The translations under genes and the position numbers were made by a program. A stretch of DNA of 64,000 nt. Source: a virus. Each line of letters begins with the position of its first letter. Positions within the stretch are counted from its first letter, which is position 1. The stretch lies in IMG/VR virus record IMGVR_UViG_3300037882_000231, positions 1-64,000 of that record; one strand, written 5' to 3'. Positions 1-64,000 of this stretch are shown here, one piece after another. The notes below the pieces were generated by a model. That model had not been told where the DNA came from and ran no database searches. It saw only the letters and a list, made by a program, of their open reading frames with translations.

Positions 1-3
1 CCG

Positions 4-78
4 TACCGAGAGAGGGATTCGAACCCATCAACCTGTCGTGCTTGAAACGACCGCCTCTACCAATTGGGCTACCCCGGC
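4..78 (-). tRNA. tRNA with CAA anticodon (Leu-like)
   Basis: On the minus strand a cloverleaf can be drawn. The acceptor pairs GCCGGGG with TCTCGGT (three G-U pairs), the D-arm has a 3-bp stem and a GG-containing loop, and the anticodon stem GTCGT/ACGAC is perfect with loop TTCAAGC, giving anticodon CAA (codon UUG, Leu). The T-loop is TTCGAAT. The variable loop is only about 6 nt, whereas leucine tRNAs normally have a long variable arm, and two of the five T-stem pairs are mismatched. It is therefore either an atypical or a decaying tRNA. No CCA is encoded. A strong promoter lies about 10 bases upstream. Confidence 0.65.
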
Positions 79-88
79 TTAGAACACT

Positions 89-117
89 AGTCTATCAGAT
101 TTTCGTATGCTTGTCAA
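89..117 (-). promoter_or_regulatory. TTGACA-type promoter before the Leu-like tRNA
   Basis: The minus strand reads TTGACA (112-117), 17 nt, then TAGACT (89-94). The spacer ends in TGA, giving an extended -10. It lies over the 3' end of the upstream small gene and points at the tRNA at 4-78. Confidence 0.7.
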
Positions 118-325
118 GTAGTTCTTCGTAAACATCGCGCCGGTACCAAGTGTTAACACCGATACCGCCGACCTTCCTCTGACAGAAAACCCATTCCAAA
201 CCACAAACATCACATAGCCAAACTGCTCCATTTGGGGCCCCCCAATAGCCAAGTTCCTTATTGCGATGATTCTCACAAGAGTGGTCATCGGGTAATGGTT
301 CAAAAATTTCACCTGTGAGTGGCAT
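95..325 (-). CDS. Small Cys/His protein of unknown function
   Basis: 76 residues. It holds a putative zinc site, Cys-x2-His near the N-terminus (DHSCENH) and Cys-x2-Cys in the middle (LCDVCG), a pattern typical of small phage zinc-ribbon proteins; the function is unknown. Two ATG codons stand side by side. The second (325) is preferred because AAAGGAG then sits 5 nt upstream. The ribosome site directly abuts the 3' end of the Ile tRNA, so this mRNA probably starts with the tRNA precursor. Its last codons overlap the promoter of the next tRNA. Confidence 0.65.
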   Translation of the reverse strand: MPLTGEIFEPLPDDHSCENHRNKELGYWGAPNGAVWLCDVCGLEWVFCQRKVGGIGVNTWYRRDVYEELLDKHTKI

Positions 326-338
326 CATTTCTCCTTTG

Positions 339-413
339 TACGCCGGGTGGGATTTGAACCCACGACCTTCACCTTATAAGAGTGCTTCCAAAACCAGACT
401 AGGATACCGGCGC
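339..413 (-). tRNA. tRNA-Ile (UAU anticodon)
   Basis: Minus-strand cloverleaf: acceptor GCGCCGG/CCGGCGT (one G-U pair), D-stem TCC/GGA, anticodon stem CACT/GGTG closing loop CTTATAA (anticodon UAU, codon AUA), and a perfect T-stem GTGGG/CCCAC around TTCAAAT. The discriminator is A and no full CCA is encoded. AUA is a rare codon in GC-rich actinobacteria, so carrying this tRNA fits a phage with a lower GC content than its host. Confidence 0.85.
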
Positions 414-422
414 TAGATTAGA

Positions 423-647
423 CTAAGGCCATAGTATCACAGCACGAGTTACATCTTCTGGATCGTAGAACTCTGGGATATCAACAGGATTGACGGCCTC
501 AACTTCCCATCCAGTATCAGAAACAAATGATTCTGAGTCAACCTCTGTCAAGCGATGGTGGCTATTTCCCTCTTCATCTGATGAAAGATAGACCTCCAAC
601 TCATCGTCCAAGCCTTCCAAGGCTACCTTAAGTTCACCGACGTTCAT
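423..647 (-). CDS. Conserved-type small acidic phage protein, unknown function
   Basis: 74 residues, strongly acidic, starting MNVGELKVALEGLDDELEVY. This opening resembles a family of small phage proteins that begin with a short helix followed by a beta-rich acidic body and have no known activity. Its ATG overlaps the stop of the upstream gene in ATGA, so it is translationally coupled to a five-gene run (423-1491). The 3' end stops 10 bases before the Ile tRNA, suggesting cotranscription with it. Confidence 0.7.
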   Translation of the reverse strand: MNVGELKVALEGLDDELEVYLSSDEEGNSHHRLTEVDSESFVSDTGWEVEAVNPVDIPEFYDPEDVTRAVILWP

Positions 648-859
648 CGTTGGTGAACCTCCTCTACCTTTTGTGAAAGCGCCTGGATCAGGTGAGCCAA
701 ATAGAATGGGCTAGTTACCACCTGACCCTTTCTACCGATTCTCTCAAACCCTCCACACTCACACACAGACTTGTGTTCTGTGTAATAATCAATGGAGTGT
801 CCGTACCCTGCCGCAGATGCCTGAAATTCAATCTGAGACAACTCGTGTCCAGCAATCAT
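644..859 (-). CDS. Small protein with CxCxG motif, unknown function
   Basis: 71 residues with a central VCECGGFERIG segment that looks like half a zinc knuckle, then a hydrophobic helix (PFYLAHLIQAL). No family is recognised. The start overlaps the stop of the upstream gene by 4 nt (ATGA), as does its own stop with the next gene, so it belongs to the coupled operon 423-1491. Confidence 0.65.
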   Translation of the reverse strand: MIAGHELSQIEFQASAAGYGHSIDYYTEHKSVCECGGFERIGRKGQVVTSPFYLAHLIQALSQKVEEVHQR

Positions 860-1026
860 CGGTAGCGGGCCTTCAACTGCGGCTCAAGACCAGCCCTCAC
901 AAGGGCCTGGTAAGCCTCTCCAAAAGCCTTCTCTACACCTGTGGCAGACTTTCCAGAAGCACCGTCAAGGCGCTTCCGTGCCGCGCGGTAGGTGGCATAC
1001 AACCTGTCCTTCTCGTCGTCAGTCAT
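856..1026 (-). CDS. Small helical protein, unknown function
   Basis: 56 residues, charged and probably all helical (TDDEKDRLYATYRAARKRL). The start at 1026 is chosen because AAGGAGAGGGA precedes that ATG and the longer reading would run far into the gene upstream. It overlaps the stop of the upstream gene by 8 nt. Function unknown. Confidence 0.6.
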   Translation of the reverse strand: MTDDEKDRLYATYRAARKRLDGASGKSATGVEKAFGEAYQALVRAGLEPQLKARYR

Positions 1027-1249
1027 TCCCTCTCCTTCTGATTTCATTAAGCGTAGTAAGCGTGTTTGTAGAATACTCAACGGCAAAGGTGAACATCACC
1101 GCTAGATCCTCTGGGTGCCAGCGCTGCGCTACAGCCTTGCTGTCCTGGTTCTGTGATACACAACTGTAAATGATTTCTGCAAACTCATCAACAGTGAGAT
1201 AGTAATCATTTAGCGGTAGCGGATTGCTGTCATTTTCTGGCACGTTCAT
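1019..1249 (-). CDS. Small protein of unknown function
   Basis: 76 residues, acidic N-terminal half and basic C-terminus (NEIRRRGND). No motif recognised. ATGA overlap with the upstream gene; its 3' end carries the ribosome-binding site of the next gene, so translation of the two is linked. Confidence 0.65.
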   Translation of the reverse strand: MNVPENDSNPLPLNDYYLTVDEFAEIIYSCVSQNQDSKAVAQRWHPEDLAVMFTFAVEYSTNTLTTLNEIRRRGND

Positions 1250-1491
1250 CGCTCGCCTCTTTCTGTATCAACGTATCGCGTTTCAGGAGTGACTCTACCA
1301 AAACGATTCTTCTTCACGTTACCATTAGAGTGAATGAAGATGGCTGCATCCTTAAAGTCATACTCATTCGGCAAGTTAGGGATGTCTGGAACGATAACGA
1401 CGTTTCCCTGATATACATACACCCTGTATAAACCCATATCGCACATATCATCATAGGTTGCTGTGCGGGAGGTTGAATGAGTCAATTGCAT
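1246..1491 (-). CDS. Small protein of unknown function downstream of the tmRNA
   Basis: 81 residues, mostly predicted beta strand with several Tyr and Val residues (YRVYVYQGNVVIVPD). No family recognised. The ATG at 1491 follows AAGGATCATGTT. The gene begins 21 bases after the tmRNA 3' end and no separate promoter is visible, so its mRNA is probably released when the tmRNA 3' end is processed. Confidence 0.65.
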   Translation of the reverse strand: MQLTHSTSRTATYDDMCDMGLYRVYVYQGNVVIVPDIPNLPNEYDFKDAAIFIHSNGNVKKNRFGRVTPETRYVDTERGER

Positions 1492-1512
1492 AACATGATC
1501 CTTATCGTTGTC

Positions 1513-1827
1513 TGGTGGAGGTGGGAGGATTCGAACCTCCGTCTTACATCGTTAAATCTTGAGAGATACAGGCTTGCCATTTTTAGTTGGCTCTATCGTA
1601 CATCTTGTCGCTTTGAAACCGTACATTTTGTCGCTTGCAACTTTCTGTTCCAAAGCAGTTGCCGCTCGTCACAACTCAGACGGTTGCGAGGGATGCCTCG
1701 GCAAGAATTGCTTCTGCCTCAGCGACTACATCATAGTTTGCATTTATTGTTTGTTTGGTCTTTTGAGAGATTCCACTCTGCCTGCCCTTTCGGACCTTCA
1801 CGGATGCAATCGATACCTGGCACCCCC
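1513..1827 (-). ncRNA. ssrA: tmRNA (transfer-messenger RNA)
   Basis: 315 nt. The 5' end GGGGGTG pairs over 7 bp with the 3' end CACCTCC, followed by discriminator A and an encoded CCA. Pair 3-70 is G-U, the alanine identity element. The 3' part has a T-arm GGAGG-TTCGAAT-CCTCC and the 5' part has the conserved-looking GG..TCGATTGCA stretch. An internal frame at 1741-1676 starts GCA AAC TAT GAT and ends GTC TGA, giving a 21-residue tag ANYDVVAEAE... ending EASLATV. tmRNA rescues stalled ribosomes together with SmpB, here presumably the host's, since no smpB gene was seen. Phage tmRNAs are known in some actinophages. The tag lacks the usual ALAA end. Confidence 0.92.
1676..1741 (-). other. tmRNA tag reading frame
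   Basis: Resume codon GCA (1739-1741) to stop TGA (1676-1678), 21 codons, inside the tmRNA. The tag is rich in Ala and Glu and ends Leu-Ala-Thr-Val rather than Leu-Ala-Ala. The end residues decide which protease recognises tagged proteins, so this tag may direct them differently from the host tag. Confidence 0.75.
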
Positions 1828-1837
1828 TTGTCCCACT

Positions 1838-1866
1838 AGTATATCACCAATGGGCTATTCTGTCAA
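1838..1866 (-). promoter_or_regulatory. Promoter of the tmRNA
   Basis: TTGACA (1861-1866), 17-nt spacer ending TGA, TATACT (1838-1843). The expected transcription start is within a few bases of the mature tmRNA 5' end at 1827, so little 5' trimming is needed. The -35 box is embedded in the last codons of the upstream gene. Confidence 0.8.
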
Positions 1867-2181
1867 GCCGTCTTTGAATTTACGAGGCTTCCAGTTGGAA
1901 TACACAGGAGTCGTAGCCCTCTCAAGCGAGGCGGCGAGGGACTCATTAGTGTCGATAACCTGGTTCAGCATCTTCTGCAAATCGGCTGCATCAGCAGCGT
2001 CGCGTGCCAGGTTGCGAAGGAACGACGCAGGACTTTCGCCCTCTACCCGACCAACGTCATCGGCATTGAGTTCCCATCTTTTCACGGCCTCCCGTGCAAG
2101 GTCACGCTCAACGGTGAGTTTTGTGACAGTGTTCTCAAGGATTTCGATACGCTTCTTATAGTAAGACTCTGTTGCTTTCAT
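1855..2181 (-). CDS. Coiled-coil protein of unknown function
   Basis: 108 residues. The first 40 residues form a heptad-rich helix (KKRIEILENTVTKLTVERDL) and the rest looks helical too. No enzyme motif. ATG at 2181 follows AAGGTGGACTAATT and lies 2 bases after the macro-domain gene, so the two are probably one transcript. Its 3' end holds the tmRNA promoter. Confidence 0.65.
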   Translation of the reverse strand: MKATESYYKKRIEILENTVTKLTVERDLAREAVKRWELNADDVGRVEGESPASFLRNLARDAADAADLQKMLNQVIDTNESLAASLERATTPVYSNWKPRKFKDGLTE

Positions 2182-2183
2182 AA

Positions 2184-2669
2184 TTAGTCCACCTTATCAA
2201 AAACTGTGAGAATGAAGGTATCTTCCTTATAGCAGGACATAATGCCTCTTAGTTCTAGTTCTAGGATCTCATCTTCGATGCCGCCGATGCCGCAGCCAAT
2301 CCATGGCATACTCATCTTGTTAATTCCCCTGTCAACAAGGAAATTAATAGATCGAATAACTCCCGCAGAGATAAGTTCAATCTTGGCGTTGGCACCTGGC
2401 TCTACCTGGGAGAAGATATTCATGACGTACTGGCCTTGCTTGACCTTCCACGGCATAACGCGCATATCAGACACAGCATCATGCTCGCATAAAGCCTTGT
2501 AGGTTCCGTACATGACGGGGAACTTGTCTCGGAACTCCTTTGCGATCCCCGCGCCCATGACGCCACGCATATTGACGCCATGGGCGATAGCGGAATCTGT
2601 GGAGTAAAAGAGATCACCCTGTACGAAGTGAATTCCAGGCCCCTCGTTAGGACCACTCCACCGTGCCAT
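2184..2669 (-). CDS. Macro-domain protein (ADP-ribose-1''-phosphate phosphatase-like)
   Basis: 161 residues, the size of a single macro domain. Visible landmarks are GDL (18-20), HGVN and GVMGAGIA (30-43, the ADP-ribose loop with Asn33) and PWIGCGIGG (122-130, the second ligand loop). Family members bind ADP-ribose; the small Appr-1-p phosphatase group removes the 1''-phosphate formed during tRNA-end repair and others remove ADP-ribose from proteins or nucleic acids. Start and upstream stop overlap as TGATG. It lies in a run with a HAD phosphatase gene upstream and the tmRNA downstream, which favours an RNA-repair role, though countering an ADP-ribosylating host defence is equally possible. 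Confidence 0.85.
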   Translation of the reverse strand: MARWSGPNEGPGIHFVQGDLFYSTDSAIAHGVNMRGVMGAGIAKEFRDKFPVMYGTYKALCEHDAVSDMRVMPWKVKQGQYVMNIFSQVEPGANAKIELISAGVIRSINFLVDRGINKMSMPWIGCGIGGIEDEILELELRGIMSCYKEDTFILTVFDKVD

Positions 2670-3106
2670 CAGAAGATGGTGAGGCCCTGAGCCTCTGCCG
2701 CAGCAGCGATAAGACCGATCTGGTCTGCGGGTCCACTGATGGAAACCGTAGCCATTTCAACAGGCGCAACCGGCTTGGGTGTGGCACGAACGTAGTCACG
2801 CAGTTCATTCCACAGGTGACCAGGCGATCCTCCCTGGGAGAGGTCAGCGTAGAAGTCCTCTGCAACATCGGAATCCACTTCGTAGGAATACTCATCCCCA
2901 CGGTGCGTCGTCACGACGATCAGACTCTTGTTTTCTTCAATTGCACGGAACTTAAACTGTCGAACAACACTCGACTCTTCAATCTCTGGAATGTACCAGG
3001 GCTTCCCAAAGACGGACTCGCTCTGTGTGGGCGTGAACGTAACAGTGGTACCCTCGGTGGAGCCAGAGGTCTTAGCGTGCTTGCCCGTAGGCCAAATGGT
3101 GATCAT
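2669..3106 (-). CDS. Unknown protein, possible KTSC-like segment
   Basis: 145 residues. The ATG at 3106 follows CGAAAGGACACACC, and a promoter at 3135-3163 reads into it, which rules out the longer reading to 3202. Residues around 65-105 (Tyr-x-Tyr-x-Val ... Leu-Ser-x-Gly-Gly ... Trp-Asn-x-Leu-Arg-Asp-Tyr) faintly resemble the KTSC domain, often linked to RNA-related proteins. The C-terminus is Ala-rich. Coupled to the macro-domain gene. Function unknown. Confidence 0.6.
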   Translation of the reverse strand: MITIWPTGKHAKTSGSTEGTTVTFTPTQSESVFGKPWYIPEIEESSVVRQFKFRAIEENKSLIVVTTHRGDEYSYEVDSDVAEDFYADLSQGGSPGHLWNELRDYVRATPKPVAPVEMATVSISGPADQIGLIAAAAEAQGLTIF

Positions 3107-3134
3107 GGTGTGTCCTTTCGTTGTCGGTAAGAGT

Positions 3135-3163
3135 AGTCTATCAGAGTAGAGCAGCGTTGTCAA
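3135..3163 (-). promoter_or_regulatory. Promoter for the 3106-1855 gene group
   Basis: TTGACA (3158-3163), 17-nt spacer ending TGA, TAGACT (3135-3140). It lies in the 3' end of the HAD gene and starts a transcript with a short leader carrying AAAGGA. Its two boxes match those of the promoter at 89-117 exactly. Confidence 0.75.
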
Positions 3164-3650
3164 GCAGTTCTTCTCTGGTGATCTCAGTCTCTTTGAGATC
3201 ACGGTCCCATCCTGGGACCACTACTGTCGGAATGTTGTTCTCCTGCCACATGGTGATAATGGCCGGGTTGTCATCGAACGCAAGGATCGGGTCGTACCCA
3301 ACAGCCCTGATGCGCTCAAGCAGTTCTTGTTTGATTTCGTAGTCAGGGCGGAAGTCTCCGTTGGTACGCATGTAGATATCGTCAAACGGAACTTCTTTCT
3401 CAACCAGCCATACCAGGGTGTGATAGAACCACTTTTCCTGGCGGGCCGTAACGATGAGGACAGCATACCCTTCGGCTGCCAACTTCCTTGCCCTGTCTGC
3501 CACCCATTCATGGGGAGGGCAATCCACAGAGTTAGAGTGGAACGACTCAAAGTCCTTCTTGCCCTTTGGCTTTTGTAGATAGTGTCTGATGCTTGATACG
3601 TCACATAGGGTGCCGTCCATATCAAAGATTACTGCCTCTGCTAGTTCCAT
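3141..3650 (-). CDS. HAD-family phosphatase, polynucleotide 3'-phosphatase-like
   Basis: 169 residues. HAD motif I is F-D10-M-D12-G-T, motif II is V-T68-A-R, Lys107 lies in a RPDYEIK segment and motif III is F-D126-D127-N. This arrangement, including the MRTNGDFRPDYEIK-type stretch, is that of the phosphatase half of T4 polynucleotide kinase and related stand-alone phage enzymes, which strip 3'-phosphates from RNA or DNA ends. No kinase or RNA ligase is fused or adjacent. A strong site AAAGGAGGCAACC precedes the ATG. It lies just downstream of a CAU tRNA, fitting a tRNA-repair role by inference. Confidence 0.85.
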   Translation of the reverse strand: MELAEAVIFDMDGTLCDVSSIRHYLQKPKGKKDFESFHSNSVDCPPHEWVADRARKLAAEGYAVLIVTARQEKWFYHTLVWLVEKEVPFDDIYMRTNGDFRPDYEIKQELLERIRAVGYDPILAFDDNPAIITMWQENNIPTVVVPGWDRDLKETEITREELLDNAALL

Positions 3651-3669
3651 GGTTGCCTCCTTTCTTAGG

Positions 3670-3739
3670 TCGCTCTACTTGGATTTGAACCAAGCCCCAC
3701 ACCTTATGAGAGTGTCTGGCACACCAGTGCCCTAGAGCG
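3670..3739 (-). tRNA. tRNA with CAU anticodon (Met or lysidine-Ile)
   Basis: Acceptor CGCTCTA/TAGAGCG is fully paired, T-stem CTTGG/CCAAG around TTCAAAT is perfect, anticodon stem ACACT/GGTGT closes loop CTCATAA (anticodon CAU). It is only 70 nt: the D-arm GGCAC/GTGCC closes a 4-nt loop and the variable loop is short. C1 is paired with G72, unlike an initiator tRNA, so it is elongator Met or an AUA-reading Ile tRNA after lysidine modification. The 3' end reads A-CC. Confidence 0.8.
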
Positions 3740-3742
3740 GTA

Positions 3743-3779
3743 GTGGCCCTGCCAAGGCGTGAGATCAAGGCAGGGACAC
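3743..3779 (-). other. Hairpin between promoter and CAU tRNA
   Basis: GTG-x-CCCTGCC pairs with GGCAGGG-x-CAC (10 pairs with one mismatch, 15-nt loop). It sits in the 5' leader of the tRNA precursor, directly after the promoter at 3786-3814. It could mark an RNase site or stabilise the leader; it is not followed by a T-run, so it is not a standard terminator. Confidence 0.5.
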
Positions 3780-3785
3780 AGAGCA

Positions 3786-3814
3786 ATCATAGCACAGATT
3801 GCCCATGATGTCAA
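3786..3814 (-). promoter_or_regulatory. Promoter for the CAU tRNA and HAD gene
   Basis: TTGACA (3809-3814), 17-nt spacer ending TGC, TATGAT (3786-3791). It overlaps the stop of the upstream gene and reads into the leader hairpin, the tRNA and the HAD gene. Confidence 0.75.
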
Positions 3815-4011
3815 TACGAAATCTGGTCCCCAACCTTGTCCAAGGTCATGAAGTGATACCTGATCTTACCATTGACATCTTCGTACTGAATCCTCAACAG
3901 TTCATGGATTCTGCTAACGCGGATCACACGAACCGCTGGCACAGCGTTATACTTTAGGAGCCAGAAGGCTACGCGCTCGCGTGGGTCACTTACTGTTGCC
4001 ACCTGTGACAC
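3811..4011 (-). CDS. Small protein of unknown function
   Basis: 66 residues, amphipathic with many Val and Arg (VPAVRVIRVSRIHELLRIQY). No family recognised. The GTG at 4011 follows AAGGGCGG and overlaps the upstream gene by 26 nt; a second GTG at 4002 is possible. Confidence 0.55.
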   Translation of the reverse strand: MSQVATVSDPRERVAFWLLKYNAVPAVRVIRVSRIHELLRIQYEDVNGKIRYHFMTLDKVGDQISY

Positions 4012-4225
4012 CCGCCCTTACCCAACTGGATACCACGGCCCAGCCAATGAGTCCAATCGAAACCGACTGCCAGAAGCCAAGCGAGCCGCCGATGATGCCC
4101 TGTTCGAACAGGATTTCAGCAACGATCATAATACCCCAGCCCTGCGCTAGCGCGCCAATCGCAAAGAGGATTACGAGCACAACCAGGATGCCTACGACGG
4201 CAGCCGTGTCTCTTGTCTTAGTCAT
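3986..4225 (-). CDS. Small membrane protein, two transmembrane segments
   Basis: 79 residues. Hydrophobic stretches at about 9-30 and 50-68 separated by a short polar turn suggest two membrane spans. ATG at 4225 follows AGAAGGGTAATACA. It is paired with the larger membrane gene upstream. A small holin-like role can be imagined but there is no endolysin beside it, so no function is assigned. Confidence 0.65.
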   Translation of the reverse strand: MTKTRDTAAVVGILVVLVILFAIGALAQGWGIMIVAEILFEQGIIGGSLGFWQSVSIGLIGWAVVSSWVRAGVTGGNSK

Positions 4226-4229
4226 TGTA

Positions 4230-4607
4230 TTACCCTTCTGCTAGAAAGATGACCGCACAGATCACCGAATAAACGAGGAGTGGTGCCCATGAGAAGGGGT
4301 TACCACTCAGGATTACAACTATAGCAGCCTCGTACAGGAATGTCAAGCAAAGTGTGAGAAACACCCACTGACTAGAGTTCTTGGGTCGCCTGAGGCTAGT
4401 TGCCTCCCAAACGAGGCCTACGAAGGCGGCGAGTAGTTGAATTGTTCCCACAACCGCTGCGCTTACCGCAAGGGTCGGGCCTGCGCCAATAGATGAGATA
4501 AGCATCGTGTTATCCCCCTGCAAGGCGATGTTAACGAGGCCATAGAAGATGGTTGTTACATACAGGACAACTCTAATTGACTTTAGGGACGCGCCGTGGC
4601 TAGCCAT
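4230..4607 (-). CDS. Membrane protein with about four transmembrane segments
   Basis: 125 residues with hydrophobic stretches near 12-32, 45-70, 82-100 and 105-122 and a basic loop RRPKNSS between the second and third. No family is recognised. The ATG overlaps the thioredoxin gene by 8 nt. A promoter-like sequence lies inside it (4318-4346). Confidence 0.65.
   Translation of the reverse strand: MASHGASLKSIRVVLYVTTIFYGLVNIALQGDNTMLISSIGAGPTLAVSAAVVGTIQLLAAFVGLVWEATSLRRPKNSSQWVFLTLCLTFLYEAAIVVILSGNPFSWAPLLVYSVICAVIFLAEG
4318..4346 (-). promoter_or_regulatory. Possible internal promoter inside the membrane-protein gene
   Basis: TTGACA (4341-4346), 17-nt spacer ending TGC, TATAGT (4318-4323). 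It matches the other promoters of this region closely although it lies in coding sequence. If active it would drive the small membrane gene at 3986-4225 separately. Confidence 0.5.
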
Positions 4608-4878
4608 TTTCTAGGTTAAGGAGACGCTCAATCTCCAAAGACATTGAGGCCGACTGGCGAGAGGTAATCCAATGATCTACCCCGTCAACTGTGGCGATAA
4701 TGGTTGGGACGGAGCGAACCCCCGCAGCAGCAGCCACGGTTGGTGCCTCTTCAACGTCCACTAGTACAAACTCCACGCCAAGTTCCGTAAGGTACCCGGT
4801 GGACACTTGCTTAAAAACAGGCTTCAATGCCTGACAAGGGCTGCACCAAGTAGCGTGATACATTGTTACCTTACTCAA
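4600..4878 (-). CDS. Thioredoxin
   Basis: 92 residues, a slightly short thioredoxin fold. The active site is W-C12-S-P-C15 and the cis-proline segment is VRSVPTI, preceded by the FVLVDVEE strand. It reduces disulfides in the cytoplasm; phage thioredoxins often serve ribonucleotide reductase, but no such enzyme lies in this window. TTG at 4878 keeps the first beta strand; an ATG five codons in with AAGGTAACA before it is an alternative. Overlaps the upstream gene by 8 nt. Confidence 0.88.
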   Translation of the reverse strand: MSKVTMYHATWCSPCQALKPVFKQVSTGYLTELGVEFVLVDVEEAPTVAAAAGVRSVPTIIATVDGVDHWITSRQSASMSLEIERLLNLENG

Positions 4879-5062
4879 TCTCTGCTACCTCCCATTCTGT
4901 TTCGATTAACTTAGGTCCGTACTTATCGGAGTGGTGACCACAGAACGTCAGAATTAACTTGTCTTTGTAGTACATGACTTGCGCCCGTACCCGACAGAAA
5001 TCACATATCTCCACACCCCACACAGGGGGAGGCGCTGTTATCGTACTCTGGTCTGTATCCAA
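4871..5062 (-). CDS. Small zinc-binding protein (CxxC...CxHH)
   Basis: 63 residues. Pattern ICDFCRVRAQVMYYKD..LTFCGHH resembles a small actinobacterial and actinophage family with a CxxC-x2-R-A front and F-C-G-H-H end (DUF7455-like, from memory). Probably a structural zinc fold; function unknown. It starts at TTG. A weak -10-like TAGAAT lies 9 nt upstream. Confidence 0.7.
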   Translation of the reverse strand: MDTDQSTITAPPPVWGVEICDFCRVRAQVMYYKDKLILTFCGHHSDKYGPKLIETEWEVAEIE

Positions 5063-5085
5063 TATTGACCTATTCTATTTTGTAA

Positions 5086-5156
5086 CCCCTCCCGCCTGTA
5101 ACTATAACCAATCCTAAGGGGCTATTCCCGCGCACGAAGGCCGGGAGCGGGAGGGG
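5086..5156 (-). repeat. Long inverted repeat in the terminase downstream gap
   Basis: The 108-base gap between the large terminase gene and the next gene holds 10-bp perfect arms, 5086-5095 and 5147-5156 (minus strand CCCCTCCCGC and GCGGGAGGGG), 51 bases apart, with further GC-rich self-complementary sequence between them. It could form a structured RNA that slows or ends transcription after the terminase genes; no U-run follows, so termination is unproven. No gene is seen in this gap. Confidence 0.45.
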
Positions 5157-5170
5157 CTGTATCCATTATA

Positions 5171-6961
5171 TCAGATAAGTCGCGCCTGGGCAACCCATTC
5201 TCTAACATCATCTGGCATCTTAGGTGGCGGAACCACAGTGTTCTCTGGATACTCCCTGACCTCTTGGTTAGCCTGCTTCCTGTAAGTGAATATCTCAATC
5301 TCACCGTTGGCTGACCTTACCGAATATTTGGCAGCGTTATAGATGGCTCCACACACCGCGTCAGCGAGGTCCTTAGACCCCTTCCTAGGGTGATCGACCT
5401 TGCTGTTCTTCATGATGCGAAGGGCAAGCATTTCACTCTTTAGGAGTTCATCGTCCGGTCCATCAACCCTACGTTCGTTCACACCGATCAAAAAGTCCAT
5501 GTAGTGGGGCAAGCCGACAGAAAGTAGTTCAGCCCTAAGGCCATATGATCGCAAGTCCTCAATGGTCTGCGTAGAGTTCCAACGGTCAAAGGTAACCAAC
5601 TTGATATTGAAACCAGCACGCCAGATATCAAGGATAAAATTGGTTACGTTCTCTAGATCTAGTGGCTGGTCACTCTTAGGCTTCCAGTGCTTTACTAGGT
5701 CAACGGTTATCTTGGGCTCCACGCCTCTGCGCTTACCCTCTACCGTGCCCCATCCTGAAACGTGAGCCAGGGCGACAGCACAGTTGTCGTGCTTTTGAGC
5801 GAGGTCAACGTGAATGAAATAGTCGATCCCCTCGATTGGCTCAAACTCAGACCTTAGACGACCATATTCATCCAGAGCATAATCATAGTTCCTGAAACAG
5901 AAATTGACATTCTCCTCAGACTTGAAGAAGGCATCAACAGCCTTCGGTGGCATACAGGCGAATCTGGCGAGCGTGTCAACGGGGTCGTCAAGGAATCCAG
6001 ATAGGTAGTCATTAATGCTCTTGGTTGGGTTGACCTCCCAAGCGGGTCGGCGCATGGCAAATACGTTGGGGAACTCATAGTGCTCGATGTGATCTTCGTC
6101 CCACTCAACGACAATTTCATTCTCTGGAATTCCATCAGGAAGGTCAGGGTCGATCTTTAGTGTCTCTGACCTCTGGATGACATCCTTTTCCTTGATGACC
6201 TTATCGTACCTGCGGGTAATAAAATCTCCCTGGTACCTTGGAAAGGATAGTTCCACTACCTTACCCACATCAGGGAAACGAGAAAGAACCGACTGCGAGT
6301 ACATCTGATACACCGCGTCGGCTGTCTTAGCATTCTCATTACCGCTGGCATTGTCCACAGCGAAACCGGCAATCTCGTCAAGGATGACCAGGATAACGTT
6401 ATATCCCTCCCACGCCTCACGCTCCGAGTGACCAGAGTGTACGGTGACCATCTTATCGAACTTGAATTCACCGGCCTTCTTTTCATACTTGCCATTGAAC
6501 CATGGGGCGCGTGTGATGGCGCGAGTAAAGCCCTTGAAGAAAACGTTGTTGGCCTGCTGTGCGTTGATAGCGATGTTAAGAATGTCAATGGCGTCACCAG
6601 GAGGCTTACCGAAATACTTGGCTGGCTCCTTAAGGCACAGCAACTTATGAACAAGGTACGCACAACCAATGGTGGAGGTAAAGTCCTTACCGGACCCCTT
6701 GCCAAGCATCATGATGATTTCCTTCTTGGTGTGTGACCAAATCTCCTCACCACGATCTTTTCCGTAGAGATTAATCAGGTCGCTCTTGCGATACACCTGA
6801 CTCATCAAGTCTACTAGGAGTTCCTGCTCCTTGGACAGCGTAATGCCATCCCTTCTGAACCCCATATATTCATCCTCGTAGAGAAACTCTTTGAGGTCTG
6901 CTGGACGCTCCTCAAATGGATCGTCGTCCAGGCTGCTTAGGGCCAGATCAAAAATGCTCAA
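5171..6961 (-). CDS. terL: Terminase large subunit
   Basis: 596 residues, normal for a siphovirus terminase. The ATPase half has a Walker A-like GKGSGKD at about 87-93 and Walker B VILDEIAG at about 189-196. The nuclease half has FIHVDLAQKHDN near 380-391 and a late acidic site DLADAVCG near 529. It packages DNA into the prohead through the portal and cuts the concatemer. It starts at TTG, overlapping the stop of the upstream small gene as TTGA. It is unusual in lying about 47 kb from the portal gene, next to replication genes. Confidence 0.93.
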   Translation of the reverse strand: MSIFDLALSSLDDDPFEERPADLKEFLYEDEYMGFRRDGITLSKEQELLVDLMSQVYRKSDLINLYGKDRGEEIWSHTKKEIIMMLGKGSGKDFTSTIGCAYLVHKLLCLKEPAKYFGKPPGDAIDILNIAINAQQANNVFFKGFTRAITRAPWFNGKYEKKAGEFKFDKMVTVHSGHSEREAWEGYNVILVILDEIAGFAVDNASGNENAKTADAVYQMYSQSVLSRFPDVGKVVELSFPRYQGDFITRRYDKVIKEKDVIQRSETLKIDPDLPDGIPENEIVVEWDEDHIEHYEFPNVFAMRRPAWEVNPTKSINDYLSGFLDDPVDTLARFACMPPKAVDAFFKSEENVNFCFRNYDYALDEYGRLRSEFEPIEGIDYFIHVDLAQKHDNCAVALAHVSGWGTVEGKRRGVEPKITVDLVKHWKPKSDQPLDLENVTNFILDIWRAGFNIKLVTFDRWNSTQTIEDLRSYGLRAELLSVGLPHYMDFLIGVNERRVDGPDDELLKSEMLALRIMKNSKVDHPRKGSKDLADAVCGAIYNAAKYSVRSANGEIEIFTYRKQANQEVREYPENTVVPPPKMPDDVREWVAQARLI

Positions 6962-7521
6962 ACGTGTCTCGCAGCGTCCATATCTTCCTGGCGGATAACC
7001 TTAATCGGTTCCGCAAAGCCAGCAACCTTATTCAACCTGCGCCTGACCTCTTCACGGCAAACATCACAATCTGCGGTAACCTCTTTGAGGATGGCGACAA
7101 TCTGCTCAGCCTTCTCCTCAGTCTCCGCTACCTGATTAGCCAGTTCTAGATTCTCTAGCACACCGGCATCCTTAAGCATCTTCACACGCTTTTCCTCAGT
7201 AGAGGCGGCAAGGGCTAGGGCAGAGATTTGATTTCTAATCTCACCAGCCTGCTCTGCCGTATCAGCAACGGACCATGCCGAGTCGATGATCTGTGCGTAG
7301 TGACCATCAGCAGAGTGTACGACCTCTGAGGCTCTGTCTGTGAGCGCCCTGGAATTAACAGCGTATGCTTTCCAGTGGTCGATGTATTCTTTTACCTGCG
7401 CGCGGGTCATGCCCTGCTGACGCATGATTTCCTTGATCGGAACCTCACGGAAGTACAAGGCCATAACCTTGTCCATCTTGTCCATGAATTCCGGCAGGGC
7501 TACCTCGCTTCCGCTAGCCAA
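6958..7521 (-). CDS. Probable terminase small subunit
   Basis: 187 residues. An HTH-like segment (VPIKEIMRQQGMTRAQVKEYIDH) lies near 25-50, then a long helical, coiled-coil-like region with many Glu, and a basic C-terminus with a CDVC pair. HTH plus coiled coil directly upstream of and coupled to the large terminase is the usual small-subunit picture (recognises packaging DNA). TTG at 7521 follows AAAGGTGGTTCGCC and overlaps the upstream stop; the longer ATG reading would run far into the upstream gene. Assigned mainly from position, so not certain. Confidence 0.65.
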   Translation of the reverse strand: MASGSEVALPEFMDKMDKVMALYFREVPIKEIMRQQGMTRAQVKEYIDHWKAYAVNSRALTDRASEVVHSADGHYAQIIDSAWSVADTAEQAGEIRNQISALALAASTEEKRVKMLKDAGVLENLELANQVAETEEKAEQIVAILKEVTADCDVCREEVRRRLNKVAGFAEPIKVIRQEDMDAARHV

Positions 7522-7825
7522 GGCGAACCACCTTTGTTTTCTTAGCCCTGGAACGCTTAGGCCTGACAACACCCTTGAGTTCGTCAATGTAGAAGGCCCT
7601 GAACTGGTGGCTCTTATCGTCCACGCAATTGATCCACGTTACGTCCTTTTGAGCATTGTGCGCCCAACCCCTGAACGAAAAGACGCCACGCCTATTCTTG
7701 AAACGGATCTTGTCACCAGGCTTGATAACGTCACCCTCAAAGGTGAGTTCAAAGTAGGAGTGGATCTGATCATTCCAAGGGTAGGGCTCGCCGGTAACCG
7801 TAGCGTCACGCCTATTCATCTTCAT
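7514..7825 (-). CDS. Small beta-rich protein, unknown function
   Basis: 103 residues, beta-rich with a basic tail (RPKRSRAKKTKVVRLG) that suggests nucleic-acid contact. The body (PGDKIRFKNRRGVFSFRGW) resembles a small barrel. ATGA overlap with the upstream zinc-ribbon gene. Its place just ahead of the terminase genes fits a packaging or DNA-binding role, but this is inference. Confidence 0.65.
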   Translation of the reverse strand: MKMNRRDATVTGEPYPWNDQIHSYFELTFEGDVIKPGDKIRFKNRRGVFSFRGWAHNAQKDVTWINCVDDKSHQFRAFYIDELKGVVRPKRSRAKKTKVVRLG

Positions 7826-7998
7826 CGAGAGTTGCCACCATTCCTAGTAGGGCTCCATACCGACTTAGGGTAGTCGATCTGGCGCTGCTTAATTCCTTCT
7901 TCGCACTCACAGACAATACCGTTGTCTCGGTCGGCAACAGAAACCATTTCTTCTGTCACCTTGCCGCAAGTGTCGCATTTAAACGTATAAAGAGGCAT
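7822..7998 (-). CDS. FmdB-like zinc-ribbon protein
   Basis: 58 residues. It opens MPLYTFKCDTCGKVTEEMVS and has a later CEC pair, the pattern of FmdB-type putative regulatory zinc ribbons (Met-Pro-x-Tyr ... CxxC). The start at 7998 is preferred over 8025 because it gives the canonical N-terminus and because the earlier ATG lies on top of the -10 box at 8024-8029. Function unknown. Confidence 0.75.
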   Translation of the reverse strand: MPLYTFKCDTCGKVTEEMVSVADRDNGIVCECEEGIKQRQIDYPKSVWSPTRNGGNSR

Positions 7999-8003
7999 TC
8001 GTG

Positions 8004-8552
8004 TCACATCTTCCTTTTCATCCATTGTACCAGATGGTCAACCCTTTTGTCAACTGGCTCATTCTGTACCACAAAAGGCTTGATGTTAAACTTTGTAATG
8101 AACATCATAACATACTTGGCGATATCTTTTTGGTACTGCGGATCGGTAGGGCGAACCCCATCGTCCTCAGGGAGCCAGTAGGTGGGGAAGTAGATGAGTA
8201 GATCATAGGTTTTCATAACGTCAGCGATAGCGTCCTCAGCCACCCTGAGTTCCGCCGAATACTTGCCATCAAATACGTTACGGTTGAGGTAATAGGTGTA
8301 CGCTAGGGCGTCCAGCGGTGTACGCTCAGCCAGCATATTCAGGTCAGAGTTTCGTACCTCGCGGCCCATCATGGACAGCATAATTGCTGCCTGACTCTGG
8401 AAGGTAGCCTCTGTATTAATGGGAAGCCTATTGGCTAACTTGCGAGACTGTGAGCCTAGAAAAGCATAGTCATCAAAGAACGGGTCCTTGCCTGCCGCAT
8501 GAAAGAACGAGGTCTTGCCTGTTCCGTGGGCCCCCGACAATCCAATTTTCAC
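8004..8552 (-). CDS. P-loop NTPase / kinase-like protein (AAA_28 type)
   Basis: 182 residues. Walker A GAHGTGKTS at 7-15, an ERTPLDALAY segment near 76-85 and a YDLLIYFP strand near 116-123 fit the NadR/Ttd14-like family of P-loop ATPases or small-molecule kinases found in phages. The substrate cannot be told. GTG start overlaps the stop of the upstream HTH gene (GTGA). A promoter lies in its 3' end. Confidence 0.75.
   Translation of the reverse strand: MKIGLSGAHGTGKTSFFHAAGKDPFFDDYAFLGSQSRKLANRLPINTEATFQSQAAIMLSMMGREVRNSDLNMLAERTPLDALAYTYYLNRNVFDGKYSAELRVAEDAIADVMKTYDLLIYFPTYWLPEDDGVRPTDPQYQKDIAKYVMMFITKFNIKPFVVQNEPVDKRVDHLVQWMKRKM
8024..8053 (-). promoter_or_regulatory. Promoter for the zinc-ribbon and terminase genes
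   Basis: TTGACA (8048-8053), 18-nt spacer ending TGG, TACAAT (8024-8029), located in the last codons of the NTPase gene. It would start the transcript for 7998-5171. Confidence 0.7.
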
Positions 8553-8692
8553 TTCATCAATCCAAACTGTTGTAGGTATCTTCTAATGGTCATTTCAGAC
8601 ACACCCTGTTCCTGGGCGATCTGCTTAGGCTTCTTCTTTTTCACAATGAACTGTCTGCTCAGCCACACCTTCGACTGGTACAGTTTACTCAT
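8549..8692 (-). CDS. Tiny helix-turn-helix protein
   Basis: 47 residues, very basic N-terminal half (KKKKPKQ) followed by a clear HTH (KQIAQEQGVSEMTIRRYLQQFG). Such miniature HTH proteins bind DNA as regulators or recombination accessory factors. It overlaps the RuvC-like gene by 8 nt at its start and the NTPase gene by 4 nt at its end. Confidence 0.75.
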   Translation of the reverse strand: MSKLYQSKVWLSRQFIVKKKKPKQIAQEQGVSEMTIRRYLQQFGLMK

Positions 8693-9236
8693 TGTAGTTG
8701 TCCGTTACATAGCGAGCAAGGCCGAACGAGTCGGCTACGTTGTCAGAATCAAGTGCGATGCCGTACTCCCTCTTCACCCAATCAATAGTGTACTGCTTGC
8801 GCCTGCGGTAGACTTCCTGCTTATACCAAGTCTTAGCCCTGCCTGGATTTGCCACTTGTAGAGCAGCCTTCTCCTTAGCGGTCCACAACTTATTTCCAAT
8901 TGGAGCCTGCCACCTCAGCGGTTCAATTGCGTATACCCTAGAGTTGTTAGTCATTAACTCACCAAGTACCGCCCCGTAAACGTAGGCAAGGGAAATGGAT
9001 GCCTTCATGTTATTGACATAGATAGCAGACTCAATAGCCACAACGTCAGCCTTAAGTCCCAGCGAAGCCATCTTAGCCTTCGCGTCGTGAATCCTCTCAA
9101 AGGCGGTAGCACCACGAAGTTCAACCTCACCCCAATGGGTAGGCTTACCCTTCTTCATCTGACAAAAGGCGATTGACTTGGTGCTGCAATCTAATCCAAC
9201 AACTGAATCGCCAATGCGCCTATAACTACTTACCAT
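8685..9236 (-). CDS. RuvC-like Holliday junction resolvase
   Basis: 183 residues. The RNase H-like pattern is visible: VVGLD16CSTKSIAF at the first strand, VVAIE69S at the fourth, and the C-terminal acidic pair D165/D169 in ALDSDNVADSFGLA. RuvC-like phage enzymes cut branched DNA in recombination and before packaging. ATG at 9236 follows GGAGATAGCAAAGA and overlaps the upstream gene by 11 nt. Confidence 0.82.
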   Translation of the reverse strand: MVSSYRRIGDSVVGLDCSTKSIAFCQMKKGKPTHWGEVELRGATAFERIHDAKAKMASLGLKADVVAIESAIYVNNMKASISLAYVYGAVLGELMTNNSRVYAIEPLRWQAPIGNKLWTAKEKAALQVANPGRAKTWYKQEVYRRRKQYTIDWVKREYGIALDSDNVADSFGLARYVTDNYNE

Positions 9237-9507
9237 TCTTTGCTATCTCCAATGCCCTTTTCTTTTGTTCATCCTTGGGTCGCTGTTCACACGCCCCGCA
9301 AATCTTGCCGTCATTGTACGAACTTAACTTAGTTCCACAAGACTTACAGACTCGCTTTTTTCCCTTCCTACGTTCACGCTTCTCAGCCCAGGCATCCTTT
9401 GCCCTGGCGTTCATTTCAAACTTGCAGCACTCAGGCGTGTGATACTTCTGATTGCGCCTACTCGGTTCAAACTCTTCTTCGCAATCTCGATAGGCGCAGA
9501 CTTTCAT
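9226..9507 (-). CDS. Double zinc-finger, basic protein
   Basis: 93 residues with two Cys clusters. The first (C-x4-C ... H-x3-CC, about 4-28) resembles a treble-clef or MYM-type finger, the second is VCKSCG ... KICGACE (about 53-74). The linker is very basic (KRERRKGKKR). Probably DNA- or RNA-binding. It abuts the Cas4-like gene (TAAATG) and runs into the resolvase gene. Confidence 0.7.
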   Translation of the reverse strand: MKVCAYRDCEEEFEPSRRNQKYHTPECCKFEMNARAKDAWAEKRERRKGKKRVCKSCGTKLSSYNDGKICGACEQRPKDEQKKRALEIAKNGK

Positions 9508-10293
9508 TTAGTACCCGACACTCCTAGCCATGACAATCTTATTTGTCGTTGGCTGGTTGTCAGACCAGCAATGCTTTTGTACGGAACAGAAATTGCAGGG
9601 GAACTTGCCCTCTACCGCTTCTGCGGGGCGCTCAGGGAACTCGCCGTTGTCATAGGACGCCTTGACTCGCCTCATCCACATAAACAACTTCTCAATATAG
9701 TCTTTGTGGTAGTCGTTCATAACGATGGAGAATGCGTGGGTATCAAGGGTGGTTCTATCAACGTAGAGGAGGACTCCCTGTGTGGCGTCCAGCATCTTCA
9801 TATACATGAGGGTCTGAATAACGTGAGAGGAGTCGGCCTTGTTCAATTCCTTTGCCGGTCCAAACTTGCTGCTATCAACATTCTTCAACTCGACAGGGAT
9901 ATTATTCTCCTTGTCGTAGATATCGACATACCCAAAGATGGGCGGGTCGTTATTGACCAGTTTCTTTTCAAACTCCCACTTGCCAGCCTTCTCATCAGTA
10001 ATGGTTGACAGGATCAATTTCTCAATAGTATCGTGAGCCGCAGTACCAAGGATGCGCTTTAGTTGTGACTTGTGGTCCCCGTTGTCAGTGTGCTCAATAT
10101 CACCGCCAAAGGCATAATGCCAGAAGCGAGGACACTGGCCAGCCCCGAAGCCCAACTTGGATGGAGAAAAATTCTTCTTAGCCTTAGGGGTAGACTTCTT
10201 TGGAAACTCCAACTTGAGGCCCTCTCGTAAGGCTTTCTCGTATATCTCAGGATTAACAGTCTCTCCTGGCGTAACAATCCTTGTCCTCTTCAC
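9508..10293 (-). CDS. Cas4/RecB-like PD-(D/E)XK exonuclease
   Basis: 261 residues. A single Cys near 53 (CPRFWHY) and C-terminal cysteines in a CNFCSVQKHC cluster near 233-242 form the usual iron-sulfur quartet of Cas4/AddB-type nucleases. Between them lie GTAAHDTIEKL, the GYVDIYD strand and the catalytic VELKN (Glu-x-Lys near 134), then QTLMYMKM. It probably resects DNA ends for recombination-dependent replication. GTG start overlaps the upstream gene (GTGA). No CRISPR array is present, so a CRISPR role is not suggested. Confidence 0.85.
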   Translation of the reverse strand: MKRTRIVTPGETVNPEIYEKALREGLKLEFPKKSTPKAKKNFSPSKLGFGAGQCPRFWHYAFGGDIEHTDNGDHKSQLKRILGTAAHDTIEKLILSTITDEKAGKWEFEKKLVNNDPPIFGYVDIYDKENNIPVELKNVDSSKFGPAKELNKADSSHVIQTLMYMKMLDATQGVLLYVDRTTLDTHAFSIVMNDYHKDYIEKLFMWMRRVKASYDNGEFPERPAEAVEGKFPCNFCSVQKHCWSDNQPTTNKIVMARSVGY

Positions 10294-10628
10294 AGTCCAT
10301 TTGTCCTTAATGTATACTTCAATGCCGCCACAATGTTGTCCATGTTGGCCGACATTGTAAAGTAAATGTTCTTCTTGATGTTCGACTCCGTTCCTACCTT
10401 GCCCTTGTCAATGTTGGTGTAGTAGTTAGCCTTGGTGCTGAAATAGGCTCCGTAGGCCTGCAACTGAATGATCAGAGGTACCGCCTTTGCTGGCGGAATG
10501 TCAGGCTTCATGGTGAGCATTACAACGTACCCAAGGGCTTTGTCCAAGGTTTCATCTTGAACGATGCCTGAGATATGATTAAACTCAGATACCTCAGAGA
10601 CGTATTCCAAAATGGACTTATCAGACAT
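10290..10628 (-). CDS. Unknown protein coupled to the Cas4-like nuclease
   Basis: 112 residues, mainly helical with a central LIIQLQAYGAYFSTKANYYT stretch. No family recognised. Its position, 1 base after the putative nuclease gene at 10630 and 4 nt overlapping the Cas4-like gene, suggests a partner in end processing. ATG follows AAGGTATGGTAGAATAGA. Confidence 0.65.
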   Translation of the reverse strand: MSDKSILEYVSEVSEFNHISGIVQDETLDKALGYVVMLTMKPDIPPAKAVPLIIQLQAYGAYFSTKANYYTNIDKGKVGTESNIKKNIYFTMSANMDNIVAALKYTLRTNGL

Positions 10629-10629
10629 T

Positions 10630-10938
10630 CTATTCTACCATACCTTTCTCGATCTCGCGGAGGCGCTCAAACTCTGACCAGGAGATAACTGCCAGCCTCA
10701 GGAAATTGCTCTCCTCACCGATCACCAACTTGATGACAGGCTCTAATTCTTTACCAGACCTGATTGCGTCAGTGCAAATCTTAGTCCAGATCGCTCTGTT
10801 AATGGCGAATGACTTGCCATATTCCTTATAGTCTACAAGGTAATTGTCGTCAATGGCGTCGCCCTTTTGGATCTTCCCCCGGCCAGAATTCTTCTGAGCC
10901 TTCGCTCCATCCCTGGCGACCTCTCTACGTTCACTCAC
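10630..10938 (-). CDS. Putative Hjc-like PD-(D/E)XK nuclease or related DNA-binding protein
   Basis: 102 residues from GTG 10938 (an ATG at 10965 is the alternative). The order KGDAIDDNYLVDYKEYGKSFAI, then a WTKICTDAIRSGKEL helix, a hydrophobic strand and LAVISWSEFERL resembles the fold order of archaeal-type Holliday junction resolvases, where an Asp/Glu-x-Lys core (here D-Y-K) is followed by a Lys-Ser-Phe strand. The match is short, so the call is tentative. It lies among recombination genes between RecA and the Cas4-like gene. Confidence 0.5.
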   Translation of the reverse strand: MSERREVARDGAKAQKNSGRGKIQKGDAIDDNYLVDYKEYGKSFAINRAIWTKICTDAIRSGKELEPVIKLVIGEESNFLRLAVISWSEFERLREIEKGMVE

Positions 10939-11128
10939 GACGACCGAAGCCAACCTTGCTCTCATGTCCGTAGTCACAGATCCACCAGAACTCGTCATTC
11001 ATAAACAAAACCCTGTCCGTAGGATCACCACAGACGACACACTCAAATGAGCCGGTAGCAATCATGTTCTCTGTGATCGTCATTTCCCTATCGTCGTAGG
11101 GTACGACCATTCCAGGCTCTAACTTCAT
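10931..11128 (-). CDS. Small zinc-ribbon protein
   Basis: 65 residues with CVVCGDP near 30-36 and a later single Cys plus His (WWICDYGHES). The four ligands could form a CCCH-type zinc ribbon. The ATG at 11128 overlaps the upstream stop (ATGA). Function unknown; expressed with recA. Confidence 0.65.
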   Translation of the reverse strand: MKLEPGMVVPYDDREMTITENMIATGSFECVVCGDPTDRVLFMNDEFWWICDYGHESKVGFGRRE

Positions 11129-11265
11129 GGCTGCATCAACTCCCACTCATGCGTCTTGCGACTCTTGACCTTAAACATTCCACAGTCACAAGCCATCACC
11201 TTCTCAAACTGAATGGTGAATGTCGAGACAATGTTGAAGTCGTAGAATTCATGCTCATGCTCCAT
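11125..11265 (-). CDS. Tiny Cys-pair protein downstream of recA
   Basis: 46 residues, starting MEHEHEFYDFN with ACDCGMF in the middle. AAGGAGG lies 9 nt upstream of this ATG, which selects it over a longer reading. It overlaps the end of recA by 11 nt. Function unknown. Confidence 0.65.
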   Translation of the reverse strand: MEHEHEFYDFNIVSTFTIQFEKVMACDCGMFKVKSRKTHEWELMQP

Positions 11266-12259
11266 AGGTAAGTACCTCCTTTTCAAGTAGATCGAGGTCC
11301 TCGGGGAGTGACTTGAAATGCTGCACAATCTTGTCACGGCCCTGCCACTTCAATTCTCCGTAGTTGTACCATGCCCCACCCTTCTTAATAATGCCGAAGC
11401 GCGTAGCCTCGTCAACAATATCGGCAGCGCGATCAATTCCTACGTCAGGACCATCGAAGTAGAAATCGTACTGGCCCTGCTGGAATGGCTTGCCGGTCTT
11501 ATTGTTCTCAATGATCCACGTTACCTCACGGCCCACAGGCTCAGACGTAACGTAGTCACCAACCTGTACCTCGCCAGACTTAGCGTTCTTCATCGACTCG
11601 CTTGACCAAAACTTGATCACGGTCGTTGAAAAGAACTTCGGAGCGAAACCTCCTGTCGCCTCCTGAGATACGAACATGGAACCCAACTTATTACGAACCT
11701 GAGAAATCAGGATGAGCAGCGTGTTATCGTTTGACTGATTCCACAACTTGACGGCCTCTGCGAGGTCGCGTGCGTTGGAGCCGATCTGCCTGGTACCTTC
11801 CATTCCCTTGAGGTCTAGGCTGTCCTTTTCGAAATAGGACATAGGAACCATTGAGGTGATCGAATCAATTACGATTACGTCAATGCCTGCCTTCATGAAT
11901 TCAATGGTGTCGTTGACAATTCTCACTGAGTCAGACACTTGGATGACACGCAGTTCCTCTACGTTAACCCCTAGGCGCTCAGCCCAAACCGGATCGAATG
12001 TCTTTTCAGCATCAACCCATAGACAAGACTTGCCCTGCCTCTGAGCCTCTGCTACCATTTGTAGCGCGATGGACGACTTACCACATGACTTGTTTCCATA
12101 GAACATTACCTGGCGACCAAATGCTAGTCCACCGCCTAGAGCCTTGTTGAGAGAAACTGATGGAGTCTTTAGGAACTCGATCTTCACATCAGACGCTGCG
12201 ATAGCACGCTCTCTCGTTTTCTTATCTAACTTTGCTAGAACGTCCTCAATTGCGTTCAC
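11255..12259 (-). CDS. recA: RecA recombinase
   Basis: 334 residues, near the usual bacterial RecA length. Walker A GNKSCGKSS at 55-63, the Glu-containing WVDAEKTFD segment at 82-88, Walker B VIVID at 128-132, LILISQVRNK (loop L1 entry) and the EATGGFAPKFFS L2-like region are present. The unusual Cys in Walker A replaces the common Gly/Ser. It forms filaments on ssDNA and drives strand exchange and recombination-dependent replication. GTG start after AGAGGATAGACC; overlaps the small upstream gene by 14 nt. Confidence 0.93.
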   Translation of the reverse strand: MNAIEDVLAKLDKKTRERAIAASDVKIEFLKTPSVSLNKALGGGLAFGRQVMFYGNKSCGKSSIALQMVAEAQRQGKSCLWVDAEKTFDPVWAERLGVNVEELRVIQVSDSVRIVNDTIEFMKAGIDVIVIDSITSMVPMSYFEKDSLDLKGMEGTRQIGSNARDLAEAVKLWNQSNDNTLLILISQVRNKLGSMFVSQEATGGFAPKFFSTTVIKFWSSESMKNAKSGEVQVGDYVTSEPVGREVTWIIENNKTGKPFQQGQYDFYFDGPDVGIDRAADIVDEATRFGIIKKGGAWYNYGELKWQGRDKIVQHFKSLPEDLDLLEKEVLTYGA

Positions 12260-12425
12260 GGTCTATCCTCTCCAAACTGAATTCTAATTCCTTCACTACT
12301 TCCTGAACGTGCTTCTCTCGCATCTTCCCTAGTCGTTGCACAATAGATCTGATAACTTCTAGGTCCTCTGATCTTATGACCATGAGGAACTCGTCTCTTG
12401 ATCCTTTTACGAGATAGCCGATCAT
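12246..12425 (-). CDS. Small helical protein between mazG-like gene and recA
   Basis: 59 residues: MIGYLVKGSRDEFLMVIRSE followed by a long charged helix. No family recognised. ATGA overlap with the MazG-like gene and 14-nt overlap with recA show tight coupling; its 3' end carries the recA ribosome site. Confidence 0.65.
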   Translation of the reverse strand: MIGYLVKGSRDEFLMVIRSEDLEVIRSIVQRLGKMREKHVQEVVKELEFSLERIDRERN

Positions 12426-12793
12426 CCCAGTACACCGTGCATCCTTACACGCTTCTCGTTAACGCCAGTCTTTAGTTCAATCGCTTCCTCTAGCGGCCTA
12501 AGGATAAGCCCCCTATCGAATAGCCCCTGGTAAAGATCGGCCATGCGGATGAAGATGTCTGCGAACTCTGCCTCAATCTCATCAGAGCCCTTTTCCTTTC
12601 TGATGGCCTCCATGACCTCAGACACCTCGGACGACAGCATCATCAACTGCTTACCATAGAAGATAAACGCTAGTTCCTTGTACTCGGGAACGGTTAGTTC
12701 CTTATTTCTTAACATTCCATCTAGTTCCAGCAGGAAGTCCCAAAATCCCTTCTCAACTGCCGTCTCATGGATACCCTCAATTAGTTCCTTCAT
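12422..12793 (-). CDS. MazG-like nucleotide pyrophosphohydrolase
   Basis: 123 residues, all helical. The metal-binding pattern Glu-x2-Glu ... Glu-x2-Asp is seen in LSSEVSEVMEAIRK and EAEFADIFIRMADL. MazG-type enzymes hydrolyse (d)NTPs or alarmones to monophosphates and may clean the dNTP pool or lower ppGpp during infection. The ATG at 12793 with AAGGAG eight bases upstream is the likely start. It overlaps the DNA polymerase gene by 17 nt. Confidence 0.78.
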   Translation of the reverse strand: MKELIEGIHETAVEKGFWDFLLELDGMLRNKELTVPEYKELAFIFYGKQLMMLSSEVSEVMEAIRKEKGSDEIEAEFADIFIRMADLYQGLFDRGLILRPLEEAIELKTGVNEKRVRMHGVLG

Positions 12794-15700
12794 CAACGAA
12801 TCTCCTTACTCTGTCAACGAATGGCGTGGCATCTTCCTTGGTGTAGCCGATCTGCATTTCCACTACCTGGCCCGGTTGCATCTGCCTCATGGCATTCGGG
12901 TAGGCAGTTGGGAATACCAACAGTGGGATCAACTCTAATTTGTGATCCACCACAACAGCATTAGCCATGTTCTTGCCCGCTTTTGTTTTTCTACTATTAA
13001 ATTCTAGCACAAGATACTGTCCTGCGTCAAGACTCACGTTCTTGGCCCTCAGGTACTTGGCGAACATCTTTTCTGACTCCACCACCTGATCGACTTCTAC
13101 GAAGTCCATGATCTTCTTATTTCCAGTAAGGATGACGTACACCTTACCTACCTCCACGAGCGGGTCTGGGCCTGTGAAGAACGTCGCCGTTCCCGTCTCG
13201 TCCACAATCTCCACGCGGTTCCACTTGGCGTTAGGCTTGGTCGTAATATCCAGCACCATACCGAACAGGATCGCCGCTGAGCCCTCTTCATATTGGGATG
13301 CTGGTGTGAGCCTACCCCTAATTTTCTCGTTCATCCACGAGTCATCAAAGGACGGGATGCCTAGGTATTCAAAGAGGTTAGGTCGAGGGTCCTCGTTCAC
13401 CCTGTCAGGGAAGTTTGTCGCACTCACCCTGTTCAGCGCACCGATGATCCTTGTCGAAAGACCGCTCCCCTTTTGCTGTGAGAACTCATACAATTCCTTA
13501 TATGACCTAAAGGGACGCTCATCCATGATTACCGCAGCAGCAGCATCAGCAATATACTTGATGTTCGTCAGACCGAACCTGATACCATCACCGTCAATAG
13601 CGAACGAAGCCTGTGACCTATTAACGTCAGGGAGCATCATCCTAATGCCGAGGCGTCGGCACTCAAGCAGGTACGTCACCAAAGCCTTCTTGTCACCCTC
13701 GTGTTGAAGAATGGCAGCCATGTATTCCACAGGGTAGTAGAACTTGAGCCATGCCGTGTAATACGTCAGCATCGAGTATGCGACAGAGTGAGACTTGTTG
13801 AACGAGTAGCCAGCGTGAGCCTCAAAGTCGTGCCACAACTTTTCCGCATAGGCAGCATCAAGGCCACCATGGGATACGGCACCATCTAGGAAGTGAGCCT
13901 TGTAAGCATCGAACTCCTTGGCGTCCTTTTTCTTACCGATGATCTTACGAACCTTGTCGGCCTCTGCCCATGACATACCGGCCAACTCAACCATCGTCTG
14001 CATAACCTGCTCCTGGTACACAACCACACCATAGGTTTCCTCAGTCAGCGACCTGTAAACCTCATTAGCATACACGGTGGGGCGAGTGTTATACTTGCGA
14101 CCAATGTATTCCTCACCAATGGTGTTCATTGCACCAGGGCGGATAAGAGCGGTTGAGGCTACCAGTTCACCAAAGTTCGCAACCTTCATGCGCTTTAGTA
14201 GGTGCGTGTAGGGACCTGCCTCAGCCTGGAACACGCCTCGCGTCATTCCATCAGACAGCATTTCGAAAACCTTAGGGTCATCGAAGGTGAGCGAGTCAAG
14301 GTCGATCCTCTGCTTCTTGTGCTTCTTGATCGATTCAATTGCCGTGGCGATAACTGACAGAGCCTTAAGGCCAAGCGTGTCAATCTTTAGCAGACCTAGT
14401 TCCTCAACCTTATCCTTATCCAAGGCGATGACAGGAATCCTCGCCTTAGCAGGAGAGTCAGGGTCCACGCGGTACTCAACAGGAGCGTACTTATCAATTG
14501 GCTCGCTACTAACCACAACACCAGCAGAGTGCATACCAACAGAACGGATGCGACCCTCTAACTGACGGCAGTATTCCACTACCTCGGGATACTTATCCCT
14601 AAACGCAGAAGCAGCCTTATCACGAGAGGTGTAAAACTCCTCTAGGCTATCGACATTCTTAATCGCTGTCTCAACCTCTGTCAAAGGAATCTGGAACACG
14701 CGACTAACGTCCTTCACCGTACCCACGCCATTGAATCGTGCGAAGGTTGATACAGTCGCTGTGTTCTTAAACTTCCTGGCGATGTAAGCCTTTACTTCAC
14801 CACGACGCTCATCCTGAAAGTCAATGTCAATGTCGGGGAAGTCATTACGCTCTGCGTTGATAAATCGACCGAATAGCAAACCATATTCCAGAGGGTCCAC
14901 GTTGGTGATCTTCATTAGGTAGCACACGAGAGAGCCTGCGGCAGAACCTCTACCTGGCCCAACAAGGATGCCCTGCTTCTTCGCCCACGTTACGATATCC
15001 GATACGATCAGGAAGTACGACGAGAAAGCCTTGTCCTTGATGACAGCGAGTTCCTCAATGAGGCGCTCCTTGTATTCATCACCAAGGTTCATTTCACGCA
15101 GAGCCGTGTAGCAAATCTCAGCAAGCAGCGCATAGGCGTCACGCTTAGGCTTAGGCAGAAGGTTCACGCCTTCGTGGTGAGCGTAGTCACCAATCTTATC
15201 GGCAACCTCAAACGTGTTGTTAATCAATTCCTCTGCTGGAAGATCGACAACCTCTAGGCTCTTCTGCAACTCAGCGACCTCCATAAGGTAGAGGTCCAAC
15301 TTCTCAAACGAAATCATGCGAGTCGGGTAGATGTAATTCAGTCGATCCCAAATCTCCATCTTCTCAGACTTGGAGAAAGACCAATCATCAGCAGCACGAC
15401 GCTTAGGCTTCGTAGAAAGAATCAGCAGCATTTCCTCTGCCACACGATCCTCAGCCCTAGAGAAGTGACAGTCAAGGGTTACGGTCGGCTTGATATCGAA
15501 CTGACGAGCAAGTTTCATAAGACCAGCATTGATCTGAGGCGGATTGTGAGACTGAATCTCCATGTAGAAATCGTCACCGAACGTATCCTTGAACCAGCGT
15601 GTCCAGTCTAGGGCAGCCTCTTCGTCGCCACGATCAATTGCCTTGGCGATTACACCGTTCAGGCATCCAGACAAAACGATTAGGCCCTCAGCGTGATCCG

Positions 15701-16079
15701 CTAGAGCCTCCCTGTCAATACGGGGCTTGTTGTAAAAGCCTTCACGCCATGCTAGCGTGGAAAGAGAGGACAGGTTCTCGTAGCCACTTTCGTTCTTACC
15801 AATGACGATAAGGTGGTTGTAAGCCTGAATTGACTTATCCTTACCGGCGCTACGGTCAAACCTGTCAGTAGGAGAAAGGTACATTTCGCAACCAAGGATC
15901 GGCTTGATGCCTTCCTTTAAGCAAGCGGCCTGGAAGTCACGATTACCAGAAAGGGTACCATGATCCGTCAGGGCGAGGGCGGGCAGGCCAAGTTCCTTAG
16001 CACGCGCAGCCAATTCCTCTGGGCTTGAGAACCCATCAAGGACTGAATAGAATGAGTGGGAATGCAAATTAACGTACAC
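12777..16079 (-). CDS. dnaE: DNA polymerase III alpha subunit (DnaE type)
   Basis: 1100 residues, close to bacterial DnaE. The N-terminal PHP domain keeps its metal ligands (LHSHSFYS at 5-12, LTDHGT near 38-43). The palm has GPGRGSAAGS near 373 and the catalytic PDIDIDF near 415-421. Helix-hairpin and GMHSAGV segments follow, and an OB-fold (EIVDETGTATFF) lies near 960. It is the phage replicase. GTG start follows AGGAGATTCA. No clamp gene is seen in this window, so it may use the host beta clamp. An RNA hairpin separates it from the ssDNA-binding candidate upstream. Confidence 0.95.
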   Translation of the reverse strand: MYVNLHSHSFYSVLDGFSSPEELAARAKELGLPALALTDHGTLSGNRDFQAACLKEGIKPILGCEMYLSPTDRFDRSAGKDKSIQAYNHLIVIGKNESGYENLSSLSTLAWREGFYNKPRIDREALADHAEGLIVLSGCLNGVIAKAIDRGDEEAALDWTRWFKDTFGDDFYMEIQSHNPPQINAGLMKLARQFDIKPTVTLDCHFSRAEDRVAEEMLLILSTKPKRRAADDWSFSKSEKMEIWDRLNYIYPTRMISFEKLDLYLMEVAELQKSLEVVDLPAEELINNTFEVADKIGDYAHHEGVNLLPKPKRDAYALLAEICYTALREMNLGDEYKERLIEELAVIKDKAFSSYFLIVSDIVTWAKKQGILVGPGRGSAAGSLVCYLMKITNVDPLEYGLLFGRFINAERNDFPDIDIDFQDERRGEVKAYIARKFKNTATVSTFARFNGVGTVKDVSRVFQIPLTEVETAIKNVDSLEEFYTSRDKAASAFRDKYPEVVEYCRQLEGRIRSVGMHSAGVVVSSEPIDKYAPVEYRVDPDSPAKARIPVIALDKDKVEELGLLKIDTLGLKALSVIATAIESIKKHKKQRIDLDSLTFDDPKVFEMLSDGMTRGVFQAEAGPYTHLLKRMKVANFGELVASTALIRPGAMNTIGEEYIGRKYNTRPTVYANEVYRSLTEETYGVVVYQEQVMQTMVELAGMSWAEADKVRKIIGKKKDAKEFDAYKAHFLDGAVSHGGLDAAYAEKLWHDFEAHAGYSFNKSHSVAYSMLTYYTAWLKFYYPVEYMAAILQHEGDKKALVTYLLECRRLGIRMMLPDVNRSQASFAIDGDGIRFGLTNIKYIADAAAAVIMDERPFRSYKELYEFSQQKGSGLSTRIIGALNRVSATNFPDRVNEDPRPNLFEYLGIPSFDDSWMNEKIRGRLTPASQYEEGSAAILFGMVLDITTKPNAKWNRVEIVDETGTATFFTGPDPLVEVGKVYVILTGNKKIMDFVEVDQVVESEKMFAKYLRAKNVSLDAGQYLVLEFNSRKTKAGKNMANAVVVDHKLELIPLLVFPTAYPNAMRQMQPGQVVEMQIGYTKEDATPFVDRVRRFVDEGTN

Positions 16080-16118
16080 TGAATCTCCTAGCCTTGTGGA
16101 CGGCGAACCCTAATGTAA

Positions 16119-16144
16119 GTGGGGAGGCCCGAAGGCCTCCCCAC
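16119..16144 (-). terminator. Hairpin terminator between SSB candidate and dnaE
   Basis: Perfect 11-bp GC-rich stem GTGGGGAGGCC/GGCCTCCCCAC with a TTCG tetraloop on the transcribed strand, 4 bases after the stop of the upstream gene. What follows (TTACATTAGGG) is only weakly T-rich, so it may attenuate or stabilise the mRNA end rather than terminate fully. dnaE lies beyond it with no clear promoter of its own. Confidence 0.7.
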
Positions 16145-16147
16145 CAA

Positions 16148-16852
16148 TCACCACTCGATAGCGGTGGATGAACGATTTGCCTCATCTTCCTGGTGGCGCT
16201 GTGCCGCAGGAACGTATGAGTAGAACTTTGCCTGACGCTCGTAAGGAATCCTAAGCATTCCACCTTCACGAGAATTCCACGGCTCAAAGTCAGCAACGTC
16301 AATTGCCTTCTTCTTGAGTTGCGGTGTCAGCGTGTAGTCAGTAGCCTTCTTCTCACCCTTACGGGAAAGAGTGAAAACGTACTCACTGATCGGACCATTC
16401 GCCTTGTACCAACCAAGAAGGTCGGGAAGGATGCCACTCGCACTTGTCGAGCAGTTGAAGGTCTTAACTCCGATGGGGTTGTCATCATCGTCAAATACGA
16501 TGAAGTCAATGTAGAAGCGCTTCTTCGCGTACCATGCGCGAGGCTTGCCTTCCTCATCGAGGTCAACGTTGTTGAGTTCGCACGCGAGGCACTGGCCCTC
16601 ATCCTTCGTGCAAAGTGCAGAGCGCTTCCAATCGTAGGGGCTCTGGTGATACCAGGTTACATATGCGAGGCCCTTATCCTCCTTGTACGCTGGCGATGAC
16701 GGGTCAAACTCCTGCAAGGGCTGAACCGTGACTGATTCGAAAACACCCGGTGCCGTCTTATTGAGGCTGAGGTATTCTACTGGTGGGCGCTCACTGCTTT
16801 CTCCACCATCAATTGCGGCTTCAATCTCCGCAAGTCCTGTTACAAATGACAT
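16148..16852 (-). CDS. Probable single-stranded DNA-binding protein
   Basis: 234 residues from ATG 16852, preceded by AAAGGAGATTAACT. It is acidic at both ends with a central CTKDEGQCLAC cluster followed by aromatic and basic strands (RAWYAKKRFYIDFIVFDDDD). This is reminiscent of T4 gp32-type proteins with a zinc site in an OB-fold core and of SSB-like genes near phage primases. It has its own near-consensus promoter and a terminator, as expected for a highly expressed SSB. It could be another replication accessory factor; no activity motif proves the call. Confidence 0.6.
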   Translation of the reverse strand: MSFVTGLAEIEAAIDGGESSERPPVEYLSLNKTAPGVFESVTVQPLQEFDPSSPAYKEDKGLAYVTWYHQSPYDWKRSALCTKDEGQCLACELNNVDLDEEGKPRAWYAKKRFYIDFIVFDDDDNPIGVKTFNCSTSASGILPDLLGWYKANGPISEYVFTLSRKGEKKATDYTLTPQLKKKAIDVADFEPWNSREGGMLRIPYERQAKFYSYVPAAQRHQEDEANRSSTAIEW

Positions 16853-16896
16853 AGTTAATCTCCTTTTCTTTGCCCCAAGTTGAGGCGCTTGTATCA

Positions 16897-16926
16897 ATTA
16901 TAGCATGGATCAGAGGTCGGTGTCAA
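16897..16926 (-). promoter_or_regulatory. Near-consensus promoter for the SSB candidate
   Basis: TTGACA (16921-16926), 18-nt spacer ending TGC, TATAAT (16897-16902): both boxes perfect plus extended -10. The -35 box is inside the last codons of the primase gene. Leader about 35 nt with AAAGGAG. Confidence 0.88.
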
Positions 16927-17890
16927 ACAACATTAGATCGGCACCGGACAGAGCATAATTGATTTGATCATCTGACATATCTGTTGCATCCTTTAGATCG
17001 GAGTAACGATCAAAGGGAACCTTCTTGACGAGCATCGTGGAACTAAAGATCGCTCGCAGTTTCTTAGCAAGGGCCACGCCAGGAGGCTCTTTGAGTTGCG
17101 GGTAGTCCTTTGGGTCGTCGTTGTCAACGAAGATAACGATTTCACTGAACATACCTGAGATAATGCTAGACTGTTCCTTCGTTACCGTGCCCTTGAACAG
17201 CGCACCTACGTTTGGATACCCCGCCTGATGAATCTTCATAGCATCGAACGATGCCTCCACGACGATGAGCGTAGAGCCGTACTTCTTCGCCCTGTGGATA
17301 TTGAATACCGTCTTGCGACCTTGGAGGCCAGACGAATTTAAAAACCGCTTGTCCTTGATGCTACGCCCGATGAAGCCCATTGGTACACCCTTCGAAGAGT
17401 GGACAGGAACCGTCACCGAGGCTTGGCGCTGAGAGTAACCGACACCAAAGTGCTTGAGCGTATCGTCAGTAAAGCCTCTACCGTTCATGTAGTCTAGACC
17501 AGGCTTTCCATCTGGCGTCCAAAGCCTGCTGCTGCACGAGTCGATAATCGATTGATCAAACTCGATAATGTCATCAACCTTGTTGATCTGATCTTCAAGG
17601 CCTAGGATAACATCGTCGATGGACAGTTCCTTGCTTTGCACAAGGCGGTAAGCGTCTGACCTGGAAATGTTCATCGTGTGGGATAGGAGGCCTGTAAGAT
17701 TACCCTTTGACCCGCACGACGGGTTGAAACAGTTGTAGACGCCTGACTCACGAGATACCGTCATAGACGGGCTATTACGGTTGTGGTGGAACGGACACAG
17801 GCATACATAGTCCCGGCCCGTCTCGTAAGAAACATGGACGCCAGCCTGCTGAATCAGGTCACGGATTCCCGCTTCGTTCAGTAGCAACAT
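16910..17890 (-). CDS. DNA primase (DnaG-like)
   Basis: 326 residues, a short DnaG. CHC2-type zinc finger C32-x2-H35 ... C54-x4-C59 at the N-terminus; the TOPRIM core has IVVEASFDAMKI near 208-219 and VIFVDNDD near 251-258. The C-terminal helicase-binding domain of bacterial DnaG is missing. It makes RNA primers for the replicase and pairs with the DnaB-type helicase upstream. It starts within the 3' end of the preceding gene (32-nt overlap). Confidence 0.9.
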   Translation of the reverse strand: MLLLNEAGIRDLIQQAGVHVSYETGRDYVCLCPFHHNRNSPSMTVSRESGVYNCFNPSCGSKGNLTGLLSHTMNISRSDAYRLVQSKELSIDDVILGLEDQINKVDDIIEFDQSIIDSCSSRLWTPDGKPGLDYMNGRGFTDDTLKHFGVGYSQRQASVTVPVHSSKGVPMGFIGRSIKDKRFLNSSGLQGRKTVFNIHRAKKYGSTLIVVEASFDAMKIHQAGYPNVGALFKGTVTKEQSSIISGMFSEIVIFVDNDDPKDYPQLKEPPGVALAKKLRAIFSSTMLVKKVPFDRYSDLKDATDMSDDQINYALSGADLMLFDTDL

Positions 17891-18167
17891 CTACAAACAC
17901 CCCAAGAATGAAAGCCTCAGTCTGATCGTCATATCGCATATCATACTTTAGATCATCCTCGCTTTCTACGTCGTGTAGCCCATTTACTAGTTCGTACAGT
18001 TCCTTCTTCGCTTTTGGTAGCAGCCCCTCGTCATGTACTATGACGTAGTAGACATAAACCTCACGAGTATTGCTCTCTGATGACGCCTCGCCCGAGGTCG
18101 GCTTCAACGAAAAAGTCGTACTCAGTTCCGTGACGATTCTTTCTGCAAACGATCTCAATAAGCCCAT
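17859..18167 (-). CDS. Unknown protein overlapping the helicase gene by 107 bases
   Basis: 102 residues. ATG at 18167 is preceded by AAGGAGGCGACGAAG, a strong site inside the helicase gene, so the long overlap in another frame appears genuine. The second half is acidic with repeated Tyr and Val (VYVYYVIVHDEG). No family recognised. The N-terminal 35 residues are Ser/Thr-rich, as often seen where codons are constrained by a second frame. Confidence 0.65.
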   Translation of the reverse strand: MGLLRSFAERIVTELSTTFSLKPTSGEASSESNTREVYVYYVIVHDEGLLPKAKKELYELVNGLHDVESEDDLKYDMRYDDQTEAFILGVFVDVATERSGNP

Positions 18168-19296
18168 CTTCGTCGCCTCCTTCCTCTAGGTCATGGCGGT
18201 GAATCGCCATAGCGTGGTCAGCGTCATACTCAATAGCCTTTGACCAAGCAACCTGCGACATCATCGGCGGTGCCTTACGATCTGAGATATCATTCATTGT
18301 AGCAGAAACAACGTCAATGATGGGGATGCTATTCCTAAGAGCCATCTGCTTCAACTCCTTTGAGATAGCACGGTTGGACTCGGTAGGATTCTTTGATCGA
18401 GAATTGTCTGACATCAACTGGTGGTAGTCGATAATCACGAGGTCGGGGCGGTGCTGATCGATCTTTCCCTGAATATGGTTCGGAGTAACTTCCCCAACGC
18501 CTTCGTTGGAAACCACGATAAACCCATTCTTATTTGAGAAATAGTCCTTTGACCACTGATCGTAGGTATCTAGGTTAGTCTGCCCTCTGGCAAACCCCTC
18601 CATGGAAAACAGGCCCTCACCCATCATGGTATAGATACGGTCACGCATAACCTCTGGTGACATTTCAAGGGATACGATCATGGGCTTAAAGCCACGCAGC
18701 CATGCCTGTACCGCCAGATATCCGGTGATCCAGGTCTTACCACGACCAGGCCAGCCGATCACACAGATAAGGTGACCAGGAGCCATGCCTGTAAGGTAGG
18801 AGGCGTCAATAGCCTTGAAACCTGTTGGGATGCCGTAGGAGCCTCCCATTTTATCCACGCGCTCCTTGACGGCCAGCATGTGCTCTCTGGCGGCAGCAGA
18901 GTCAGAGATATCAAGGTCACGGGCAACTGACGTTAGTTTAGACAACTTGCCTACGCGCTGGTGCAATTTCTCCAACGCAAACAGGCCAGAGCCATTCTTT
19001 AGATCGTCGGCCCCTGCCCTAATAACCTCTGCCAAAGCACGCTGAGCATAGGCATTACGCAATTCATCAATCGCGTAGCCAGTGGCGACCTCTGTGCGTT
19101 CGATCTCAACATTAGGAAACTTCTTCTCCACCTCTTCCACCGGGGGAACAGAGCGGTACTTAAAGTAGTAATCCTTAAGACCCTTCCACACATCCTCATG
19201 GGAAACAAATAGGTCGTCAATGTTCGCTGTCAGCGCAGTAGGCATATCCTTGTTATGACATAGTGCGCCAATCAACTTTGACTCAGCGTTGCTCAA
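18061..19296 (-). CDS. Replicative DNA helicase (DnaB type)
   Basis: 411 residues from TTG 19296. The N-terminal helical domain (SNAESKLIGALCHN) is followed by the RecA-like motor: Walker A GWPGRGKTW near 179-187, LEMSPE segment, Walker B LVIIDYHQL near 284-292 and an Arg-rich end (CRKNRHGTEYDF). SF4 hexameric helicase that unwinds the fork and binds primase. AAAGGATGGAACGTC precedes the TTG; overlaps the probable loader by 14 nt. Confidence 0.9.
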   Translation of the reverse strand: MSNAESKLIGALCHNKDMPTALTANIDDLFVSHEDVWKGLKDYYFKYRSVPPVEEVEKKFPNVEIERTEVATGYAIDELRNAYAQRALAEVIRAGADDLKNGSGLFALEKLHQRVGKLSKLTSVARDLDISDSAAAREHMLAVKERVDKMGGSYGIPTGFKAIDASYLTGMAPGHLICVIGWPGRGKTWITGYLAVQAWLRGFKPMIVSLEMSPEVMRDRIYTMMGEGLFSMEGFARGQTNLDTYDQWSKDYFSNKNGFIVVSNEGVGEVTPNHIQGKIDQHRPDLVIIDYHQLMSDNSRSKNPTESNRAISKELKQMALRNSIPIIDVVSATMNDISDRKAPPMMSQVAWSKAIEYDADHAMAIHRHDLEEGGDEDGLIEIVCRKNRHGTEYDFFVEADLGRGVIREQYS

Positions 19297-19606
19297 GACG
19301 TTCCATCCTTTCTTTTGTTTCCCGACGAAGCCTAGCCCTGCGTGCAGCATCCTCGCGGGCCGTTGCTTCCATTTCGTCCAACCTGTCAAACGAGTTGTAG
19401 AACTCTTCAAACGTGTGCTTCGCGTCACAGGTCATGTAATAGTCGATTAGGTCCTTAGCCTTAGTGTACCCTACCGAATCGATTACGTCAACCATTCCCC
19501 ACTTAACCTTGTAGCGGTTAATGGTTCCAATGTTGAAGCCGTTAGCCTTCTTGTACGCATCGATGAAGTAGGTAACCAGGGCTTGCGCCTGCTGGTTCTT
19601 GTTCAT
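19283..19606 (-). CDS. Possible helicase loader
   Basis: 107 residues, helical, with a charged C-terminal coiled coil of Arg/Glu (ARRARLRRETKERMERLEQR). It has no ATPase motif. Small non-ATPase loaders are known in phages directly upstream of DnaB-type helicases (for example lambda P and SPP1 gp39 types), and position is the main argument here. Could instead be an unrelated accessory protein. Confidence 0.45.
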   Translation of the reverse strand: MNKNQQAQALVTYFIDAYKKANGFNIGTINRYKVKWGMVDVIDSVGYTKAKDLIDYYMTCDAKHTFEEFYNSFDRLDEMEATAREDAARRARLRRETKERMERLEQR

Positions 19607-19833
19607 CGCGCCTTTAGAATCTCTTTCATGCGCTTGCCCAGGTGCTCGTCACACTTTGCATAGGCACGATCCAGCGCAGAGTCCACCGTTTCACCGGCAT
19701 TAACGTCAGTCTCAATCTCAAAATCGAGAGTGACGTTCTCAAAGTTGCCCAGGTTCTTCAAGAACTTAATCGACACCTTCACACGAGTAGGCGTTGATGA
19801 CTTCCTTGACTGTGGCTTTTCTAGTTCACTCAT
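19603..19833 (-). CDS. Small protein of unknown function
   Basis: 76 residues: basic Ser/Thr-rich N-terminus, two or three beta strands, then a helix with one Cys. No family recognised. ATGA overlap downstream and shared base with the gene upstream place it in the replication operon. Confidence 0.65.
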   Translation of the reverse strand: MSELEKPQSRKSSTPTRVKVSIKFLKNLGNFENVTLDFEIETDVNAGETVDSALDRAYAKCDEHLGKRMKEILKAR

Positions 19834-20120
19834 TAGTCCTGTTCCTCCTTAGGCTTAAATCCGATACGCGGCAAACGGTGCTTCATCGAGTCAGCACACT
19901 CAGCCAGCGTTGACCATTCCTTGGCGATGTTAAGCAGCGAGTTAGAATCCATATCAGCAGACGCGACGTTCATCGCTTCCTGCAAAGTCTCCGCTGCCAT
20001 TTCTAGGTACGCCTCCGTAGAGTTGAGATTAACACGATCCCACTCCTGAGGCTTTCTGGTCGGCTGAGGAGGATGGACAGGCCTCTCGATGGCCGTCTTA
20101 TCCTTCTTAAATAATCTCAA
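19833..20120 (-). CDS. Small protein of unknown function in the replication operon
   Basis: 95 residues from TTG 20120, which follows GGAGGACTA and overlaps the upstream stop as TTGA; a longer reading to 20141 is less likely. A Pro-rich linker (PVHPPQPTRKP) is followed by a helical domain (TEAYLEMAAETLQEAMNVAS). Function unknown. Confidence 0.6.
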   Translation of the reverse strand: MRLFKKDKTAIERPVHPPQPTRKPQEWDRVNLNSTEAYLEMAAETLQEAMNVASADMDSNSLLNIAKEWSTLAECADSMKHRLPRIGFKPKEEQD

Positions 20121-20707
20121 TAGTCCTCCACCTCTCTCCATACAGGCTTAAACTCTCCGTCCTCGCCCTGAACATACAACAGTGTACCATCGTTCATCAT
20201 GGTTCGCAAGTCGTTCCTAGAGGGCGTGGGCCCCGGTGTGATGAGTCCATCCTTGCGCTTAAATCCCCAATGTACGTTGGCGTAATACTCTTGAACCTCC
20301 AAGACATCATCCTCAGAGAAGTAATAGGTGTAGCGGTCAGGGTTCTTTAGGCTGTAAGCCTTCTGCGGCTTCCTAATCTCACCCCTACGCATACAGTCTG
20401 CAATCCACTTTTTGTGACGTTGCACCATGTTGGCTACATCCTGCATCCCGTAGGCTTTTCTATGGTTTTTCTTTAGCCAAACCCACGGGTATTGTCGATA
20501 GTCACCCTCTGTAAAGCAGAAGGTTGTGGCAACATCCGCTGGGCGGTTCACATGAATGATCTTGTGAAGTTTGCCGTCCAGGTAAAAGTACCTCAACTTC
20601 TTCGGGTTCTTACGGTGCCAGGTTGTAGAATCTGGCTTATTTGCTAAGTCCCGGTTTGAGTGTCGAGTGAACTTTTTCGACCCGTCAGGATTGTACGGCT
20701 TAGGCAT
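20117..20707 (-). CDS. Probable DNA-binding protein, unknown role
   Basis: 196 residues, basic and aromatic-rich. The middle (YGMQDVANMVQRHKKWIADCMRRGEIRKP...YYFSEDDVLEVQEYY) looks like a winged or MerR-like helix-turn-helix with the typical recognition-helix then Arg-Gly turn. It may be a regulator or a replication initiator. It overlaps the upstream stop as TAATG. Confidence 0.55.
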   Translation of the reverse strand: MPKPYNPDGSKKFTRHSNRDLANKPDSTTWHRKNPKKLRYFYLDGKLHKIIHVNRPADVATTFCFTEGDYRQYPWVWLKKNHRKAYGMQDVANMVQRHKKWIADCMRRGEIRKPQKAYSLKNPDRYTYYFSEDDVLEVQEYYANVHWGFKRKDGLITPGPTPSRNDLRTMMNDGTLLYVQGEDGEFKPVWREVEDY

Positions 20708-20871
20708 TACACAACCCTAGTAGCCCTCTTCAAAAGGAGCGCAGCATAACGGTTGGTCTTAGCATCACAGAACTTGCGCCACCCGCACATCAAACAAGCG
20801 AGATCAAAGCGCGTTCCGTCAACTGTGCTCTTGTCAAGGTATACGTTTCCTCGGCATCGCTTACAGTACAT
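20707..20871 (-). CDS. Tiny zinc-ribbon protein
   Basis: 54 residues: MYCKRCRGNVYLDKS ... LACLMCGWRKFC, a clean CxxC ... CxxC zinc ribbon with a basic tail. AGGAGGT lies 4 nt before the ATG, a very strong start, although the gene overlaps the 3' end of the endonuclease VII gene by 82 bases in another frame. The stop overlaps the next start as TAATG. Probably nucleic-acid binding. Confidence 0.75.
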   Translation of the reverse strand: MYCKRCRGNVYLDKSTVDGTRFDLACLMCGWRKFCDAKTNRYAALLLKRATRVV

Positions 20872-21257
20872 TCGTACCTCCTAAGATATTGCTCTGCCAC
20901 TTCCAGCATCGCTAGGTTGTCATCAATGAGGCCGAGCCACCAGTTGCATGTGTCACACAGGATGCCCCTGATGCACTTGCCGCAAGTCTTTTCCCCTGGA
21001 CAGCAGCCGTGGTCGTGATCGACCGCAAGCCGCTTGTCGCCAGGTGGTGTCTTGCAGATGGCACAGACCCCGCCTTGAGCCTCAAGTATAGCATAGTACC
21101 CCTCAGGTGTCAAGGCGTACCTTTGGCGTAGTTTCTTGGCGAAGTGACACGTTTTGCACCAAGTGTCCAATCCGTCCTTGCTCTTGTTAGACGGGTAGAA
21201 CTCTTCTAGGCTCTGTGTCACATCGCACTTGTTACAGGTACGCCAGTGGGTGATCAT
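20790..21257 (-). CDS. Endonuclease VII-type Holliday junction resolvase
   Basis: 155 residues. N-terminal zinc ligands C8/C11 and C34/C37, then the T4 endonuclease VII-like HNH core: CAIC at 65-68, D80-H81-D82-H83, and CDTCN at 101-105 preceded by an Ile-Arg-Gly-Ile-Leu segment. Cuts branched DNA before packaging. ATGA overlap with the upstream 46-residue gene. Confidence 0.85.
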   Translation of the reverse strand: MITHWRTCNKCDVTQSLEEFYPSNKSKDGLDTWCKTCHFAKKLRQRYALTPEGYYAILEAQGGVCAICKTPPGDKRLAVDHDHGCCPGEKTCGKCIRGILCDTCNWWLGLIDDNLAMLEVAEQYLRRYECTVSDAEETYTLTRAQLTERALISLV

Positions 21258-21394
21258 CGCCTGATCCTAAGATCAACAGTTTCGGCGCTGATCCAGTGCT
21301 GATGTTTCTCGTTAGGGTGAGTTAGATAAACCTCACATTGGTAACCGCCGCTCTCACGAGCGCGGCAACGAACGAACATCGGCAGGGTTTTCAT
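21254..21394 (-). CDS. Tiny basic protein of unknown function
   Basis: 46 residues (MKTLPMFVRCRARESGGYQC ... ETVDLRIRR). Both ends overlap their neighbours as ATGA, which strongly supports it as a gene. Two Cys and several Arg, no family recognised. Confidence 0.7.
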   Translation of the reverse strand: MKTLPMFVRCRARESGGYQCEVYLTHPNEKHQHWISAETVDLRIRR

Positions 21395-22140
21395 GCGCTG
21401 AACTTCTTTCCTGCCACCCAACAGGTGTAGTCCTTAATCTGGACCTCCTGAATCTGGTGCTGGCCGTCCTGAACGTAGCCATAGCCAAAGCCCTGCTGCC
21501 AGTTACGCACCAGCGAATAGTCTGCCTTCTTCACATCCATAAGGTGTCCAATCTCAAAACCTTCTAGAACCTTGCCAGGAATCTCCCAGGTCTTACGGTA
21601 TGAGCCTACACGGTGAGAGTGACCACGGATCAAGGAGACGCCAAACGATTCCATATCTGCCTGCACCGAGCCGCCAGCGTGCTTGCTAACCGCTACGCCG
21701 TGGTGGATATACATATCATTGAATCGGTTATACGGCAAGTCCGAATAGTAGTGCCACTGAATACCAAGGTTCTCGTAACCGTAGAGAAGATCAGGTGTGA
21801 TCTGGTCAAGGAACTGCGGGGCATTCTTTAGCAGGTAGTCCTTGTGTCGAGTCCATCCATGATTTCCGTCATACAGGTGTACGTCTGCCTTCTTTACCGT
21901 CGTGCGAACATCGGTCAGGAACTGCTTGGTCGCAGATGCGCCACCTTCGTTCACTGAAACATTCTGCTCAGGGCCAACAGCCCAACGGCTCGTAGAGTCG
22001 GCGTCGTCGATGTCGCCAACAATATCAACCAAATCGGGCTTGAACCACTTTAGCACATCTAGCCAAAGCGTCACAGCCCTCTGGTCATGTAGCGGAAACT
22101 GAATATCGCTACACGCGAGGTACTTCAATTCGTTAGTCAA
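21391..22140 (-). CDS. Metallophosphoesterase (calcineurin-like)
   Basis: 249 residues with the metallophosphatase blocks in order: SDIQF at 11-15, GDIDD near 42, GNHGW near 93, HHG near 146 and GHSH near 174. Binds two metals and hydrolyses phosphodiesters or monoesters; phage relatives sit with replication genes and may be nucleases of the SbcD/Mre11 style or phosphatases. TTG start after AAGGAGAACAAC, with its own promoter at 22170-22198. Confidence 0.85.
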   Translation of the reverse strand: MTNELKYLACSDIQFPLHDQRAVTLWLDVLKWFKPDLVDIVGDIDDADSTSRWAVGPEQNVSVNEGGASATKQFLTDVRTTVKKADVHLYDGNHGWTRHKDYLLKNAPQFLDQITPDLLYGYENLGIQWHYYSDLPYNRFNDMYIHHGVAVSKHAGGSVQADMESFGVSLIRGHSHRVGSYRKTWEIPGKVLEGFEIGHLMDVKKADYSLVRNWQQGFGYGYVQDGQHQIQEVQIKDYTCWVAGKKFSA

Positions 22141-22169
22141 GTTGTTCTCCTTTAGTTAGACGCAGAGCA

Positions 22170-22198
22170 ATCGTACCATACCTGGCGCTGTATGTCAA
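22170..22198 (-). promoter_or_regulatory. Promoter for the replication operon
   Basis: TTGACA (22193-22198), 17-nt spacer ending TGG, TACGAT (22170-22175), in the gap after the HNH gene. It reads into the metallophosphoesterase and the coupled replication genes. Confidence 0.75.
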
Positions 22199-22590
22199 GC
22201 AGCCATTCTACGGCATCCTGCGTGGCAGAACCTTCGACGCTTGATGGCGTGGGGCTTCCCATAGAACACCTTACCACAGCCTTCACACGCCTTGCCCTTC
22301 TGCGAGTTGTTCATCTTCCTGTGCGATACGCTTGCCATGTTGTGAGCGTGGTCGTGCCACGATCTGTCGCACACAAAAAGATTCTCTATGTCGTTGTCGC
22401 ACTTTATTTCATTGATGTGGTGGACAGTCTCCCAGGGCCTTAAAAGTCCATACTCACTCTCTGCGACCAGGGTGTGCTCATACACCCATCCATTGCGGGA
22501 GCGAGGGTGCTCAGGAACCTCGATGAGAACGTATCCATTTGTAGCCATACGTCTCTCGCGCTTGCGCCAAGACGTAATGGGAAAGTACAT
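22195..22590 (-). CDS. HNH endonuclease, probably free-standing homing type
   Basis: 131 residues from ATG 22590 (overlapping the upstream stop as TAATG; an ATG at 22548 is the alternative). HNH_3-type core ETVHHINEIKCDNDIENLFVC near 77-97 and a C-terminal CEGCGKVFYGK...FCHAGC zinc knuckle that probably binds DNA. Such genes spread between phages by cutting intergenic DNA; its placement at the border of tail and replication modules fits. Confidence 0.82.
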   Translation of the reverse strand: MYFPITSWRKRERRMATNGYVLIEVPEHPRSRNGWVYEHTLVAESEYGLLRPWETVHHINEIKCDNDIENLFVCDRSWHDHAHNMASVSHRKMNNSQKGKACEGCGKVFYGKPHAIKRRRFCHAGCRRMAA

Positions 22591-23021
22591 TAGATGTTGG
22601 CGATTGGCCCAATCCCAATAACGTTGGCGTGCAGAGTCTGCGGCCACCCATACTGAGGGTTAATCTTGTTAACCCTGAGGTCAAACTTGGTTGCTCCCAG
22701 ATCGACGAAATAAGGCACTACGACTGATGCGCCGTTACTGAACATTGTCACAGTAGCCACAGGGGTAGTAGTGAATGGCTTAGGCCAAGGGGTGTCATTA
22801 GTTACCCAAGAGTCACCAGTTGGGTCATACACATCAATCCTTACAGCCTGAATGCCAATAAGGTCATCCCTGGAATTGAATCCACCAGAACGGTTCTTTA
22901 GATACACCTGTAGGTTATTGCCGTCCTCGACGGCATTAATAGCCTTGATCAGATTATTGAGTTTGGTACGAGTAATAGACTCACCAACCCCAAATTCAGG
23001 AACTGCCAATTTCTTCTCCAT
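22590..23021 (-). CDS. Virion-associated or unknown protein
   Basis: 143 residues, beta-rich, with an N-terminal FGVGESITRTKLNNLIKAINAVEDG helix pair that resembles the start of small phage tail or fibre-associated proteins. The C-terminus is VDLGATKFDLRVNKINPQYG. It follows the giant fibre and could be part of the tip. Function not proven. It overlaps the upstream gene by 26 nt. Confidence 0.6.
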   Translation of the reverse strand: MEKKLAVPEFGVGESITRTKLNNLIKAINAVEDGNNLQVYLKNRSGGFNSRDDLIGIQAVRIDVYDPTGDSWVTNDTPWPKPFTTTPVATVTMFSNGASVVVPYFVDLGATKFDLRVNKINPQYGWPQTLHANVIGIGPIANI

Positions 23022-23388
23022 CCATGTGTAGTTCTATCGCCCAAGAGGGGACTGTGATCACCGACTGCTCGCCGCCGAGTTGAGCGAGAGCACCAGGATC
23101 TGCGATAAGCCTCTTCTTCGAATCCGATATCAAGTATATTCTACCACCTACGAAGTCCTTGACAAGCGTACCGTCCCTGAATCCCAACTTGCCCTTGATA
23201 GGGAGATCCTTTAGGGCCAAGGGGAGAACAGGGAGGGCCTCGGCATTCCAAGAAGGGAAGTGAATCTCAGACACCTCAAATAGCCCACCGGCCTTAGAGA
23301 AGAAGATCTTCATAGCAGGAGTCCTTACGAACAATCCTGATGGTGGTATTAAATCTAGTCTAGTATTTTTTGATTTCTTCTTAAACAT
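22996..23388 (-). CDS. Unknown protein downstream of the tail fibre
   Basis: 130 residues, basic start (MFKKKSKNTRLD) then beta-rich. A segment near 85-115 (RIYLISDSKKRLIADPGALAQLG) resembles short repeats seen in phage surface proteins. ATG follows TTTAGGAAAGTTTACCT; promoter at 23435-23463. Confidence 0.6.
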   Translation of the reverse strand: MFKKKSKNTRLDLIPPSGLFVRTPAMKIFFSKAGGLFEVSEIHFPSWNAEALPVLPLALKDLPIKGKLGFRDGTLVKDFVGGRIYLISDSKKRLIADPGALAQLGGEQSVITVPSWAIELHMDGEEIGSS

Positions 23389-23434
23389 AGGTAAACTTTC
23401 CTAAACTCTAGTGAACTTCTCTTGAACTAATAAG

Positions 23435-23463
23435 ATTGTAGCAGGGTTATTCTGGGTTGTCAA
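23435..23463 (-). promoter_or_regulatory. Promoter at the end of the tail module
   Basis: TTGACA (23458-23463), 17-nt spacer ending TGC, TACAAT (23435-23440). The -35 box overlaps the end of the small coiled-coil gene. It is the rightmost TTGACA-type promoter in the window. Confidence 0.75.
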
Positions 23464-23617
23464 GTTGTTCTGCCGTGAGTTCTGAGAACTTTTGGCTCTG
23501 AATCTCGGCAATCGTCTCCCGCAGTTCATCGACTTCCGCCCGAAGCGCAGCGTTATCGTAGATCAGATCGTTAATCTGCGCCCTAAGGTGCTTGATTACG
23601 TTAGTTGCTTTAGCCAT
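23447..23617 (-). CDS. Small coiled-coil protein
   Basis: 56 residues, one continuous heptad helix (HLRAQINDLIYDNAALRAEV...LRETIAEIQSQ). ATG at 23617 with AGGA 7-8 nt upstream. It starts 18 bases after the giant fibre stop. Likely oligomerises; function unknown. Confidence 0.7.
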   Translation of the reverse strand: MAKATNVIKHLRAQINDLIYDNAALRAEVDELRETIAEIQSQKFSELTAEQLDNPE

Positions 23618-23634
23618 AGAACAATCCTATCATA

Positions 23635-26600
23635 CTAAGAGGTTTTCCATCTCATGCCGTTAAGTGAAACCCAGTCTCCAGAGTCTCCACCAACGGTGAG
23701 ATAACTGTTTCTTCTGACCATGGACGCCGCAGTATTCGCCGCAGAGGCGGTTAGTCCAGTATTGGTAGGGATGAATGAGGGGTGCATAAAGGTGATGAGC
23801 CCTGTTGTGGTTATCCTGAGGTGAGCAAAGTGAAGGAAGCCACTCAATCTAACCGGAACTATGCAGATAGCCGACTGCTTAGGCCACGCGAACTTAGACT
23901 CAATTACACCAATCTGATTTTCCGACACCGGATCGGGCGGCTCAAGATTAGCCCTCGCTAGGAGTCCAGACATTGACCACCAACCATCAACTTCTTGATG
24001 AACGTTAAGACCGCCAAACCCATCATATACCGTCCATCCAGAGTGAAGGTTGACCTGAACAACCTGACCATAGTTTCCTGATAGTACCACCTCACCAGCC
24101 GTCAAGATGATTCTACTGGTGGATGCAATAGATGCCTCTGATGCGTCTGGAATGTCACCACCGTATGCCGCGTCGTTTTCAGTGACCATTCCGGCCCTGT
24201 TGGTGTTGATAGCAAAGCCACTCTGACCAGAAGTTTTTCTCACTGTTCCAGGCTCCATGGTGATAGAGGCCGGAACCCTTTCTAGGATTGACGTTGGGGA
24301 GGCAATCTCGATCTGCGGCTTCTCCTGGTCATAAATGTATACAACACCTACCCCTGGATTGTCAAACATCTTTGAGTCAACGTACAGGTTTCTGCTTGTT
24401 GTGTCCCAACCATTGATCTCGGCTTTTACCACAACTAAAGTAAACTTTTCTGTAGATAGGTGCTCAGGATATCCATTGGCTGTACTGTACTTTGAGTCCA
24501 CATACAGCACCTCCTTGGTCCTAGCGGTCAGTGATGCATGTGTGCTAGTGGGGTCAATTGACGAATTGCCAATACCACGGATCATAGAATACTGATTGAT
24601 GGTGTCTGGATTTGACTGGATCGCAATCATGTCACCTACACTGAATTCATCTTGTGCGGTGTCTGTTCCAATGTCAATGTACATGAAGTGTCTATTAAGA
24701 ACAGCGCCAGATACATACGAGTCACCAGATGGAATATGAGATGAATCAAACTGGAACTGGGTACCAGATAGAACCCTACTCACAACAATTCTACCGTTAA
24801 ATGACCCGACAGTAGACCCAGTAATGTAAAGTGACATGCCTGGATAAACACGAGTATCGTTGCTTGTTTGGATATCAGTTGACATCGTTATAGTTCTGGT
24901 AGTGGTACCGCTTGAAATGCTAACCACGCTAGCAGAAGGCGTTGTTAGTGTGTAGTTTACAGCACCGCTAACTGTCGGCCACGGTAGGTTCGCCTCGGGC
25001 AGAGCCCACCTTCTAGGCCTGCTATCAGAGGCAAGTGCATGGCCCTCTCCACCAAGCACCCAAAATTCCCTATCGGACTTGACCCTCAATCTTGGGAATG
25101 AGTAGTTGAACGTACCAGACTTGGTTTTGATTTCAACCCTCTCACCATTTTTAAGGCCATGGGGAATTGGTGTGTAGAACGCTTGCGTCACTGGCTCAGT
25201 GCCTGTATCTATGGAGTCTGTAGCATCTGTAGTTGTTACATTCAAGAAGTAGTTGCCGATCCTTCTATAGTTGTTTCCACTAATACTTGCCGTCCTAACC
25301 CTGTGGATAGGAATGACTCTTTCGACTGTGTTAGACACATCAGGAGTTGAAGCAGTAGAGAAGTTTACGGCTGTTGTTTGCGTGTTTGGAGTGCAGGTAA
25401 ACGTATTATTCAAAGAATCAATGGCTGTTACGGGAACAGGCTCAAGCGTAACTGTACCCACAGCACCACTAGAAATGTTTTGGGCTACAATCTCTACATA
25501 GTCCCCAACCGCCAGCCCGTGCTTTTCTACTGTTGTAAACAGGACAGGTGAGGTTCCAGCCGTTCTGGACGCTGCTGAGATTGTGGACCTCTTCCTACGC
25601 TGAGTCTTTACACCAGAAATTGTTGCTGGTGACTCTGACGTATCCTCAGAACCAGATGGAATCGCAATGTACGCACTTCCGGCGCTCTCCTCGATGACAA
25701 CACCTGGAGTTACAAGTTCTATTCTTGCAGAAGAGATGTCAGCCGCTGCTGTAGATGCCGGGGAGGTGTAGAAACTGCCCTGCGCGCCACCAGTAACTCC
25801 TGCTCCGATGGCAGATGTGTAGACAACGGTGTTGAGGGTAGTCGAGTAAACAACAGCAGTCTCATTTAGACCACTTGTGCCGGTGATAGTAATAGTCTGA
25901 CCTGGCATACATTCGGCCATAACTCCAGACCAGCCAGTAACCGTTACTGTCCTTCTGCCGGATGACAAATCAGAAATCGATGTGACAGGAAAGGCCACAG
26001 GAACATTATTGTTCTTAACTGTTACCGTAGTATCGGTAACATTAACAACCCTGAATGTTCCGTTAGAGAATGACGCCTTTGCCGAAACAGTTGTCGGAAC
26101 CGTTGGCCTAATGGTGTATAGAGACTCTACGTCAGACAGGAAGGAAAGGAATCTTGGGTTATAGCCAGTATCAGGAATGTAGACAAAACCACTACTTGCA
26201 TAGCGCGTTGACTGTGCGGTAATGGATGTAGTTGGAGAGATACTAGACCTAACAGCAGAGTCATTCTCATACGACATGCCAAGCGTCCCTGGCACGCCCG
26301 CTTCCGTAACGCTCTGGAAGGTGTCTGGGCCAGCCCCACCAAAGACTGAATTTCTGTACTTAAGACTAGATACAAGGCCGTTCTCAATATTTGTACTACC
26401 ATCTCCTGGTACGAATGGATGCGGGTCTCCAAATGCAAACCTCCAGTGGTTATACTTTAGTACACCGCTTGTTGCACCAGTTGGCATGTTTCCGGTACCA
26501 ACCCTTTTACACCTAAACGTCTTTGAACTTACAACGGTAGTAACCTTGTGGAATGGGTTAGAAAAGTTTGTTACTGAATAAGGAGTTATAGCAGCGGCAG

Positions 26601-29600
26601 TTAGTCCAGTGATTACAAATGGCTGCCCGAGGGTAAGACCATGAGCAATGTTCGTCTTGATTTCAATCTCGTCGCCTACGTTTGCACCGAGAGCCGTGAT
26701 TGATAGGATATTGCCTGCAACAAATGACGACTGTACACTGTAGTAAGAAGAAATCTCTGCCTGCAACTGACCATGACCGTATACCGACCAATCCTTTCTG
26801 TCAAGTTGCTTGTTGCCAGAAGAAATCTTTACGTTACAGCCATTTTTGTAAGTGTAACTCAGTGGGCTGACAGCCCTTGACTGAACTAGTCCTGTTCCAA
26901 TTGCAACGAGGCTGAATGCGGGAATATTCTCATCCCATAGGTCGGTTACCCTTACTGAGTCGCCAACAGAAATACCATGCCTAGACGGAAGCACAAACGT
27001 TTCTGTCCTAGCCACTGGATCAAACGAACGTGAATCAATCGGCAGCCTCTCAGAGATTCTTGTCCTGAGTGTGGCTCCACCGGCAGTTACCCTTCCGGTT
27101 GTCCTATCAAACTCAAAGGTCTTTGTAGAAACAACCCCGCCATTGATTGCTGAGTTTTTATATCCATGAATTCCGTCTACGTCAATGGTGATGGCTGGGG
27201 TATCCTGAGAGTTTACAACCTCTACGACATCGATTCCAGTTTCATCCATGATGACGCGGTTACCAGTCGCAGGACCAATTTCAAAGTTGTTACGAATGGT
27301 TACGTCATTGAATTCTGCACTACCCGCATCTCCTGCGACCTTAAATCCAGAGGTGTTGGCACTGTAGTTCTGCGACTGGATAAGACCACCAGTACCAATA
27401 ATCAGGTCGGTGATAATGCTCGTACCGGACATGAAAACATCTGCGTTGATCGTCTGTGCCGAGATTGATCCACCATCAATCTTCGAAAGCGTTCCAACGT
27501 TGAATGCAGACGGCGTTGCGCTAGCACCCAACTTCTGCTCGACCATAACTCCATCTAGGCCCCAGGTTGTTGCCGTTGCCGATGCTGCGGTAAATGATAG
27601 GTTGGCTCTGTTTGCACTTCCGCCCGTTGTGAACGTAACCTGATACCTTGTCGCTGTCGAGGTTAGGATTGACTGTGCGGTGGCGACAATTGTTCCACCC
27701 ACATCCTGATTAATAAGGACGTTCAGGGTCTTAGCGGAACCTGATGTCTGCCTCGCGTAGAATGAAAGGATATATTCCGTGTTAGGACTCAGTGGAATGT
27801 TGTATGTCGTACCGTTGCGTGCTAGTTGCACACCAGAGTTAGCGGCGGTCGTTACGAACTGCAATCCATACCCGCCGATTGCCTTCGCAGCAACGTCAAT
27901 AGACCTCGTGGCAGTACCAATAACTGTAACGTGGAACGACCTAGTTGGATCGGTGTACCCTGCTGTTTCGTATTCAAAGTCTGCGTATGCCGGTGGCATA
28001 AGGTTGGTACCAGTTCCACCGATTAGGAGAGTAGCGGCAGAGATCGTACCGTTCTTAATGTCAAGGGCGTTGTTAGACAACTCCCATCCACTGGTCGGGT
28101 AACTAGATGACCTCAGCCTAGCAGTTGACGAGAACGTAACGTCTACCGTTTCCTGAGCCGTACCAGGGGTTGTAATTGTATCAGCCGGACTCTCAGAGTA
28201 GGTAGATACGTTGTTGTAGAAGTCAACCGATGCGACCTGGACGTAATATGTCCTACCTAGTCGAAGCCCATCGATTGTTGCAAACAGTTCAGTTCCGCTC
28301 GTACCCATAAACGACCACCTGGCACCAGTGTAGGTGGGCTGGCTTCCACCATTTAGGTCATCTGTGTATCGAATCTTGTAGTTACGAACCCTTGATGCAT
28401 CAGTCGGCACAAGCCACGATACGTTGATTGAGGCCGTACCATTCGTACCCGCCACTGGAGTTACGTTTGTTAGGGTGACCGCACCAGGAATTGCAGAGTT
28501 GGTATTCGTGTCAAACTGAGCCAACTGTGTAGTCGTACTTTCGGCTGTTGGTGGTGTCCCGCTCGACTGTGTTCCCAATAGGTCAACTGGTGCAACACGG
28601 GTCCTGTAGGCTGTTGTTCCAGTTGTCGCCCACTCCGCTTGGAGAAGAGAGGTCCTAAATACCCTGGTTGTTGGGGGATTGCTTGTATCCGAGTAAACGT
28701 TATACTGCTCTGCACCCGTAACGGCACCCCATACAGCCCTCATTTGACCAACGTATGCTGTTACTGTCAAGTTTGGTGTTCCACCACCAACGGGCCATGC
28801 TAGGTCGTAGATGTGGTTTACCGCAGATGCGCCATTTGTTAGACCGGTAGCAGACTTTACAACAGGCGATGTATCTGTGTAGGCCTTAATGGAAACGCCG
28901 GTATTGGCTGGAAGGCTAGTTGTGTAGGCATTTGTCGTTAGACCAGAAGCCCTGTTCAACTCGTGTGTCCAAACAAATGAATTGGTTGGAGTTGTGTAAG
29001 TATGTGTTCCATTAGCGCCCGTTAGAGTAACCTCATACCCAGCGATGTCGGTCGTTAGACCACCAGCAGTAGATGGTGCCACCCATGTTAGTGTCAGGTT
29101 GTTAACGTTAGTCCATGTGTATTCAAAGGTTGATGGAGTTCCAGGCGTGTAGGCTGCGAGCGTGCTGTTGAACTCTGTGCTTGCTGTGGACTGGTTTCCA
29201 GAAGAGTCAACGGGAATTACCTTGTAGCGAACAGTCGAGCCACGAGTTAGTCCAGCAATCGTTGCAGTTCCAAGCCCACCGGTTCCAGCAGTTACCCCAG
29301 CAGCGCCACCAGGGACAGTTAGTGAGTTTGTGTACACACCAGCAGAGCCGGTACCCCACCTGATAACGTACTCGCTAATTGTTTCCGCTGGGGTGTACGA
29401 AGCCCATGAAATGGTTACATCATACTTGCCCTGAATCTTTGGAGTTACTGTTGTGGAATCAAGTGCCGTCACGCCAGCAGGAGGCGTCGCGTCTCCAGCA
29501 ATTGTCTGAGTAAGGAACGAGCCTTCTAGCGGCAAGGCCGATTGTGTTCCCACTGTGTCAACGGAGTAAATTCTAGTGTAGTAAGTTGTGTTTGGAGTAA

Positions 29601-32600
29601 AACCACTCAGCGTAAAGTTAGGAACCCTCGTTGAGAAGTTCGGCCTCGCTGCAAACGGAACAGTCCTGCCAGCATTGGTCCATAGAGTAACGTTGTACGA
29701 ACCAGCACCATTCTTTACGTCATCATTGTTTGGCTCAGTCCATGAGTAGGTTACAGAAGTCGATCCTGCTGTGGCGATAGGGGAAGTTGGAGCGTCTGGA
29801 GCAGCATTGACAATAGCCGCAAGGTTGTTGGCAATAGATGAGGCACTCAACTTGTTGTTAACGTCTCTAGCATGGACAACAACAGCGCCCTGGGCATATG
29901 AAGTGCTTACCGCCCCGAAAGCCTGGAATTGCTCAGTCTGATCAAGTACGAGTCTGCCCCTGACATCCGTTGAAACACCAGGAATCTGCGGCACATCCCA
30001 TGAATACGTCTTAGAGTTCGCAGTAATGGTTACCCTGTAGCCATTGAAAAGTTCGGGTGTGTACGTCTGTGTATCTAGCCAGGTCAGGACCAGGTTTGGC
30101 GAGTTGTAGACGCCCTGGACCTTACCGGTTCCAGTTACTACGGAGTTGGCTGGACTCTGAATTCCGCTGACAAGCAACTTGCCTGTCGCAAATTGTTGCA
30201 GTACAGTAGACGATCCAGAGTCATCAAATCCATCATCTGCATAAACTGAAACATACCAATTAGTCGGTGAGGCACTGGTTTCTGTTACGAATGTCGTTGA
30301 GGTTCCAGGCCCACGGTACACGAGGTCTGTTGTTCCAGTACCAGCAGAGTAGGAGCCAGACTTGGCATAAACCCTGTACTCGACAATATCTGCACCGGAC
30401 GTAGGAGCCCTCCACTGGGCCGTCATAGAACCAATTGCTGCGGTTAGGGTCAGGTTCGTCGCCGGAGCCGGTGCCCCCTTGTTAGCAGCAACCGTTGGGG
30501 TAAGAGTTCCTGAAACCTGTGTTGGATCAAGTACATGAACAGAACGCAAAACAATGTCCGATGTTCCAAGCTGAGAATCGGCTACGCCCAACTTTTGCTT
30601 GTAGTCCTCGTACTTGATTAGGATGGACTTTGCTGTGGTCTCCCATATACCAGTTCCTCCGGTGCTAGTAATTGATAGACGGTACTTACCGAACGTGTTT
30701 GCAGCATAGGAAGTGTTGTCGGTCCATGAAACGCTAAGGTCGTTACCTACCCAGGTTGCTGTTATAGAGCCCGTTGGTGTAGCAATTGTTGGCCTTACTG
30801 GAGTTGCATCACTTGTTTCAGCGCTTCCGTTATTAGCGTTTCCACCCTTATCTACCGCGCGGATCAAGATTTTGTAAGTAGTGTTTGGAAGTAGGTTAGG
30901 AATCGTGTAGTTCTTGTTTACTGTAACGAGTGAGTGTGTGTACGTTGCCGCAACCGTACCCCACTGGACGACGTAGTGAGAGAAGTCTGTTGCATGAACT
31001 GCCTGGTCGTATGTGATTACACCAGAAATGCTGCTGACGCCAGCATAGTCAGTTGCCGGAACCATAGTCCACGTTGGCGCGCTTGTTGGAATAGTTGAGT
31101 CTCCAGAGTTTGATAGCGCCTGGTAAGAAGCGGATTCTATTGATACAACAGCAGTTCTACCAAAGATGTCTCTAGCGCGTACCGCCGCTGTGTAACTAGC
31201 CCCACCGGTCAGTCCTGGCTTAGCGAATGTAAGCGTTTTTAGGTTAGCGCCATCAATGGTTGAGAACGTAGTCGGATCACCAGCAGCAGGCTCGATATCG
31301 ATATCGTAGTAGTCAACAATATCTGCTGTTGGCGGCACTGTTGTGGCTGGCTGCGACCACGCCCAGGAGATTCCCTCAAGGAACGGCGTCCCAGTGGGTG
31401 CCGCGATAGTGCCTAGTGTTGGGTACGAGGCTGCTGCTGATGCACCCGCTGTTGTGACTCCAGCCAAGTCCTCAGTTGTAACTAGGAACGCCGGGTTTGA
31501 TACGCCACCAAAAACAGCCCTGTTCTCATCGAACGTCAGCGTAAACTTGTTTACTGTCTTGTCGTAGACGTAATATGTTCTACTAATGCCAGAGAACGTA
31601 ATAACAACCTTGTATCTGTAAAAGTCTGCTGCCGTTTCTGCTGTCCAGGTTGCTGTAATACCACCAGCAACGTAGCCACCAGTAAAGTTTGGCGTTCCTG
31701 GGTTAGTTGGTGCGGCATTTGTGTAGGCTCCAGTGCTGGCGATGGCACCAGCGGGAGCAGCACCCTGAGTGGAGAACGTTCCGTAAATTGATACGGCGTA
31801 AACCCTTACAGCACCCGAGGCGAATGACGTAACGCCAGTTCCACCAAACACAGCCTTATTCTCAGCACGAGTTAGAGTGAAGGCTTTTTGTGTCGTTCTC
31901 CAAGACTTATAGGTAATCCATGCATCGTTGGTAATTCTTACCTCGTAGCCCCAGAAGTGAGGAGAGTATGTCTGAGTATCTGTCCATGAAATGTTTAGGT
32001 CTGGGGTAGTGAACGATCCACTAACCGAGCCAACTGGCGTTTCAATGGTCGGTACCGCCGCCGTTGTTGCCAAGACGGAATCCGTCCACGTTCCCCTATT
32101 TCCAGATGTATCTAGTGGAGCAACCTGAACCCTATACGGTGTACCAGGAACAAGGCCTCGTAGGTAGTAGGTTTCAGTTCCACCGGCAGTTGCATTTACC
32201 TTTGCAAATTCAGCACTTGACCAGTTCATGTCAGAAAGTGCTGTGGTCCACCTAATCTCGTACTTATCAAGGTCTGCGGCAACTGGAACTGTCCACTGCA
32301 ATTGAAGTGTTGCCACACCGCTCGTTGTGGTTCCAGGCGTATTGTCTGCAACCAGACCAGCGATCTGCGCTGGTGCAATTCCATCTGCTGCGACAACCGT
32401 AATAGCAGTTTCACCATCAGTTCCCTTTGCTCCAACAGTTCCAAATACGTTATATGGAAAAACATCACATAGCCAAGCGGCAGTGCTGCCGTTAGTTAGC
32501 CATGAAACCTCTCGTGTAGCATCTGTTACGCTTGCGATCAGCGTTGATGCTGCTGGCGTTCCGGCGTACACATCATATCGGTATGCCCCAGAGGTTGTGG

Positions 32601-34338
32601 TAAAGACAACCTTCATAACATCGATACCTGGGTAGACTACAGGAGTTGCCTGCGCTGCCTGTATTGGTGAGGTGTAGACCGCAGAGGTCTGTGTTCTACC
32701 GAAAAGGTCTGTGACAATTGTTGCTACCTGGAAGCGGTGGGTATTCGTTCCAACAGTGAGCGCAATTGGTGGTGCTGGAATCTGCTGTGGAGACACGGTT
32801 TGAACAATGTTTGCACTAGTTGGGGCTGTCGCTCCGTTAAGTGATGAAAGTGCAATGACCTCGTACTTGACGACATTCTTTGATGTCGATGCTGTCCAAG
32901 TGAACGACACCTTGCCATCGATAATCGAATGGATAGAGGGAGCCCCACCAGCAGCAAGGGCTGGTAGAGCGCCTAGAGAGGTCGGGCTCTTTCCAGTTGT
33001 GTCCCTCATTCCAAAAGCATTTACAGCCCAAACCTTAATGTTTCCGTAAAGGAGTCCCGTATTCTGCCCCCAAATTGAGACCCACTGAGACGGAGATATC
33101 ACTACGCGCTTGTCGAGTGACGCCCTAAATGTCTTGACAATTGTGTTGTATGTGATCTCAACATCGTAATGTGAGAAGTAGGCTTCGCTACCAACAGTTC
33201 TAGAGTCTCCAAAGGTGATAACAAGGTCTGATGTTGACCAGTCTGCCGTTACCGTACCAGAAATTACTGCCGGGGCAGCCGTTGCGAGCGTTGTCGTTGT
33301 GGCAGCCCTCCATGCACTTAGTAGTCCAGCAGCATTAACGGCTGCGACCTCTACTGTGTAAGAAACGTTTGCTGTCAGGCTCTTGAATACATGAGTTAGT
33401 GTCGATGTACTAGCAAAGAAGGATGACCATGCTGTGTCAGAAGCAGACTTGATTCTCACATAGTAACCAAGAATTGTCCCATCGGAATCTACCGCTGAGG
33501 GCCAGTTCGCCACGAATGAAGCCATGCCGTCCTGGGTAATGTTCTGGTTGGTGATGGTAACCGAATCGGCTAGTGTAGGCGGTGTAGAATCAGGAGTTCC
33601 ACCAGTCTGATCCGTACCAGACATGAGGGTTGTTGAAACATGTGCTCCTGGCCTTCCGAATACATCAACGGCACGAATGTGCGCGTCGTACTGCGTACCA
33701 GGCGAATCAATGTATAGATAGTTGAACCCGTAGACCCTCGCCTCAACGTCTGCGCCATTAACGAAAGGAGTGTTTAATCCATCTGCATCAACGTCAACCT
33801 CGTAGTAATCAACGGTCTTTGTCTCGTTACCAGCACCGGTTGCTGGCTCTGTCCACTTCCAGTTAATTCCATTTACTACGGCGACATGAGCGCCCGCGCC
33901 AGGAGCCGCAAGGACTGGGTAGGCTGCGGTTGCGTCCATTGACGTAGAAGATAATTGACCTGACTTGTCACGAGCCCAAACCTTAAATGTTGGGTCTGGG
34001 ATTGGGGTAACACTTAGGGAGTCGTTTAGGGCAAGTGTGAATTCAAACTTCTTGGCGTCGGCAACGCCATACCTGCCGAGAACAACGGCATTGTCCCAGA
34101 CCTCCACGATGTACCCATCAAAGTCTGGCAATAGCGGTTCAACCCCATGGTCCCACGATAGTGTGATGTTACCAGTTGTGTAAGTAAGAACAGGGTTGAT
34201 TGGCTTTGGGTGTGGCTGGTTCACACCAGTGGTAAATGTATAGGTCTGAGAGGCCGCTGTAGCCCCACCAGGACCGTTAGCAATAAACTGTACGGCGTAC
34301 TGCGTACCTGGCTTTAGATTTCCTAGGGGGGTGATCAC
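23635..34338 (-). CDS. Giant fibronectin-III tail fibre / central tip protein
   Basis: 3567 residues, the largest gene here. About the first 2050 residues are tandem fibronectin-III-like modules, recognisable by recurring SW/TWT strands and endings such as L-x-P-x-T-x-Y-x-V-x-V-x-A-V-D; another recurring module has ISWTDTQTYSP and a Trp-x-Val loop. A carbohydrate-binding-like module follows near 2100-2230, then a GSISAQTINAD...SGFKVAGDAGSAEFNDVTIR segment near 2285-2350, typical of phage tail-tip J/Tal proteins, and about 1200 residues of beta-rich receptor-binding sequence. The GTG start overlaps the upstream stop (GTGA); the first module lacks its front half. It probably contacts the host surface. 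Confidence 0.88.
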   Translation of the reverse strand: MITPLGNLKPGTQYAVQFIANGPGGATAASQTYTFTTGVNQPHPKPINPVLTYTTGNITLSWDHGVEPLLPDFDGYIVEVWDNAVVLGRYGVADAKKFEFTLALNDSLSVTPIPDPTFKVWARDKSGQLSSTSMDATAAYPVLAAPGAGAHVAVVNGINWKWTEPATGAGNETKTVDYYEVDVDADGLNTPFVNGADVEARVYGFNYLYIDSPGTQYDAHIRAVDVFGRPGAHVSTTLMSGTDQTGGTPDSTPPTLADSVTITNQNITQDGMASFVANWPSAVDSDGTILGYYVRIKSASDTAWSSFFASTSTLTHVFKSLTANVSYTVEVAAVNAAGLLSAWRAATTTTLATAAPAVISGTVTADWSTSDLVITFGDSRTVGSEAYFSHYDVEITYNTIVKTFRASLDKRVVISPSQWVSIWGQNTGLLYGNIKVWAVNAFGMRDTTGKSPTSLGALPALAAGGAPSIHSIIDGKVSFTWTASTSKNVVKYEVIALSSLNGATAPTSANIVQTVSPQQIPAPPIALTVGTNTHRFQVATIVTDLFGRTQTSAVYTSPIQAAQATPVVYPGIDVMKVVFTTTSGAYRYDVYAGTPAASTLIASVTDATREVSWLTNGSTAAWLCDVFPYNVFGTVGAKGTDGETAITVVAADGIAPAQIAGLVADNTPGTTTSGVATLQLQWTVPVAADLDKYEIRWTTALSDMNWSSAEFAKVNATAGGTETYYLRGLVPGTPYRVQVAPLDTSGNRGTWTDSVLATTAAVPTIETPVGSVSGSFTTPDLNISWTDTQTYSPHFWGYEVRITNDAWITYKSWRTTQKAFTLTRAENKAVFGGTGVTSFASGAVRVYAVSIYGTFSTQGAAPAGAIASTGAYTNAAPTNPGTPNFTGGYVAGGITATWTAETAADFYRYKVVITFSGISRTYYVYDKTVNKFTLTFDENRAVFGGVSNPAFLVTTEDLAGVTTAGASAAASYPTLGTIAAPTGTPFLEGISWAWSQPATTVPPTADIVDYYDIDIEPAAGDPTTFSTIDGANLKTLTFAKPGLTGGASYTAAVRARDIFGRTAVVSIESASYQALSNSGDSTIPTSAPTWTMVPATDYAGVSSISGVITYDQAVHATDFSHYVVQWGTVAATYTHSLVTVNKNYTIPNLLPNTTYKILIRAVDKGGNANNGSAETSDATPVRPTIATPTGSITATWVGNDLSVSWTDNTSYAANTFGKYRLSITSTGGTGIWETTAKSILIKYEDYKQKLGVADSQLGTSDIVLRSVHVLDPTQVSGTLTPTVAANKGAPAPATNLTLTAAIGSMTAQWRAPTSGADIVEYRVYAKSGSYSAGTGTTDLVYRGPGTSTTFVTETSASPTNWYVSVYADDGFDDSGSSTVLQQFATGKLLVSGIQSPANSVVTGTGKVQGVYNSPNLVLTWLDTQTYTPELFNGYRVTITANSKTYSWDVPQIPGVSTDVRGRLVLDQTEQFQAFGAVSTSYAQGAVVVHARDVNNKLSASSIANNLAAIVNAAPDAPTSPIATAGSTSVTYSWTEPNNDDVKNGAGSYNVTLWTNAGRTVPFAARPNFSTRVPNFTLSGFTPNTTYYTRIYSVDTVGTQSALPLEGSFLTQTIAGDATPPAGVTALDSTTVTPKIQGKYDVTISWASYTPAETISEYVIRWGTGSAGVYTNSLTVPGGAAGVTAGTGGLGTATIAGLTRGSTVRYKVIPVDSSGNQSTASTEFNSTLAAYTPGTPSTFEYTWTNVNNLTLTWVAPSTAGGLTTDIAGYEVTLTGANGTHTYTTPTNSFVWTHELNRASGLTTNAYTTSLPANTGVSIKAYTDTSPVVKSATGLTNGASAVNHIYDLAWPVGGGTPNLTVTAYVGQMRAVWGAVTGAEQYNVYSDTSNPPTTRVFRTSLLQAEWATTGTTAYRTRVAPVDLLGTQSSGTPPTAESTTTQLAQFDTNTNSAIPGAVTLTNVTPVAGTNGTASINVSWLVPTDASRVRNYKIRYTDDLNGGSQPTYTGARWSFMGTSGTELFATIDGLRLGRTYYVQVASVDFYNNVSTYSESPADTITTPGTAQETVDVTFSSTARLRSSSYPTSGWELSNNALDIKNGTISAATLLIGGTGTNLMPPAYADFEYETAGYTDPTRSFHVTVIGTATRSIDVAAKAIGGYGLQFVTTAANSGVQLARNGTTYNIPLSPNTEYILSFYARQTSGSAKTLNVLINQDVGGTIVATAQSILTSTATRYQVTFTTGGSANRANLSFTAASATATTWGLDGVMVEQKLGASATPSAFNVGTLSKIDGGSISAQTINADVFMSGTSIITDLIIGTGGLIQSQNYSANTSGFKVAGDAGSAEFNDVTIRNNFEIGPATGNRVIMDETGIDVVEVVNSQDTPAITIDVDGIHGYKNSAINGGVVSTKTFEFDRTTGRVTAGGATLRTRISERLPIDSRSFDPVARTETFVLPSRHGISVGDSVRVTDLWDENIPAFSLVAIGTGLVQSRAVSPLSYTYKNGCNVKISSGNKQLDRKDWSVYGHGQLQAEISSYYSVQSSFVAGNILSITALGANVGDEIEIKTNIAHGLTLGQPFVITGLTAAAITPYSVTNFSNPFHKVTTVVSSKTFRCKRVGTGNMPTGATSGVLKYNHWRFAFGDPHPFVPGDGSTNIENGLVSSLKYRNSVFGGAGPDTFQSVTEAGVPGTLGMSYENDSAVRSSISPTTSITAQSTRYASSGFVYIPDTGYNPRFLSFLSDVESLYTIRPTVPTTVSAKASFSNGTFRVVNVTDTTVTVKNNNVPVAFPVTSISDLSSGRRTVTVTGWSGVMAECMPGQTITITGTSGLNETAVVYSTTLNTVVYTSAIGAGVTGGAQGSFYTSPASTAAADISSARIELVTPGVVIEESAGSAYIAIPSGSEDTSESPATISGVKTQRRKRSTISAASRTAGTSPVLFTTVEKHGLAVGDYVEIVAQNISSGAVGTVTLEPVPVTAIDSLNNTFTCTPNTQTTAVNFSTASTPDVSNTVERVIPIHRVRTASISGNNYRRIGNYFLNVTTTDATDSIDTGTEPVTQAFYTPIPHGLKNGERVEIKTKSGTFNYSFPRLRVKSDREFWVLGGEGHALASDSRPRRWALPEANLPWPTVSGAVNYTLTTPSASVVSISSGTTTRTITMSTDIQTSNDTRVYPGMSLYITGSTVGSFNGRIVVSRVLSGTQFQFDSSHIPSGDSYVSGAVLNRHFMYIDIGTDTAQDEFSVGDMIAIQSNPDTINQYSMIRGIGNSSIDPTSTHASLTARTKEVLYVDSKYSTANGYPEHLSTEKFTLVVVKAEINGWDTTSRNLYVDSKMFDNPGVGVVYIYDQEKPQIEIASPTSILERVPASITMEPGTVRKTSGQSGFAINTNRAGMVTENDAAYGGDIPDASEASIASTSRIILTAGEVVLSGNYGQVVQVNLHSGWTVYDGFGGLNVHQEVDGWWSMSGLLARANLEPPDPVSENQIGVIESKFAWPKQSAICIVPVRLSGFLHFAHLRITTTGLITFMHPSFIPTNTGLTASAANTAASMVRRNSYLTVGGDSGDWVSLNGMRWKTS

Positions 34339-35222
34339 AGGCCAATCACCAACTCGTACTCAACGTCCATCCTTGATCCATACCTCTTTACTACCGGGGC
34401 TCCGTACACCGCCCTTGTCATTGCCCTTCCGGTTGCAGAATCAGACCTTAGAGTAAGGCCATCAACTACAACGTTGGGCGCACCGGCACCGGAGACTGTG
34501 AACTTGGTCTTTTCAATCCTAGACCAATCAAACGAGGTTGCTCCGAATGAGGAAATTGTCTTTGAGACGCTTTGGTAAGCGTCAGTGTTTGCTGCAAATG
34601 CAAAGGTTCCAGAAAGTGTTGTGCCATAAGCATCTGTCATCAATAGGGTGACTGTGGCCTGGTCTACGTCTACCGCCGCGTTGTATCCAGATATCATGAT
34701 GCTGTCAGTCGAGATTGCACCAGCCAGTGATGTCGGCCTAATCATCTCTACACTACCACCAACCGGAATGCTAGCGGCGGTCTCGGCAAGTCTAACCTTA
34801 TTTGATCCAGTTGATGGGTTGCCAGCGAGCCCAGTGATGTCAACTACTGCTCCAGTAATCACTCGGCCTGCCTCCCTTGTGCTTGTTGTCATAATGGTCT
34901 TTCCCCCGCCTACGGCATCAAAAAGACTAATCTCATTAATTACACCGGCAACATCGTCATTAAGGCGGGCCTTGTAAACGATCCTTGCATTAGGGGAAGA
35001 GTAAGAGGGAGTTGCAAAGACAATTGGTGCCTTAGCAATCTCAACCTTGATATAGGACAGTCCTGCGTCTGTGGCCGCGCCGATGCCGATTTCCTTTACG
35101 AAACCACCCTGGCCTGCAAGCATCAGTGGGATTCGTGACTTACCGTAATCAGTAACTAGGTTATTGGCTTCTGCCACGAGCATATCGTCCTCGTAGACTC
35201 GACAAACTCCTTTGATTGGCAT
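34335..35222 (-). CDS. Minor tail protein
   Basis: 295 residues, beta-rich. Segments such as LPLMLAGQGGFVKEIGIGAATDAG at the front and RIVYKARLNDDVAGVINEISLFD resemble phage tail proteins that carry a jelly-roll surface domain. It is coupled to the giant fibre by a 4-nt overlap. ATG at 35222 has no ribosome site; a TATAAT box ends 7 nt upstream, suggesting a leaderless start. A role as fibre base is inferred from position. Confidence 0.7.
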   Translation of the reverse strand: MPIKGVCRVYEDDMLVAEANNLVTDYGKSRIPLMLAGQGGFVKEIGIGAATDAGLSYIKVEIAKAPIVFATPSYSSPNARIVYKARLNDDVAGVINEISLFDAVGGGKTIMTTSTREAGRVITGAVVDITGLAGNPSTGSNKVRLAETAASIPVGGSVEMIRPTSLAGAISTDSIMISGYNAAVDVDQATVTLLMTDAYGTTLSGTFAFAANTDAYQSVSKTISSFGATSFDWSRIEKTKFTVSGAGAPNVVVDGLTLRSDSATGRAMTRAVYGAPVVKRYGSRMDVEYELVIGL

Positions 35223-35229
35223 ATCACTA

Positions 35230-35238
35230 ATTATACCA
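35230..35238 (-). promoter_or_regulatory. Extended -10 promoter (late type)
   Basis: TGG-TATAAT with no TTGACA upstream. The -10 ends 7 nt before the ATG at 35222. Confidence 0.55.
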
Positions 35239-35763
35239 CTAAACTTCCGAAATTCTCACGGTAATGCTAGTGTACCCTGATGGGATCGGAATATCCAGGT
35301 CTGCCGTCCAATATGGGTTGCCCGTCTCATCGTATTGCTCACGAATGGCAGCCGTTAGTAATACAAGAAATTCCGCCTGGGACATCGAGGCCACCGCAGG
35401 AAAGTCCGACTCCAACTGGTCCTGTAGGTATGTTGAATATTCAGCCAGGTCCTGGTTGAATGGCACAGGTTCGTATCCAACGATATCACTTCTGCCATTA
35501 ATCCCCAGGTCAAGGATAGTGGAATTTGTATCGACACCAAGAACCGACATTACATCGAAATGCTCCATGAGATCGTCATAGTCAACCGGTCCGTTCAACG
35601 TGCTAGACTTGTACTGCTCGTATGACTTTGTAGCATCGGCTATAGAGTCATTGACTCTGGCCTTGCGCTCCTGGGCCACCTTCATATCATCGTATCGACT
35701 CATAATCCTTGTCTTACGAGCCAATATCGAGTAGCCTAAAAACGAAGTTGGGATACTAGACAT
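35239..35763 (-). CDS. Tail-associated protein of unknown function
   Basis: 174 residues. Charged helical N-terminal half (MSRYDDMKVAQERKARVNDS), then an acidic middle and a beta C-terminus ending in IPSGYTSITVRISEV. It overlaps the large minor tail gene by 8 nt. Between tip genes, so probably a baseplate component or chaperone. The last strand resembles the edge of a small barrel. Not recognised. Confidence 0.6.
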   Translation of the reverse strand: MSSIPTSFLGYSILARKTRIMSRYDDMKVAQERKARVNDSIADATKSYEQYKSSTLNGPVDYDDLMEHFDVMSVLGVDTNSTILDLGINGRSDIVGYEPVPFNQDLAEYSTYLQDQLESDFPAVASMSQAEFLVLLTAAIREQYDETGNPYWTADLDIPIPSGYTSITVRISEV

Positions 35764-38700
35764 TTACAACCATCCTTAGCGTCAACTTTGTGACAAACCC
35801 TTCTTCCCACGAGTGGGTGACTGAGGTAACCATCCATCTATCATCGCTATCCACACCAAGTTCTGGGTGAGACACTCTTACAATGTCACCTGGCTCAATG
35901 AGCGGATTTCCAAAAACCTCTGCATCCAATGTATCACAATTTAGGGTTTGGTTCTTTAAAATCCATCTCATCAACTTCTTAGCCGCGTGCCTAGACTGAA
36001 TCAGAGAAGAGGATATTTCCACTGGAATCTTGCCGTATAATTCCTCAGATTGCTTAGCCCTTGCTACGAACACCTCGGCCTCATCATCACCAGAGAAGGC
36101 TAGATCATCTAGTGTTAGGGTCCTATCCTCCTGCTGAATTGGATAACCAACCACACCAAGCCTTCCAGTCTCATCAAGAATTACCGGTGTCCTAGATGCG
36201 TTCGCTACCACCATTTCGACCTTGAATGGGTCGGCCCTGAATACTGGCATCCTGGCCTCTGACGCATAACCACCATAAGGCTCAGGATTGATAACTGGGG
36301 CATTATCCATTTCCGACCTGATAATCTGAACCTCATGGACCATAGGACCAAACTCAGATAGCCCCATCAATTCATACTTGTTGGTCAGGTCCATGTAGTT
36401 CTTGAAGTCACCAAACAGCCTTCTCGTGCCGCTATCCCACCACTCAGGCGGCCCAGAAGCAGAATTAAGTGCGTCCTTTGTCGTGAACTTAGTCCAACTG
36501 ACGGCGGAATCATTTGTTGCGCCATCGATTGTCGCTACGTCAGAACGGTTAGACCACCAGACGTAATCAAAGTCAGCCATTGTGCGGGAGCGAACATATG
36601 GCCCAATCACTGCTGTCTTTCTGATCCCATCCGCTGATGTAATTTTGTATTTGCACACAAACCTGCCGTTGACGTAAGCAGCCATAGTTGGGAAGCCATC
36701 AAAGTTTCCGAAGTACGCAAGTTCAAGGTGTGTGTAGTAGTTATCGTCTCCCTTAGCGGTCGGGTTAGATGAGCCGCGAACGAGTGGAATTGGCGCAGTT
36801 CCACTAGCCTTTATGTGAAATCTATCGTTGATAACGTGATAGATTTTTACATTCGCTACGTCTGTTCCAGCCACCTTGGTTGGAGTAATCTCCGCTGTCC
36901 AGCCATTAAGCCTATAGCCAGGATTGCTTCCAGTGTAGTAAAGCCACATACCAACGCCAGCACGAGACTCTGGCCTATAACCAGCCTTCATGTCCGACCT
37001 ACCAATCATGCCGATACCTGCTCCAACCCTCACTGGAATAATGTTAGTATTATTGACAGTATCAACATACCACTGGGCTGAATGAGCGATGGCGTCCCAC
37101 ACGTTGCTCGCTCCGCGCGCTTCCAGGTCCTCCTTAGTTGTGCCAGTCATTCTAATTGCAGAATTAGAACCGCGCCTGATGACACTGCCAGGATTTGTCA
37201 CTGACCCCCTAAGGTTAGATGTGTTTCCACCCTTGTATCTCCAAGTTGCAGAGCCGTACCATGAGCCATTGGGATACTTGATCTTGAAGTTAGATGAAGA
37301 GATGCTTGGACATGTTTTCCACGAACTCCAGCCGCCTGACTTGGTGTAAGGATAGAACTTTGATGTGTCAACCCAGTGTTCTGCGGCAACAGAATTAAAC
37401 TTCCCTCTACCATTAAATGGAATCCTAAGTTTACCTGTGAAGTACAGCCTAGACTCTGGCTGCATGGAGTTCTCGATGGTGTGAAGTTCTTCTCCGCTAG
37501 TTACCCAAACAGTGGTATAGTTTGGAGAGCCATACGGCCTGTAGAAGTATTGCTTGGCGTCATAAGCGATAACCTCGGAGTCAACCATTACATAGCCTGT
37601 ATATCCAAAGAACGCTCCAGATTCCTGATCAATTGACATCGAGGTTGCCCCAGATGCTGGAAGGTTATCAACTAGCGCAGCAGCACCCAGAACTGAGTTC
37701 TCTGCTTGCCACACGGACTCCTTCATGGGCTTCCTTCTCTGCCACCACATAGCCTTACCACCGCCACCGGCCTCGACAAGCCTGGTCTTGACGTAGTGAT
37801 GCTTGTAATCGATCCTTACATCATTTACTGGCTTACCCTGCTTCCTCTCGATTGACTTAATATTTGGAAGTTCGCTATTTCCAGCATCATACCTTAACCA
37901 GAAATCCTCGACCCTTGACGAATCAAGCAGGTATTCCTTCGTGTAAACCTGGAATATATTGTCAGAGTCAAACGACATCGCAGCCTGATACGCAGATGCA
38001 ATATCCGCCATGGCGTCATAGATCGTACCCTCGTTGACATAGTAGTAAGGGATTGAAATGTCATCTTCAACGTCGTAGTAGTTGAACACCATATCTGATA
38101 CACCGGCATAGTCGAGCAACTGACGAACGATTTCAGAAATCCTATTGTTCATAATCAACATACCACGAATGTCCACTGACTGTAAATGCTTCATTCCGTC
38201 TACGCAGGAGAACGAAATGTTGTAGTCACCAGTCGTAGTCGGCTCATCGATTATTCCATAAGAGACACGAGAGATGTCAAACTGATTTGGGGCCAACTCT
38301 ACAGAGTTGTAAATGTCAATATTCGAACCCCTGGCCTCGTGCGAGTAAAGGATAGAGCCTGGGTTATCAAAGTCTAACAGGCCTTCATAGTTGGACAGTG
38401 TTACCTCTGAGGTATTCGACGAAATCGATCCTACTAGTAGGGCTGAGTCATCCTCGGCCAGGTTCTGTGTAGTGGTAGAGGAAATCATTACGTCAGTCAC
38501 GTTGAGAGAAAGCCTAGGCGACAACTCAATGAACGAAAGACCAGCGTTTGCTGGACCCTCTGTGACAAGGACCCTTAGACCGAAAATCTTGACAGCGTTA
38601 TTGATAGGAACATTAGATAGATTATCGATGTCCGTTACCGATGGTGTCTGTGTCCAGTCACCCTTATAGTAGTAAAGACGAAGGATTCCATCACTCGGCC

Positions 38701-39352
38701 AGCCAGCGTCATTGTCGCTAAACACTGTAGTCCACGTTCCAGACGATGCTCGCTCACCAGCCAAAATCTGTACCTTATACTGCAAAGGCTTAGTTCTCCA
38801 TGCACCTCCCTCGTTGCGATGCGTCTCCACGGAAACTTTGATCTTATTGACCCACATGCTTTGTGAATACTTAACGAATGGACTAGAGTTCCACACGCCA
38901 CTTACTGGCGCAGCCGAACGCCAATACTTGTAGGGAGCATCTGCCTCGCAGCAGTAAAGCCTGCAATAGGGGGATGGTACTGGCTGATTTGTTTCATCAG
39001 CGGCAAGGTGTACGATTCCTGGGCCATACCTGTTCAGGCCCAAAATGCTTGATACAGGGAATGTTTCATTGTAAACGCCGTCTGCCTCATCGATATATCT
39101 TAGTTGCTCAAGGTCTGTACTAGCCATACCCTCGTTGATTGGCGCAAACGTCCTCACAAACCTAGTAGCGAACTTAGCCCCGTCTACGGCTCCGTCCGTC
39201 TCGTTGTAGGTGTTGTTTGCTGTGCTTGGGTAATACCCAACGTAGTCATAGTTGACACCAGCATTACCATTCAACTCAAGGATCGCCATTACATGCTCAT
39301 CGACCTTGGGTGCCCTCGCGTATGTTGCCTGGGCTACGGCTGATCCTCTCAC
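35756..39352 (-). CDS. Large minor tail / tail-tip (Tal-like) protein
   Basis: 1198 residues. The N-terminal third is beta-rich; at about 380-460 there is a hub-like segment (SCVDGMKHLQSVDIRGMLIMNN...IVRQLLDYAG), and the C-terminus (EPGDIVRVSHPELGVDSDDRWMVTSVTHSW...LTLRMVV) matches the ends of tail-associated hub proteins of siphoviruses. The middle contains a lectin-like region with many Trp and Tyr (about 700-960). It forms the tip hub after the distal tail protein. GTG start after GGAGGAAGC overlaps the upstream stop (GTGA). Confidence 0.8.
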   Translation of the reverse strand: MRGSAVAQATYARAPKVDEHVMAILELNGNAGVNYDYVGYYPSTANNTYNETDGAVDGAKFATRFVRTFAPINEGMASTDLEQLRYIDEADGVYNETFPVSSILGLNRYGPGIVHLAADETNQPVPSPYCRLYCCEADAPYKYWRSAAPVSGVWNSSPFVKYSQSMWVNKIKVSVETHRNEGGAWRTKPLQYKVQILAGERASSGTWTTVFSDNDAGWPSDGILRLYYYKGDWTQTPSVTDIDNLSNVPINNAVKIFGLRVLVTEGPANAGLSFIELSPRLSLNVTDVMISSTTTQNLAEDDSALLVGSISSNTSEVTLSNYEGLLDFDNPGSILYSHEARGSNIDIYNSVELAPNQFDISRVSYGIIDEPTTTGDYNISFSCVDGMKHLQSVDIRGMLIMNNRISEIVRQLLDYAGVSDMVFNYYDVEDDISIPYYYVNEGTIYDAMADIASAYQAAMSFDSDNIFQVYTKEYLLDSSRVEDFWLRYDAGNSELPNIKSIERKQGKPVNDVRIDYKHHYVKTRLVEAGGGGKAMWWQRRKPMKESVWQAENSVLGAAALVDNLPASGATSMSIDQESGAFFGYTGYVMVDSEVIAYDAKQYFYRPYGSPNYTTVWVTSGEELHTIENSMQPESRLYFTGKLRIPFNGRGKFNSVAAEHWVDTSKFYPYTKSGGWSSWKTCPSISSSNFKIKYPNGSWYGSATWRYKGGNTSNLRGSVTNPGSVIRRGSNSAIRMTGTTKEDLEARGASNVWDAIAHSAQWYVDTVNNTNIIPVRVGAGIGMIGRSDMKAGYRPESRAGVGMWLYYTGSNPGYRLNGWTAEITPTKVAGTDVANVKIYHVINDRFHIKASGTAPIPLVRGSSNPTAKGDDNYYTHLELAYFGNFDGFPTMAAYVNGRFVCKYKITSADGIRKTAVIGPYVRSRTMADFDYVWWSNRSDVATIDGATNDSAVSWTKFTTKDALNSASGPPEWWDSGTRRLFGDFKNYMDLTNKYELMGLSEFGPMVHEVQIIRSEMDNAPVINPEPYGGYASEARMPVFRADPFKVEMVVANASRTPVILDETGRLGVVGYPIQQEDRTLTLDDLAFSGDDEAEVFVARAKQSEELYGKIPVEISSSLIQSRHAAKKLMRWILKNQTLNCDTLDAEVFGNPLIEPGDIVRVSHPELGVDSDDRWMVTSVTHSWEEGFVTKLTLRMVVNV

Positions 39353-39816
39353 GCTTCCTCCAGACTTAGACTAATCTCCCAAAAGTCAAAGTCTTTTCCT
39401 CGCTTTTGGATTGATGCGCTAAAGTCTTTGAAGAAAACGTCGTATACTCCGAACGTCTGCCATGAAATGAGATCACCAGCCTGGTCGTTGTCCGCAAATA
39501 GGCCTAGTCTGAACTGTCCCTTCACAGCCTTGTGAAAGTTAATCAAGTCATTTGCAGACGAGTAACCATCTGCTACAACATTCTGTGTACCAACGTGCGA
39601 CCTAGATGGAAGCATTTCCCATGAGCACGACCATGAGCGCTTATCAGCAATGAACTTAGACCTCATGGTACCGTTCGCCATTCTTTCGCGCTTCTCAATT
39701 CTCTCAACCTCAACCTCAAGGGGTGACCTACCGTGGTCGGTTACGCGGAAGTCCGTTCCAGAAAGATAATCCGCTGATCTAAAAACCATTAGCGATGGCC
39801 TGTAGAAGTAACTCAT
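39349..39816 (-). CDS. Distal tail (Dit-like) protein
   Basis: 155 residues, between the tape measure and the Tal-like hub, the standard place for a distal tail protein. It starts MSYFYRPSLMVFRSADYLSG and ends in strands FGVYDVFFKDFSASIQKRGKDFDF / WEISLSLEEA. No direct motif; assigned from order, size and beta character. ATGA overlap with the tape measure. Confidence 0.65.
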   Translation of the reverse strand: MSYFYRPSLMVFRSADYLSGTDFRVTDHGRSPLEVEVERIEKRERMANGTMRSKFIADKRSWSCSWEMLPSRSHVGTQNVVADGYSSANDLINFHKAVKGQFRLGLFADNDQAGDLISWQTFGVYDVFFKDFSASIQKRGKDFDFWEISLSLEEA

Positions 39817-42800
39817 CTGCGACCGACCCTCTTCTGAGCGCTATCAATGCGCTTGAATACCTCGTCGGCAACCTCGCTGGCGCTTTGTCCTGGCTGCTGG
39901 TGAATATCAATCTTGAACGAGTGAGTGCTCTGGTCGATGTTACTTGCCTTGTGGTCCATGTCTTTAATTATACCAGGAACGCTACGGATTCCCTGAATTC
40001 CATCTTCTAGGGCCGAGGCGACAGGTGCCCTAAGCACGGCTTCCTGCTTGTGGAGGTTGGCAAGGGTGTTATCCTTTAGGACTGTTCCACCCTTCTTTAG
40101 TTGCAGCGCGCGAGCATTTAGATCCTCAGTCCATCCCTGGAACCTAAGCGAACCTCCATATGAATTCATTGGCCTGGTTCCGACCTTTCCAAGTCCAGCC
40201 GCGTCAGTTGAACGCACCTTTCCGTTTCCAACATACATCGCAACGTGACCATACCCCTGTGATCCACCGGTCCAGAAAACAGGAGCACCAATCTTTGGAT
40301 TAGCGTTACGGTGTTTCTTTGTTGAATTCTCCCATGCAACCGCAGCGGAACCATAAAGACCTGGAACGTTCCACCATTCACGAACCTGGCGCAAACAGTA
40401 TCCAACCTCGTTTGTGAAGTCAGACATAGCGCGTGCAACCGCAGCCTGAGCCTGTGGGCTTACACCAGTCATATCAATGCCGGACCAGTCAGGTGCCACA
40501 CCTGGCATACCAACATTTCCTGCTACACCACTTGGTACACCGTACTTTTCCTTAGCCTTCTTTGGGAAGTATTCATCATGAGCGAACTTAAGGACCTTCT
40601 CCGTCAACTTACCGCGAACCTTCTCACCGAGAATTGCGCCTAGTCCGCTAGGAGATCCCTTTCCTTCGTCGTGTGGGCTAACGTTTCCATAGTTGACACT
40701 GTTTAGGAAATCCTTTCCGTACTTCTGAACAGCCTGTCGCCTAACAACAAACTCACCGGACTGTAGTGTTGTTGGAACTTCGTCTGTTCTGAATCCGCCA
40801 CTTCTGGTTCCGTCAGGCGATACCATTCCACCAGTGTGAAGAGTTCCTGGTCGTCCACCTGGATAGGCGGGGAGAGTAGACTTGTTTGGAGTTGGTGCGA
40901 CACCCCTTCCACCTACTCTAGTTTCTGGGTTATCTGCATACCACTTAGCAGTCCTGCGAGCAGCCTCATTCTCGATTCCAAGGACATTCAAAACATCTGC
41001 CCATGCATCAAGGAGTTGTGAAGTAATGTTTCTCTTAAACTCCGCTGTCTTCGCTGGGCCCCAGCCCAACTTGTTAGCAAGGTCGGTAACAATAATGTCC
41101 GTGCTCTTTCTCAACTTTTCCTGGGAAAGTTTACCAGCAGCCGCCTGCCTATCAAGTTCAGCAATTTGTGCATCGGCCGTTGCAACAGCATCATCACGAG
41201 CCTTTACCTCACGGTCGTACTGTGCCTGACGCATCTTCTTTTGACCGGCGATGTAACTTTCCTTCTGCTCCCTGAATGACTCCATCGCCTCCTGCCTGCG
41301 CTCCTGAGCCTTCTGGAAGGCCTTGTCTTCCGCTTCGCCAACCTTGTTAATGGCATCGATCTTATCCTGCTGCTTATCAATCTCAGCCTGAATTCCATCG
41401 ATAACCTTTTGCTTAGCCGCAACCTTCTTGTCGTACTCCTTATCAATGGCATCACCAGTCTGCTCGTACTGGTAATCCTCCTGCTCCTGGCTCTGCTGAT
41501 TACCAAGCCTTAGAGCGCCAACAACGTCACCGCTAGATACGGCCTCCTGGTACTCTGCCTCCAACTGGTTCTGAGACTTGAAGAAGTCAGAAGCCTTTTT
41601 GGCGTCCTCAAGAGCCTTCTTCTTTGCGTCGCGCTCCTTCTCGATCTTGTCGATTGTATCCTCGACCTTATCGATCTCCTTTTGCTTAGCGTCAATTGAC
41701 TCTTCGATCTTGTCAATCTCGGCCTCGCGCGCTTCCTTAGCGGCCTCGGCAGCCTTCTGTGCAGCCTTGTCTGCCTTCTCCATTCCCTTGAGACGGGCGT
41801 CATAATTCTTTGCAGCGCGATCCTCAAGTGGCTCGATCTTCGTCTGCTCCTTGATGTACGACTGTGCAGCATTGGTCGCCTGATCGAATATCGAGAACTG
41901 TTCAGTTAGCGCAACAGTCTCACGAACAGTCAAGTTGATAAGAATATCTCTAGGGAGAATATTCAACTTTCCTAGCATACTATCTAAGAGTGACTCAGCG
42001 TCCTTACCAGATGCCTGAAAATCTTCAAACGATCCAAGGGCGTCACCAAGTCCTGGTGAAATTTGGTTAACCTGATCAACCAGGATGCCCCACGACTGCA
42101 CGTTAAATCCACCAGCGTCAACGGCGTCGGCAACGCTAGAGAGTTGATCTGCAAACGTTTTAACAATAACGCCAGTATCGCCAGTTCCAAGGGCCCCCTC
42201 AATTGCTGGTCCAAACTGATTAGCAAAATCCTTTGCCAATGAATTCATATCACTCTGAGCAATGAGATCGCTTCCACCTGGCAAGTCCTTGCGGAACTTC
42301 ATTAGGTCCTTCTTGGCATTAATCTCGGCAACCCTTGCGTCTAACGTATCTTGAAGTGACTGCTTACCTCTTTCCTGTACGGCAGCCCACTGATCAGCAA
42401 CATCTGCCTCCTGAGAGATAATCTTGAATAGCATATCAAGTTCAGCCTGCTTGGTCTTTCGCTCTTCGCCTTCATAGAGAGCGTTAACAACACCGGTCTG
42501 CTGCCTGTAAGAGTTCTCAAATACCTTAATTCTTTCATTCCCTGGGGCCGCTGCCTTTACGTTCTCAGTAATATCCTTAGCGTCCTGAGAGTTATCGTAG
42601 GCTTGCTGAGCCTTATTACGCATCGCAGGGTCCTTAGTTCCCTCTGGGTCTGCAACGGCATCCTTGAACTCTCTTGGCTTGATGCCAATCATTCCCCACT
42701 TTGTCTCTCTAGACTTAGCGTCGCGCTCCGCTTCCTTACGATTCTTATCCCACAACTTATAAATTCCCCAAATTGCCAATCCTGCACCGGCAAGTCCGAG

Positions 42801-45800
42801 CATTAATGGAGCATTTGGTAGAAGCATTGACCCTAGAGAGGCGACACCACCCTTGAATGACTTAATTCCCTCGGCAAGCCCACCGGCCCTCATCATTCTA
42901 GTGGAGACTATCGTCTGAGCAGCAAACAACTGCACAGCAGCACGGGCATTGCCAAGGTGCTTACCAAACTGTGTCATTGCACTAGCAGCGGGGCCAGCAG
43001 CCATAGCAATCATACTTACCGCTGTGAGAGACATACCGAGTTGACTGGCCGTCTCGTTTCCAGTAAGCATTCCAACACCCATAGCGCCCATACCGGCAGA
43101 CATTGTTCTACCCTCTGCCTTATTAAAGAACGTTCCAGCCTTCGATGATGTTCCACCCGCTGACTCCTGAACGTTAGCAGCAACCTCAACATCCGCTGCG
43201 GTAAGAAGTCTCCTAGACGCGTCCTTAATGGTGTCGGCAGATGTTAGTTGCTGCGCCGCTGCGCGCGCTGCCTGTTCAGATGCAGTGATAGACTTCTGTG
43301 CGGCGCGCTCCTGAGTAATTGCGGCACGCGCCTGAGCCTTGGCTGCCTCCATCTCTACTCTAGCCGCCTGAATTTCAGTAGCAACGTCCTTGCCCATTGC
43401 GGCAACAATTGGAGCAAGTGACGCCCTTAACTGTGTCGCCATCGTTCCGCTCTGCCCCTTCAAGGCATTCTGAATTGCCGAAACATAAGCAGCACTGTTG
43501 CCCTTTAGATCACCGGTCGCTCTGCGCTCCATGATTGGCGCAAGTGTCTTTGACAAAGCAGAGTTGCTCTTGGAGACAAAACTATTAATACTTTTTGTCA
43601 TCGAAGTCATTCCACTTGAAACGACCTTCTTTGACGCAGCAGACTCAGCCTCCAAAATACCAAGTCTCTCCTTTGCCGCCCTGTACCTCTCTTTAGACTC
43701 TGCAACGGCTGCATCTTTTTCCAGCCTAGCCTTTTCTCTAAGTTCGCCAGTCGAGTCCTGAATGTCAAGTTCCGCCGCCTCCCTTAGAAGTGAGAGATCT
43801 GAGATCAACTGCTCAATGGGCTTTCCGGTTGATGCGCTCACTCTTGCCAACTCATCCATTTTCTGGAGCAAGCCAGTCAGGGATGCGTCGTACCTTGACT
43901 TAATCTCTGGGTCTGCCAAAAAGTCCTGTGTCTTAGCACTCTTTCCAAGAGTCCTAAATCCTGTTTCATTTCCAGTGTTTTGCGCCACGGCTGCCATTCC
44001 AGCAATTGCTAGATTCGCTCCCGGATTATTAGACCATACCTGACCAGGATTTTGCATGACGCCACCGTTCCTAGCGCTATTTGGAAGTTCCGCTTCATAC
44101 ATTTGTGGAACATACCCTCTATCTGGTGTTCCTGCGCGCCTCTTCCAATCTGCTTCGGGAATGCTGTGGCTAGCAACGAGCCCAGCCTCTGGCGAACCAA
44201 ACCTTCCACCTGTTGCAGAGTAAAGAGCGGCGGAATACTTGTAAGTTCCAGAACTACCCCTGCCGCTACCAGTTGACTTGCCCTGTAGGTCCTGATTAAT
44301 CCTATCAAGGTCTTCCCTGTTTACATACTTTGGATCTATAGAGGCGAGGACAAATGTTCTCATCTTGTCCGCTATCTGACGGCCTGTCTGACTATCCCCA
44401 ATCTCACGAATTACTCCCTCGTGAATCATATCCCCTACGGCCCTAAAGTCGTCTGGCGTTATTGCATCATACATAGCAGGAGCGACTTGTGCTCCGATCC
44501 TATCCATCATTTCACCAAATTGAGGGAACTGGGTTTCTACATTCGCTCTTAGTGACTCAACCGTTCCAGTACTTCTGAAATCAACGTAATCTCTGGCTAG
44601 AGTGGGGTCAGCGGCGATAACTGCATTTGAACTCTTTTCTGTCGCCTCGGCCCACGCGGCACTAGAAAGGCCATTCGCTGCCGCTCCGTAAGGAAGTGAC
44701 GCTCCCTTAGTTCCAGGGATCGATGCGCTCATTTGAGCGCCAGTCATAGCCTTCGCTCCATTCGCAACCGCTGCCTGAGCGCCAGCCAATTCCTTAAGTT
44801 CTAGAACCTGCTTCTCTAGAAGTGCATTGATTTCCTTGAGCGCAGCAGCCTCATCGAACTGTGCGTTAACAAGGTTCTCCATTGCAACAGTAGCGGCCAT
44901 AGAGTCCTGTGTAAGCATAGAGAACATTCCACCGCCGCGTCCACGAAGCATCGCCCAGCCCTTCTTCAACTGACCAATGAAGTTACCAAAAACACCGAGG
45001 ATCATTAGGAATGGACCAATCAATGCGGCAACGCCAGCAAGCCCACCAAGGAGCCCCTTGATTGGGTCTGGCAACTGCTCAAAGATTTCAAGGACAGATG
45101 ATGCCGTCTTTAGAACAAGGGTGAAGACCTTAGTGATGGCCTCACCAATTGGAATAAGGTTTGCCTTAAATGACTCTACCGCGCGCTGCCACTTCATGCT
45201 AGTGGACTCAGTCAGACGGCCCATTTCTCGATCAGAGTTAGCCTTTAGGTCAGCAGCGCTTGCTCCCATAAGGTCGAACACTTGCATCGTCTGACTACCC
45301 TTCTTTCCAAGGTTGTCAAACAGTGCAGAGATACGAGCGAACTGGTACTTACCGAAGATTTCTTCAATCAACTTAGCGCGAGAGAAATCATCTAGCCCGT
45401 CCAAAGCCTTCTTGAATTCCATAAGAGTTGGAATGAGTTCGCCCTTGTTGCCCTCAACAATTCCAACCAGGTCGATGCCCATTTCCTTAGCGACCTTAGA
45501 GGCCTGCTTGCTTGGGTTAATCATAGATGCCAGACCGGACTTGATGGCGTTCGCGCCTTCGGCTGCGTCAATTCCACCTTCCTTCATGGCTGTCATCATA
45601 AGAGCCAGATCCTTTACGTCTCCACCAAGTGACCTAACAACCGGGCCAGCCTTTGGAATTGCAATGGTGAGGTCCTGTAGGCTTGTTGAGGTCTGGTTTT
45701 CAACCGCGTTGAGAAAGTCGATTGATCCAGCCAAATCCTCATTGCTGATCTTGAAAGCATTCTGTAGAGAAAGCGTGGCTTCCATCGCTTGCTGGCGGTC

Positions 45801-46676
45801 AACTTCACCCAGCACCGAGAGCCTCATCGCTTCCTTAGTGGAAATTAGAAGGTCTTCACCTTCCTTACCGGTGGCTGCAACCTCAGCAGCGAGCCCAGCA
45901 GTCTCCTTCATCGAGACGCCCCACTCTGCCGCTAGTTCCTTTCCTAGCCCCTTTACGCTGTCCTTGATCTGAGTAATTTCCTGGTCGGTGGCTCCTTCAA
46001 TTCCGGCACCATAAACCTTACCCAGGCGAGTCATTTCCTTATCTACTTCAAGGAATACGTTCTTCGCTGCGGCACCGAACATAAGCATAGGAATTGTAAG
46101 ACCAACCATGATCTGACGACCGGCCCACTGTGTATTCTTACCCCAGTTAATGGTTGATTCAGCATTCTGTGCTAGAACCCTGTTGTAGATCTTCATTTCC
46201 TGCCTTGCTACGGCAGTCTTTGTTGCAGCATCCTGCATGTTAACACCTAGCGGTGTTGAAACCCTAGCCTGGTCCTTACCCTGTGAGTCCTTGTAGAAGG
46301 ACACAACGGACCTAGACATACGAACCTGCTCCTTAGCAAGTTCGGTAATCTCCATTCGACTACCAGAAACATTACGCTTGTAGTCCTTAATAAGTTGTGA
46401 CTGCCTAGCCATGGAGAGATTGTTCTTCTCGATGGCCTTACCCAACTGTACCGCACCAGTCTCCATAGAGACAACTCCGGTAGACCACATATTCATGGCC
46501 TTTAGATCACGGGTAAGCCCAGAGTTCATCTGTGCTAGTGAAGAAGTCTTAGCAGCATTCTGAGATGCAAGAATTGCCTCGTTGAGAGACGTAATCTGCC
46601 TACGAAGCCTAAGTGTTGCTGCGGCATAACCACTTGTATCTGCCGAATACTCAATTAATACTCTATGCTTCTCCAT
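39813..46676 (-). CDS. Tape measure protein with CHAP-like hydrolase domain
   Basis: 2287 residues from ATG 46676, preceded by GAGGTGATTG. Residues about 205-400 match the TP901-type tape-measure core (LAAEVAATGKEGEDLL, LGGDVKDLALMM). A stretch near 1350-1370 is hydrophobic, and a long coiled coil of Lys/Glu heptads spans about 1625-1770. Near the C-terminus a CHAP/NlpC-like domain shows GYCLRQVREWW (Cys about 2092) and GYGHVAMYVG (His about 2142). It sets tail length, and the hydrolase may open peptidoglycan during DNA entry. If other rules hold, tail length should be near 340 nm (0.15 nm per residue). Confidence 0.93.
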   Translation of the reverse strand: MEKHRVLIEYSADTSGYAAATLRLRRQITSLNEAILASQNAAKTSSLAQMNSGLTRDLKAMNMWSTGVVSMETGAVQLGKAIEKNNLSMARQSQLIKDYKRNVSGSRMEITELAKEQVRMSRSVVSFYKDSQGKDQARVSTPLGVNMQDAATKTAVARQEMKIYNRVLAQNAESTINWGKNTQWAGRQIMVGLTIPMLMFGAAAKNVFLEVDKEMTRLGKVYGAGIEGATDQEITQIKDSVKGLGKELAAEWGVSMKETAGLAAEVAATGKEGEDLLISTKEAMRLSVLGEVDRQQAMEATLSLQNAFKISNEDLAGSIDFLNAVENQTSTSLQDLTIAIPKAGPVVRSLGGDVKDLALMMTAMKEGGIDAAEGANAIKSGLASMINPSKQASKVAKEMGIDLVGIVEGNKGELIPTLMEFKKALDGLDDFSRAKLIEEIFGKYQFARISALFDNLGKKGSQTMQVFDLMGASAADLKANSDREMGRLTESTSMKWQRAVESFKANLIPIGEAITKVFTLVLKTASSVLEIFEQLPDPIKGLLGGLAGVAALIGPFLMILGVFGNFIGQLKKGWAMLRGRGGGMFSMLTQDSMAATVAMENLVNAQFDEAAALKEINALLEKQVLELKELAGAQAAVANGAKAMTGAQMSASIPGTKGASLPYGAAANGLSSAAWAEATEKSSNAVIAADPTLARDYVDFRSTGTVESLRANVETQFPQFGEMMDRIGAQVAPAMYDAITPDDFRAVGDMIHEGVIREIGDSQTGRQIADKMRTFVLASIDPKYVNREDLDRINQDLQGKSTGSGRGSSGTYKYSAALYSATGGRFGSPEAGLVASHSIPEADWKRRAGTPDRGYVPQMYEAELPNSARNGGVMQNPGQVWSNNPGANLAIAGMAAVAQNTGNETGFRTLGKSAKTQDFLADPEIKSRYDASLTGLLQKMDELARVSASTGKPIEQLISDLSLLREAAELDIQDSTGELREKARLEKDAAVAESKERYRAAKERLGILEAESAASKKVVSSGMTSMTKSINSFVSKSNSALSKTLAPIMERRATGDLKGNSAAYVSAIQNALKGQSGTMATQLRASLAPIVAAMGKDVATEIQAARVEMEAAKAQARAAITQERAAQKSITASEQAARAAAQQLTSADTIKDASRRLLTAADVEVAANVQESAGGTSSKAGTFFNKAEGRTMSAGMGAMGVGMLTGNETASQLGMSLTAVSMIAMAAGPAASAMTQFGKHLGNARAAVQLFAAQTIVSTRMMRAGGLAEGIKSFKGGVASLGSMLLPNAPLMLGLAGAGLAIWGIYKLWDKNRKEAERDAKSRETKWGMIGIKPREFKDAVADPEGTKDPAMRNKAQQAYDNSQDAKDITENVKAAAPGNERIKVFENSYRQQTGVVNALYEGEERKTKQAELDMLFKIISQEADVADQWAAVQERGKQSLQDTLDARVAEINAKKDLMKFRKDLPGGSDLIAQSDMNSLAKDFANQFGPAIEGALGTGDTGVIVKTFADQLSSVADAVDAGGFNVQSWGILVDQVNQISPGLGDALGSFEDFQASGKDAESLLDSMLGKLNILPRDILINLTVRETVALTEQFSIFDQATNAAQSYIKEQTKIEPLEDRAAKNYDARLKGMEKADKAAQKAAEAAKEAREAEIDKIEESIDAKQKEIDKVEDTIDKIEKERDAKKKALEDAKKASDFFKSQNQLEAEYQEAVSSGDVVGALRLGNQQSQEQEDYQYEQTGDAIDKEYDKKVAAKQKVIDGIQAEIDKQQDKIDAINKVGEAEDKAFQKAQERRQEAMESFREQKESYIAGQKKMRQAQYDREVKARDDAVATADAQIAELDRQAAAGKLSQEKLRKSTDIIVTDLANKLGWGPAKTAEFKRNITSQLLDAWADVLNVLGIENEAARRTAKWYADNPETRVGGRGVAPTPNKSTLPAYPGGRPGTLHTGGMVSPDGTRSGGFRTDEVPTTLQSGEFVVRRQAVQKYGKDFLNSVNYGNVSPHDEGKGSPSGLGAILGEKVRGKLTEKVLKFAHDEYFPKKAKEKYGVPSGVAGNVGMPGVAPDWSGIDMTGVSPQAQAAVARAMSDFTNEVGYCLRQVREWWNVPGLYGSAAVAWENSTKKHRNANPKIGAPVFWTGGSQGYGHVAMYVGNGKVRSTDAAGLGKVGTRPMNSYGGSLRFQGWTEDLNARALQLKKGGTVLKDNTLANLHKQEAVLRAPVASALEDGIQGIRSVPGIIKDMDHKASNIDQSTHSFKIDIHQQPGQSASEVADEVFKRIDSAQKRVGRR

Positions 46677-47318
46677 CAATCACCTCGTAACGAATGCCCC
46701 TTACCGCGAGTCTCTCTGGCTCGTCCATTCCTTCGGTATTAGCCGCGCTAGCCTGATGCCAAATTTCAGCAAACTGCTTTTCGGTTTCTTCCTTAGTTGA
46801 ACTGCCCGAGCCAAGATCAATACCCTGGATCGCTGCGTGGAACTTCTGTTCTCTCTCCTCCTTCCTGCGTATTGCATCTAGTGTGGCGGTAAGTTCGTCT
46901 AGCGAAAGTGTATCTTCCAATTCCTCAAAATTCTTCCAGTGACCTAGAAGAAACACTTCGCCTTCTAACTCCGTCAGGTCGATGTCGCTCCATTTTGTGC
47001 GGCTTGTACTGCCGCCGCTACTACTAAATTTTCGTCATCGAAGTCGATTCCGGTACAGACGAAAATAATTCGCTTTGCAGAAGGAGTGTCCAGATTGTCC
47101 TCAAGCGCATAGCCCTCTTCCAACTGGTTGCCAATGCAGATAACTACCAGCCCGACGATGAAATCCATTCCTGAGTTAATCGTCTCAGGGGCTTCGGTGG
47201 ACTCGTTCTCAAGGTAGGCCATAGCCTCCTTCATCTTTGTGATCGAAAGCGAGCGGGCGACAACTACTTTCCCGTCGTGAAGTTCGATTTCTTCCTTAGT
47301 TGCTACTGTCTTTGCCAT
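46663..47318 (-). CDS. Tail assembly chaperone, -1 frameshift product (GT-type)
   Basis: Predicted 218 residues: 98 codons in the first frame, slip at 47025-47031, then 120 codons in the -1 frame. The downstream frame is open from the slip site onward and contributes DIDLTELEGEVFLLGHWKNF and a charged helical tail (LDAIRRKEEREQKF). Long-tailed phages make two chaperones from one start this way, and the pair folds the tape measure, which follows at once. The stop overlaps the tape-measure start. Seen in sequence: open frames and slippery heptamer; frameshifting itself is inferred. Confidence 0.85.
46974..47318 (-). CDS. Tail assembly chaperone, short form (G-type)
   Basis: 114 residues from the second of two adjacent ATGs (47318), with GAAAGG placed 6 nt upstream. 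Reads VATKEEIELHDGKVVVARSL at the front with helices behind (TKMKEAMAYLENES), the look of gpG-type chaperones. It ends in TGA at 46974, past the slip site. Expected as the main product; the fusion is the minor one. Confidence 0.85.
   Translation of the reverse strand: MAKTVATKEEIELHDGKVVVARSLSITKMKEAMAYLENESTEAPETINSGMDFIVGLVVICIGNQLEEGYALEDNLDTPSAKRIIFVCTGIDFDDENLVVAAAVQAAQNGATST
47025..47031 (-). promoter_or_regulatory. Slippery heptamer AAATTTA for -1 frameshift
   Basis: In the chaperone frame the codons are GAA AAT TTA, so A-AAT-TTA fits the X-XXY-YYZ rule exactly. Both tRNAs can re-pair one base back (AAA, TTT). The -1 frame has no stop from here to 46663. Confidence 0.85.
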
Positions 47319-47344
47319 CATTTTCCTTTCGTTCGGCTTATCTC

Positions 47345-47353
47345 ATTATAGCA
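47345..47353 (-). promoter_or_regulatory. Extended -10 promoter before the tail chaperone
   Basis: TGC-TATAAT, no TTGACA, lying between the terminator at 47372-47399 and the chaperone start. It would restart transcription for the chaperone and tape measure. Confidence 0.6.
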
Positions 47354-47371
47354 TCAAAAGGGGCAAAAGAA

Positions 47372-47399
47372 CAGTGGGGAGGCCTAAGCCTCCCCACTG
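47372..47399 (-). terminator. Terminator after the tail-tube genes
   Basis: Perfect 12-bp stem CAGTGGGGAGGC/GCCTCCCCACTG with a 4-nt TTAG loop on the transcribed strand, followed by TTCTTTTG. It lies 21 bases after the stop of the second tail-tube gene, which is expected to be heavily transcribed. Confidence 0.85.
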
Positions 47400-47420
47400 C
47401 CAATCACCCTCCTTTTCAGA

Positions 47421-48074
47421 TTAGGTGTAAAGCCTGTCTGCAATCTTCATATAGGTGCTACCAGCGGGTAGGCAACGGAATGTTACCGGGAATGCGGTAA
47501 CCTCGTTCCTCTTAACTGAAACCCCTACGGACTCAACAGAGATAGCCCTGAATACTTCAAAGACCCTCTCGGACCTTAGTGTTGCGTGACGAGGACCGTT
47601 AGCAACGGCCACAATTCCACGCTCAGAGGGGAACTCTCCTAGAGAACCTCCCCTAATGCCCAAAACCTTAGTTTCGCCAGCGGCATCATAGCCTGACGTT
47701 GCATCTACTGTACTGTCGGCCTGACCGATAGCACGAGCAAGGTTCACTAGTGTGCCCTCAGCGAGTGTCGTTCCAAACGACACCTTCTGAGAAGTCTTAA
47801 AGAGAATAGCCGAGTCTAGCAACTGGTCTACCTCAACGTCTGAATATTCTGGCTCAATGCTCAGGTCGATACCGTCTGTGGTGAATCCAATTTCAGTGTA
47901 ATTCTTCTGAACGCCCTTTCCGGCAACGCCAGCGACACTCTGTGCGTTCGATACTGAATCAGCACCACCAACGGTGTATGTGGCTGCATCACCAATGAAC
48001 GCTGTATCATCGCTACTTGCGGCACCGATGAAAACCTTAGCACCACCAACGATAATGTTCTTTACTTCTGCCAT
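47421..48074 (-). CDS. Tail tube protein, second copy
   Basis: 217 residues, paralogous to the gene upstream: both are 217 long and share DVEVDQLLDSA-LFKTSQ, GGSLG--P-ER-, SVE-V---VKRNE and FPVTFRCLP at the same places. The family is the major tail tube (phage tail tube) type by position before the chaperones and by the beta-barrel pattern. Strong start AAAGGAGGTAAACAAG. Which copy builds the tube, or whether both mix, cannot be told from sequence. Confidence 0.82.
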   Translation of the reverse strand: MAEVKNIIVGGAKVFIGAASSDDTAFIGDAATYTVGGADSVSNAQSVAGVAGKGVQKNYTEIGFTTDGIDLSIEPEYSDVEVDQLLDSAILFKTSQKVSFGTTLAEGTLVNLARAIGQADSTVDATSGYDAAGETKVLGIRGGSLGEFPSERGIVAVANGPRHATLRSERVFEVFRAISVESVGVSVKRNEVTAFPVTFRCLPAGSTYMKIADRLYT

Positions 48075-48114
48075 ATCTTGTTTACCTCCTTTCCTTAGTT
48101 AGATTTATTGGCTA

Positions 48115-48768
48115 TCACGCCGTTCCGTAAAGCCTGTCAACTACCCTACCGTACTCCATGTCTGTATCAGCGGAGTCTGGAAGGCAGCGGAATGTTACGG
48201 GGAACATTGTTGCCTCGTTACGCTTAACACCTGTTGCCACCGCCTCAACGGAGATAACTCGTGGGTGGTAGTAAATCCTTTCCGACTTTAGGTTGCCAGA
48301 TGCCTGACGAGGCGCTGGGCCAACTGCGACGAAGGACCTTTCTAGAGGGGCTGCACCTAGAGATCCACCCTCAATCTTAAGAATTGAAGAGTCTCCCGCT
48401 GATGCATAAGTTCCAGTAATTGTGGTCGCTGCCTGACCAAGCGTAAATGCTAGGTTTCCGAGCGTAGCCTCCGTGAAGGAAGTCGAGATCGTAACCCTCT
48501 GCGAGGTCTTGAAGAGAGCAGCGGAGTCGAGCAACTGGTCAACCTCAACGTCAAGGTAGTCAGGCTCAAAGGATACGTCTAGTCCCTCTGAGGTGTAACC
48601 AACACTTGCGTAGTTGGCGTTTCCTGTTCCTCCGACCGTGCTTGTGGTGATGTTTCCTGTCGCAGTCACACTTGTTGTTGCAGTTGGTGTGGCTGGAAAG
48701 TCTCCACCCTTGTCGCCAAGGTATACCTCAGCGGCACCCTGGATGATGTTTTCTACTGTCTGTGCCAT
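48115..48768 (-). CDS. Tail tube protein, first copy
   Basis: 217 residues. Same signature stretches as the copy downstream but with a different N-terminal 60 residues (Thr-rich: PTATTSVTATGNITTSTVGG) and ending VVDRLYGTA. Probably the main tail tube or a tube-cap variant. Leader about 45 nt. The preceding gap (48769-48839) holds a -10-like box. Confidence 0.82.
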   Translation of the reverse strand: MAQTVENIIQGAAEVYLGDKGGDFPATPTATTSVTATGNITTSTVGGTGNANYASVGYTSEGLDVSFEPDYLDVEVDQLLDSAALFKTSQRVTISTSFTEATLGNLAFTLGQAATTITGTYASAGDSSILKIEGGSLGAAPLERSFVAVGPAPRQASGNLKSERIYYHPRVISVEAVATGVKRNEATMFPVTFRCLPDSADTDMEYGRVVDRLYGTA

Positions 48769-48821
48769 ATTTGTTTTTCACCTACCTTTCGTTTTTGGTT
48801 TTGGTAGATCGCTTCACCCCT

Positions 48822-48830
48822 ATGTTATCA
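48822..48830 (-). promoter_or_regulatory. Possible extended -10 promoter for the tail-tube genes
   Basis: TGA-TAACAT in the 71-base gap before the tail-tube genes, with no TTGACA. Weakest match in the late set. A CCCC...GGGG inverted repeat spans it. Confidence 0.45.
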
Positions 48831-48839
48831 CAAAGGGGA

Positions 48840-49343
48840 TTAGGAGAACCTACCGTGGGCGTCCAAATTGCGTACATATTTGACCTCAATAATCATATCG
48901 AAGGCCAGCCTGCCGGTTTGTGAACGCTCGGCATTGATCCACCTATTCTCTACCACGGTTACATTCAAGTATCCGAAATCTGATGTTGTTGTCTCATTTA
49001 GGTCCCTGGCCGAATCGTCCTGCCTGCGGAATAGGTCGTACATTAGGTTTCTTAGAGCCCTGGCAGTCTTAAAGTCCTCACACCATACCGTAAATAGTAC
49101 CTGCTCACAGGTAATGTACCATAGGCCAGCAGGTACCGGCTTTCCGACAATATCGTAAGTAATAAATGGCTTACCGGCGACCTTATCAACGAACTCTGGT
49201 TGCTGCTGGACTGGAATAATTGGGTTTAGATTTCCCATACCGGGAACAGCATAGTCGCTGGCCTGGACAATCCCGGCCTCCTGAATCTCCTCCCAAAGCC
49301 ACTTTCTTAGATCATCAGTTGGGCTAATGTCGTAAAGACTCAT
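48840..49343 (-). CDS. Tail terminator / tail completion protein
   Basis: 167 residues, last gene before the tube and fourth after the connector; this order and the strand-rich pattern with RTSDFGYLNVTVVENRW-type and RLAFDMIIEVKYV strands match tail terminators of siphoviruses. They cap the tube end and join it to the neck. ATGA overlap with the upstream gene. Confidence 0.68.
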   Translation of the reverse strand: MSLYDISPTDDLRKWLWEEIQEAGIVQASDYAVPGMGNLNPIIPVQQQPEFVDKVAGKPFITYDIVGKPVPAGLWYITCEQVLFTVWCEDFKTARALRNLMYDLFRRQDDSARDLNETTTSDFGYLNVTVVENRWINAERSQTGRLAFDMIIEVKYVRNLDAHGRFS

Positions 49344-49939
49344 CGGCGGGCCTTCCTAATCTCCGACATGGCCTGACGCATTTCGTCCTCAATGATGACC
49401 TTTAGGGCCTGATTCCTTTGAAGAGCACTTGGGGTAGTTATAGACATAAACAAACCTCTCAGCGAGCCCTGTACGACTTCTCCACCAGGGTTGTCAACCT
49501 CTACCGGGCCTGCCGCATACACCGTCTCACCATCAACCTCAAAGACCAACTTCTCGCCATTCACGGGTGAGATAGAGACCGGTACGCCATTTTCCATGAT
49601 ATAAGCCTTCTGCTCAAAAACGTATCCGTTCCTATTGGGCATCTTGGACTCCAAAAGGTCGTAGGAAATCTCAAACATTCCAGTTCCCCTGCCACGCGAT
49701 GTCATTTTGAACAGCCTTCCACCTGGATCACCAACCTGCCCCCACTCATAAACATGATGCAGGGAGGCAGGATTTGACCTAGCCCTGGCGTCTGTGCGGT
49801 CGTAAAACTGCTGACGGAGAGATTCGAAAACCTTGCGGCTAACCCTCTCCTTCGCAGCCTTTGACCCAGCCCTCTGAACGACCTTGTTGTGAGCCTCAAG
49901 TACGCGGATTGGAATGTCTAGGTTATAGCCCTTCGACAT
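49340..49939 (-). CDS. HK97 gp10-like neck protein
   Basis: 199 residues. Helical basic N-terminus (KVVQRAGSKAAKERVSRKVFESLRQQF) then strands; the order and a long helical start resemble HK97 gp10-like head-tail proteins, though longer. Start ATG 49939 follows GGAGGTGCAAG. Assigned from synteny; family match not proven. Confidence 0.6.
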   Translation of the reverse strand: MSKGYNLDIPIRVLEAHNKVVQRAGSKAAKERVSRKVFESLRQQFYDRTDARARSNPASLHHVYEWGQVGDPGGRLFKMTSRGRGTGMFEISYDLLESKMPNRNGYVFEQKAYIMENGVPVSISPVNGEKLVFEVDGETVYAAGPVEVDNPGGEVVQGSLRGLFMSITTPSALQRNQALKVIIEDEMRQAMSEIRKARR

Positions 49940-50354
49940 CTTGCACCTCCGAGCGCGTAAGGAAGGAAACGTATTCTACAATCCTACCGTAAGCGTCAAC
50001 AACAGGAGAGGACCCATTTGAGTCATAAATTGTTGGATTGCCATCATCCTCGGCAAAGAGGTGCCCAGTAGAGTCAACGATCCAGGTTACCTGGGCCGAC
50101 TTTGGAATTGATCCGGCAGTATACATTCTAAGCATATCGCTAGATGAATAAAAGCCCATAGAGCCGTACTTTTCAAAGACGCCTGGGGCGTCCTTTCCAG
50201 ACGCTACGATGGCCGAGGCATAGCACCAGAATGGATTTGTCAATGCGTATGAGCGCACCAACTCACCAGTATCAGGGTCCTGTTCGACTTCCTCTGTCCT
50301 GAGCATTGCTGACATCGAGTACCTTGCGGATGTCCCGCACCCGTAAATTGTCAT
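49923..50354 (-). CDS. Head-tail stopper (neck) protein
   Basis: 143 residues, beta-rich with EVEQDPDTGELVRSYALTNPFWCYAS in the front, typical of small head-closure (stopper) proteins. It follows the adaptor gene and overlaps it by 4 nt. Assigned mainly from gene order. Confidence 0.6.
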   Translation of the reverse strand: MTIYGCGTSARYSMSAMLRTEEVEQDPDTGELVRSYALTNPFWCYASAIVASGKDAPGVFEKYGSMGFYSSSDMLRMYTAGSIPKSAQVTWIVDSTGHLFAEDDGNPTIYDSNGSSPVVDAYGRIVEYVSFLTRSEVQDVEGL

Positions 50355-51238
50355 ACAACGAGGTACCTATGGAATCTGTAGTGATCAAGCAAAAGGTCCA
50401 CCGCTCGCAGCCCAGTCCCATAGAATGCTAGCCTGTTGGTCTTAGTCGATGACTCGCCAAACTTAACCTGCTCAACATACTTATTGACAGTTGAGGAATC
50501 TGAGCATAGGTAGTGAATAGCCAACTGCTTAGTTGCCAACTGAACATCAATCGGAACTTCTTCGGGACCAAAAATTCCAACAACGTAGTATTCGTAGCCA
50601 CTTGGAAATCCGAACTTTTGCCCAGTAGAATCACGGACCTCAACTAGTTGGCCGGAATCTGACACGGCAACAGTTGAGTCCAGATCAGGTCCGTAGATCA
50701 TTTCTTCGTCATGAAAAACAGCACCGACCCATGAAACGGGCTCGTCAAGGTACAGGGAGCATCCATCCGTCGCATCAACCTGAACCTTCTTATACCTTCT
50801 TCCGAAAGAGCGTCCAGTGAATGAATCCACCACACGTCTTGCTAGCGACTCCATTTCCCTTACAACCGTCCATGGCTGATAGTTCTGAGCCATTGGGTCG
50901 TTCAGCGAGATGCCGCCAGAAATTGCAATGTCCTCAACAGAGGCATACTTTGTGACAACATCATATGAGTTCTTTACGGTTTTGAGAACCGCACCGTCAT
51001 AGTAAGATAGTTCAATCTTAAACGGCTCAGGCCATTGGGACAATTCTGATACATCAATTGCAATCTCCTTGGCCGCTGCATTGGAGATAGATGTTACAGT
51101 GTACGGAGGTGTGGATGTCTCGATAGTCCTTTTGCCGGTGTCGTCAAAAATTGACCTGGCAGCAGAAACGGATACCAAATCATGCTCATCGTCCAGTAGG
51201 ACAACGACGACCGGCTCGCCTTCATAAATCTCAATCAA
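50351..51238 (-). CDS. Head-tail adaptor (connector) protein
   Basis: 295 residues, TTG start after GGAGAGTTAG. The N-terminal 100 residues are an Ig-like beta domain; the central and C-terminal helical part (VREMESLARRVVDSFTGRSFGRRY; VQLATKQLAIHYL) fits the helical adaptor that docks under the portal. The extra N-terminal domain is unusual for this role. Promoter and terminator lie upstream. Confidence 0.65.
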   Translation of the reverse strand: MIEIYEGEPVVVVLLDDEHDLVSVSAARSIFDDTGKRTIETSTPPYTVTSISNAAAKEIAIDVSELSQWPEPFKIELSYYDGAVLKTVKNSYDVVTKYASVEDIAISGGISLNDPMAQNYQPWTVVREMESLARRVVDSFTGRSFGRRYKKVQVDATDGCSLYLDEPVSWVGAVFHDEEMIYGPDLDSTVAVSDSGQLVEVRDSTGQKFGFPSGYEYYVVGIFGPEEVPIDVQLATKQLAIHYLCSDSSTVNKYVEQVKFGESSTKTNRLAFYGTGLRAVDLLLDHYRFHRYLVV

Positions 51239-51272
51239 CTAACTCTCCACCCTCTCTATTATTCATACTTGA

Positions 51273-51281
51273 ATTATATCA
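51273..51281 (-). promoter_or_regulatory. Extended -10 promoter before the neck genes
   Basis: TGA-TATAAT, no TTGACA, between the terminator at 51300-51319 and the adaptor gene. Confidence 0.6.
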
Positions 51282-51299
51282 TGATGGGGAAAAGAAGAA

Positions 51300-51319
51300 G
51301 GCCCCGCAGAAGCGGGGCC
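51300..51319 (-). terminator. Terminator after the SAP-like gene
   Basis: 8-bp stem GGCCCCGC/GCGGGGCC with a TTCT loop on the transcribed strand, followed by the T-rich run TTCTTCTTTTCCCC. A classical factor-independent terminator shape, 14 bases after the stop. Confidence 0.85.
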
Positions 51320-51333
51320 AACCTCAGAAAATC

Positions 51334-51729
51334 TTAGCCGTAGAACTGTTCTGCGTCACGCTCTGTCGCGTAGCGGAACAACCGTGGGTTCTTCTCAACT
51401 AGGCGGTCGGCAACAGACTCAAGGACTACAACAAATGGGCTCTTCGCGCTAGCCCTGATGCCGGGGCCAGTGTACGAACCAAGTCCTGTAAACTGAACCA
51501 GAACCTCCTTGCCATCAGCCTTCTTCGCTGGCTTGGCTTCGGCCTCCGCAATTGGGTCGGCCTCCTTTGGCTCTCCAGAGGTTGCATTGATCAGGTTTTG
51601 GTAAAGTTCAAACGTAACCCCCTCCTCATCTAGGTGCTTAATGATGGTGGCTTTTGTGCCCGTGGGATCAACTGCGAATTGCTCAGCAACTGCGACCAAT
51701 TCATCCTTCTTCATATCTTCGAATGACAT
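51334..51729 (-). CDS. SAP/HeH-like protein next to the capsid gene
   Basis: 131 residues. The N-terminus (MKKDELVAVAEQFAV...GTKATIIKHL) is a SAP/HeH helix-extended-loop-helix motif (nucleic acid binding) often seen in small proteins next to phage major capsid genes. An acidic Ala/Lys linker leads to a beta-strand domain (VLVQFTGLGSYTG). Possibly a capsid accessory or head decoration protein. ATG follows GAGGAGGATAGAT. Confidence 0.7.
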   Translation of the reverse strand: MSFEDMKKDELVAVAEQFAVDPTGTKATIIKHLDEEGVTFELYQNLINATSGEPKEADPIAEAEAKPAKKADGKEVLVQFTGLGSYTGPGIRASAKSPFVVVLESVADRLVEKNPRLFRYATERDAEQFYG

Positions 51730-51757
51730 ATCTATCCTCCTCTCGGTGTCAACTTCA

Positions 51758-51766
51758 AGTATACCA
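51758..51766 (-). promoter_or_regulatory. Extended -10 promoter before the SAP-like gene
   Basis: TGG-TATACT, no TTGACA upstream because the capsid terminator hairpin occupies that place. Confidence 0.55.
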
Positions 51767-51775
51767 GGGAAACGA

Positions 51776-51803
51776 ACTGAGGGGCTCCGAAGAGCCCCTC
51801 AGT
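51776..51803 (-). terminator. Terminator after the major capsid gene
   Basis: Perfect 12-bp stem ACTGAGGGGCTC/GAGCCCCTCAGT closed by a TTCG tetraloop, followed by TCGTTTCCC. It probably holds capsid mRNA apart from the SAP-like gene, which then has its own promoter. Confidence 0.85.
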
Positions 51804-51829
51804 CCTATTCAGTTTTAGGTGAAGCGGGA

Positions 51830-52888
51830 TCAGACTGCGCCTGAGCCCTTGACCAAGACATCCTTGACCACAACGTAGGCATCCCAGTTCTGAACCTGGA
51901 TACCAAAACGCATGAACATGGTGTACTCGGTTGTGTCCTTCTTCTTCTTGAACTCGTCGTAGAACTCGATGTCCCTCTTGACACCCCAAATACGGTTGCC
52001 AGGAGTTGTCAACTCAACGTGACCAAGTGTGTCGGCGTCGCCCACAGCAGATGAGGCGGTGTCCTCATTGAATAGAGGAACCTCAACGATGGGTACTCCG
52101 AACGCAAGCGGGTAAGTTCCGCCACCAGGTCCCTGAGGACCAGAAAGCGAACCGCGAAGAACATCAGCAGTGATAGTCTCAACTGTCTGCTCGCCATTTA
52201 CAACGCCAGTTAGTGAGGTCAGGTAGTCCTGAACCAGTCCTGAACCAGTGTAGAAGCGTAGAGCGGATCGGTTGGCCTTGTACTTACGAGGTAGGGCCTT
52301 GAGCGCGCGGTCGAAAACCGAACGTCCAATTACAGCCTCGTTCCAGTCGATAACGTGAGCAAGTCCGTCAGTGACGCCCTGCTTGTAGAAACCGTCTAGA
52401 ATGTTAAGACCTGGAGTTCCACCACTACCAGCAGCGTAAACACCGTTGATTGCTAGGTCCTCAATGTCGTTACCAGCCTGTGTTGCGAATAGGCGAGCAA
52501 TGTGACCAGAAGTACCGTCACCCTCAATGCTGTCCTCGTTCGTCTCCCTGGAAACCTCCCAGTCCAAACGAATCTTGTTGGTTGTGATCGTGATCTTTGA
52601 GAACGCAACTGGTGCATTCTCGTAGGTTCCGTCAGCCTCAGTGGCCCTACGGATAACACGCTCGCCAACAGCGATAGCGTCGATGTCTACCTCATTGGCA
52701 CGCATAGTGATCCTGCGACCGTCCTTTGCAAGGGTCGTAGCATCCCACATGTAGTCAATGAATTGGTTGGCCTGCTCAGCGTTGAGCAAACCACTTGATG
52801 TAGCCATGGAGTTCGATAGGTTAGCGCCGGGTCCACCGACATAACCTGAGAGAACTTCACCAGCCTTTTCAATAATTTCGTCAGCCAT
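51830..52888 (-). CDS. Major capsid protein (HK97 fold)
   Basis: 352 residues, right after the protease gene. Signs of the HK97 fold are the N-arm, IRLDWEVSRETNEDS, the ATQAGNDIEDLAINGV spine-helix segment, the extended VYAAGSGGTPGLNILDGFY, and C-terminal GVKRDIEFYDEFKKKKDTTEYTMFMR-type strands. It builds the icosahedral shell. No delta domain of its own is apparent, so the protease protein may supply the scaffold. ATG start with AAAGGATG in the 26-base gap. Confidence 0.9.
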   Translation of the reverse strand: MADEIIEKAGEVLSGYVGGPGANLSNSMATSSGLLNAEQANQFIDYMWDATTLAKDGRRITMRANEVDIDAIAVGERVIRRATEADGTYENAPVAFSKITITTNKIRLDWEVSRETNEDSIEGDGTSGHIARLFATQAGNDIEDLAINGVYAAGSGGTPGLNILDGFYKQGVTDGLAHVIDWNEAVIGRSVFDRALKALPRKYKANRSALRFYTGSGLVQDYLTSLTGVVNGEQTVETITADVLRGSLSGPQGPGGGTYPLAFGVPIVEVPLFNEDTASSAVGDADTLGHVELTTPGNRIWGVKRDIEFYDEFKKKKDTTEYTMFMRFGIQVQNWDAYVVVKDVLVKGSGAV

Positions 52889-52914
52889 TTTGTTTTATTT
52901 CACATCCTTTCCTG

Positions 52915-54180
52915 TTAGTTTGATGGAACGGTGAAGCGATCCGCCCAAATATCCTTCTTCTCAACTGGTGCCGCCTCAGCGGTCCTATCGGAAGCCTTCT
53001 TTACAACAAGCGACTTCTCTACTGCACCGAGACGCTCAGAGATTTCTCCCTTAGTTGCCTCAAGTGTTTCTGAAACCGACTTGTTGATTTCGCCTGCAAG
53101 GGCTTCAACCTTGCCTGCGTTCTCTTCAACGGCCTTGGTGACCGTTGTGATAAGTTCTGTGGTTGTCTCTAGTCCCTTAGAGAGACTGGTTAGCGTACCG
53201 GCCATTTCACCAATTGCGCTCTGCAAATTGGCCAATTCCTGCTTCCAATCGATCTCATCCTCTACCGCAGCCTCGCTTGTTACTGGGGCAACCTCTTCGG
53301 TCGTAGCCTCAGCGGTTACTTCGTCTGCGGTGTCAGACGCCTTCTCTACGGGCACGACGACCTCATCAACCTCAGCAGCAACTTCTGCTGCCTTGTCTAC
53401 TACTTCATCTGCCATATTGTCTGTTACACCTTCTTCCTTTTGTACCGCTGGCTTGGCGGCATTCTTTATTAATCCGAGAATTGCATTTACTTTTTCTGTA
53501 CCAGTTAGTTCGCTAGCGATCCAACCGATCTTCTCACAGGAACTTCCACACTCGGTACAAGTGCCTGTACCAATTGTAGCAATGTTATCCTCAGAACACC
53601 AGAAAACATCTACGGTTTCCACACCTACTGCAATACCGGAAATCTCATTCTTTCCATCAGCACTCTTTTGCACGGCGAATACGCTAGCCAATTGATTCGC
53701 TGGCGAGTCTACTAATGACAATTCGACGAGGATATACTTCTTGATAATGTTGATAAACTTACCAAGGCCCTCGTCGAAGAATTCTTCTGATCCACCAGGT
53801 GGAACCATTCCACCAATAGAAAAGCCTGTGAGCGTCCCGTCAAGGACCTTCTCCCAGGTTGATTGTGCGCCCTTGGAAACATATACGTCAACGTAGATGC
53901 CTTCATAGATCTCCTGCGTCTGGGGGTCGAAGTAGGACTGCTCCCTAAAGTTTACAACCCTACCTGCGGCGATCTTTTCATGCATCTCACGGACATTGCC
54001 TAGAAAGTTATCGAAAGCCTCCTTAGAGGCCTCGGATAGGACGATGTCGCCCTGTGTGTCCAGGTTGTTAAGAGTCGCAAATCCAGACACGATTCTACGC
54101 TCACGATCAACTTTGGTGATCGGAACGCCCAGTGAAACCTGCCCGTTGCGGGACTCCCAATGGCTCTTAGTAATTTCCAT
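52915..54180 (-). CDS. Prohead maturation protease with scaffold-like C-terminus
   Basis: 421 residues from ATG 54180. The first 170 residues match the XkdF-like prohead protease domain: RIVSGFATLNNLDTQGDIV, a STWEKVLDGTLTGFSIGG segment and ILVELSLVDSPAN. A Cys cluster (FWCSEDN...GTCTECGSSCEK, about 200-225) follows, then a Glu/Val/Ala-rich linker and coiled coil up to 421. The long tail looks like a scaffold domain fused to the protease. TATACT ends 8 nt before this ATG and no ribosome site is seen, so a leaderless start is likely. Confidence 0.83.
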   Translation of the reverse strand: MEITKSHWESRNGQVSLGVPITKVDRERRIVSGFATLNNLDTQGDIVLSEASKEAFDNFLGNVREMHEKIAAGRVVNFREQSYFDPQTQEIYEGIYVDVYVSKGAQSTWEKVLDGTLTGFSIGGMVPPGGSEEFFDEGLGKFINIIKKYILVELSLVDSPANQLASVFAVQKSADGKNEISGIAVGVETVDVFWCSEDNIATIGTGTCTECGSSCEKIGWIASELTGTEKVNAILGLIKNAAKPAVQKEEGVTDNMADEVVDKAAEVAAEVDEVVVPVEKASDTADEVTAEATTEEVAPVTSEAAVEDEIDWKQELANLQSAIGEMAGTLTSLSKGLETTTELITTVTKAVEENAGKVEALAGEINKSVSETLEATKGEISERLGAVEKSLVVKKASDRTAEAAPVEKKDIWADRFTVPSN

Positions 54181-54188
54181 TTGTCTTG

Positions 54189-54197
54189 AGTATATCA
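54189..54197 (-). promoter_or_regulatory. Extended -10 promoter before the protease gene
   Basis: TGA-TATACT, no TTGACA, ending 8 nt before the start ATG at 54180. Confidence 0.6.
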
Positions 54198-54219
54198 TAA
54201 GTCTCAAATATTAATTGGA

Positions 54220-55791
54220 CTATTCGGACGATCTTCCTTCACCTTTTGGATTCCTTGCCTCACCAGCAGAATCAGTCGCGCCATTAGCCCTCTCGCGGGC
54301 GCGTGCATCATTACCAGTAGCATTGCTCTTAGCGTCCGCTGCCTGCTGTGGCTTTAGATCAACGACTTTATCTCCACCGTCAATACCGGGCAGACCCATT
54401 CTCGCCCTAACCTCATTAGGAACAATTACCTGCATTCGCAAATACCTTTCGTCAATCTTTGACTGGGTATCCTCGTCGGTTAGCGACAATTCATTTAGTT
54501 TGAATAGGAATACATCTGACTTCTCCGCAACAATCATGTTGATTCTCTTTTCGAAGATGGCCTGCGTTGGCCTCGTTACCTGCTCCTTGAAAGTCTTGTC
54601 AGCGTCACGGGACGCAGCAAGGGAGACGCCAGGTGCCAGCATGATCTTAGAGATTGGTGTTCTGTTCGCAGCCAGGACCTTATCCCTGTTACCGTCCTCG
54701 TACTTAACGAAGGATGCATCCTGAATACCGGCCTCGACAGGCTCAATCTTGAACTCAACCTTCCTGTCAGGGTCATCAGCGGGAAGAGGAATGTAAAGTG
54801 TCCTGTGATTCTTTCCCTTCAACTTGACGTTGAAGAACTCGTACAGTGCATTCTCTGCCTGGGTAGAGAGTGTTGCACCCTTCACAACAACGATGTGGCG
54901 CGGTACAGCCTTGTTCTCAAAGTAATCCAGGTTGAACGTAGTCGCAAAGCGTGATCCTAGCACGGCCCCGATTGCTGAAATGATGTCTGGGGCTCCGTAG
55001 TAGTCGCTGTTCGGCGTGTACTTCTTAAAGTGTATAACCTCATGTGGAGACTCGTCGCCATTAATGGGATCTACAGTCTCAGCATCATTGAAATTCCTAA
55101 AGAACGCAACCTTGTTCGTATTCACCATTTGAACAAATCCGTCTCTGGCTTGACGAACTCGCATTGTCGTAGCAGGGATGTGGCCGATATATGCGATAAC
55201 ACCGCTGGATGTTCGACCAACCTCAAGGTAGGCGTTGCCAGTTGATTCGTAGTCCTTGCCCAACTTGATAAGAATTTCAGTAATGGTGTCCTCAGCGTTG
55301 AGAGAATCAAGCCACAGATTGTGGTCCTGGCGCAACTTCTCCAACTTCCTACGAAACTTGTCGAGCGCGTCCTTCTTGCCCTCTAGCATGTCCAACTTTT
55401 GGATCGTCGCTGGGGTTGGTACAAAGTTATATCCTAGGGCTACAGTGTTGTACGTCTTAGCGTCTACCGCTCCGTTCTGCCACTGATTCTGCTCATAGAT
55501 ACTCGCAAGCATCTGAAAGTTGTAAGGGGGCCTTGCTACATCAAAAAGGGAATAGGCGGTTGGGGACAAAACATCGATTCTCTTTGAAGCAACATCGCCC
55601 TTTGTTGACTCAAACTTCTTTGAGATTGTCGTAGCCCTGCGCTTGATATTGGCAGGCATCGATGTCTTTACCTTAGACAGATCAACGTCAAACTCGTCAC
55701 CAGAGGCGATGTGAACAACCTCTGCCGTGTCGAGATAGGCATCTATATCAAACTCGTTCTCGTCCTGCTCTTCTACCTTCTTAATTGCCAT
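54220..55791 (-). CDS. Portal protein
   Basis: 523 residues from ATG 55791, which overlaps the stop of the gene upstream; a longer reading to 55818 lacks support. Middle residues show the portal core: AGDTTEILIKLGKDYESTGNAYLEV-like helix and IAYIGHIPATTMRVR, then IHFKKYTPNSDYYGAPDI, ALYEFFNVKLKG and the SKIMLAPGVSL loop. It forms the 12-fold ring at the capsid vertex used for packaging and ejection. The C-terminus is Ala/Asp/Arg-rich and disordered. Confidence 0.92.
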   Translation of the reverse strand: MAIKKVEEQDENEFDIDAYLDTAEVVHIASGDEFDVDLSKVKTSMPANIKRRATTISKKFESTKGDVASKRIDVLSPTAYSLFDVARPPYNFQMLASIYEQNQWQNGAVDAKTYNTVALGYNFVPTPATIQKLDMLEGKKDALDKFRRKLEKLRQDHNLWLDSLNAEDTITEILIKLGKDYESTGNAYLEVGRTSSGVIAYIGHIPATTMRVRQARDGFVQMVNTNKVAFFRNFNDAETVDPINGDESPHEVIHFKKYTPNSDYYGAPDIISAIGAVLGSRFATTFNLDYFENKAVPRHIVVVKGATLSTQAENALYEFFNVKLKGKNHRTLYIPLPADDPDRKVEFKIEPVEAGIQDASFVKYEDGNRDKVLAANRTPISKIMLAPGVSLAASRDADKTFKEQVTRPTQAIFEKRINMIVAEKSDVFLFKLNELSLTDEDTQSKIDERYLRMQVIVPNEVRARMGLPGIDGGDKVVDLKPQQAADAKSNATGNDARARERANGATDSAGEARNPKGEGRSSE

Positions 55792-56128
55792 TTCTCTTCT
55801 TCCTCTTCGCGTCGTCAACGTATGATGCGATATCTCTGTCTGGTACGAATCCGTTGAGCATCTGCTCTACCTGGCCGTCATGCTCGTCCTGCGTCAGCCT
55901 GTCAGCACCCTCAAGGAACAGCGGGCTTCCGCCTTCGATGCCCAATTCCAACTTGACGAAGCGAGCGATCTGGTTCATTCTCTTAATGTCCCCTCGCATA
56001 GAGACAACGTTTAGGACGTTGCCCTGGCCGTCGCCAAGGATATTGTTGTCAGGCATTTGCCAGACGTATACACCATATGGGATGCCCTCTTGGACAACCC
56101 TGCGCTTAGTTCTCTTTAGTTCACCCAT
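55781..56128 (-). CDS. Small protein between minor tail-like and portal genes
   Basis: 115 residues from ATG 56128: GELKRTKRRVVQEGIPYGVY at the front, GNVLNVVSMRGDIKRMNQIARF in the middle. Basic and helical; no family recognised. A TATACT box ends 6 nt upstream, suggesting a leaderless start here. Co-located with the portal, so possibly a packaging or head assembly factor. Confidence 0.65.
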   Translation of the reverse strand: MGELKRTKRRVVQEGIPYGVYVWQMPDNNILGDGQGNVLNVVSMRGDIKRMNQIARFVKLELGIEGGSPLFLEGADRLTQDEHDGQVEQMLNGFVPDRDIASYVDDAKRKKRNGN

Positions 56129-56134
56129 GAAAAC

Positions 56135-56143
56135 AGTATACCA
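56135..56143 (-). promoter_or_regulatory. Extended -10 promoter before the head genes
   Basis: TGG-TATACT with no TTGACA, ending 6 nt before the ATG at 56128. Confidence 0.6.
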
Positions 56144-56145
56144 CG

Positions 56146-56892
56146 TTAGGAAACGGTAAGTTCGGTCCAAGTGTTCGGAACTGTCACGGCATTGTCAGTA
56201 ATGGCGAATGAAGCGAGCGTATCTGTCAATACCAGTGTCGAATCTGGCTTTCTGTAGGCTATTTTTGCTTGAAGTGATACATCATTTACCGTCATGACGA
56301 TGGGAGCAACGGATACATGTGAGACTACCCCTGACCCTGTAATTGTCAATGGTGGATTCCTGACTGAGCCGAATGTGATGGTAACCAGTCTTGGGAATGG
56401 GAACTTCTGTGTACCACTCCATACCGCCCCGTTGATGTAGGTTGTTGTGCCGCTATTTGCGACAGTGCTAGAGATTCCAGTCGTGCTGATTGTCGCTGTT
56501 CCGCCACCGGCTGAGATCGTAAATGAGGCAGACGTTGGCTTAACGAGCAACGTTACACTACCAATACTTGGTTGAGGATCGGCAACTTGCGCCTCGGTGA
56601 AGGTGTCGTTTGCATCAAACTCAATTGATCCACCACTCAGGGTTAGCCCGCCTTCCGTACAGTGCATCAGTAGAGGCCTATTGCGCGGATAAAGAAGAAT
56701 ATTCTGGGCTCCAATTGGATGCTCACCCTCAAAGGACGAAATGCCGTTTGTCTCAGATGATAAAACTCTCGCCTGAATTGTCCTAATTTCGTTCCTGTCA
56801 CCATCAAACCTAGACTTCAACGGTACGGTAACCTGCCAGTTGGAGTAGGTAGTTGATCCGTGCGCTAGGGAAGATGAAATGAAGTACGTCAC
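56146..56892 (-). CDS. Virion surface protein of unknown type
   Basis: 248 residues, beta-rich and rich in Thr, Ser and Gly, like Ig or lectin-type surface proteins (VTLLVKPTSASFTISAGGG...TISTTG). GTG start overlaps the upstream gene (GTGA). Likely a decoration or head-fibre-type protein. No catalytic motif. Confidence 0.6.
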   Translation of the reverse strand: MTYFISSSLAHGSTTYSNWQVTVPLKSRFDGDRNEIRTIQARVLSSETNGISSFEGEHPIGAQNILLYPRNRPLLMHCTEGGLTLSGGSIEFDANDTFTEAQVADPQPSIGSVTLLVKPTSASFTISAGGGTATISTTGISSTVANSGTTTYINGAVWSGTQKFPFPRLVTITFGSVRNPPLTITGSGVVSHVSVAPIVMTVNDVSLQAKIAYRKPDSTLVLTDTLASFAITDNAVTVPNTWTELTVS

Positions 56893-58346
56893 GTTGTCAC
56901 CACCTCTGTAATTGTTCCATTTGGCTTACCATCAATGTAAAGCACTGGCTTCCTGGCGGGCTGCGTCACACTGGCTGGAACCATAACATCAATCTTTATA
57001 TACCCCTCTGCGCGCACCGGAACGTCCTCGGTTGAGCCAGTGTAGTATGTGTGTGGACCATACTCTGTGTCGGAAGTAACAGCATCACTGTAATCAAACA
57101 CTCTAAGAACCCAGTTCCAGGCCGCTCTGTTTGCATGATACGAGACCGCATTAATCGCTGGCAACGTGTTTACAAGGGTTCCACCAAAAGTAACCGAGTA
57201 GTTAGATGGATCAAAGTCGATATCAATTGGGTTGTAGTTTCCAGTGTTATTTGAGTTATAGAAGTTCGTTTCGTCCCAGGCGAAACCAGGCCACAGCACC
57301 GTGCCGCCTGCGACTGTCGAAGATGGGCTTCCGTAAAAACTCCATGCAGAGATGTCATTTCCGTTACCATCTAGCATGAAGGCCTTTCTGTATGCTTGGA
57401 GCGTACTGTCTGACATAGCCACAACAGCAAACTCATCATAACCCGGTGAATGCGGCTTGAGGTGAACTAAACATCGCTCTACACCTGTAGCGGCAAAGGC
57501 GAACCTTGCCTTAACTGAACCACCTACAGATGAAGAAAAGTCAGAAAGCCTTGGGATAGTAAATGAATTATCGTCTGTGCTGTAAACTTCTGGTGCCTTT
57601 AGATCGAGGCCTAGGGTCCTATCACCAAACCTGACGTTCTTGGCATTGAACTCTCTCCACTCCGTGCTAGCCGGGATTGACAGAGCCATTGCATAGTCCT
57701 GAATAGAATCATAGATTTCATAGTTCCTAGAGTCAAATGCCATCTCATAGTCTGGCGCACCCATAAAAGCCTCAGTAAACTGAATCTGCAACTCCCTTTC
57801 CGTCAGGGCCTTTTCGTAGAAGCAGAACCCGCCAAGGACTATCGTTGCATTAGTCTCAGATGCTACTGAGAAGGCTGTGAGTGCGGAGAATGTTTCAGTT
57901 GGTGCCGCTCCGCTGGCGCGCAGTGAGCCATCAGCATAAACTTGGTACCCACCTGACGTTGCCACAATAGCGATCTGCGTTGCGTTTTCCATTTGTGTAT
58001 CAAACCTGGCAACGACATTGGTTGAGTAAGGAACTGTTACGGTACAGAACCCTAGGGGGTCGTAGGCGATCAGCGGGCTGCCTCCTACGCGCGCGACAGT
58101 CGCTGCTGCCGTAGAAGAAAAGTGAATGTAGAAAACGGCTGTCCATGATGACATCCCTGCCAAACTTGGCACAGTTAGTGAATGCGAGTGGCCTCCACCA
58201 GACTCAAATAGATATGAAAAATCAGACCCTGATACAATCGGGTCAATTGTCACGGCGGTAGGTGTCGAAGTCGCACCAGTAATGTACTCTTTACCGTTTA
58301 CGAAAGCAACCTTGGCTCCCAGAATTGCCCTGTCAATGAGAGCCAT
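56889..58346 (-). CDS. LamG/concanavalin-like surface protein
   Basis: 485 residues, beta-rich. The N-terminal 200 residues resemble a laminin-G/concanavalin-like jelly roll: SFSYLFESGGGHSHSL, WTAVFYIHFSS, QMENATQIAIVATSGGYQVYADGSL and LGGFCFYEKALTERELQ, the last being the typical closing strand and loop. Expected to bind sugars on the virion surface. SD GGGGAG upstream. Coupled to the next surface gene. Confidence 0.75.
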   Translation of the reverse strand: MALIDRAILGAKVAFVNGKEYITGATSTPTAVTIDPIVSGSDFSYLFESGGGHSHSLTVPSLAGMSSWTAVFYIHFSSTAAATVARVGGSPLIAYDPLGFCTVTVPYSTNVVARFDTQMENATQIAIVATSGGYQVYADGSLRASGAAPTETFSALTAFSVASETNATIVLGGFCFYEKALTERELQIQFTEAFMGAPDYEMAFDSRNYEIYDSIQDYAMALSIPASTEWREFNAKNVRFGDRTLGLDLKAPEVYSTDDNSFTIPRLSDFSSSVGGSVKARFAFAATGVERCLVHLKPHSPGYDEFAVVAMSDSTLQAYRKAFMLDGNGNDISAWSFYGSPSSTVAGGTVLWPGFAWDETNFYNSNNTGNYNPIDIDFDPSNYSVTFGGTLVNTLPAINAVSYHANRAAWNWVLRVFDYSDAVTSDTEYGPHTYYTGSTEDVPVRAEGYIKIDVMVPASVTQPARKPVLYIDGKPNGTITEVVTT

Positions 58347-58351
58347 ATTGG

Positions 58352-58690
58352 TTACTCCCCAGCGACAAAGGCCGCTACGGCTTCGGTGTATACGCCATCA
58401 GCAGCCGAACCACCAAGGCCCATACGGTACTGTGCGTTAACAACGGCCTGCTTAGTAGCAGCATCAAATACGCCAGTCACCTCGACGCCTAGTGCCCTCT
58501 GTGCGTCCTCAACCGCTGGCCCGGTGTCCTTGTAGCGAAGCACATTATCAGAAACCTCTACGGCCTGCTGTGCTGCGACGGCGATCTTTTGACCAACCGC
58601 CTCTACGTCTGTCTCGACCGCCGGGTTACCCTCGGCTACGAAGTCAGCAACCTCTGTCTGCTCACCGGCAGACCTCAATCCTCTTGCCAT
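58352..58690 (-). CDS. Peptidoglycan-binding-like small protein
   Basis: 112 residues. The start at 58690 is preferred because GGAGG lies 5 nt upstream; the ATG at 58702 would overlap that ribosome site. The C-terminal half (RYKDTGPAVEDAQRALGVEV...GVFDAATKQAVVNAQYRMGL) matches a peptidoglycan-binding (PG_binding_1-type) repeat: Gly-x-Val-x2-Leu-Q-like, then D-G-x-F-x3-T. The N-terminal half is Ala/Val-rich. Could tether to the cell wall; no catalytic part. Confidence 0.7.
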   Translation of the reverse strand: MARGLRSAGEQTEVADFVAEGNPAVETDVEAVGQKIAVAAQQAVEVSDNVLRYKDTGPAVEDAQRALGVEVTGVFDAATKQAVVNAQYRMGLGGSAADGVYTEAVAAFVAGE

Positions 58691-58708
58691 GTTATCCTCC
58701 ATAAGTAG

Positions 58709-58717
58709 ATTCTACCA
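58709..58717 (-). promoter_or_regulatory. Extended -10 promoter before the PG-binding gene
   Basis: TGG-TAGAAT, no TTGACA, 18 nt upstream of the start at 58690. Confidence 0.5.
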
Positions 58718-58719
58718 CA

Positions 58720-59001
58720 TCAAAGACCGAAGGGTAGGTGAAACAGAAGCCAGATGAGTACCGCACCGACCACAGACTTCCAGGCAATATTCCAGAACAT
58801 ACTCTTAGAGAGTGTTCCCAACTGAATTTGCTCAGATAGCGTATCGTCGTCCTCTTCATGGACAACGGTAATAGCCTCTAGTCCAGCGAACATCAATCCC
58901 CAGCCTAGCCACATAACGAAAAACTCATCCGTCAGGATGCCAAGCATGACCACAATAAAGGCGAGTGACGCAACCACTGCCAGTGCCTTTTTCTTAGTCA
59001 T
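58720..59001 (-). CDS. Small membrane protein
   Basis: 93 residues with hydrophobic segments near 7-24, 28-45 and 72-92, an acidic loop (HEEDDDTLSEQ) between the second and third. ATGA overlap with the glycosyltransferase gene. It may be a membrane anchor or partner for the glycosyltransferase or a holin; no evidence decides. Confidence 0.65.
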   Translation of the reverse strand: MTKKKALAVVASLAFIVVMLGILTDEFFVMWLGWGLMFAGLEAITVVHEEDDDTLSEQIQLGTLSKSMFWNIAWKSVVGAVLIWLLFHLPFGL

Positions 59002-60011
59002 CGATACCTCAAGATTCTTTCAAAGTAGTCCTCATACATCTTAGCACATGTATCCGTAGACCATTTCGCTTGTGCATACTCTCGTATCGCCTGATTATCC
59101 AACTCCTCGACCTGGCCGAGTCTTTCAACGAATTCATCTACAGAGATGCATCGGTACCCATTGAAGCCGTTGATAACAGTCTCAGTAAAAACGCCCCAGT
59201 CTGTCGTCAAAACTGGTGTTCCACATAGTTGCGCCTCGACATGGACCCCTCCGAATGGCTCGATATACGTTGTGGGCACCATTACAGCCATTGCGCCCGA
59301 CATGAGCCTACCTCTCTCTTCCGGTCCTACGACACCTACATACTCACCGTACTCTGGGGGAGCCCCCTGCCCACCGGCAATCTTTAACTTCAATCCTGCG
59401 CGCTCGCACGCAAGTGCTGCCGTATAAATGCCCTTTCTCTCGATTAGGCGACCCATGTAAAGGACATATTTCTCATCACCTTCATTGTGCGGAGGAAAAT
59501 CTTCGGTCTCAAAGTAGTTTGGAATAACTGTATCGGTCCATGATCCATTCGCAGCATACGCACCTTGGCGCTCGCCATACACTGTGTGCATCCAGGCGTA
59601 AGACTCAAACACCTTGTAGTCAGAGTAAACACCAGCGTATCCGATGCCGAACTCTACAGAGATGTTGTTCGGGAAGGCGTCAGAGACAGGCTTCTGTGTC
59701 GTTCCACCGATGATGCAAATTATGTCATCAGGCTCTACTCTGTCTCGCATGTACTCAATCGCTCGCGCGTTGAACGAGGCAAACAGCGGGTCATTGTGAT
59801 CCCAAACAGGCTGTTCCGGCTGGCCCTCCTTCTCGACACAGGTGAGTAACTCATTAACCCGCGCCTCGTTCTCTTCCGATGCATACAGGAACACCATGTG
59901 ACCACGATCTGTCATCATATTGCAAAACTTGCGTACCTTCTCGGTGTACGCACACCAAGAGTATTCCTTTGTCGTCTGTGTGTGAGGTAGCGATATCACA
60001 TGAAGTCTCAT
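58998..60011 (-). CDS. Glycosyltransferase, GT-B fold (GT4-like)
   Basis: 337 residues. The C-terminal half has YVLYMGRLIERKGIY (nucleotide-sugar domain entry), the loop KIAGGQGAP and the GT4 E-x7-E motif in EPFGGVHVEAQLCGTPVL (about 250-266). The N-terminal half lacks recognisable acceptor motifs. It may glucosylate DNA, host surface or virion proteins. The ATG (60011) has a TACAAT box ending 6 nt upstream and no ribosome site, so the mRNA is probably leaderless. The next gene is a membrane protein, overlapping by 4 nt. Confidence 0.85.
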   Translation of the reverse strand: MRLHVISLPHTQTTKEYSWCAYTEKVRKFCNMMTDRGHMVFLYASEENEARVNELLTCVEKEGQPEQPVWDHNDPLFASFNARAIEYMRDRVEPDDIICIIGGTTQKPVSDAFPNNISVEFGIGYAGVYSDYKVFESYAWMHTVYGERQGAYAANGSWTDTVIPNYFETEDFPPHNEGDEKYVLYMGRLIERKGIYTAALACERAGLKLKIAGGQGAPPEYGEYVGVVGPEERGRLMSGAMAVMVPTTYIEPFGGVHVEAQLCGTPVLTTDWGVFTETVINGFNGYRCISVDEFVERLGQVEELDNQAIREYAQAKWSTDTCAKMYEDYFERILRYR

Positions 60012-60017
60012 GAGTCC

Positions 60018-60026
60018 ATTGTATCA
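60018..60026 (-). promoter_or_regulatory. Extended -10 promoter before the glycosyltransferase
   Basis: TGA-TACAAT, no TTGACA, ending 6 nt before the ATG at 60011. Confidence 0.6.
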
Positions 60027-60028
60027 GA

Positions 60029-62959
60029 CTATGTGAGGGATTTTGTCATGTTAGTCAGCGTAACCTGTGAGAAGTCTATATCTGGACACGAACCGGACTG
60101 TGTTCCTAAATAAACCTTAACTCCTGTGGCCCCAGCAGGAACGTTGAACGCCATGTAGAAGGACCAAACATTCGGAACGACAGGACTTACCGTAGAAATA
60201 TCCCAATTGTTAATTGCAGATGCGTAAGTTCCTGCTCCGACAAACTCCACAGAAACGTAATACTGCATCCCACTCACCCATGCTCCAGTTCTAAAGTTTC
60301 CAGTCAGGGTCATTGCATCGCCAACGGCAACCTTAGCCCCAATTGGAACGGTTTGCGAGAGTGACCTTGCGCTAGCGGTGGCTGGAAATCTAACCCAATT
60401 ACCCTTTGAGGCTGTGTCGTCAATGACGGATGGTGAACCGGTACCGGTATACGTCCAACCTGTCGGAACTACCGCCCCCGGCCCATTTGAAGCAAAAACT
60501 CCATTTGTTAGGGTATTTGTAACGTCTGTATTATCAACAGCCATCTGTGGTAGGTAAGATTCAAGGACACTGCTCAAAACTGGGGCGGCGGCTTCTGCAA
60601 GGAGCAGGGCTCCATAGGTAGTTGGGTGAACTCCGTCTGATACTGAAAACTCAGTCCACTCGCCATTGGATGGCTGCGCTATTGCCTTATACATGTCAAT
60701 AAGTGGTAGGCCTTGCGCGGCTGCATAATTCCTGATCCAGGCGTTCCACTTCTGAACATTCGACTTCAATCCTGCTGGGATGGCGAATCCAGCAGACGGC
60801 GGCATCGTACAAAGAATTGGTGTGGCGCCAATAGCCCTTGTCATTGATACAAGTGTAGCCATCCTTGACTGGTACTGAGCGTATGTCGGTCCCGGTGGCT
60901 GCGCGCCTTGATCATAGGATGCCACATTCATATCATTAAGATTTGCATCATTAGTTCCCAGCGCGATGACAACAGCGGTTGGGTTGTATGGAGTTACGTC
61001 TGTGGAGAACCTTGTAATTGCTCCTGCTGTTGTGTCTCCAGAAATACCACTGTTCTTCACAAAAAGAGCCTTTTGTCCAGTCATAGCACATGCCAGTGCA
61101 GGCCAATTAACGACAAGGTTGTTCATCGACTGAGTGCCGCCGTCCCAGTGTCCAGGCGTCACGGTAATGGAGTCGCCCAAAAAGACAACACGATTGCCAC
61201 TTGTTTGACGGCCAGCGGAGCCCACTCCTGATGCTCCAGTTGCTCCAACAGCACCGGTTGCCCCGACGAGTCCAACTCCTGCCGCGCCCGTCGCGCCAGT
61301 CTGACCAGTTGGGCCGGTAGCACCCTGCACCCCCTGAGACCCAGACCCTCTCCTTACGACTGCATTTGATAGAGTCTGTGCTAGCCTCTCGCCAAGGTAA
61401 CCCTGTCCCGGTATGTTTGGATGCACGCCATCCGTTGAAATAAAGTAGTCGTTGTTTCCATCATATACCGGTGCTCCCTCTCTTCCAGAGCCAAACAACC
61501 ACCACTGTTCGATATACGTCATTCCATTTGCGTTTGCAGCGGTCTGCAAGTATGAGTTCATTGTGCCAACTTGACTCCAGTTTACGTCAGATGGTGTAAA
61601 TACGCTTAGAACATAGTGCTTAGCACTTGGAAGAAATGCCTTTGATGTTGCCATGGTCGCGTTGACTTGTGTCTGAACACCCGCAAGGCCTGACACCATT
61701 GAAACATCATTATACCCCATGGCAAATACAACAATATCTGGATTTAGATTAGCAACGTCTGTAACATAGTCTGTAAGAACATTTGGTGCTTGCCCATAGT
61801 TGTCTGCAACGAAGCCTTGGCCTCCTACTGAGTGTGTGTGAACATTCCATCCAAGGAGTCTCGCTGCTACCTGCGGAAAGGCGTCCCAGTACCAAGTAGG
61901 CCCTGTAACCGCGCCGAACCCTGCCGAAAAGTATCCGCCAGAACCAAATGAGTCTGTAACAACAACCGTTTTTGGACCTGTAATCCTAGATGACTTCCAA
62001 ACGGTATGCGTTGACAACTTCCTCACACCACAGAAAGCCAATTGCTGACCCTCTACCCTAATTGTTCTTTGCTTCTTGGAGCCGAACGTGATCCTTTGAT
62101 AGATTGCTGTATTGCTTGCAAGACCAGAAACCACCTTCCTATTCCAGTCTAGCATTTCGTCATCAACCCAAACACGGTAAGCAATTTCAGTCGTTGACGT
62201 TCCAATTGTCGCCATCATTAGTTCTAGGTCAGTCGCATCCGTCTGAAACTCGACATTTATCATGTATCCAACTTGTCCACCATTGTGTAGAGTAGACATA
62301 TCTTGGCGCTTACTGTTCGTAAATCCGCCAGCAGTTACCGTTTCGTACTTAGCACTCAGATAGAGAAAAGCGTCATTGGTGGCTTCTACGCGCGTAGCGG
62401 AGCCAATCGCTGTTGATGTCGAAAACGCTGGAAAGGCGGATGACGTATTGTTTACAGTGCCAGTAGACCTAAGCCCATTTTGTAGAGTAGCCTGTAGGCC
62501 AACGTCTGTCCCTGTGCCTGCCGGTCCTGTAGCGCCTGTGTTTCCAGTGTGCCCCTGAGGTCCTGTGGCTCCGTCTGCACCCTTTAGGTAACCAACTGAA
62601 TACCAAGCACCAGACGACTTAGCCCATGTGTAGCCAGAGGCATTGTTGTAATAGAGGTCACCATCAACACCCCATGCATCATCAGGGTCAGTTGCTCCGT
62701 ACAGCCAAGTCCTGCCGTCTGTTCCAGCAACGCCAGTGGCACCAGCCGCTCCAGTTACCCCATCGCTTCCAGCAACGCCGGAACTGCCAGTAGCACCAAC
62801 ACTCCCCGTCGCTCCAGCGACACCCGTTGCTCCAACCGGGCCGGTAGCACCAGACGGACCCTGAGGGCCAGTCGCTCCATCTTGTACCTCGACTTGATCT
62901 GTCGATGGTGGCTGAGTCTGAACGACATATGCATTTTTGCGATATGGGCTGCTAGCCAT
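60029..62959 (-). CDS. Collagen-like protein with two SGNH hydrolase domains
   Basis: 976 residues. Gly-x-Thr-Gly triplets (GATGPQGPSGATG-type) form two collagen-like stalks near 28-80 and 545-585. Between and after them lie two SGNH/GDSL hydrolase domains: the first with TDSFGSGG near 333, AMGYNDVS near 410 and DGVHPN near 508; the second with FLGDSIT near 591, ISGDT, ALGTNDAN and DGVHPTT near 773. The C-terminal 140 residues look like a carbohydrate-binding module. A phage receptor-binding/decorating protein that may deacetylate host surface polysaccharide. TAATG overlap with the upstream gene. Confidence 0.87.
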   Translation of the reverse strand: MASSPYRKNAYVVQTQPPSTDQVEVQDGATGPQGPSGATGPVGATGVAGATGSVGATGSSGVAGSDGVTGAAGATGVAGTDGRTWLYGATDPDDAWGVDGDLYYNNASGYTWAKSSGAWYSVGYLKGADGATGPQGHTGNTGATGPAGTGTDVGLQATLQNGLRSTGTVNNTSSAFPAFSTSTAIGSATRVEATNDAFLYLSAKYETVTAGGFTNSKRQDMSTLHNGGQVGYMINVEFQTDATDLELMMATIGTSTTEIAYRVWVDDEMLDWNRKVVSGLASNTAIYQRITFGSKKQRTIRVEGQQLAFCGVRKLSTHTVWKSSRITGPKTVVVTDSFGSGGYFSAGFGAVTGPTWYWDAFPQVAARLLGWNVHTHSVGGQGFVADNYGQAPNVLTDYVTDVANLNPDIVVFAMGYNDVSMVSGLAGVQTQVNATMATSKAFLPSAKHYVLSVFTPSDVNWSQVGTMNSYLQTAANANGMTYIEQWWLFGSGREGAPVYDGNNDYFISTDGVHPNIPGQGYLGERLAQTLSNAVVRRGSGSQGVQGATGPTGQTGATGAAGVGLVGATGAVGATGASGVGSAGRQTSGNRVVFLGDSITVTPGHWDGGTQSMNNLVVNWPALACAMTGQKALFVKNSGISGDTTAGAITRFSTDVTPYNPTAVVIALGTNDANLNDMNVASYDQGAQPPGPTYAQYQSRMATLVSMTRAIGATPILCTMPPSAGFAIPAGLKSNVQKWNAWIRNYAAAQGLPLIDMYKAIAQPSNGEWTEFSVSDGVHPTTYGALLLAEAAAPVLSSVLESYLPQMAVDNTDVTNTLTNGVFASNGPGAVVPTGWTYTGTGSPSVIDDTASKGNWVRFPATASARSLSQTVPIGAKVAVGDAMTLTGNFRTGAWVSGMQYYVSVEFVGAGTYASAINNWDISTVSPVVPNVWSFYMAFNVPAGATGVKVYLGTQSGSCPDIDFSQVTLTNMTKSLT

Positions 62960-63597
62960 TAAATCCCCGCTGCTGTCAGCCTTGCCTGAATCTGCGCCAA
63001 AGCGGTTGCGTTCTGAACATGGGCTCCATAGAGAACCTGCAATACTCTGGAAATTACCTGAACAACTTCCCTTACGGCAAGTAGATCATCAGAAGAATAC
63101 TCCACCTCAGCAAAACCAAACAACGCTGCCTGCGTATTGGTAAAGACTTCATTTGTGTACGCTGGCGAAGGATTTGCTGTTGCCACATAAGTGCGTAGGT
63201 CGTCAAGGGCTTGGTCTACCGCTGTCCTTGCCTCAACCACGCCTGGGGCTGGTGGTGCAGACATCATTGCAAAATCAATCTCTCTACTTACGTCATCGCC
63301 GACCTCAACTCCAGCAAAAGAATCAAAGTTTGCTGCTACAACTGTGGAGATTTGCTCATCTGTAACGTCAGATGGTTCACCACTAAAGTCATCAGGCAAA
63401 CTCAGTGCTACAGCCCATGTAAACCTCTCAACGGCCTTGGATGGAAAAACCGAGATGTCGGTTGCAAGCGCGTTGCGCTTCATCCATCTAAAAGTTCCAT
63501 CGTCACCGGTTGACAAAATACTATTTGCGCAAACAACTGATGCAAGTTGGCATCTGCCCTGAAACTCACCAACTCCTGTTAGTTCAACTCTATTCAT
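62959..63597 (-). CDS. Virion-associated protein of unknown function
   Basis: 212 residues. Beta-rich N-terminal half (NRVELTGVGEFQGRCQLASVV) and helical C-terminal half (VVEARTAVDQALDDLRTYVATA; VVQVISRVLQVLYG). GGAGGAGTTGAA precedes the ATG. Shares its stop with the collagen-like gene's start. Seems to be part of a surface-structure operon; not recognised. Confidence 0.6.
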   Translation of the reverse strand: MNRVELTGVGEFQGRCQLASVVCANSILSTGDDGTFRWMKRNALATDISVFPSKAVERFTWAVALSLPDDFSGEPSDVTDEQISTVVAANFDSFAGVEVGDDVSREIDFAMMSAPPAPGVVEARTAVDQALDDLRTYVATANPSPAYTNEVFTNTQAALFGFAEVEYSSDDLLAVREVVQVISRVLQVLYGAHVQNATALAQIQARLTAAGI

Positions 63598-63598
63598 T

Positions 63599-64000
63599 TC
63601 AACTCCTCCCTATTGGTCCTACGAAAAATTTGTTCGATACCTCTGTTCTGTCAATCCATCCAGTGCTACTAACCCTAAGATCGTCAACCGCAAGCGTGCT
63701 ATGTGGACCGCCCGATCCATACCATGCAGTAAGAACGTCCAGCGTGACCGGCGTACCATTACTATCAAAATACCAACTATCTCCATAGTTAATGGTTGCG
63801 AGCAAAGTTCCTGATGCGTTATACACCCTAGTATCTCCGAGGCGGAATTGTGAATTTCTTACAGTGACACCCTGCTGCGCTAATCTATACCATGCGTTTG
63901 CCGGAACAGACCCAGGGGAAGTGGAAGCATCAGAATTGTAATACTGCCACACTCCGCTCCAGAAGTTTAGGTGAATATTTTGAGTGAACAGATCGTAGGC
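63599..64000 (-). CDS. Partial gene at the window edge, beta-rich surface protein
   Basis: The frame is open to the end of the window, so the real start lies beyond 64000; a GTG at 63952 is just an internal codon. The visible 133 residues end in RYVNKFFVGPIGRS-like strand sequence and contain repeated Tyr, Trp and Asn (WSGVWQYYNSDAS; NYGDSWYFDSNGT), as in tail-fibre or lectin-type proteins. Stop is 1 base before the next gene. Confidence 0.65.
   Translation of the reverse strand, partial: AYDLFTQNIHLNFWSGVWQYYNSDASTSPGSVPANAWYRLAQQGVTVRNSQFRLGDTRVYNASGTLLATINYGDSWYFDSNGTPVTLDVLTAWYGSGGPHSTLAVDDLRVSSTGWIDRTEVSNKFFVGPIGRS

Follow-up and report, generated by a model that had tools for sequence, protein, structure and literature searches.

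A phage tmRNA is commonly taken for spare rescue capacity, and Asp-Asp tags are known to stabilise. Individual phage genes of this kind are already known: those of BillNye and Circinus are annotated as tmRNA in GenBank, and that of Bxz1-like mycobacteriophages is listed among the phages with ssrA (Ends of the line for tmRNA-SmpB, PMC4131195). As for the bacterial counterpart, the host tag of Streptomyces coelicolor ends in ...SSQQAFALAA, as deduced from the peptide of a DD variant (PMC2635970). Finally, breakdown of the engineered ssrA tags ASV and AAV is slower than that of LVA and ceases in a Salmonella clpXP deletion, i.e. they are ClpXP-dependent (PMC11003136).

The locus described here lies in a window, the whole stretch of DNA analysed, of 64,000 bases from a 64,698-base IMG/VR virus record. 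The portal, capsid-protease and DnaE proteins of this phage are closest to those of Streptomyces phages of the Stanwilliamsviridae, with about 50% identity, and this kinship makes an actinobacterial host likely; no DNA-level relatives of the window were found in the phage collection. The window also contains two very long open frames in the tail region (23635-34338 and 39813-46679; 3567 and 2288 aa), a 976-aa tail-fibre-like protein with collagen repeats and a GDSL lipase/acylhydrolase domain (60029-62959) and, near the tmRNA, genes for a Macro-domain protein and a PNKP-like phosphatase (2184-2669 and 3141-3650), possibly with RNA-repair functions. The parts of the tmRNA locus are listed below.

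1513..1827, minus strand: one-piece tmRNA gene (ssrA), 315 nt, Rfam RF00023
1838..1866, minus strand: sigma-70-type promoter TTGACA-17-TATACT, a consensus match only
1821..1827, minus strand: 5' strand of the acceptor stem, GGGGGUG, with G3 at 1825; covaries across relatives
1676..1741, minus strand: tag reading frame, from the resume codon GCA (1741-1739) to the stop UGA (1678-1676), encoding ANYDVVAEAEAILAEASLATV; same frame in three relatives
1633..1662, minus strand: putative H-type pseudoknot GCAACU-GCUU-UGGAACAGAA-AGUUGC-AAGC, read from sequence
1597..1636, minus strand: 17-nt direct repeat, two copies 23 nt apart, between the pseudoknot and the tRNA-like 3' half
1513..1540, minus strand: T arm (1540-1524), 3' strand of the acceptor stem CACCUCC (1523-1517, U70 at 1519), A73 and encoded CCA
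89-117, 3786-3814 and 4318-4346, minus strand: TTGACA-17 promoters close to consensus, with TG ahead of the second hexamer; tRNA genes follow immediately after some of them

Regarding its detection, the whole RF00023 covariance model (1-374) aligned from 1827 to 1513 with 94.2 bits and an E value of 2e-35, twice the gathering score of 47, which bears out the tmRNA that the earlier note had placed at 1513-1827; the gene is on the minus strand. ARAGORN, the other tool which that note had named, did not report the gene when run on the window, a limit of the tool and not a biological definition, so that detection relies on the covariance model and on hand checks. The latter found a tRNA-Ala-like acceptor, in which GGGGGUG pairs with CACCUCC, with G3-U70, a discriminator A and an encoded CCA, together with a T stem of 5 bp closed by the loop UUCGAAU. 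G3-U70 was invariant in 14/14 phage relatives, and pairs 2, 4, 5 and 6 varied on both sides; the T stem covaried too, and the compensatory change reached four pair types at one acceptor position and three at T-stem positions. G3-U70 and the encoded CCA, both proposed before, are thus borne out. The covariation puts the window tmRNA beyond chance, as do three other phage tmRNAs in which a close relative of the tag occupies the resume site.

The tag is read from GCA within AAUAAAUGCAAAC, so that resume codon, short frame and stop are all present; it ends in LATV and not in the (A)LAA of an ALAA-type proteolysis tag, as had been noticed before. One H-type pseudoknot is readable at 1633-1662 by sequence alone, and its loop motif GGAACAGAA is common to many phage tmRNAs; plain folding gave a z-score of only -1.73. 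The promoter, also anticipated as a strong one, matches 11/12 consensus positions, has TG ahead of the second hexamer and ends 10 nt before G1. The same strand has, within 5 kb, three more TTGACA promoters of this type, one of them directly ahead of tRNA-Leu, which suggests that the tmRNA and the tRNAs of the window probably share one promoter class. The window tmRNA is without the internal promoter found in several ALAA-type relatives; in three of these (L088, L089 and L091) a sigma-70-like promoter sits inside the 3' part, just before the T arm, with examples such as TTGACA-17-TATGCT and TAGACA-17-TATAAT, and it overlaps a structural helix in part.

It is reasonably likely that 1827→1513 encodes a functional phage tmRNA and that it belongs to an actinophage-type class, widespread though patchy, in which the tag would be a replaceable module that retunes the fate of rescued proteins.

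As for the class, long non-ALAA tags were collected from 16 phage tmRNAs besides that of the window; 15 of these tags have A-E-x-E-A, usually with A-E next after two residues, and then a hydrophobic end (LxTV, LASV, SLV, ALV or SA). The window tag combines such a core with an uncharged hydrophobic end and belongs with them, as do those of the Streptomyces phages BillNye, Ankus and Byblos and of the Bxz1-like mycobacteriophage ET08; the comparison with other phage tmRNAs that the earlier note had proposed has thus brought out related long acidic tags. When the last 16 residues were compared in register, 0/200,000 permutations reached the score observed between the window core and the BillNye/Ankus-type (NIDAEYEA) core; against the core, the ET08 tag gave p 1.5e-4 and that of the Wildcat-like Cosmo p 0.28, the chance level. 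The terminal residues varied across the class (VTV, ITV, ASV, SLV, ALV, QTV, VNA and ISA), and two natural relatives (L250 and L254) end exactly in ASV, as LASV; all ends are uncharged and mostly small and hydrophobic.

Members were found by several routes. An RF00023 scan of DnaE relatives, with no peptide query, gave 14 tmRNAs; the tags of 11 end in ALAA and those of the other three are ADNIDAEYEALCAEYALVTV (BillNye), AMDNIVSASMENIDAEYEALVAEFSLVTV (G037) and ADNIDAEYEALCAEYSFVTL (G044). Portal relatives contributed four more, all ALAA (4/4). Pattern scans gave the window-like tags ADYDVVAEAEAILAEASLISA, ADYDVVAEAEAILAEAALVNA and ADYDVVAEAEAILRSAALATV and likewise further NIDAEYEA tags; a loose motif scan returned, among the matches listed, mostly protein-coding chance, and only matches in a tmRNA context were kept, while the exact motif matches in IMG/VR were all tmRNA tags (12/12; 3/3 of window type and 9/9 NIDAEYEA). 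One of these tmRNAs (L252), with no RF00023 match, was assigned by hand from its G3-U70 acceptor and TTCGAC motif. The NIDAEYEA pattern had 6 matches in 84,980 bacterial genomes, all inside longer ordinary open frames and none a tmRNA by ARAGORN; a bacterial source of this tag was rejected, as 6/6 matches fell in ordinary proteins. By tblastn, a 20-aa query of the tag had no match on plasmids, a weak indication at that length, and the window tag, a short query, none in named phages. Some tmRNAs (L093, L095, L249 and L248) have a predicted resume codon for Gly (GNSQNAFALAA, GNAMDNID...) or possibly Asp (DETNQ...), not Ala, and those of L093-L095 are very short, at 226-227 nt. In metagenome 3300025875, two large phage contigs hold the two long-tag types, NIDAEYEA and DYDVVAEAEA (L165/L092, L207/L259).

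Most sister phages have ordinary ...ALAA tags, some of them on similar tmRNA backbones, so that the tag behaves as a swappable module. G037, with a 29-residue tag, and G095, with ADYALAA, show an identity of 87% in the stretch before the tag and of 77% in that behind it; for BillNye and Comrade (ANSKNASAYALAA) the values are 80% and 76%. By BLAST, only the tag-coding stretch matches between G037 and BillNye, and on the DnaE tree well-supported branches force the tag type to change at least three times. Backbone identity, tag-only match and tree together indicate that the tag is transferred, or else gained and lost, separately from the backbone. The tmRNA of G095 (L366) has its seven-residue tag on nearly the same 5' backbone as G037.

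Regarding selection, five members of the NIDAEYEA subgroup, found by the covariance model or whole-gene BLAST and not by peptide, served as an unbiased set; by Nei-Gojobori, their 11 core codons had a pN of 0.05 and a pS of 0.49, with a ratio of 0.10 (pairwise counts, non-independent and uncorrected), and their last five codons a pN/pS of 0.21. In all eleven NIDAEYEA members, the codons not fixed by the search pattern gave 0.34 for the core and 0.59 for the end. At the sequence level, the core of this subgroup is thus shown to be under purifying selection and, with its ratio below that of the last five codons, to be more constrained than the end read by the protease, which suggests that something recognises it. 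In the window subgroup (4 tags), the unconditioned codons gave 0.80 on 5 codons, a value from few changes and too small a sample, and other low ratios are biased, as members were found by peptide pattern; selection on window-type tags is therefore extrapolated from the sister group.

An unlikely explanation, but one to be weighed against these values, is that of an ordinary extra tmRNA, by which the phage, much as it does through its many tRNAs, only increases capacity, here for rescue, the tag end having drifted because any small hydrophobic end suffices. The widely varied terminal residues agree with it, as do the higher pN/pS of the last five codons (0.21-0.60) and the ALAA retained by most relatives; however, drift leaves unexplained a conserved acidic core, with its pN/pS of about 0.10, which recurs across phage groups, a Bxz1-like phage included, and whose motif matches were 12/12 in tmRNAs.

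On the favoured reading, in which the tag is a module that retunes the fate of rescued proteins, the tmRNA would be transcribed from a strong promoter of its own, host enzymes would process and alanylate it, and host SmpB would carry it; a search of 18 records, the window phage and 17 others, gave no SmpB gene, so the host protein must serve. It would enter the stalled ribosome, and the long acidic tag would be translated onto the stalled chain up to the stop, a rescue by the standard route to judge from the anatomy. In place of the short host-like ...ALAA tag there would be an acidic core, A-E-x-E-A-x-x-A-E, predicted to be alpha-helical, and after it a short end, uncharged and hydrophobic, resembling weakened ssrA degrons. 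The most likely outcome would be slower Clp-dependent turnover, together with a host or phage protein that recognises the core.

As for turnover, it is expected to be reduced and not abolished, because LATV comes close to the engineered ASV tag and LASV is the end of two relatives. That the tag stabilises rescued products, or diverts them from ClpXP altogether as the earlier note had supposed, is improbable: no tag of the class has a charged final residue, unlike Asp-Asp tags, and Cosmo keeps LVAA. The window end does differ from LAA, and V-ended tags are weaker degrons, in line with the earlier idea that a changed end may change proteolysis, but in Salmonella the slower breakdown of ASV and AAV depends entirely on ClpXP (PMC11003136), and escape from this protease is not supported. 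Least probable is that the core is kept for the RNA structure of the tmRNA and not for the peptide, since, although tag codons in tmRNAs overlap helix regions and a small hairpin, ACUAC-GAU-GUAGU, is kept by eye at the tag start of the window subgroup, changes in the NIDAEYEA group concentrate at third codon positions (3, 4 and 12 at the three positions, in a partly biased set) and the unbiased set has a pN/pS of 0.10.

To return to the tag as a retuning module, the changed end was all that the earlier note saw; the internal acidic core, which other phages have as well, is more conserved and more unusual. Being conserved, and with no role in the reading of the last residues by ClpX, it appears as the best candidate for an added recognition element. 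The tag is predicted as a single helix (mean pLDDT 92.6, which says little on function for a 30-residue peptide). Tentatively, the core may be a phage-specific sorting signal, by which a dedicated factor of host or phage (an adaptor, a non-ClpX unfoldase or a sequestering protein) would recognise the incomplete proteins rescued in infected actinobacteria, so that trans-translation would be rewired and not merely boosted; neither the structure search nor the comparison with Pup found a partner. Known structures containing the tag gave chance-level matches only (best E 1.3). Two ideas were rejected: mimicry of Pup, an acidic helix read by the actinobacterial proteasome, as six phage tags aligned locally with the M. 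tuberculosis Pup sequence no better than shuffles (lowest p 0.16), and an amphipathic helix, as the hydrophobic moment of the tag was no higher than in shuffles.

In conclusion, a tag that phage groups have in common, that selection maintains and that is exchanged among similar tmRNAs matters in itself to the phage. In the literature covered, subscription papers being outside it, no non-ALAA phage tag was found described as shared, selected or swapped. Why phages carry a tmRNA at all is an old question, now testable in isolated phages (BillNye, Bxz1-like), with a new degron or sorting tag for actinobacteria as a possible yield.

Among known systems, BillNye and its Stanwilliamsviridae-type relatives Circinus, Ankus and Byblos share with the window a one-piece tmRNA and a long acidic tag, such as that of BillNye given above; their core, DAEYEALCAEY, and that of the window, VAEAEAILAEA, are identical at 9/16 of the last 16 residues, and DnaE is only about 50% identical. 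ET08 also has a long acidic tag, ATDTDATVTDAEIEAFFAEEAAALV, with a DAExEAxxAE core, but it differs in its AALV end, its phage group and its tmRNA of 437 nt, while Cosmo, again with a phage tmRNA and a long acidic tag, AVDTDVDFAMWEAELASDLVAA, aligns to the core no better than chance. The bacterial tmRNA of S. coelicolor has in common the TLD, the resume site, the alanine-specific acceptor and the need for SmpB, and differs in its tag, a short ALAA degron. Finally, the engineered ASV and AAV tags resemble that of the window in their small residues ending in V; unlike it, they were built in the E. coli tag, without the acidic core.
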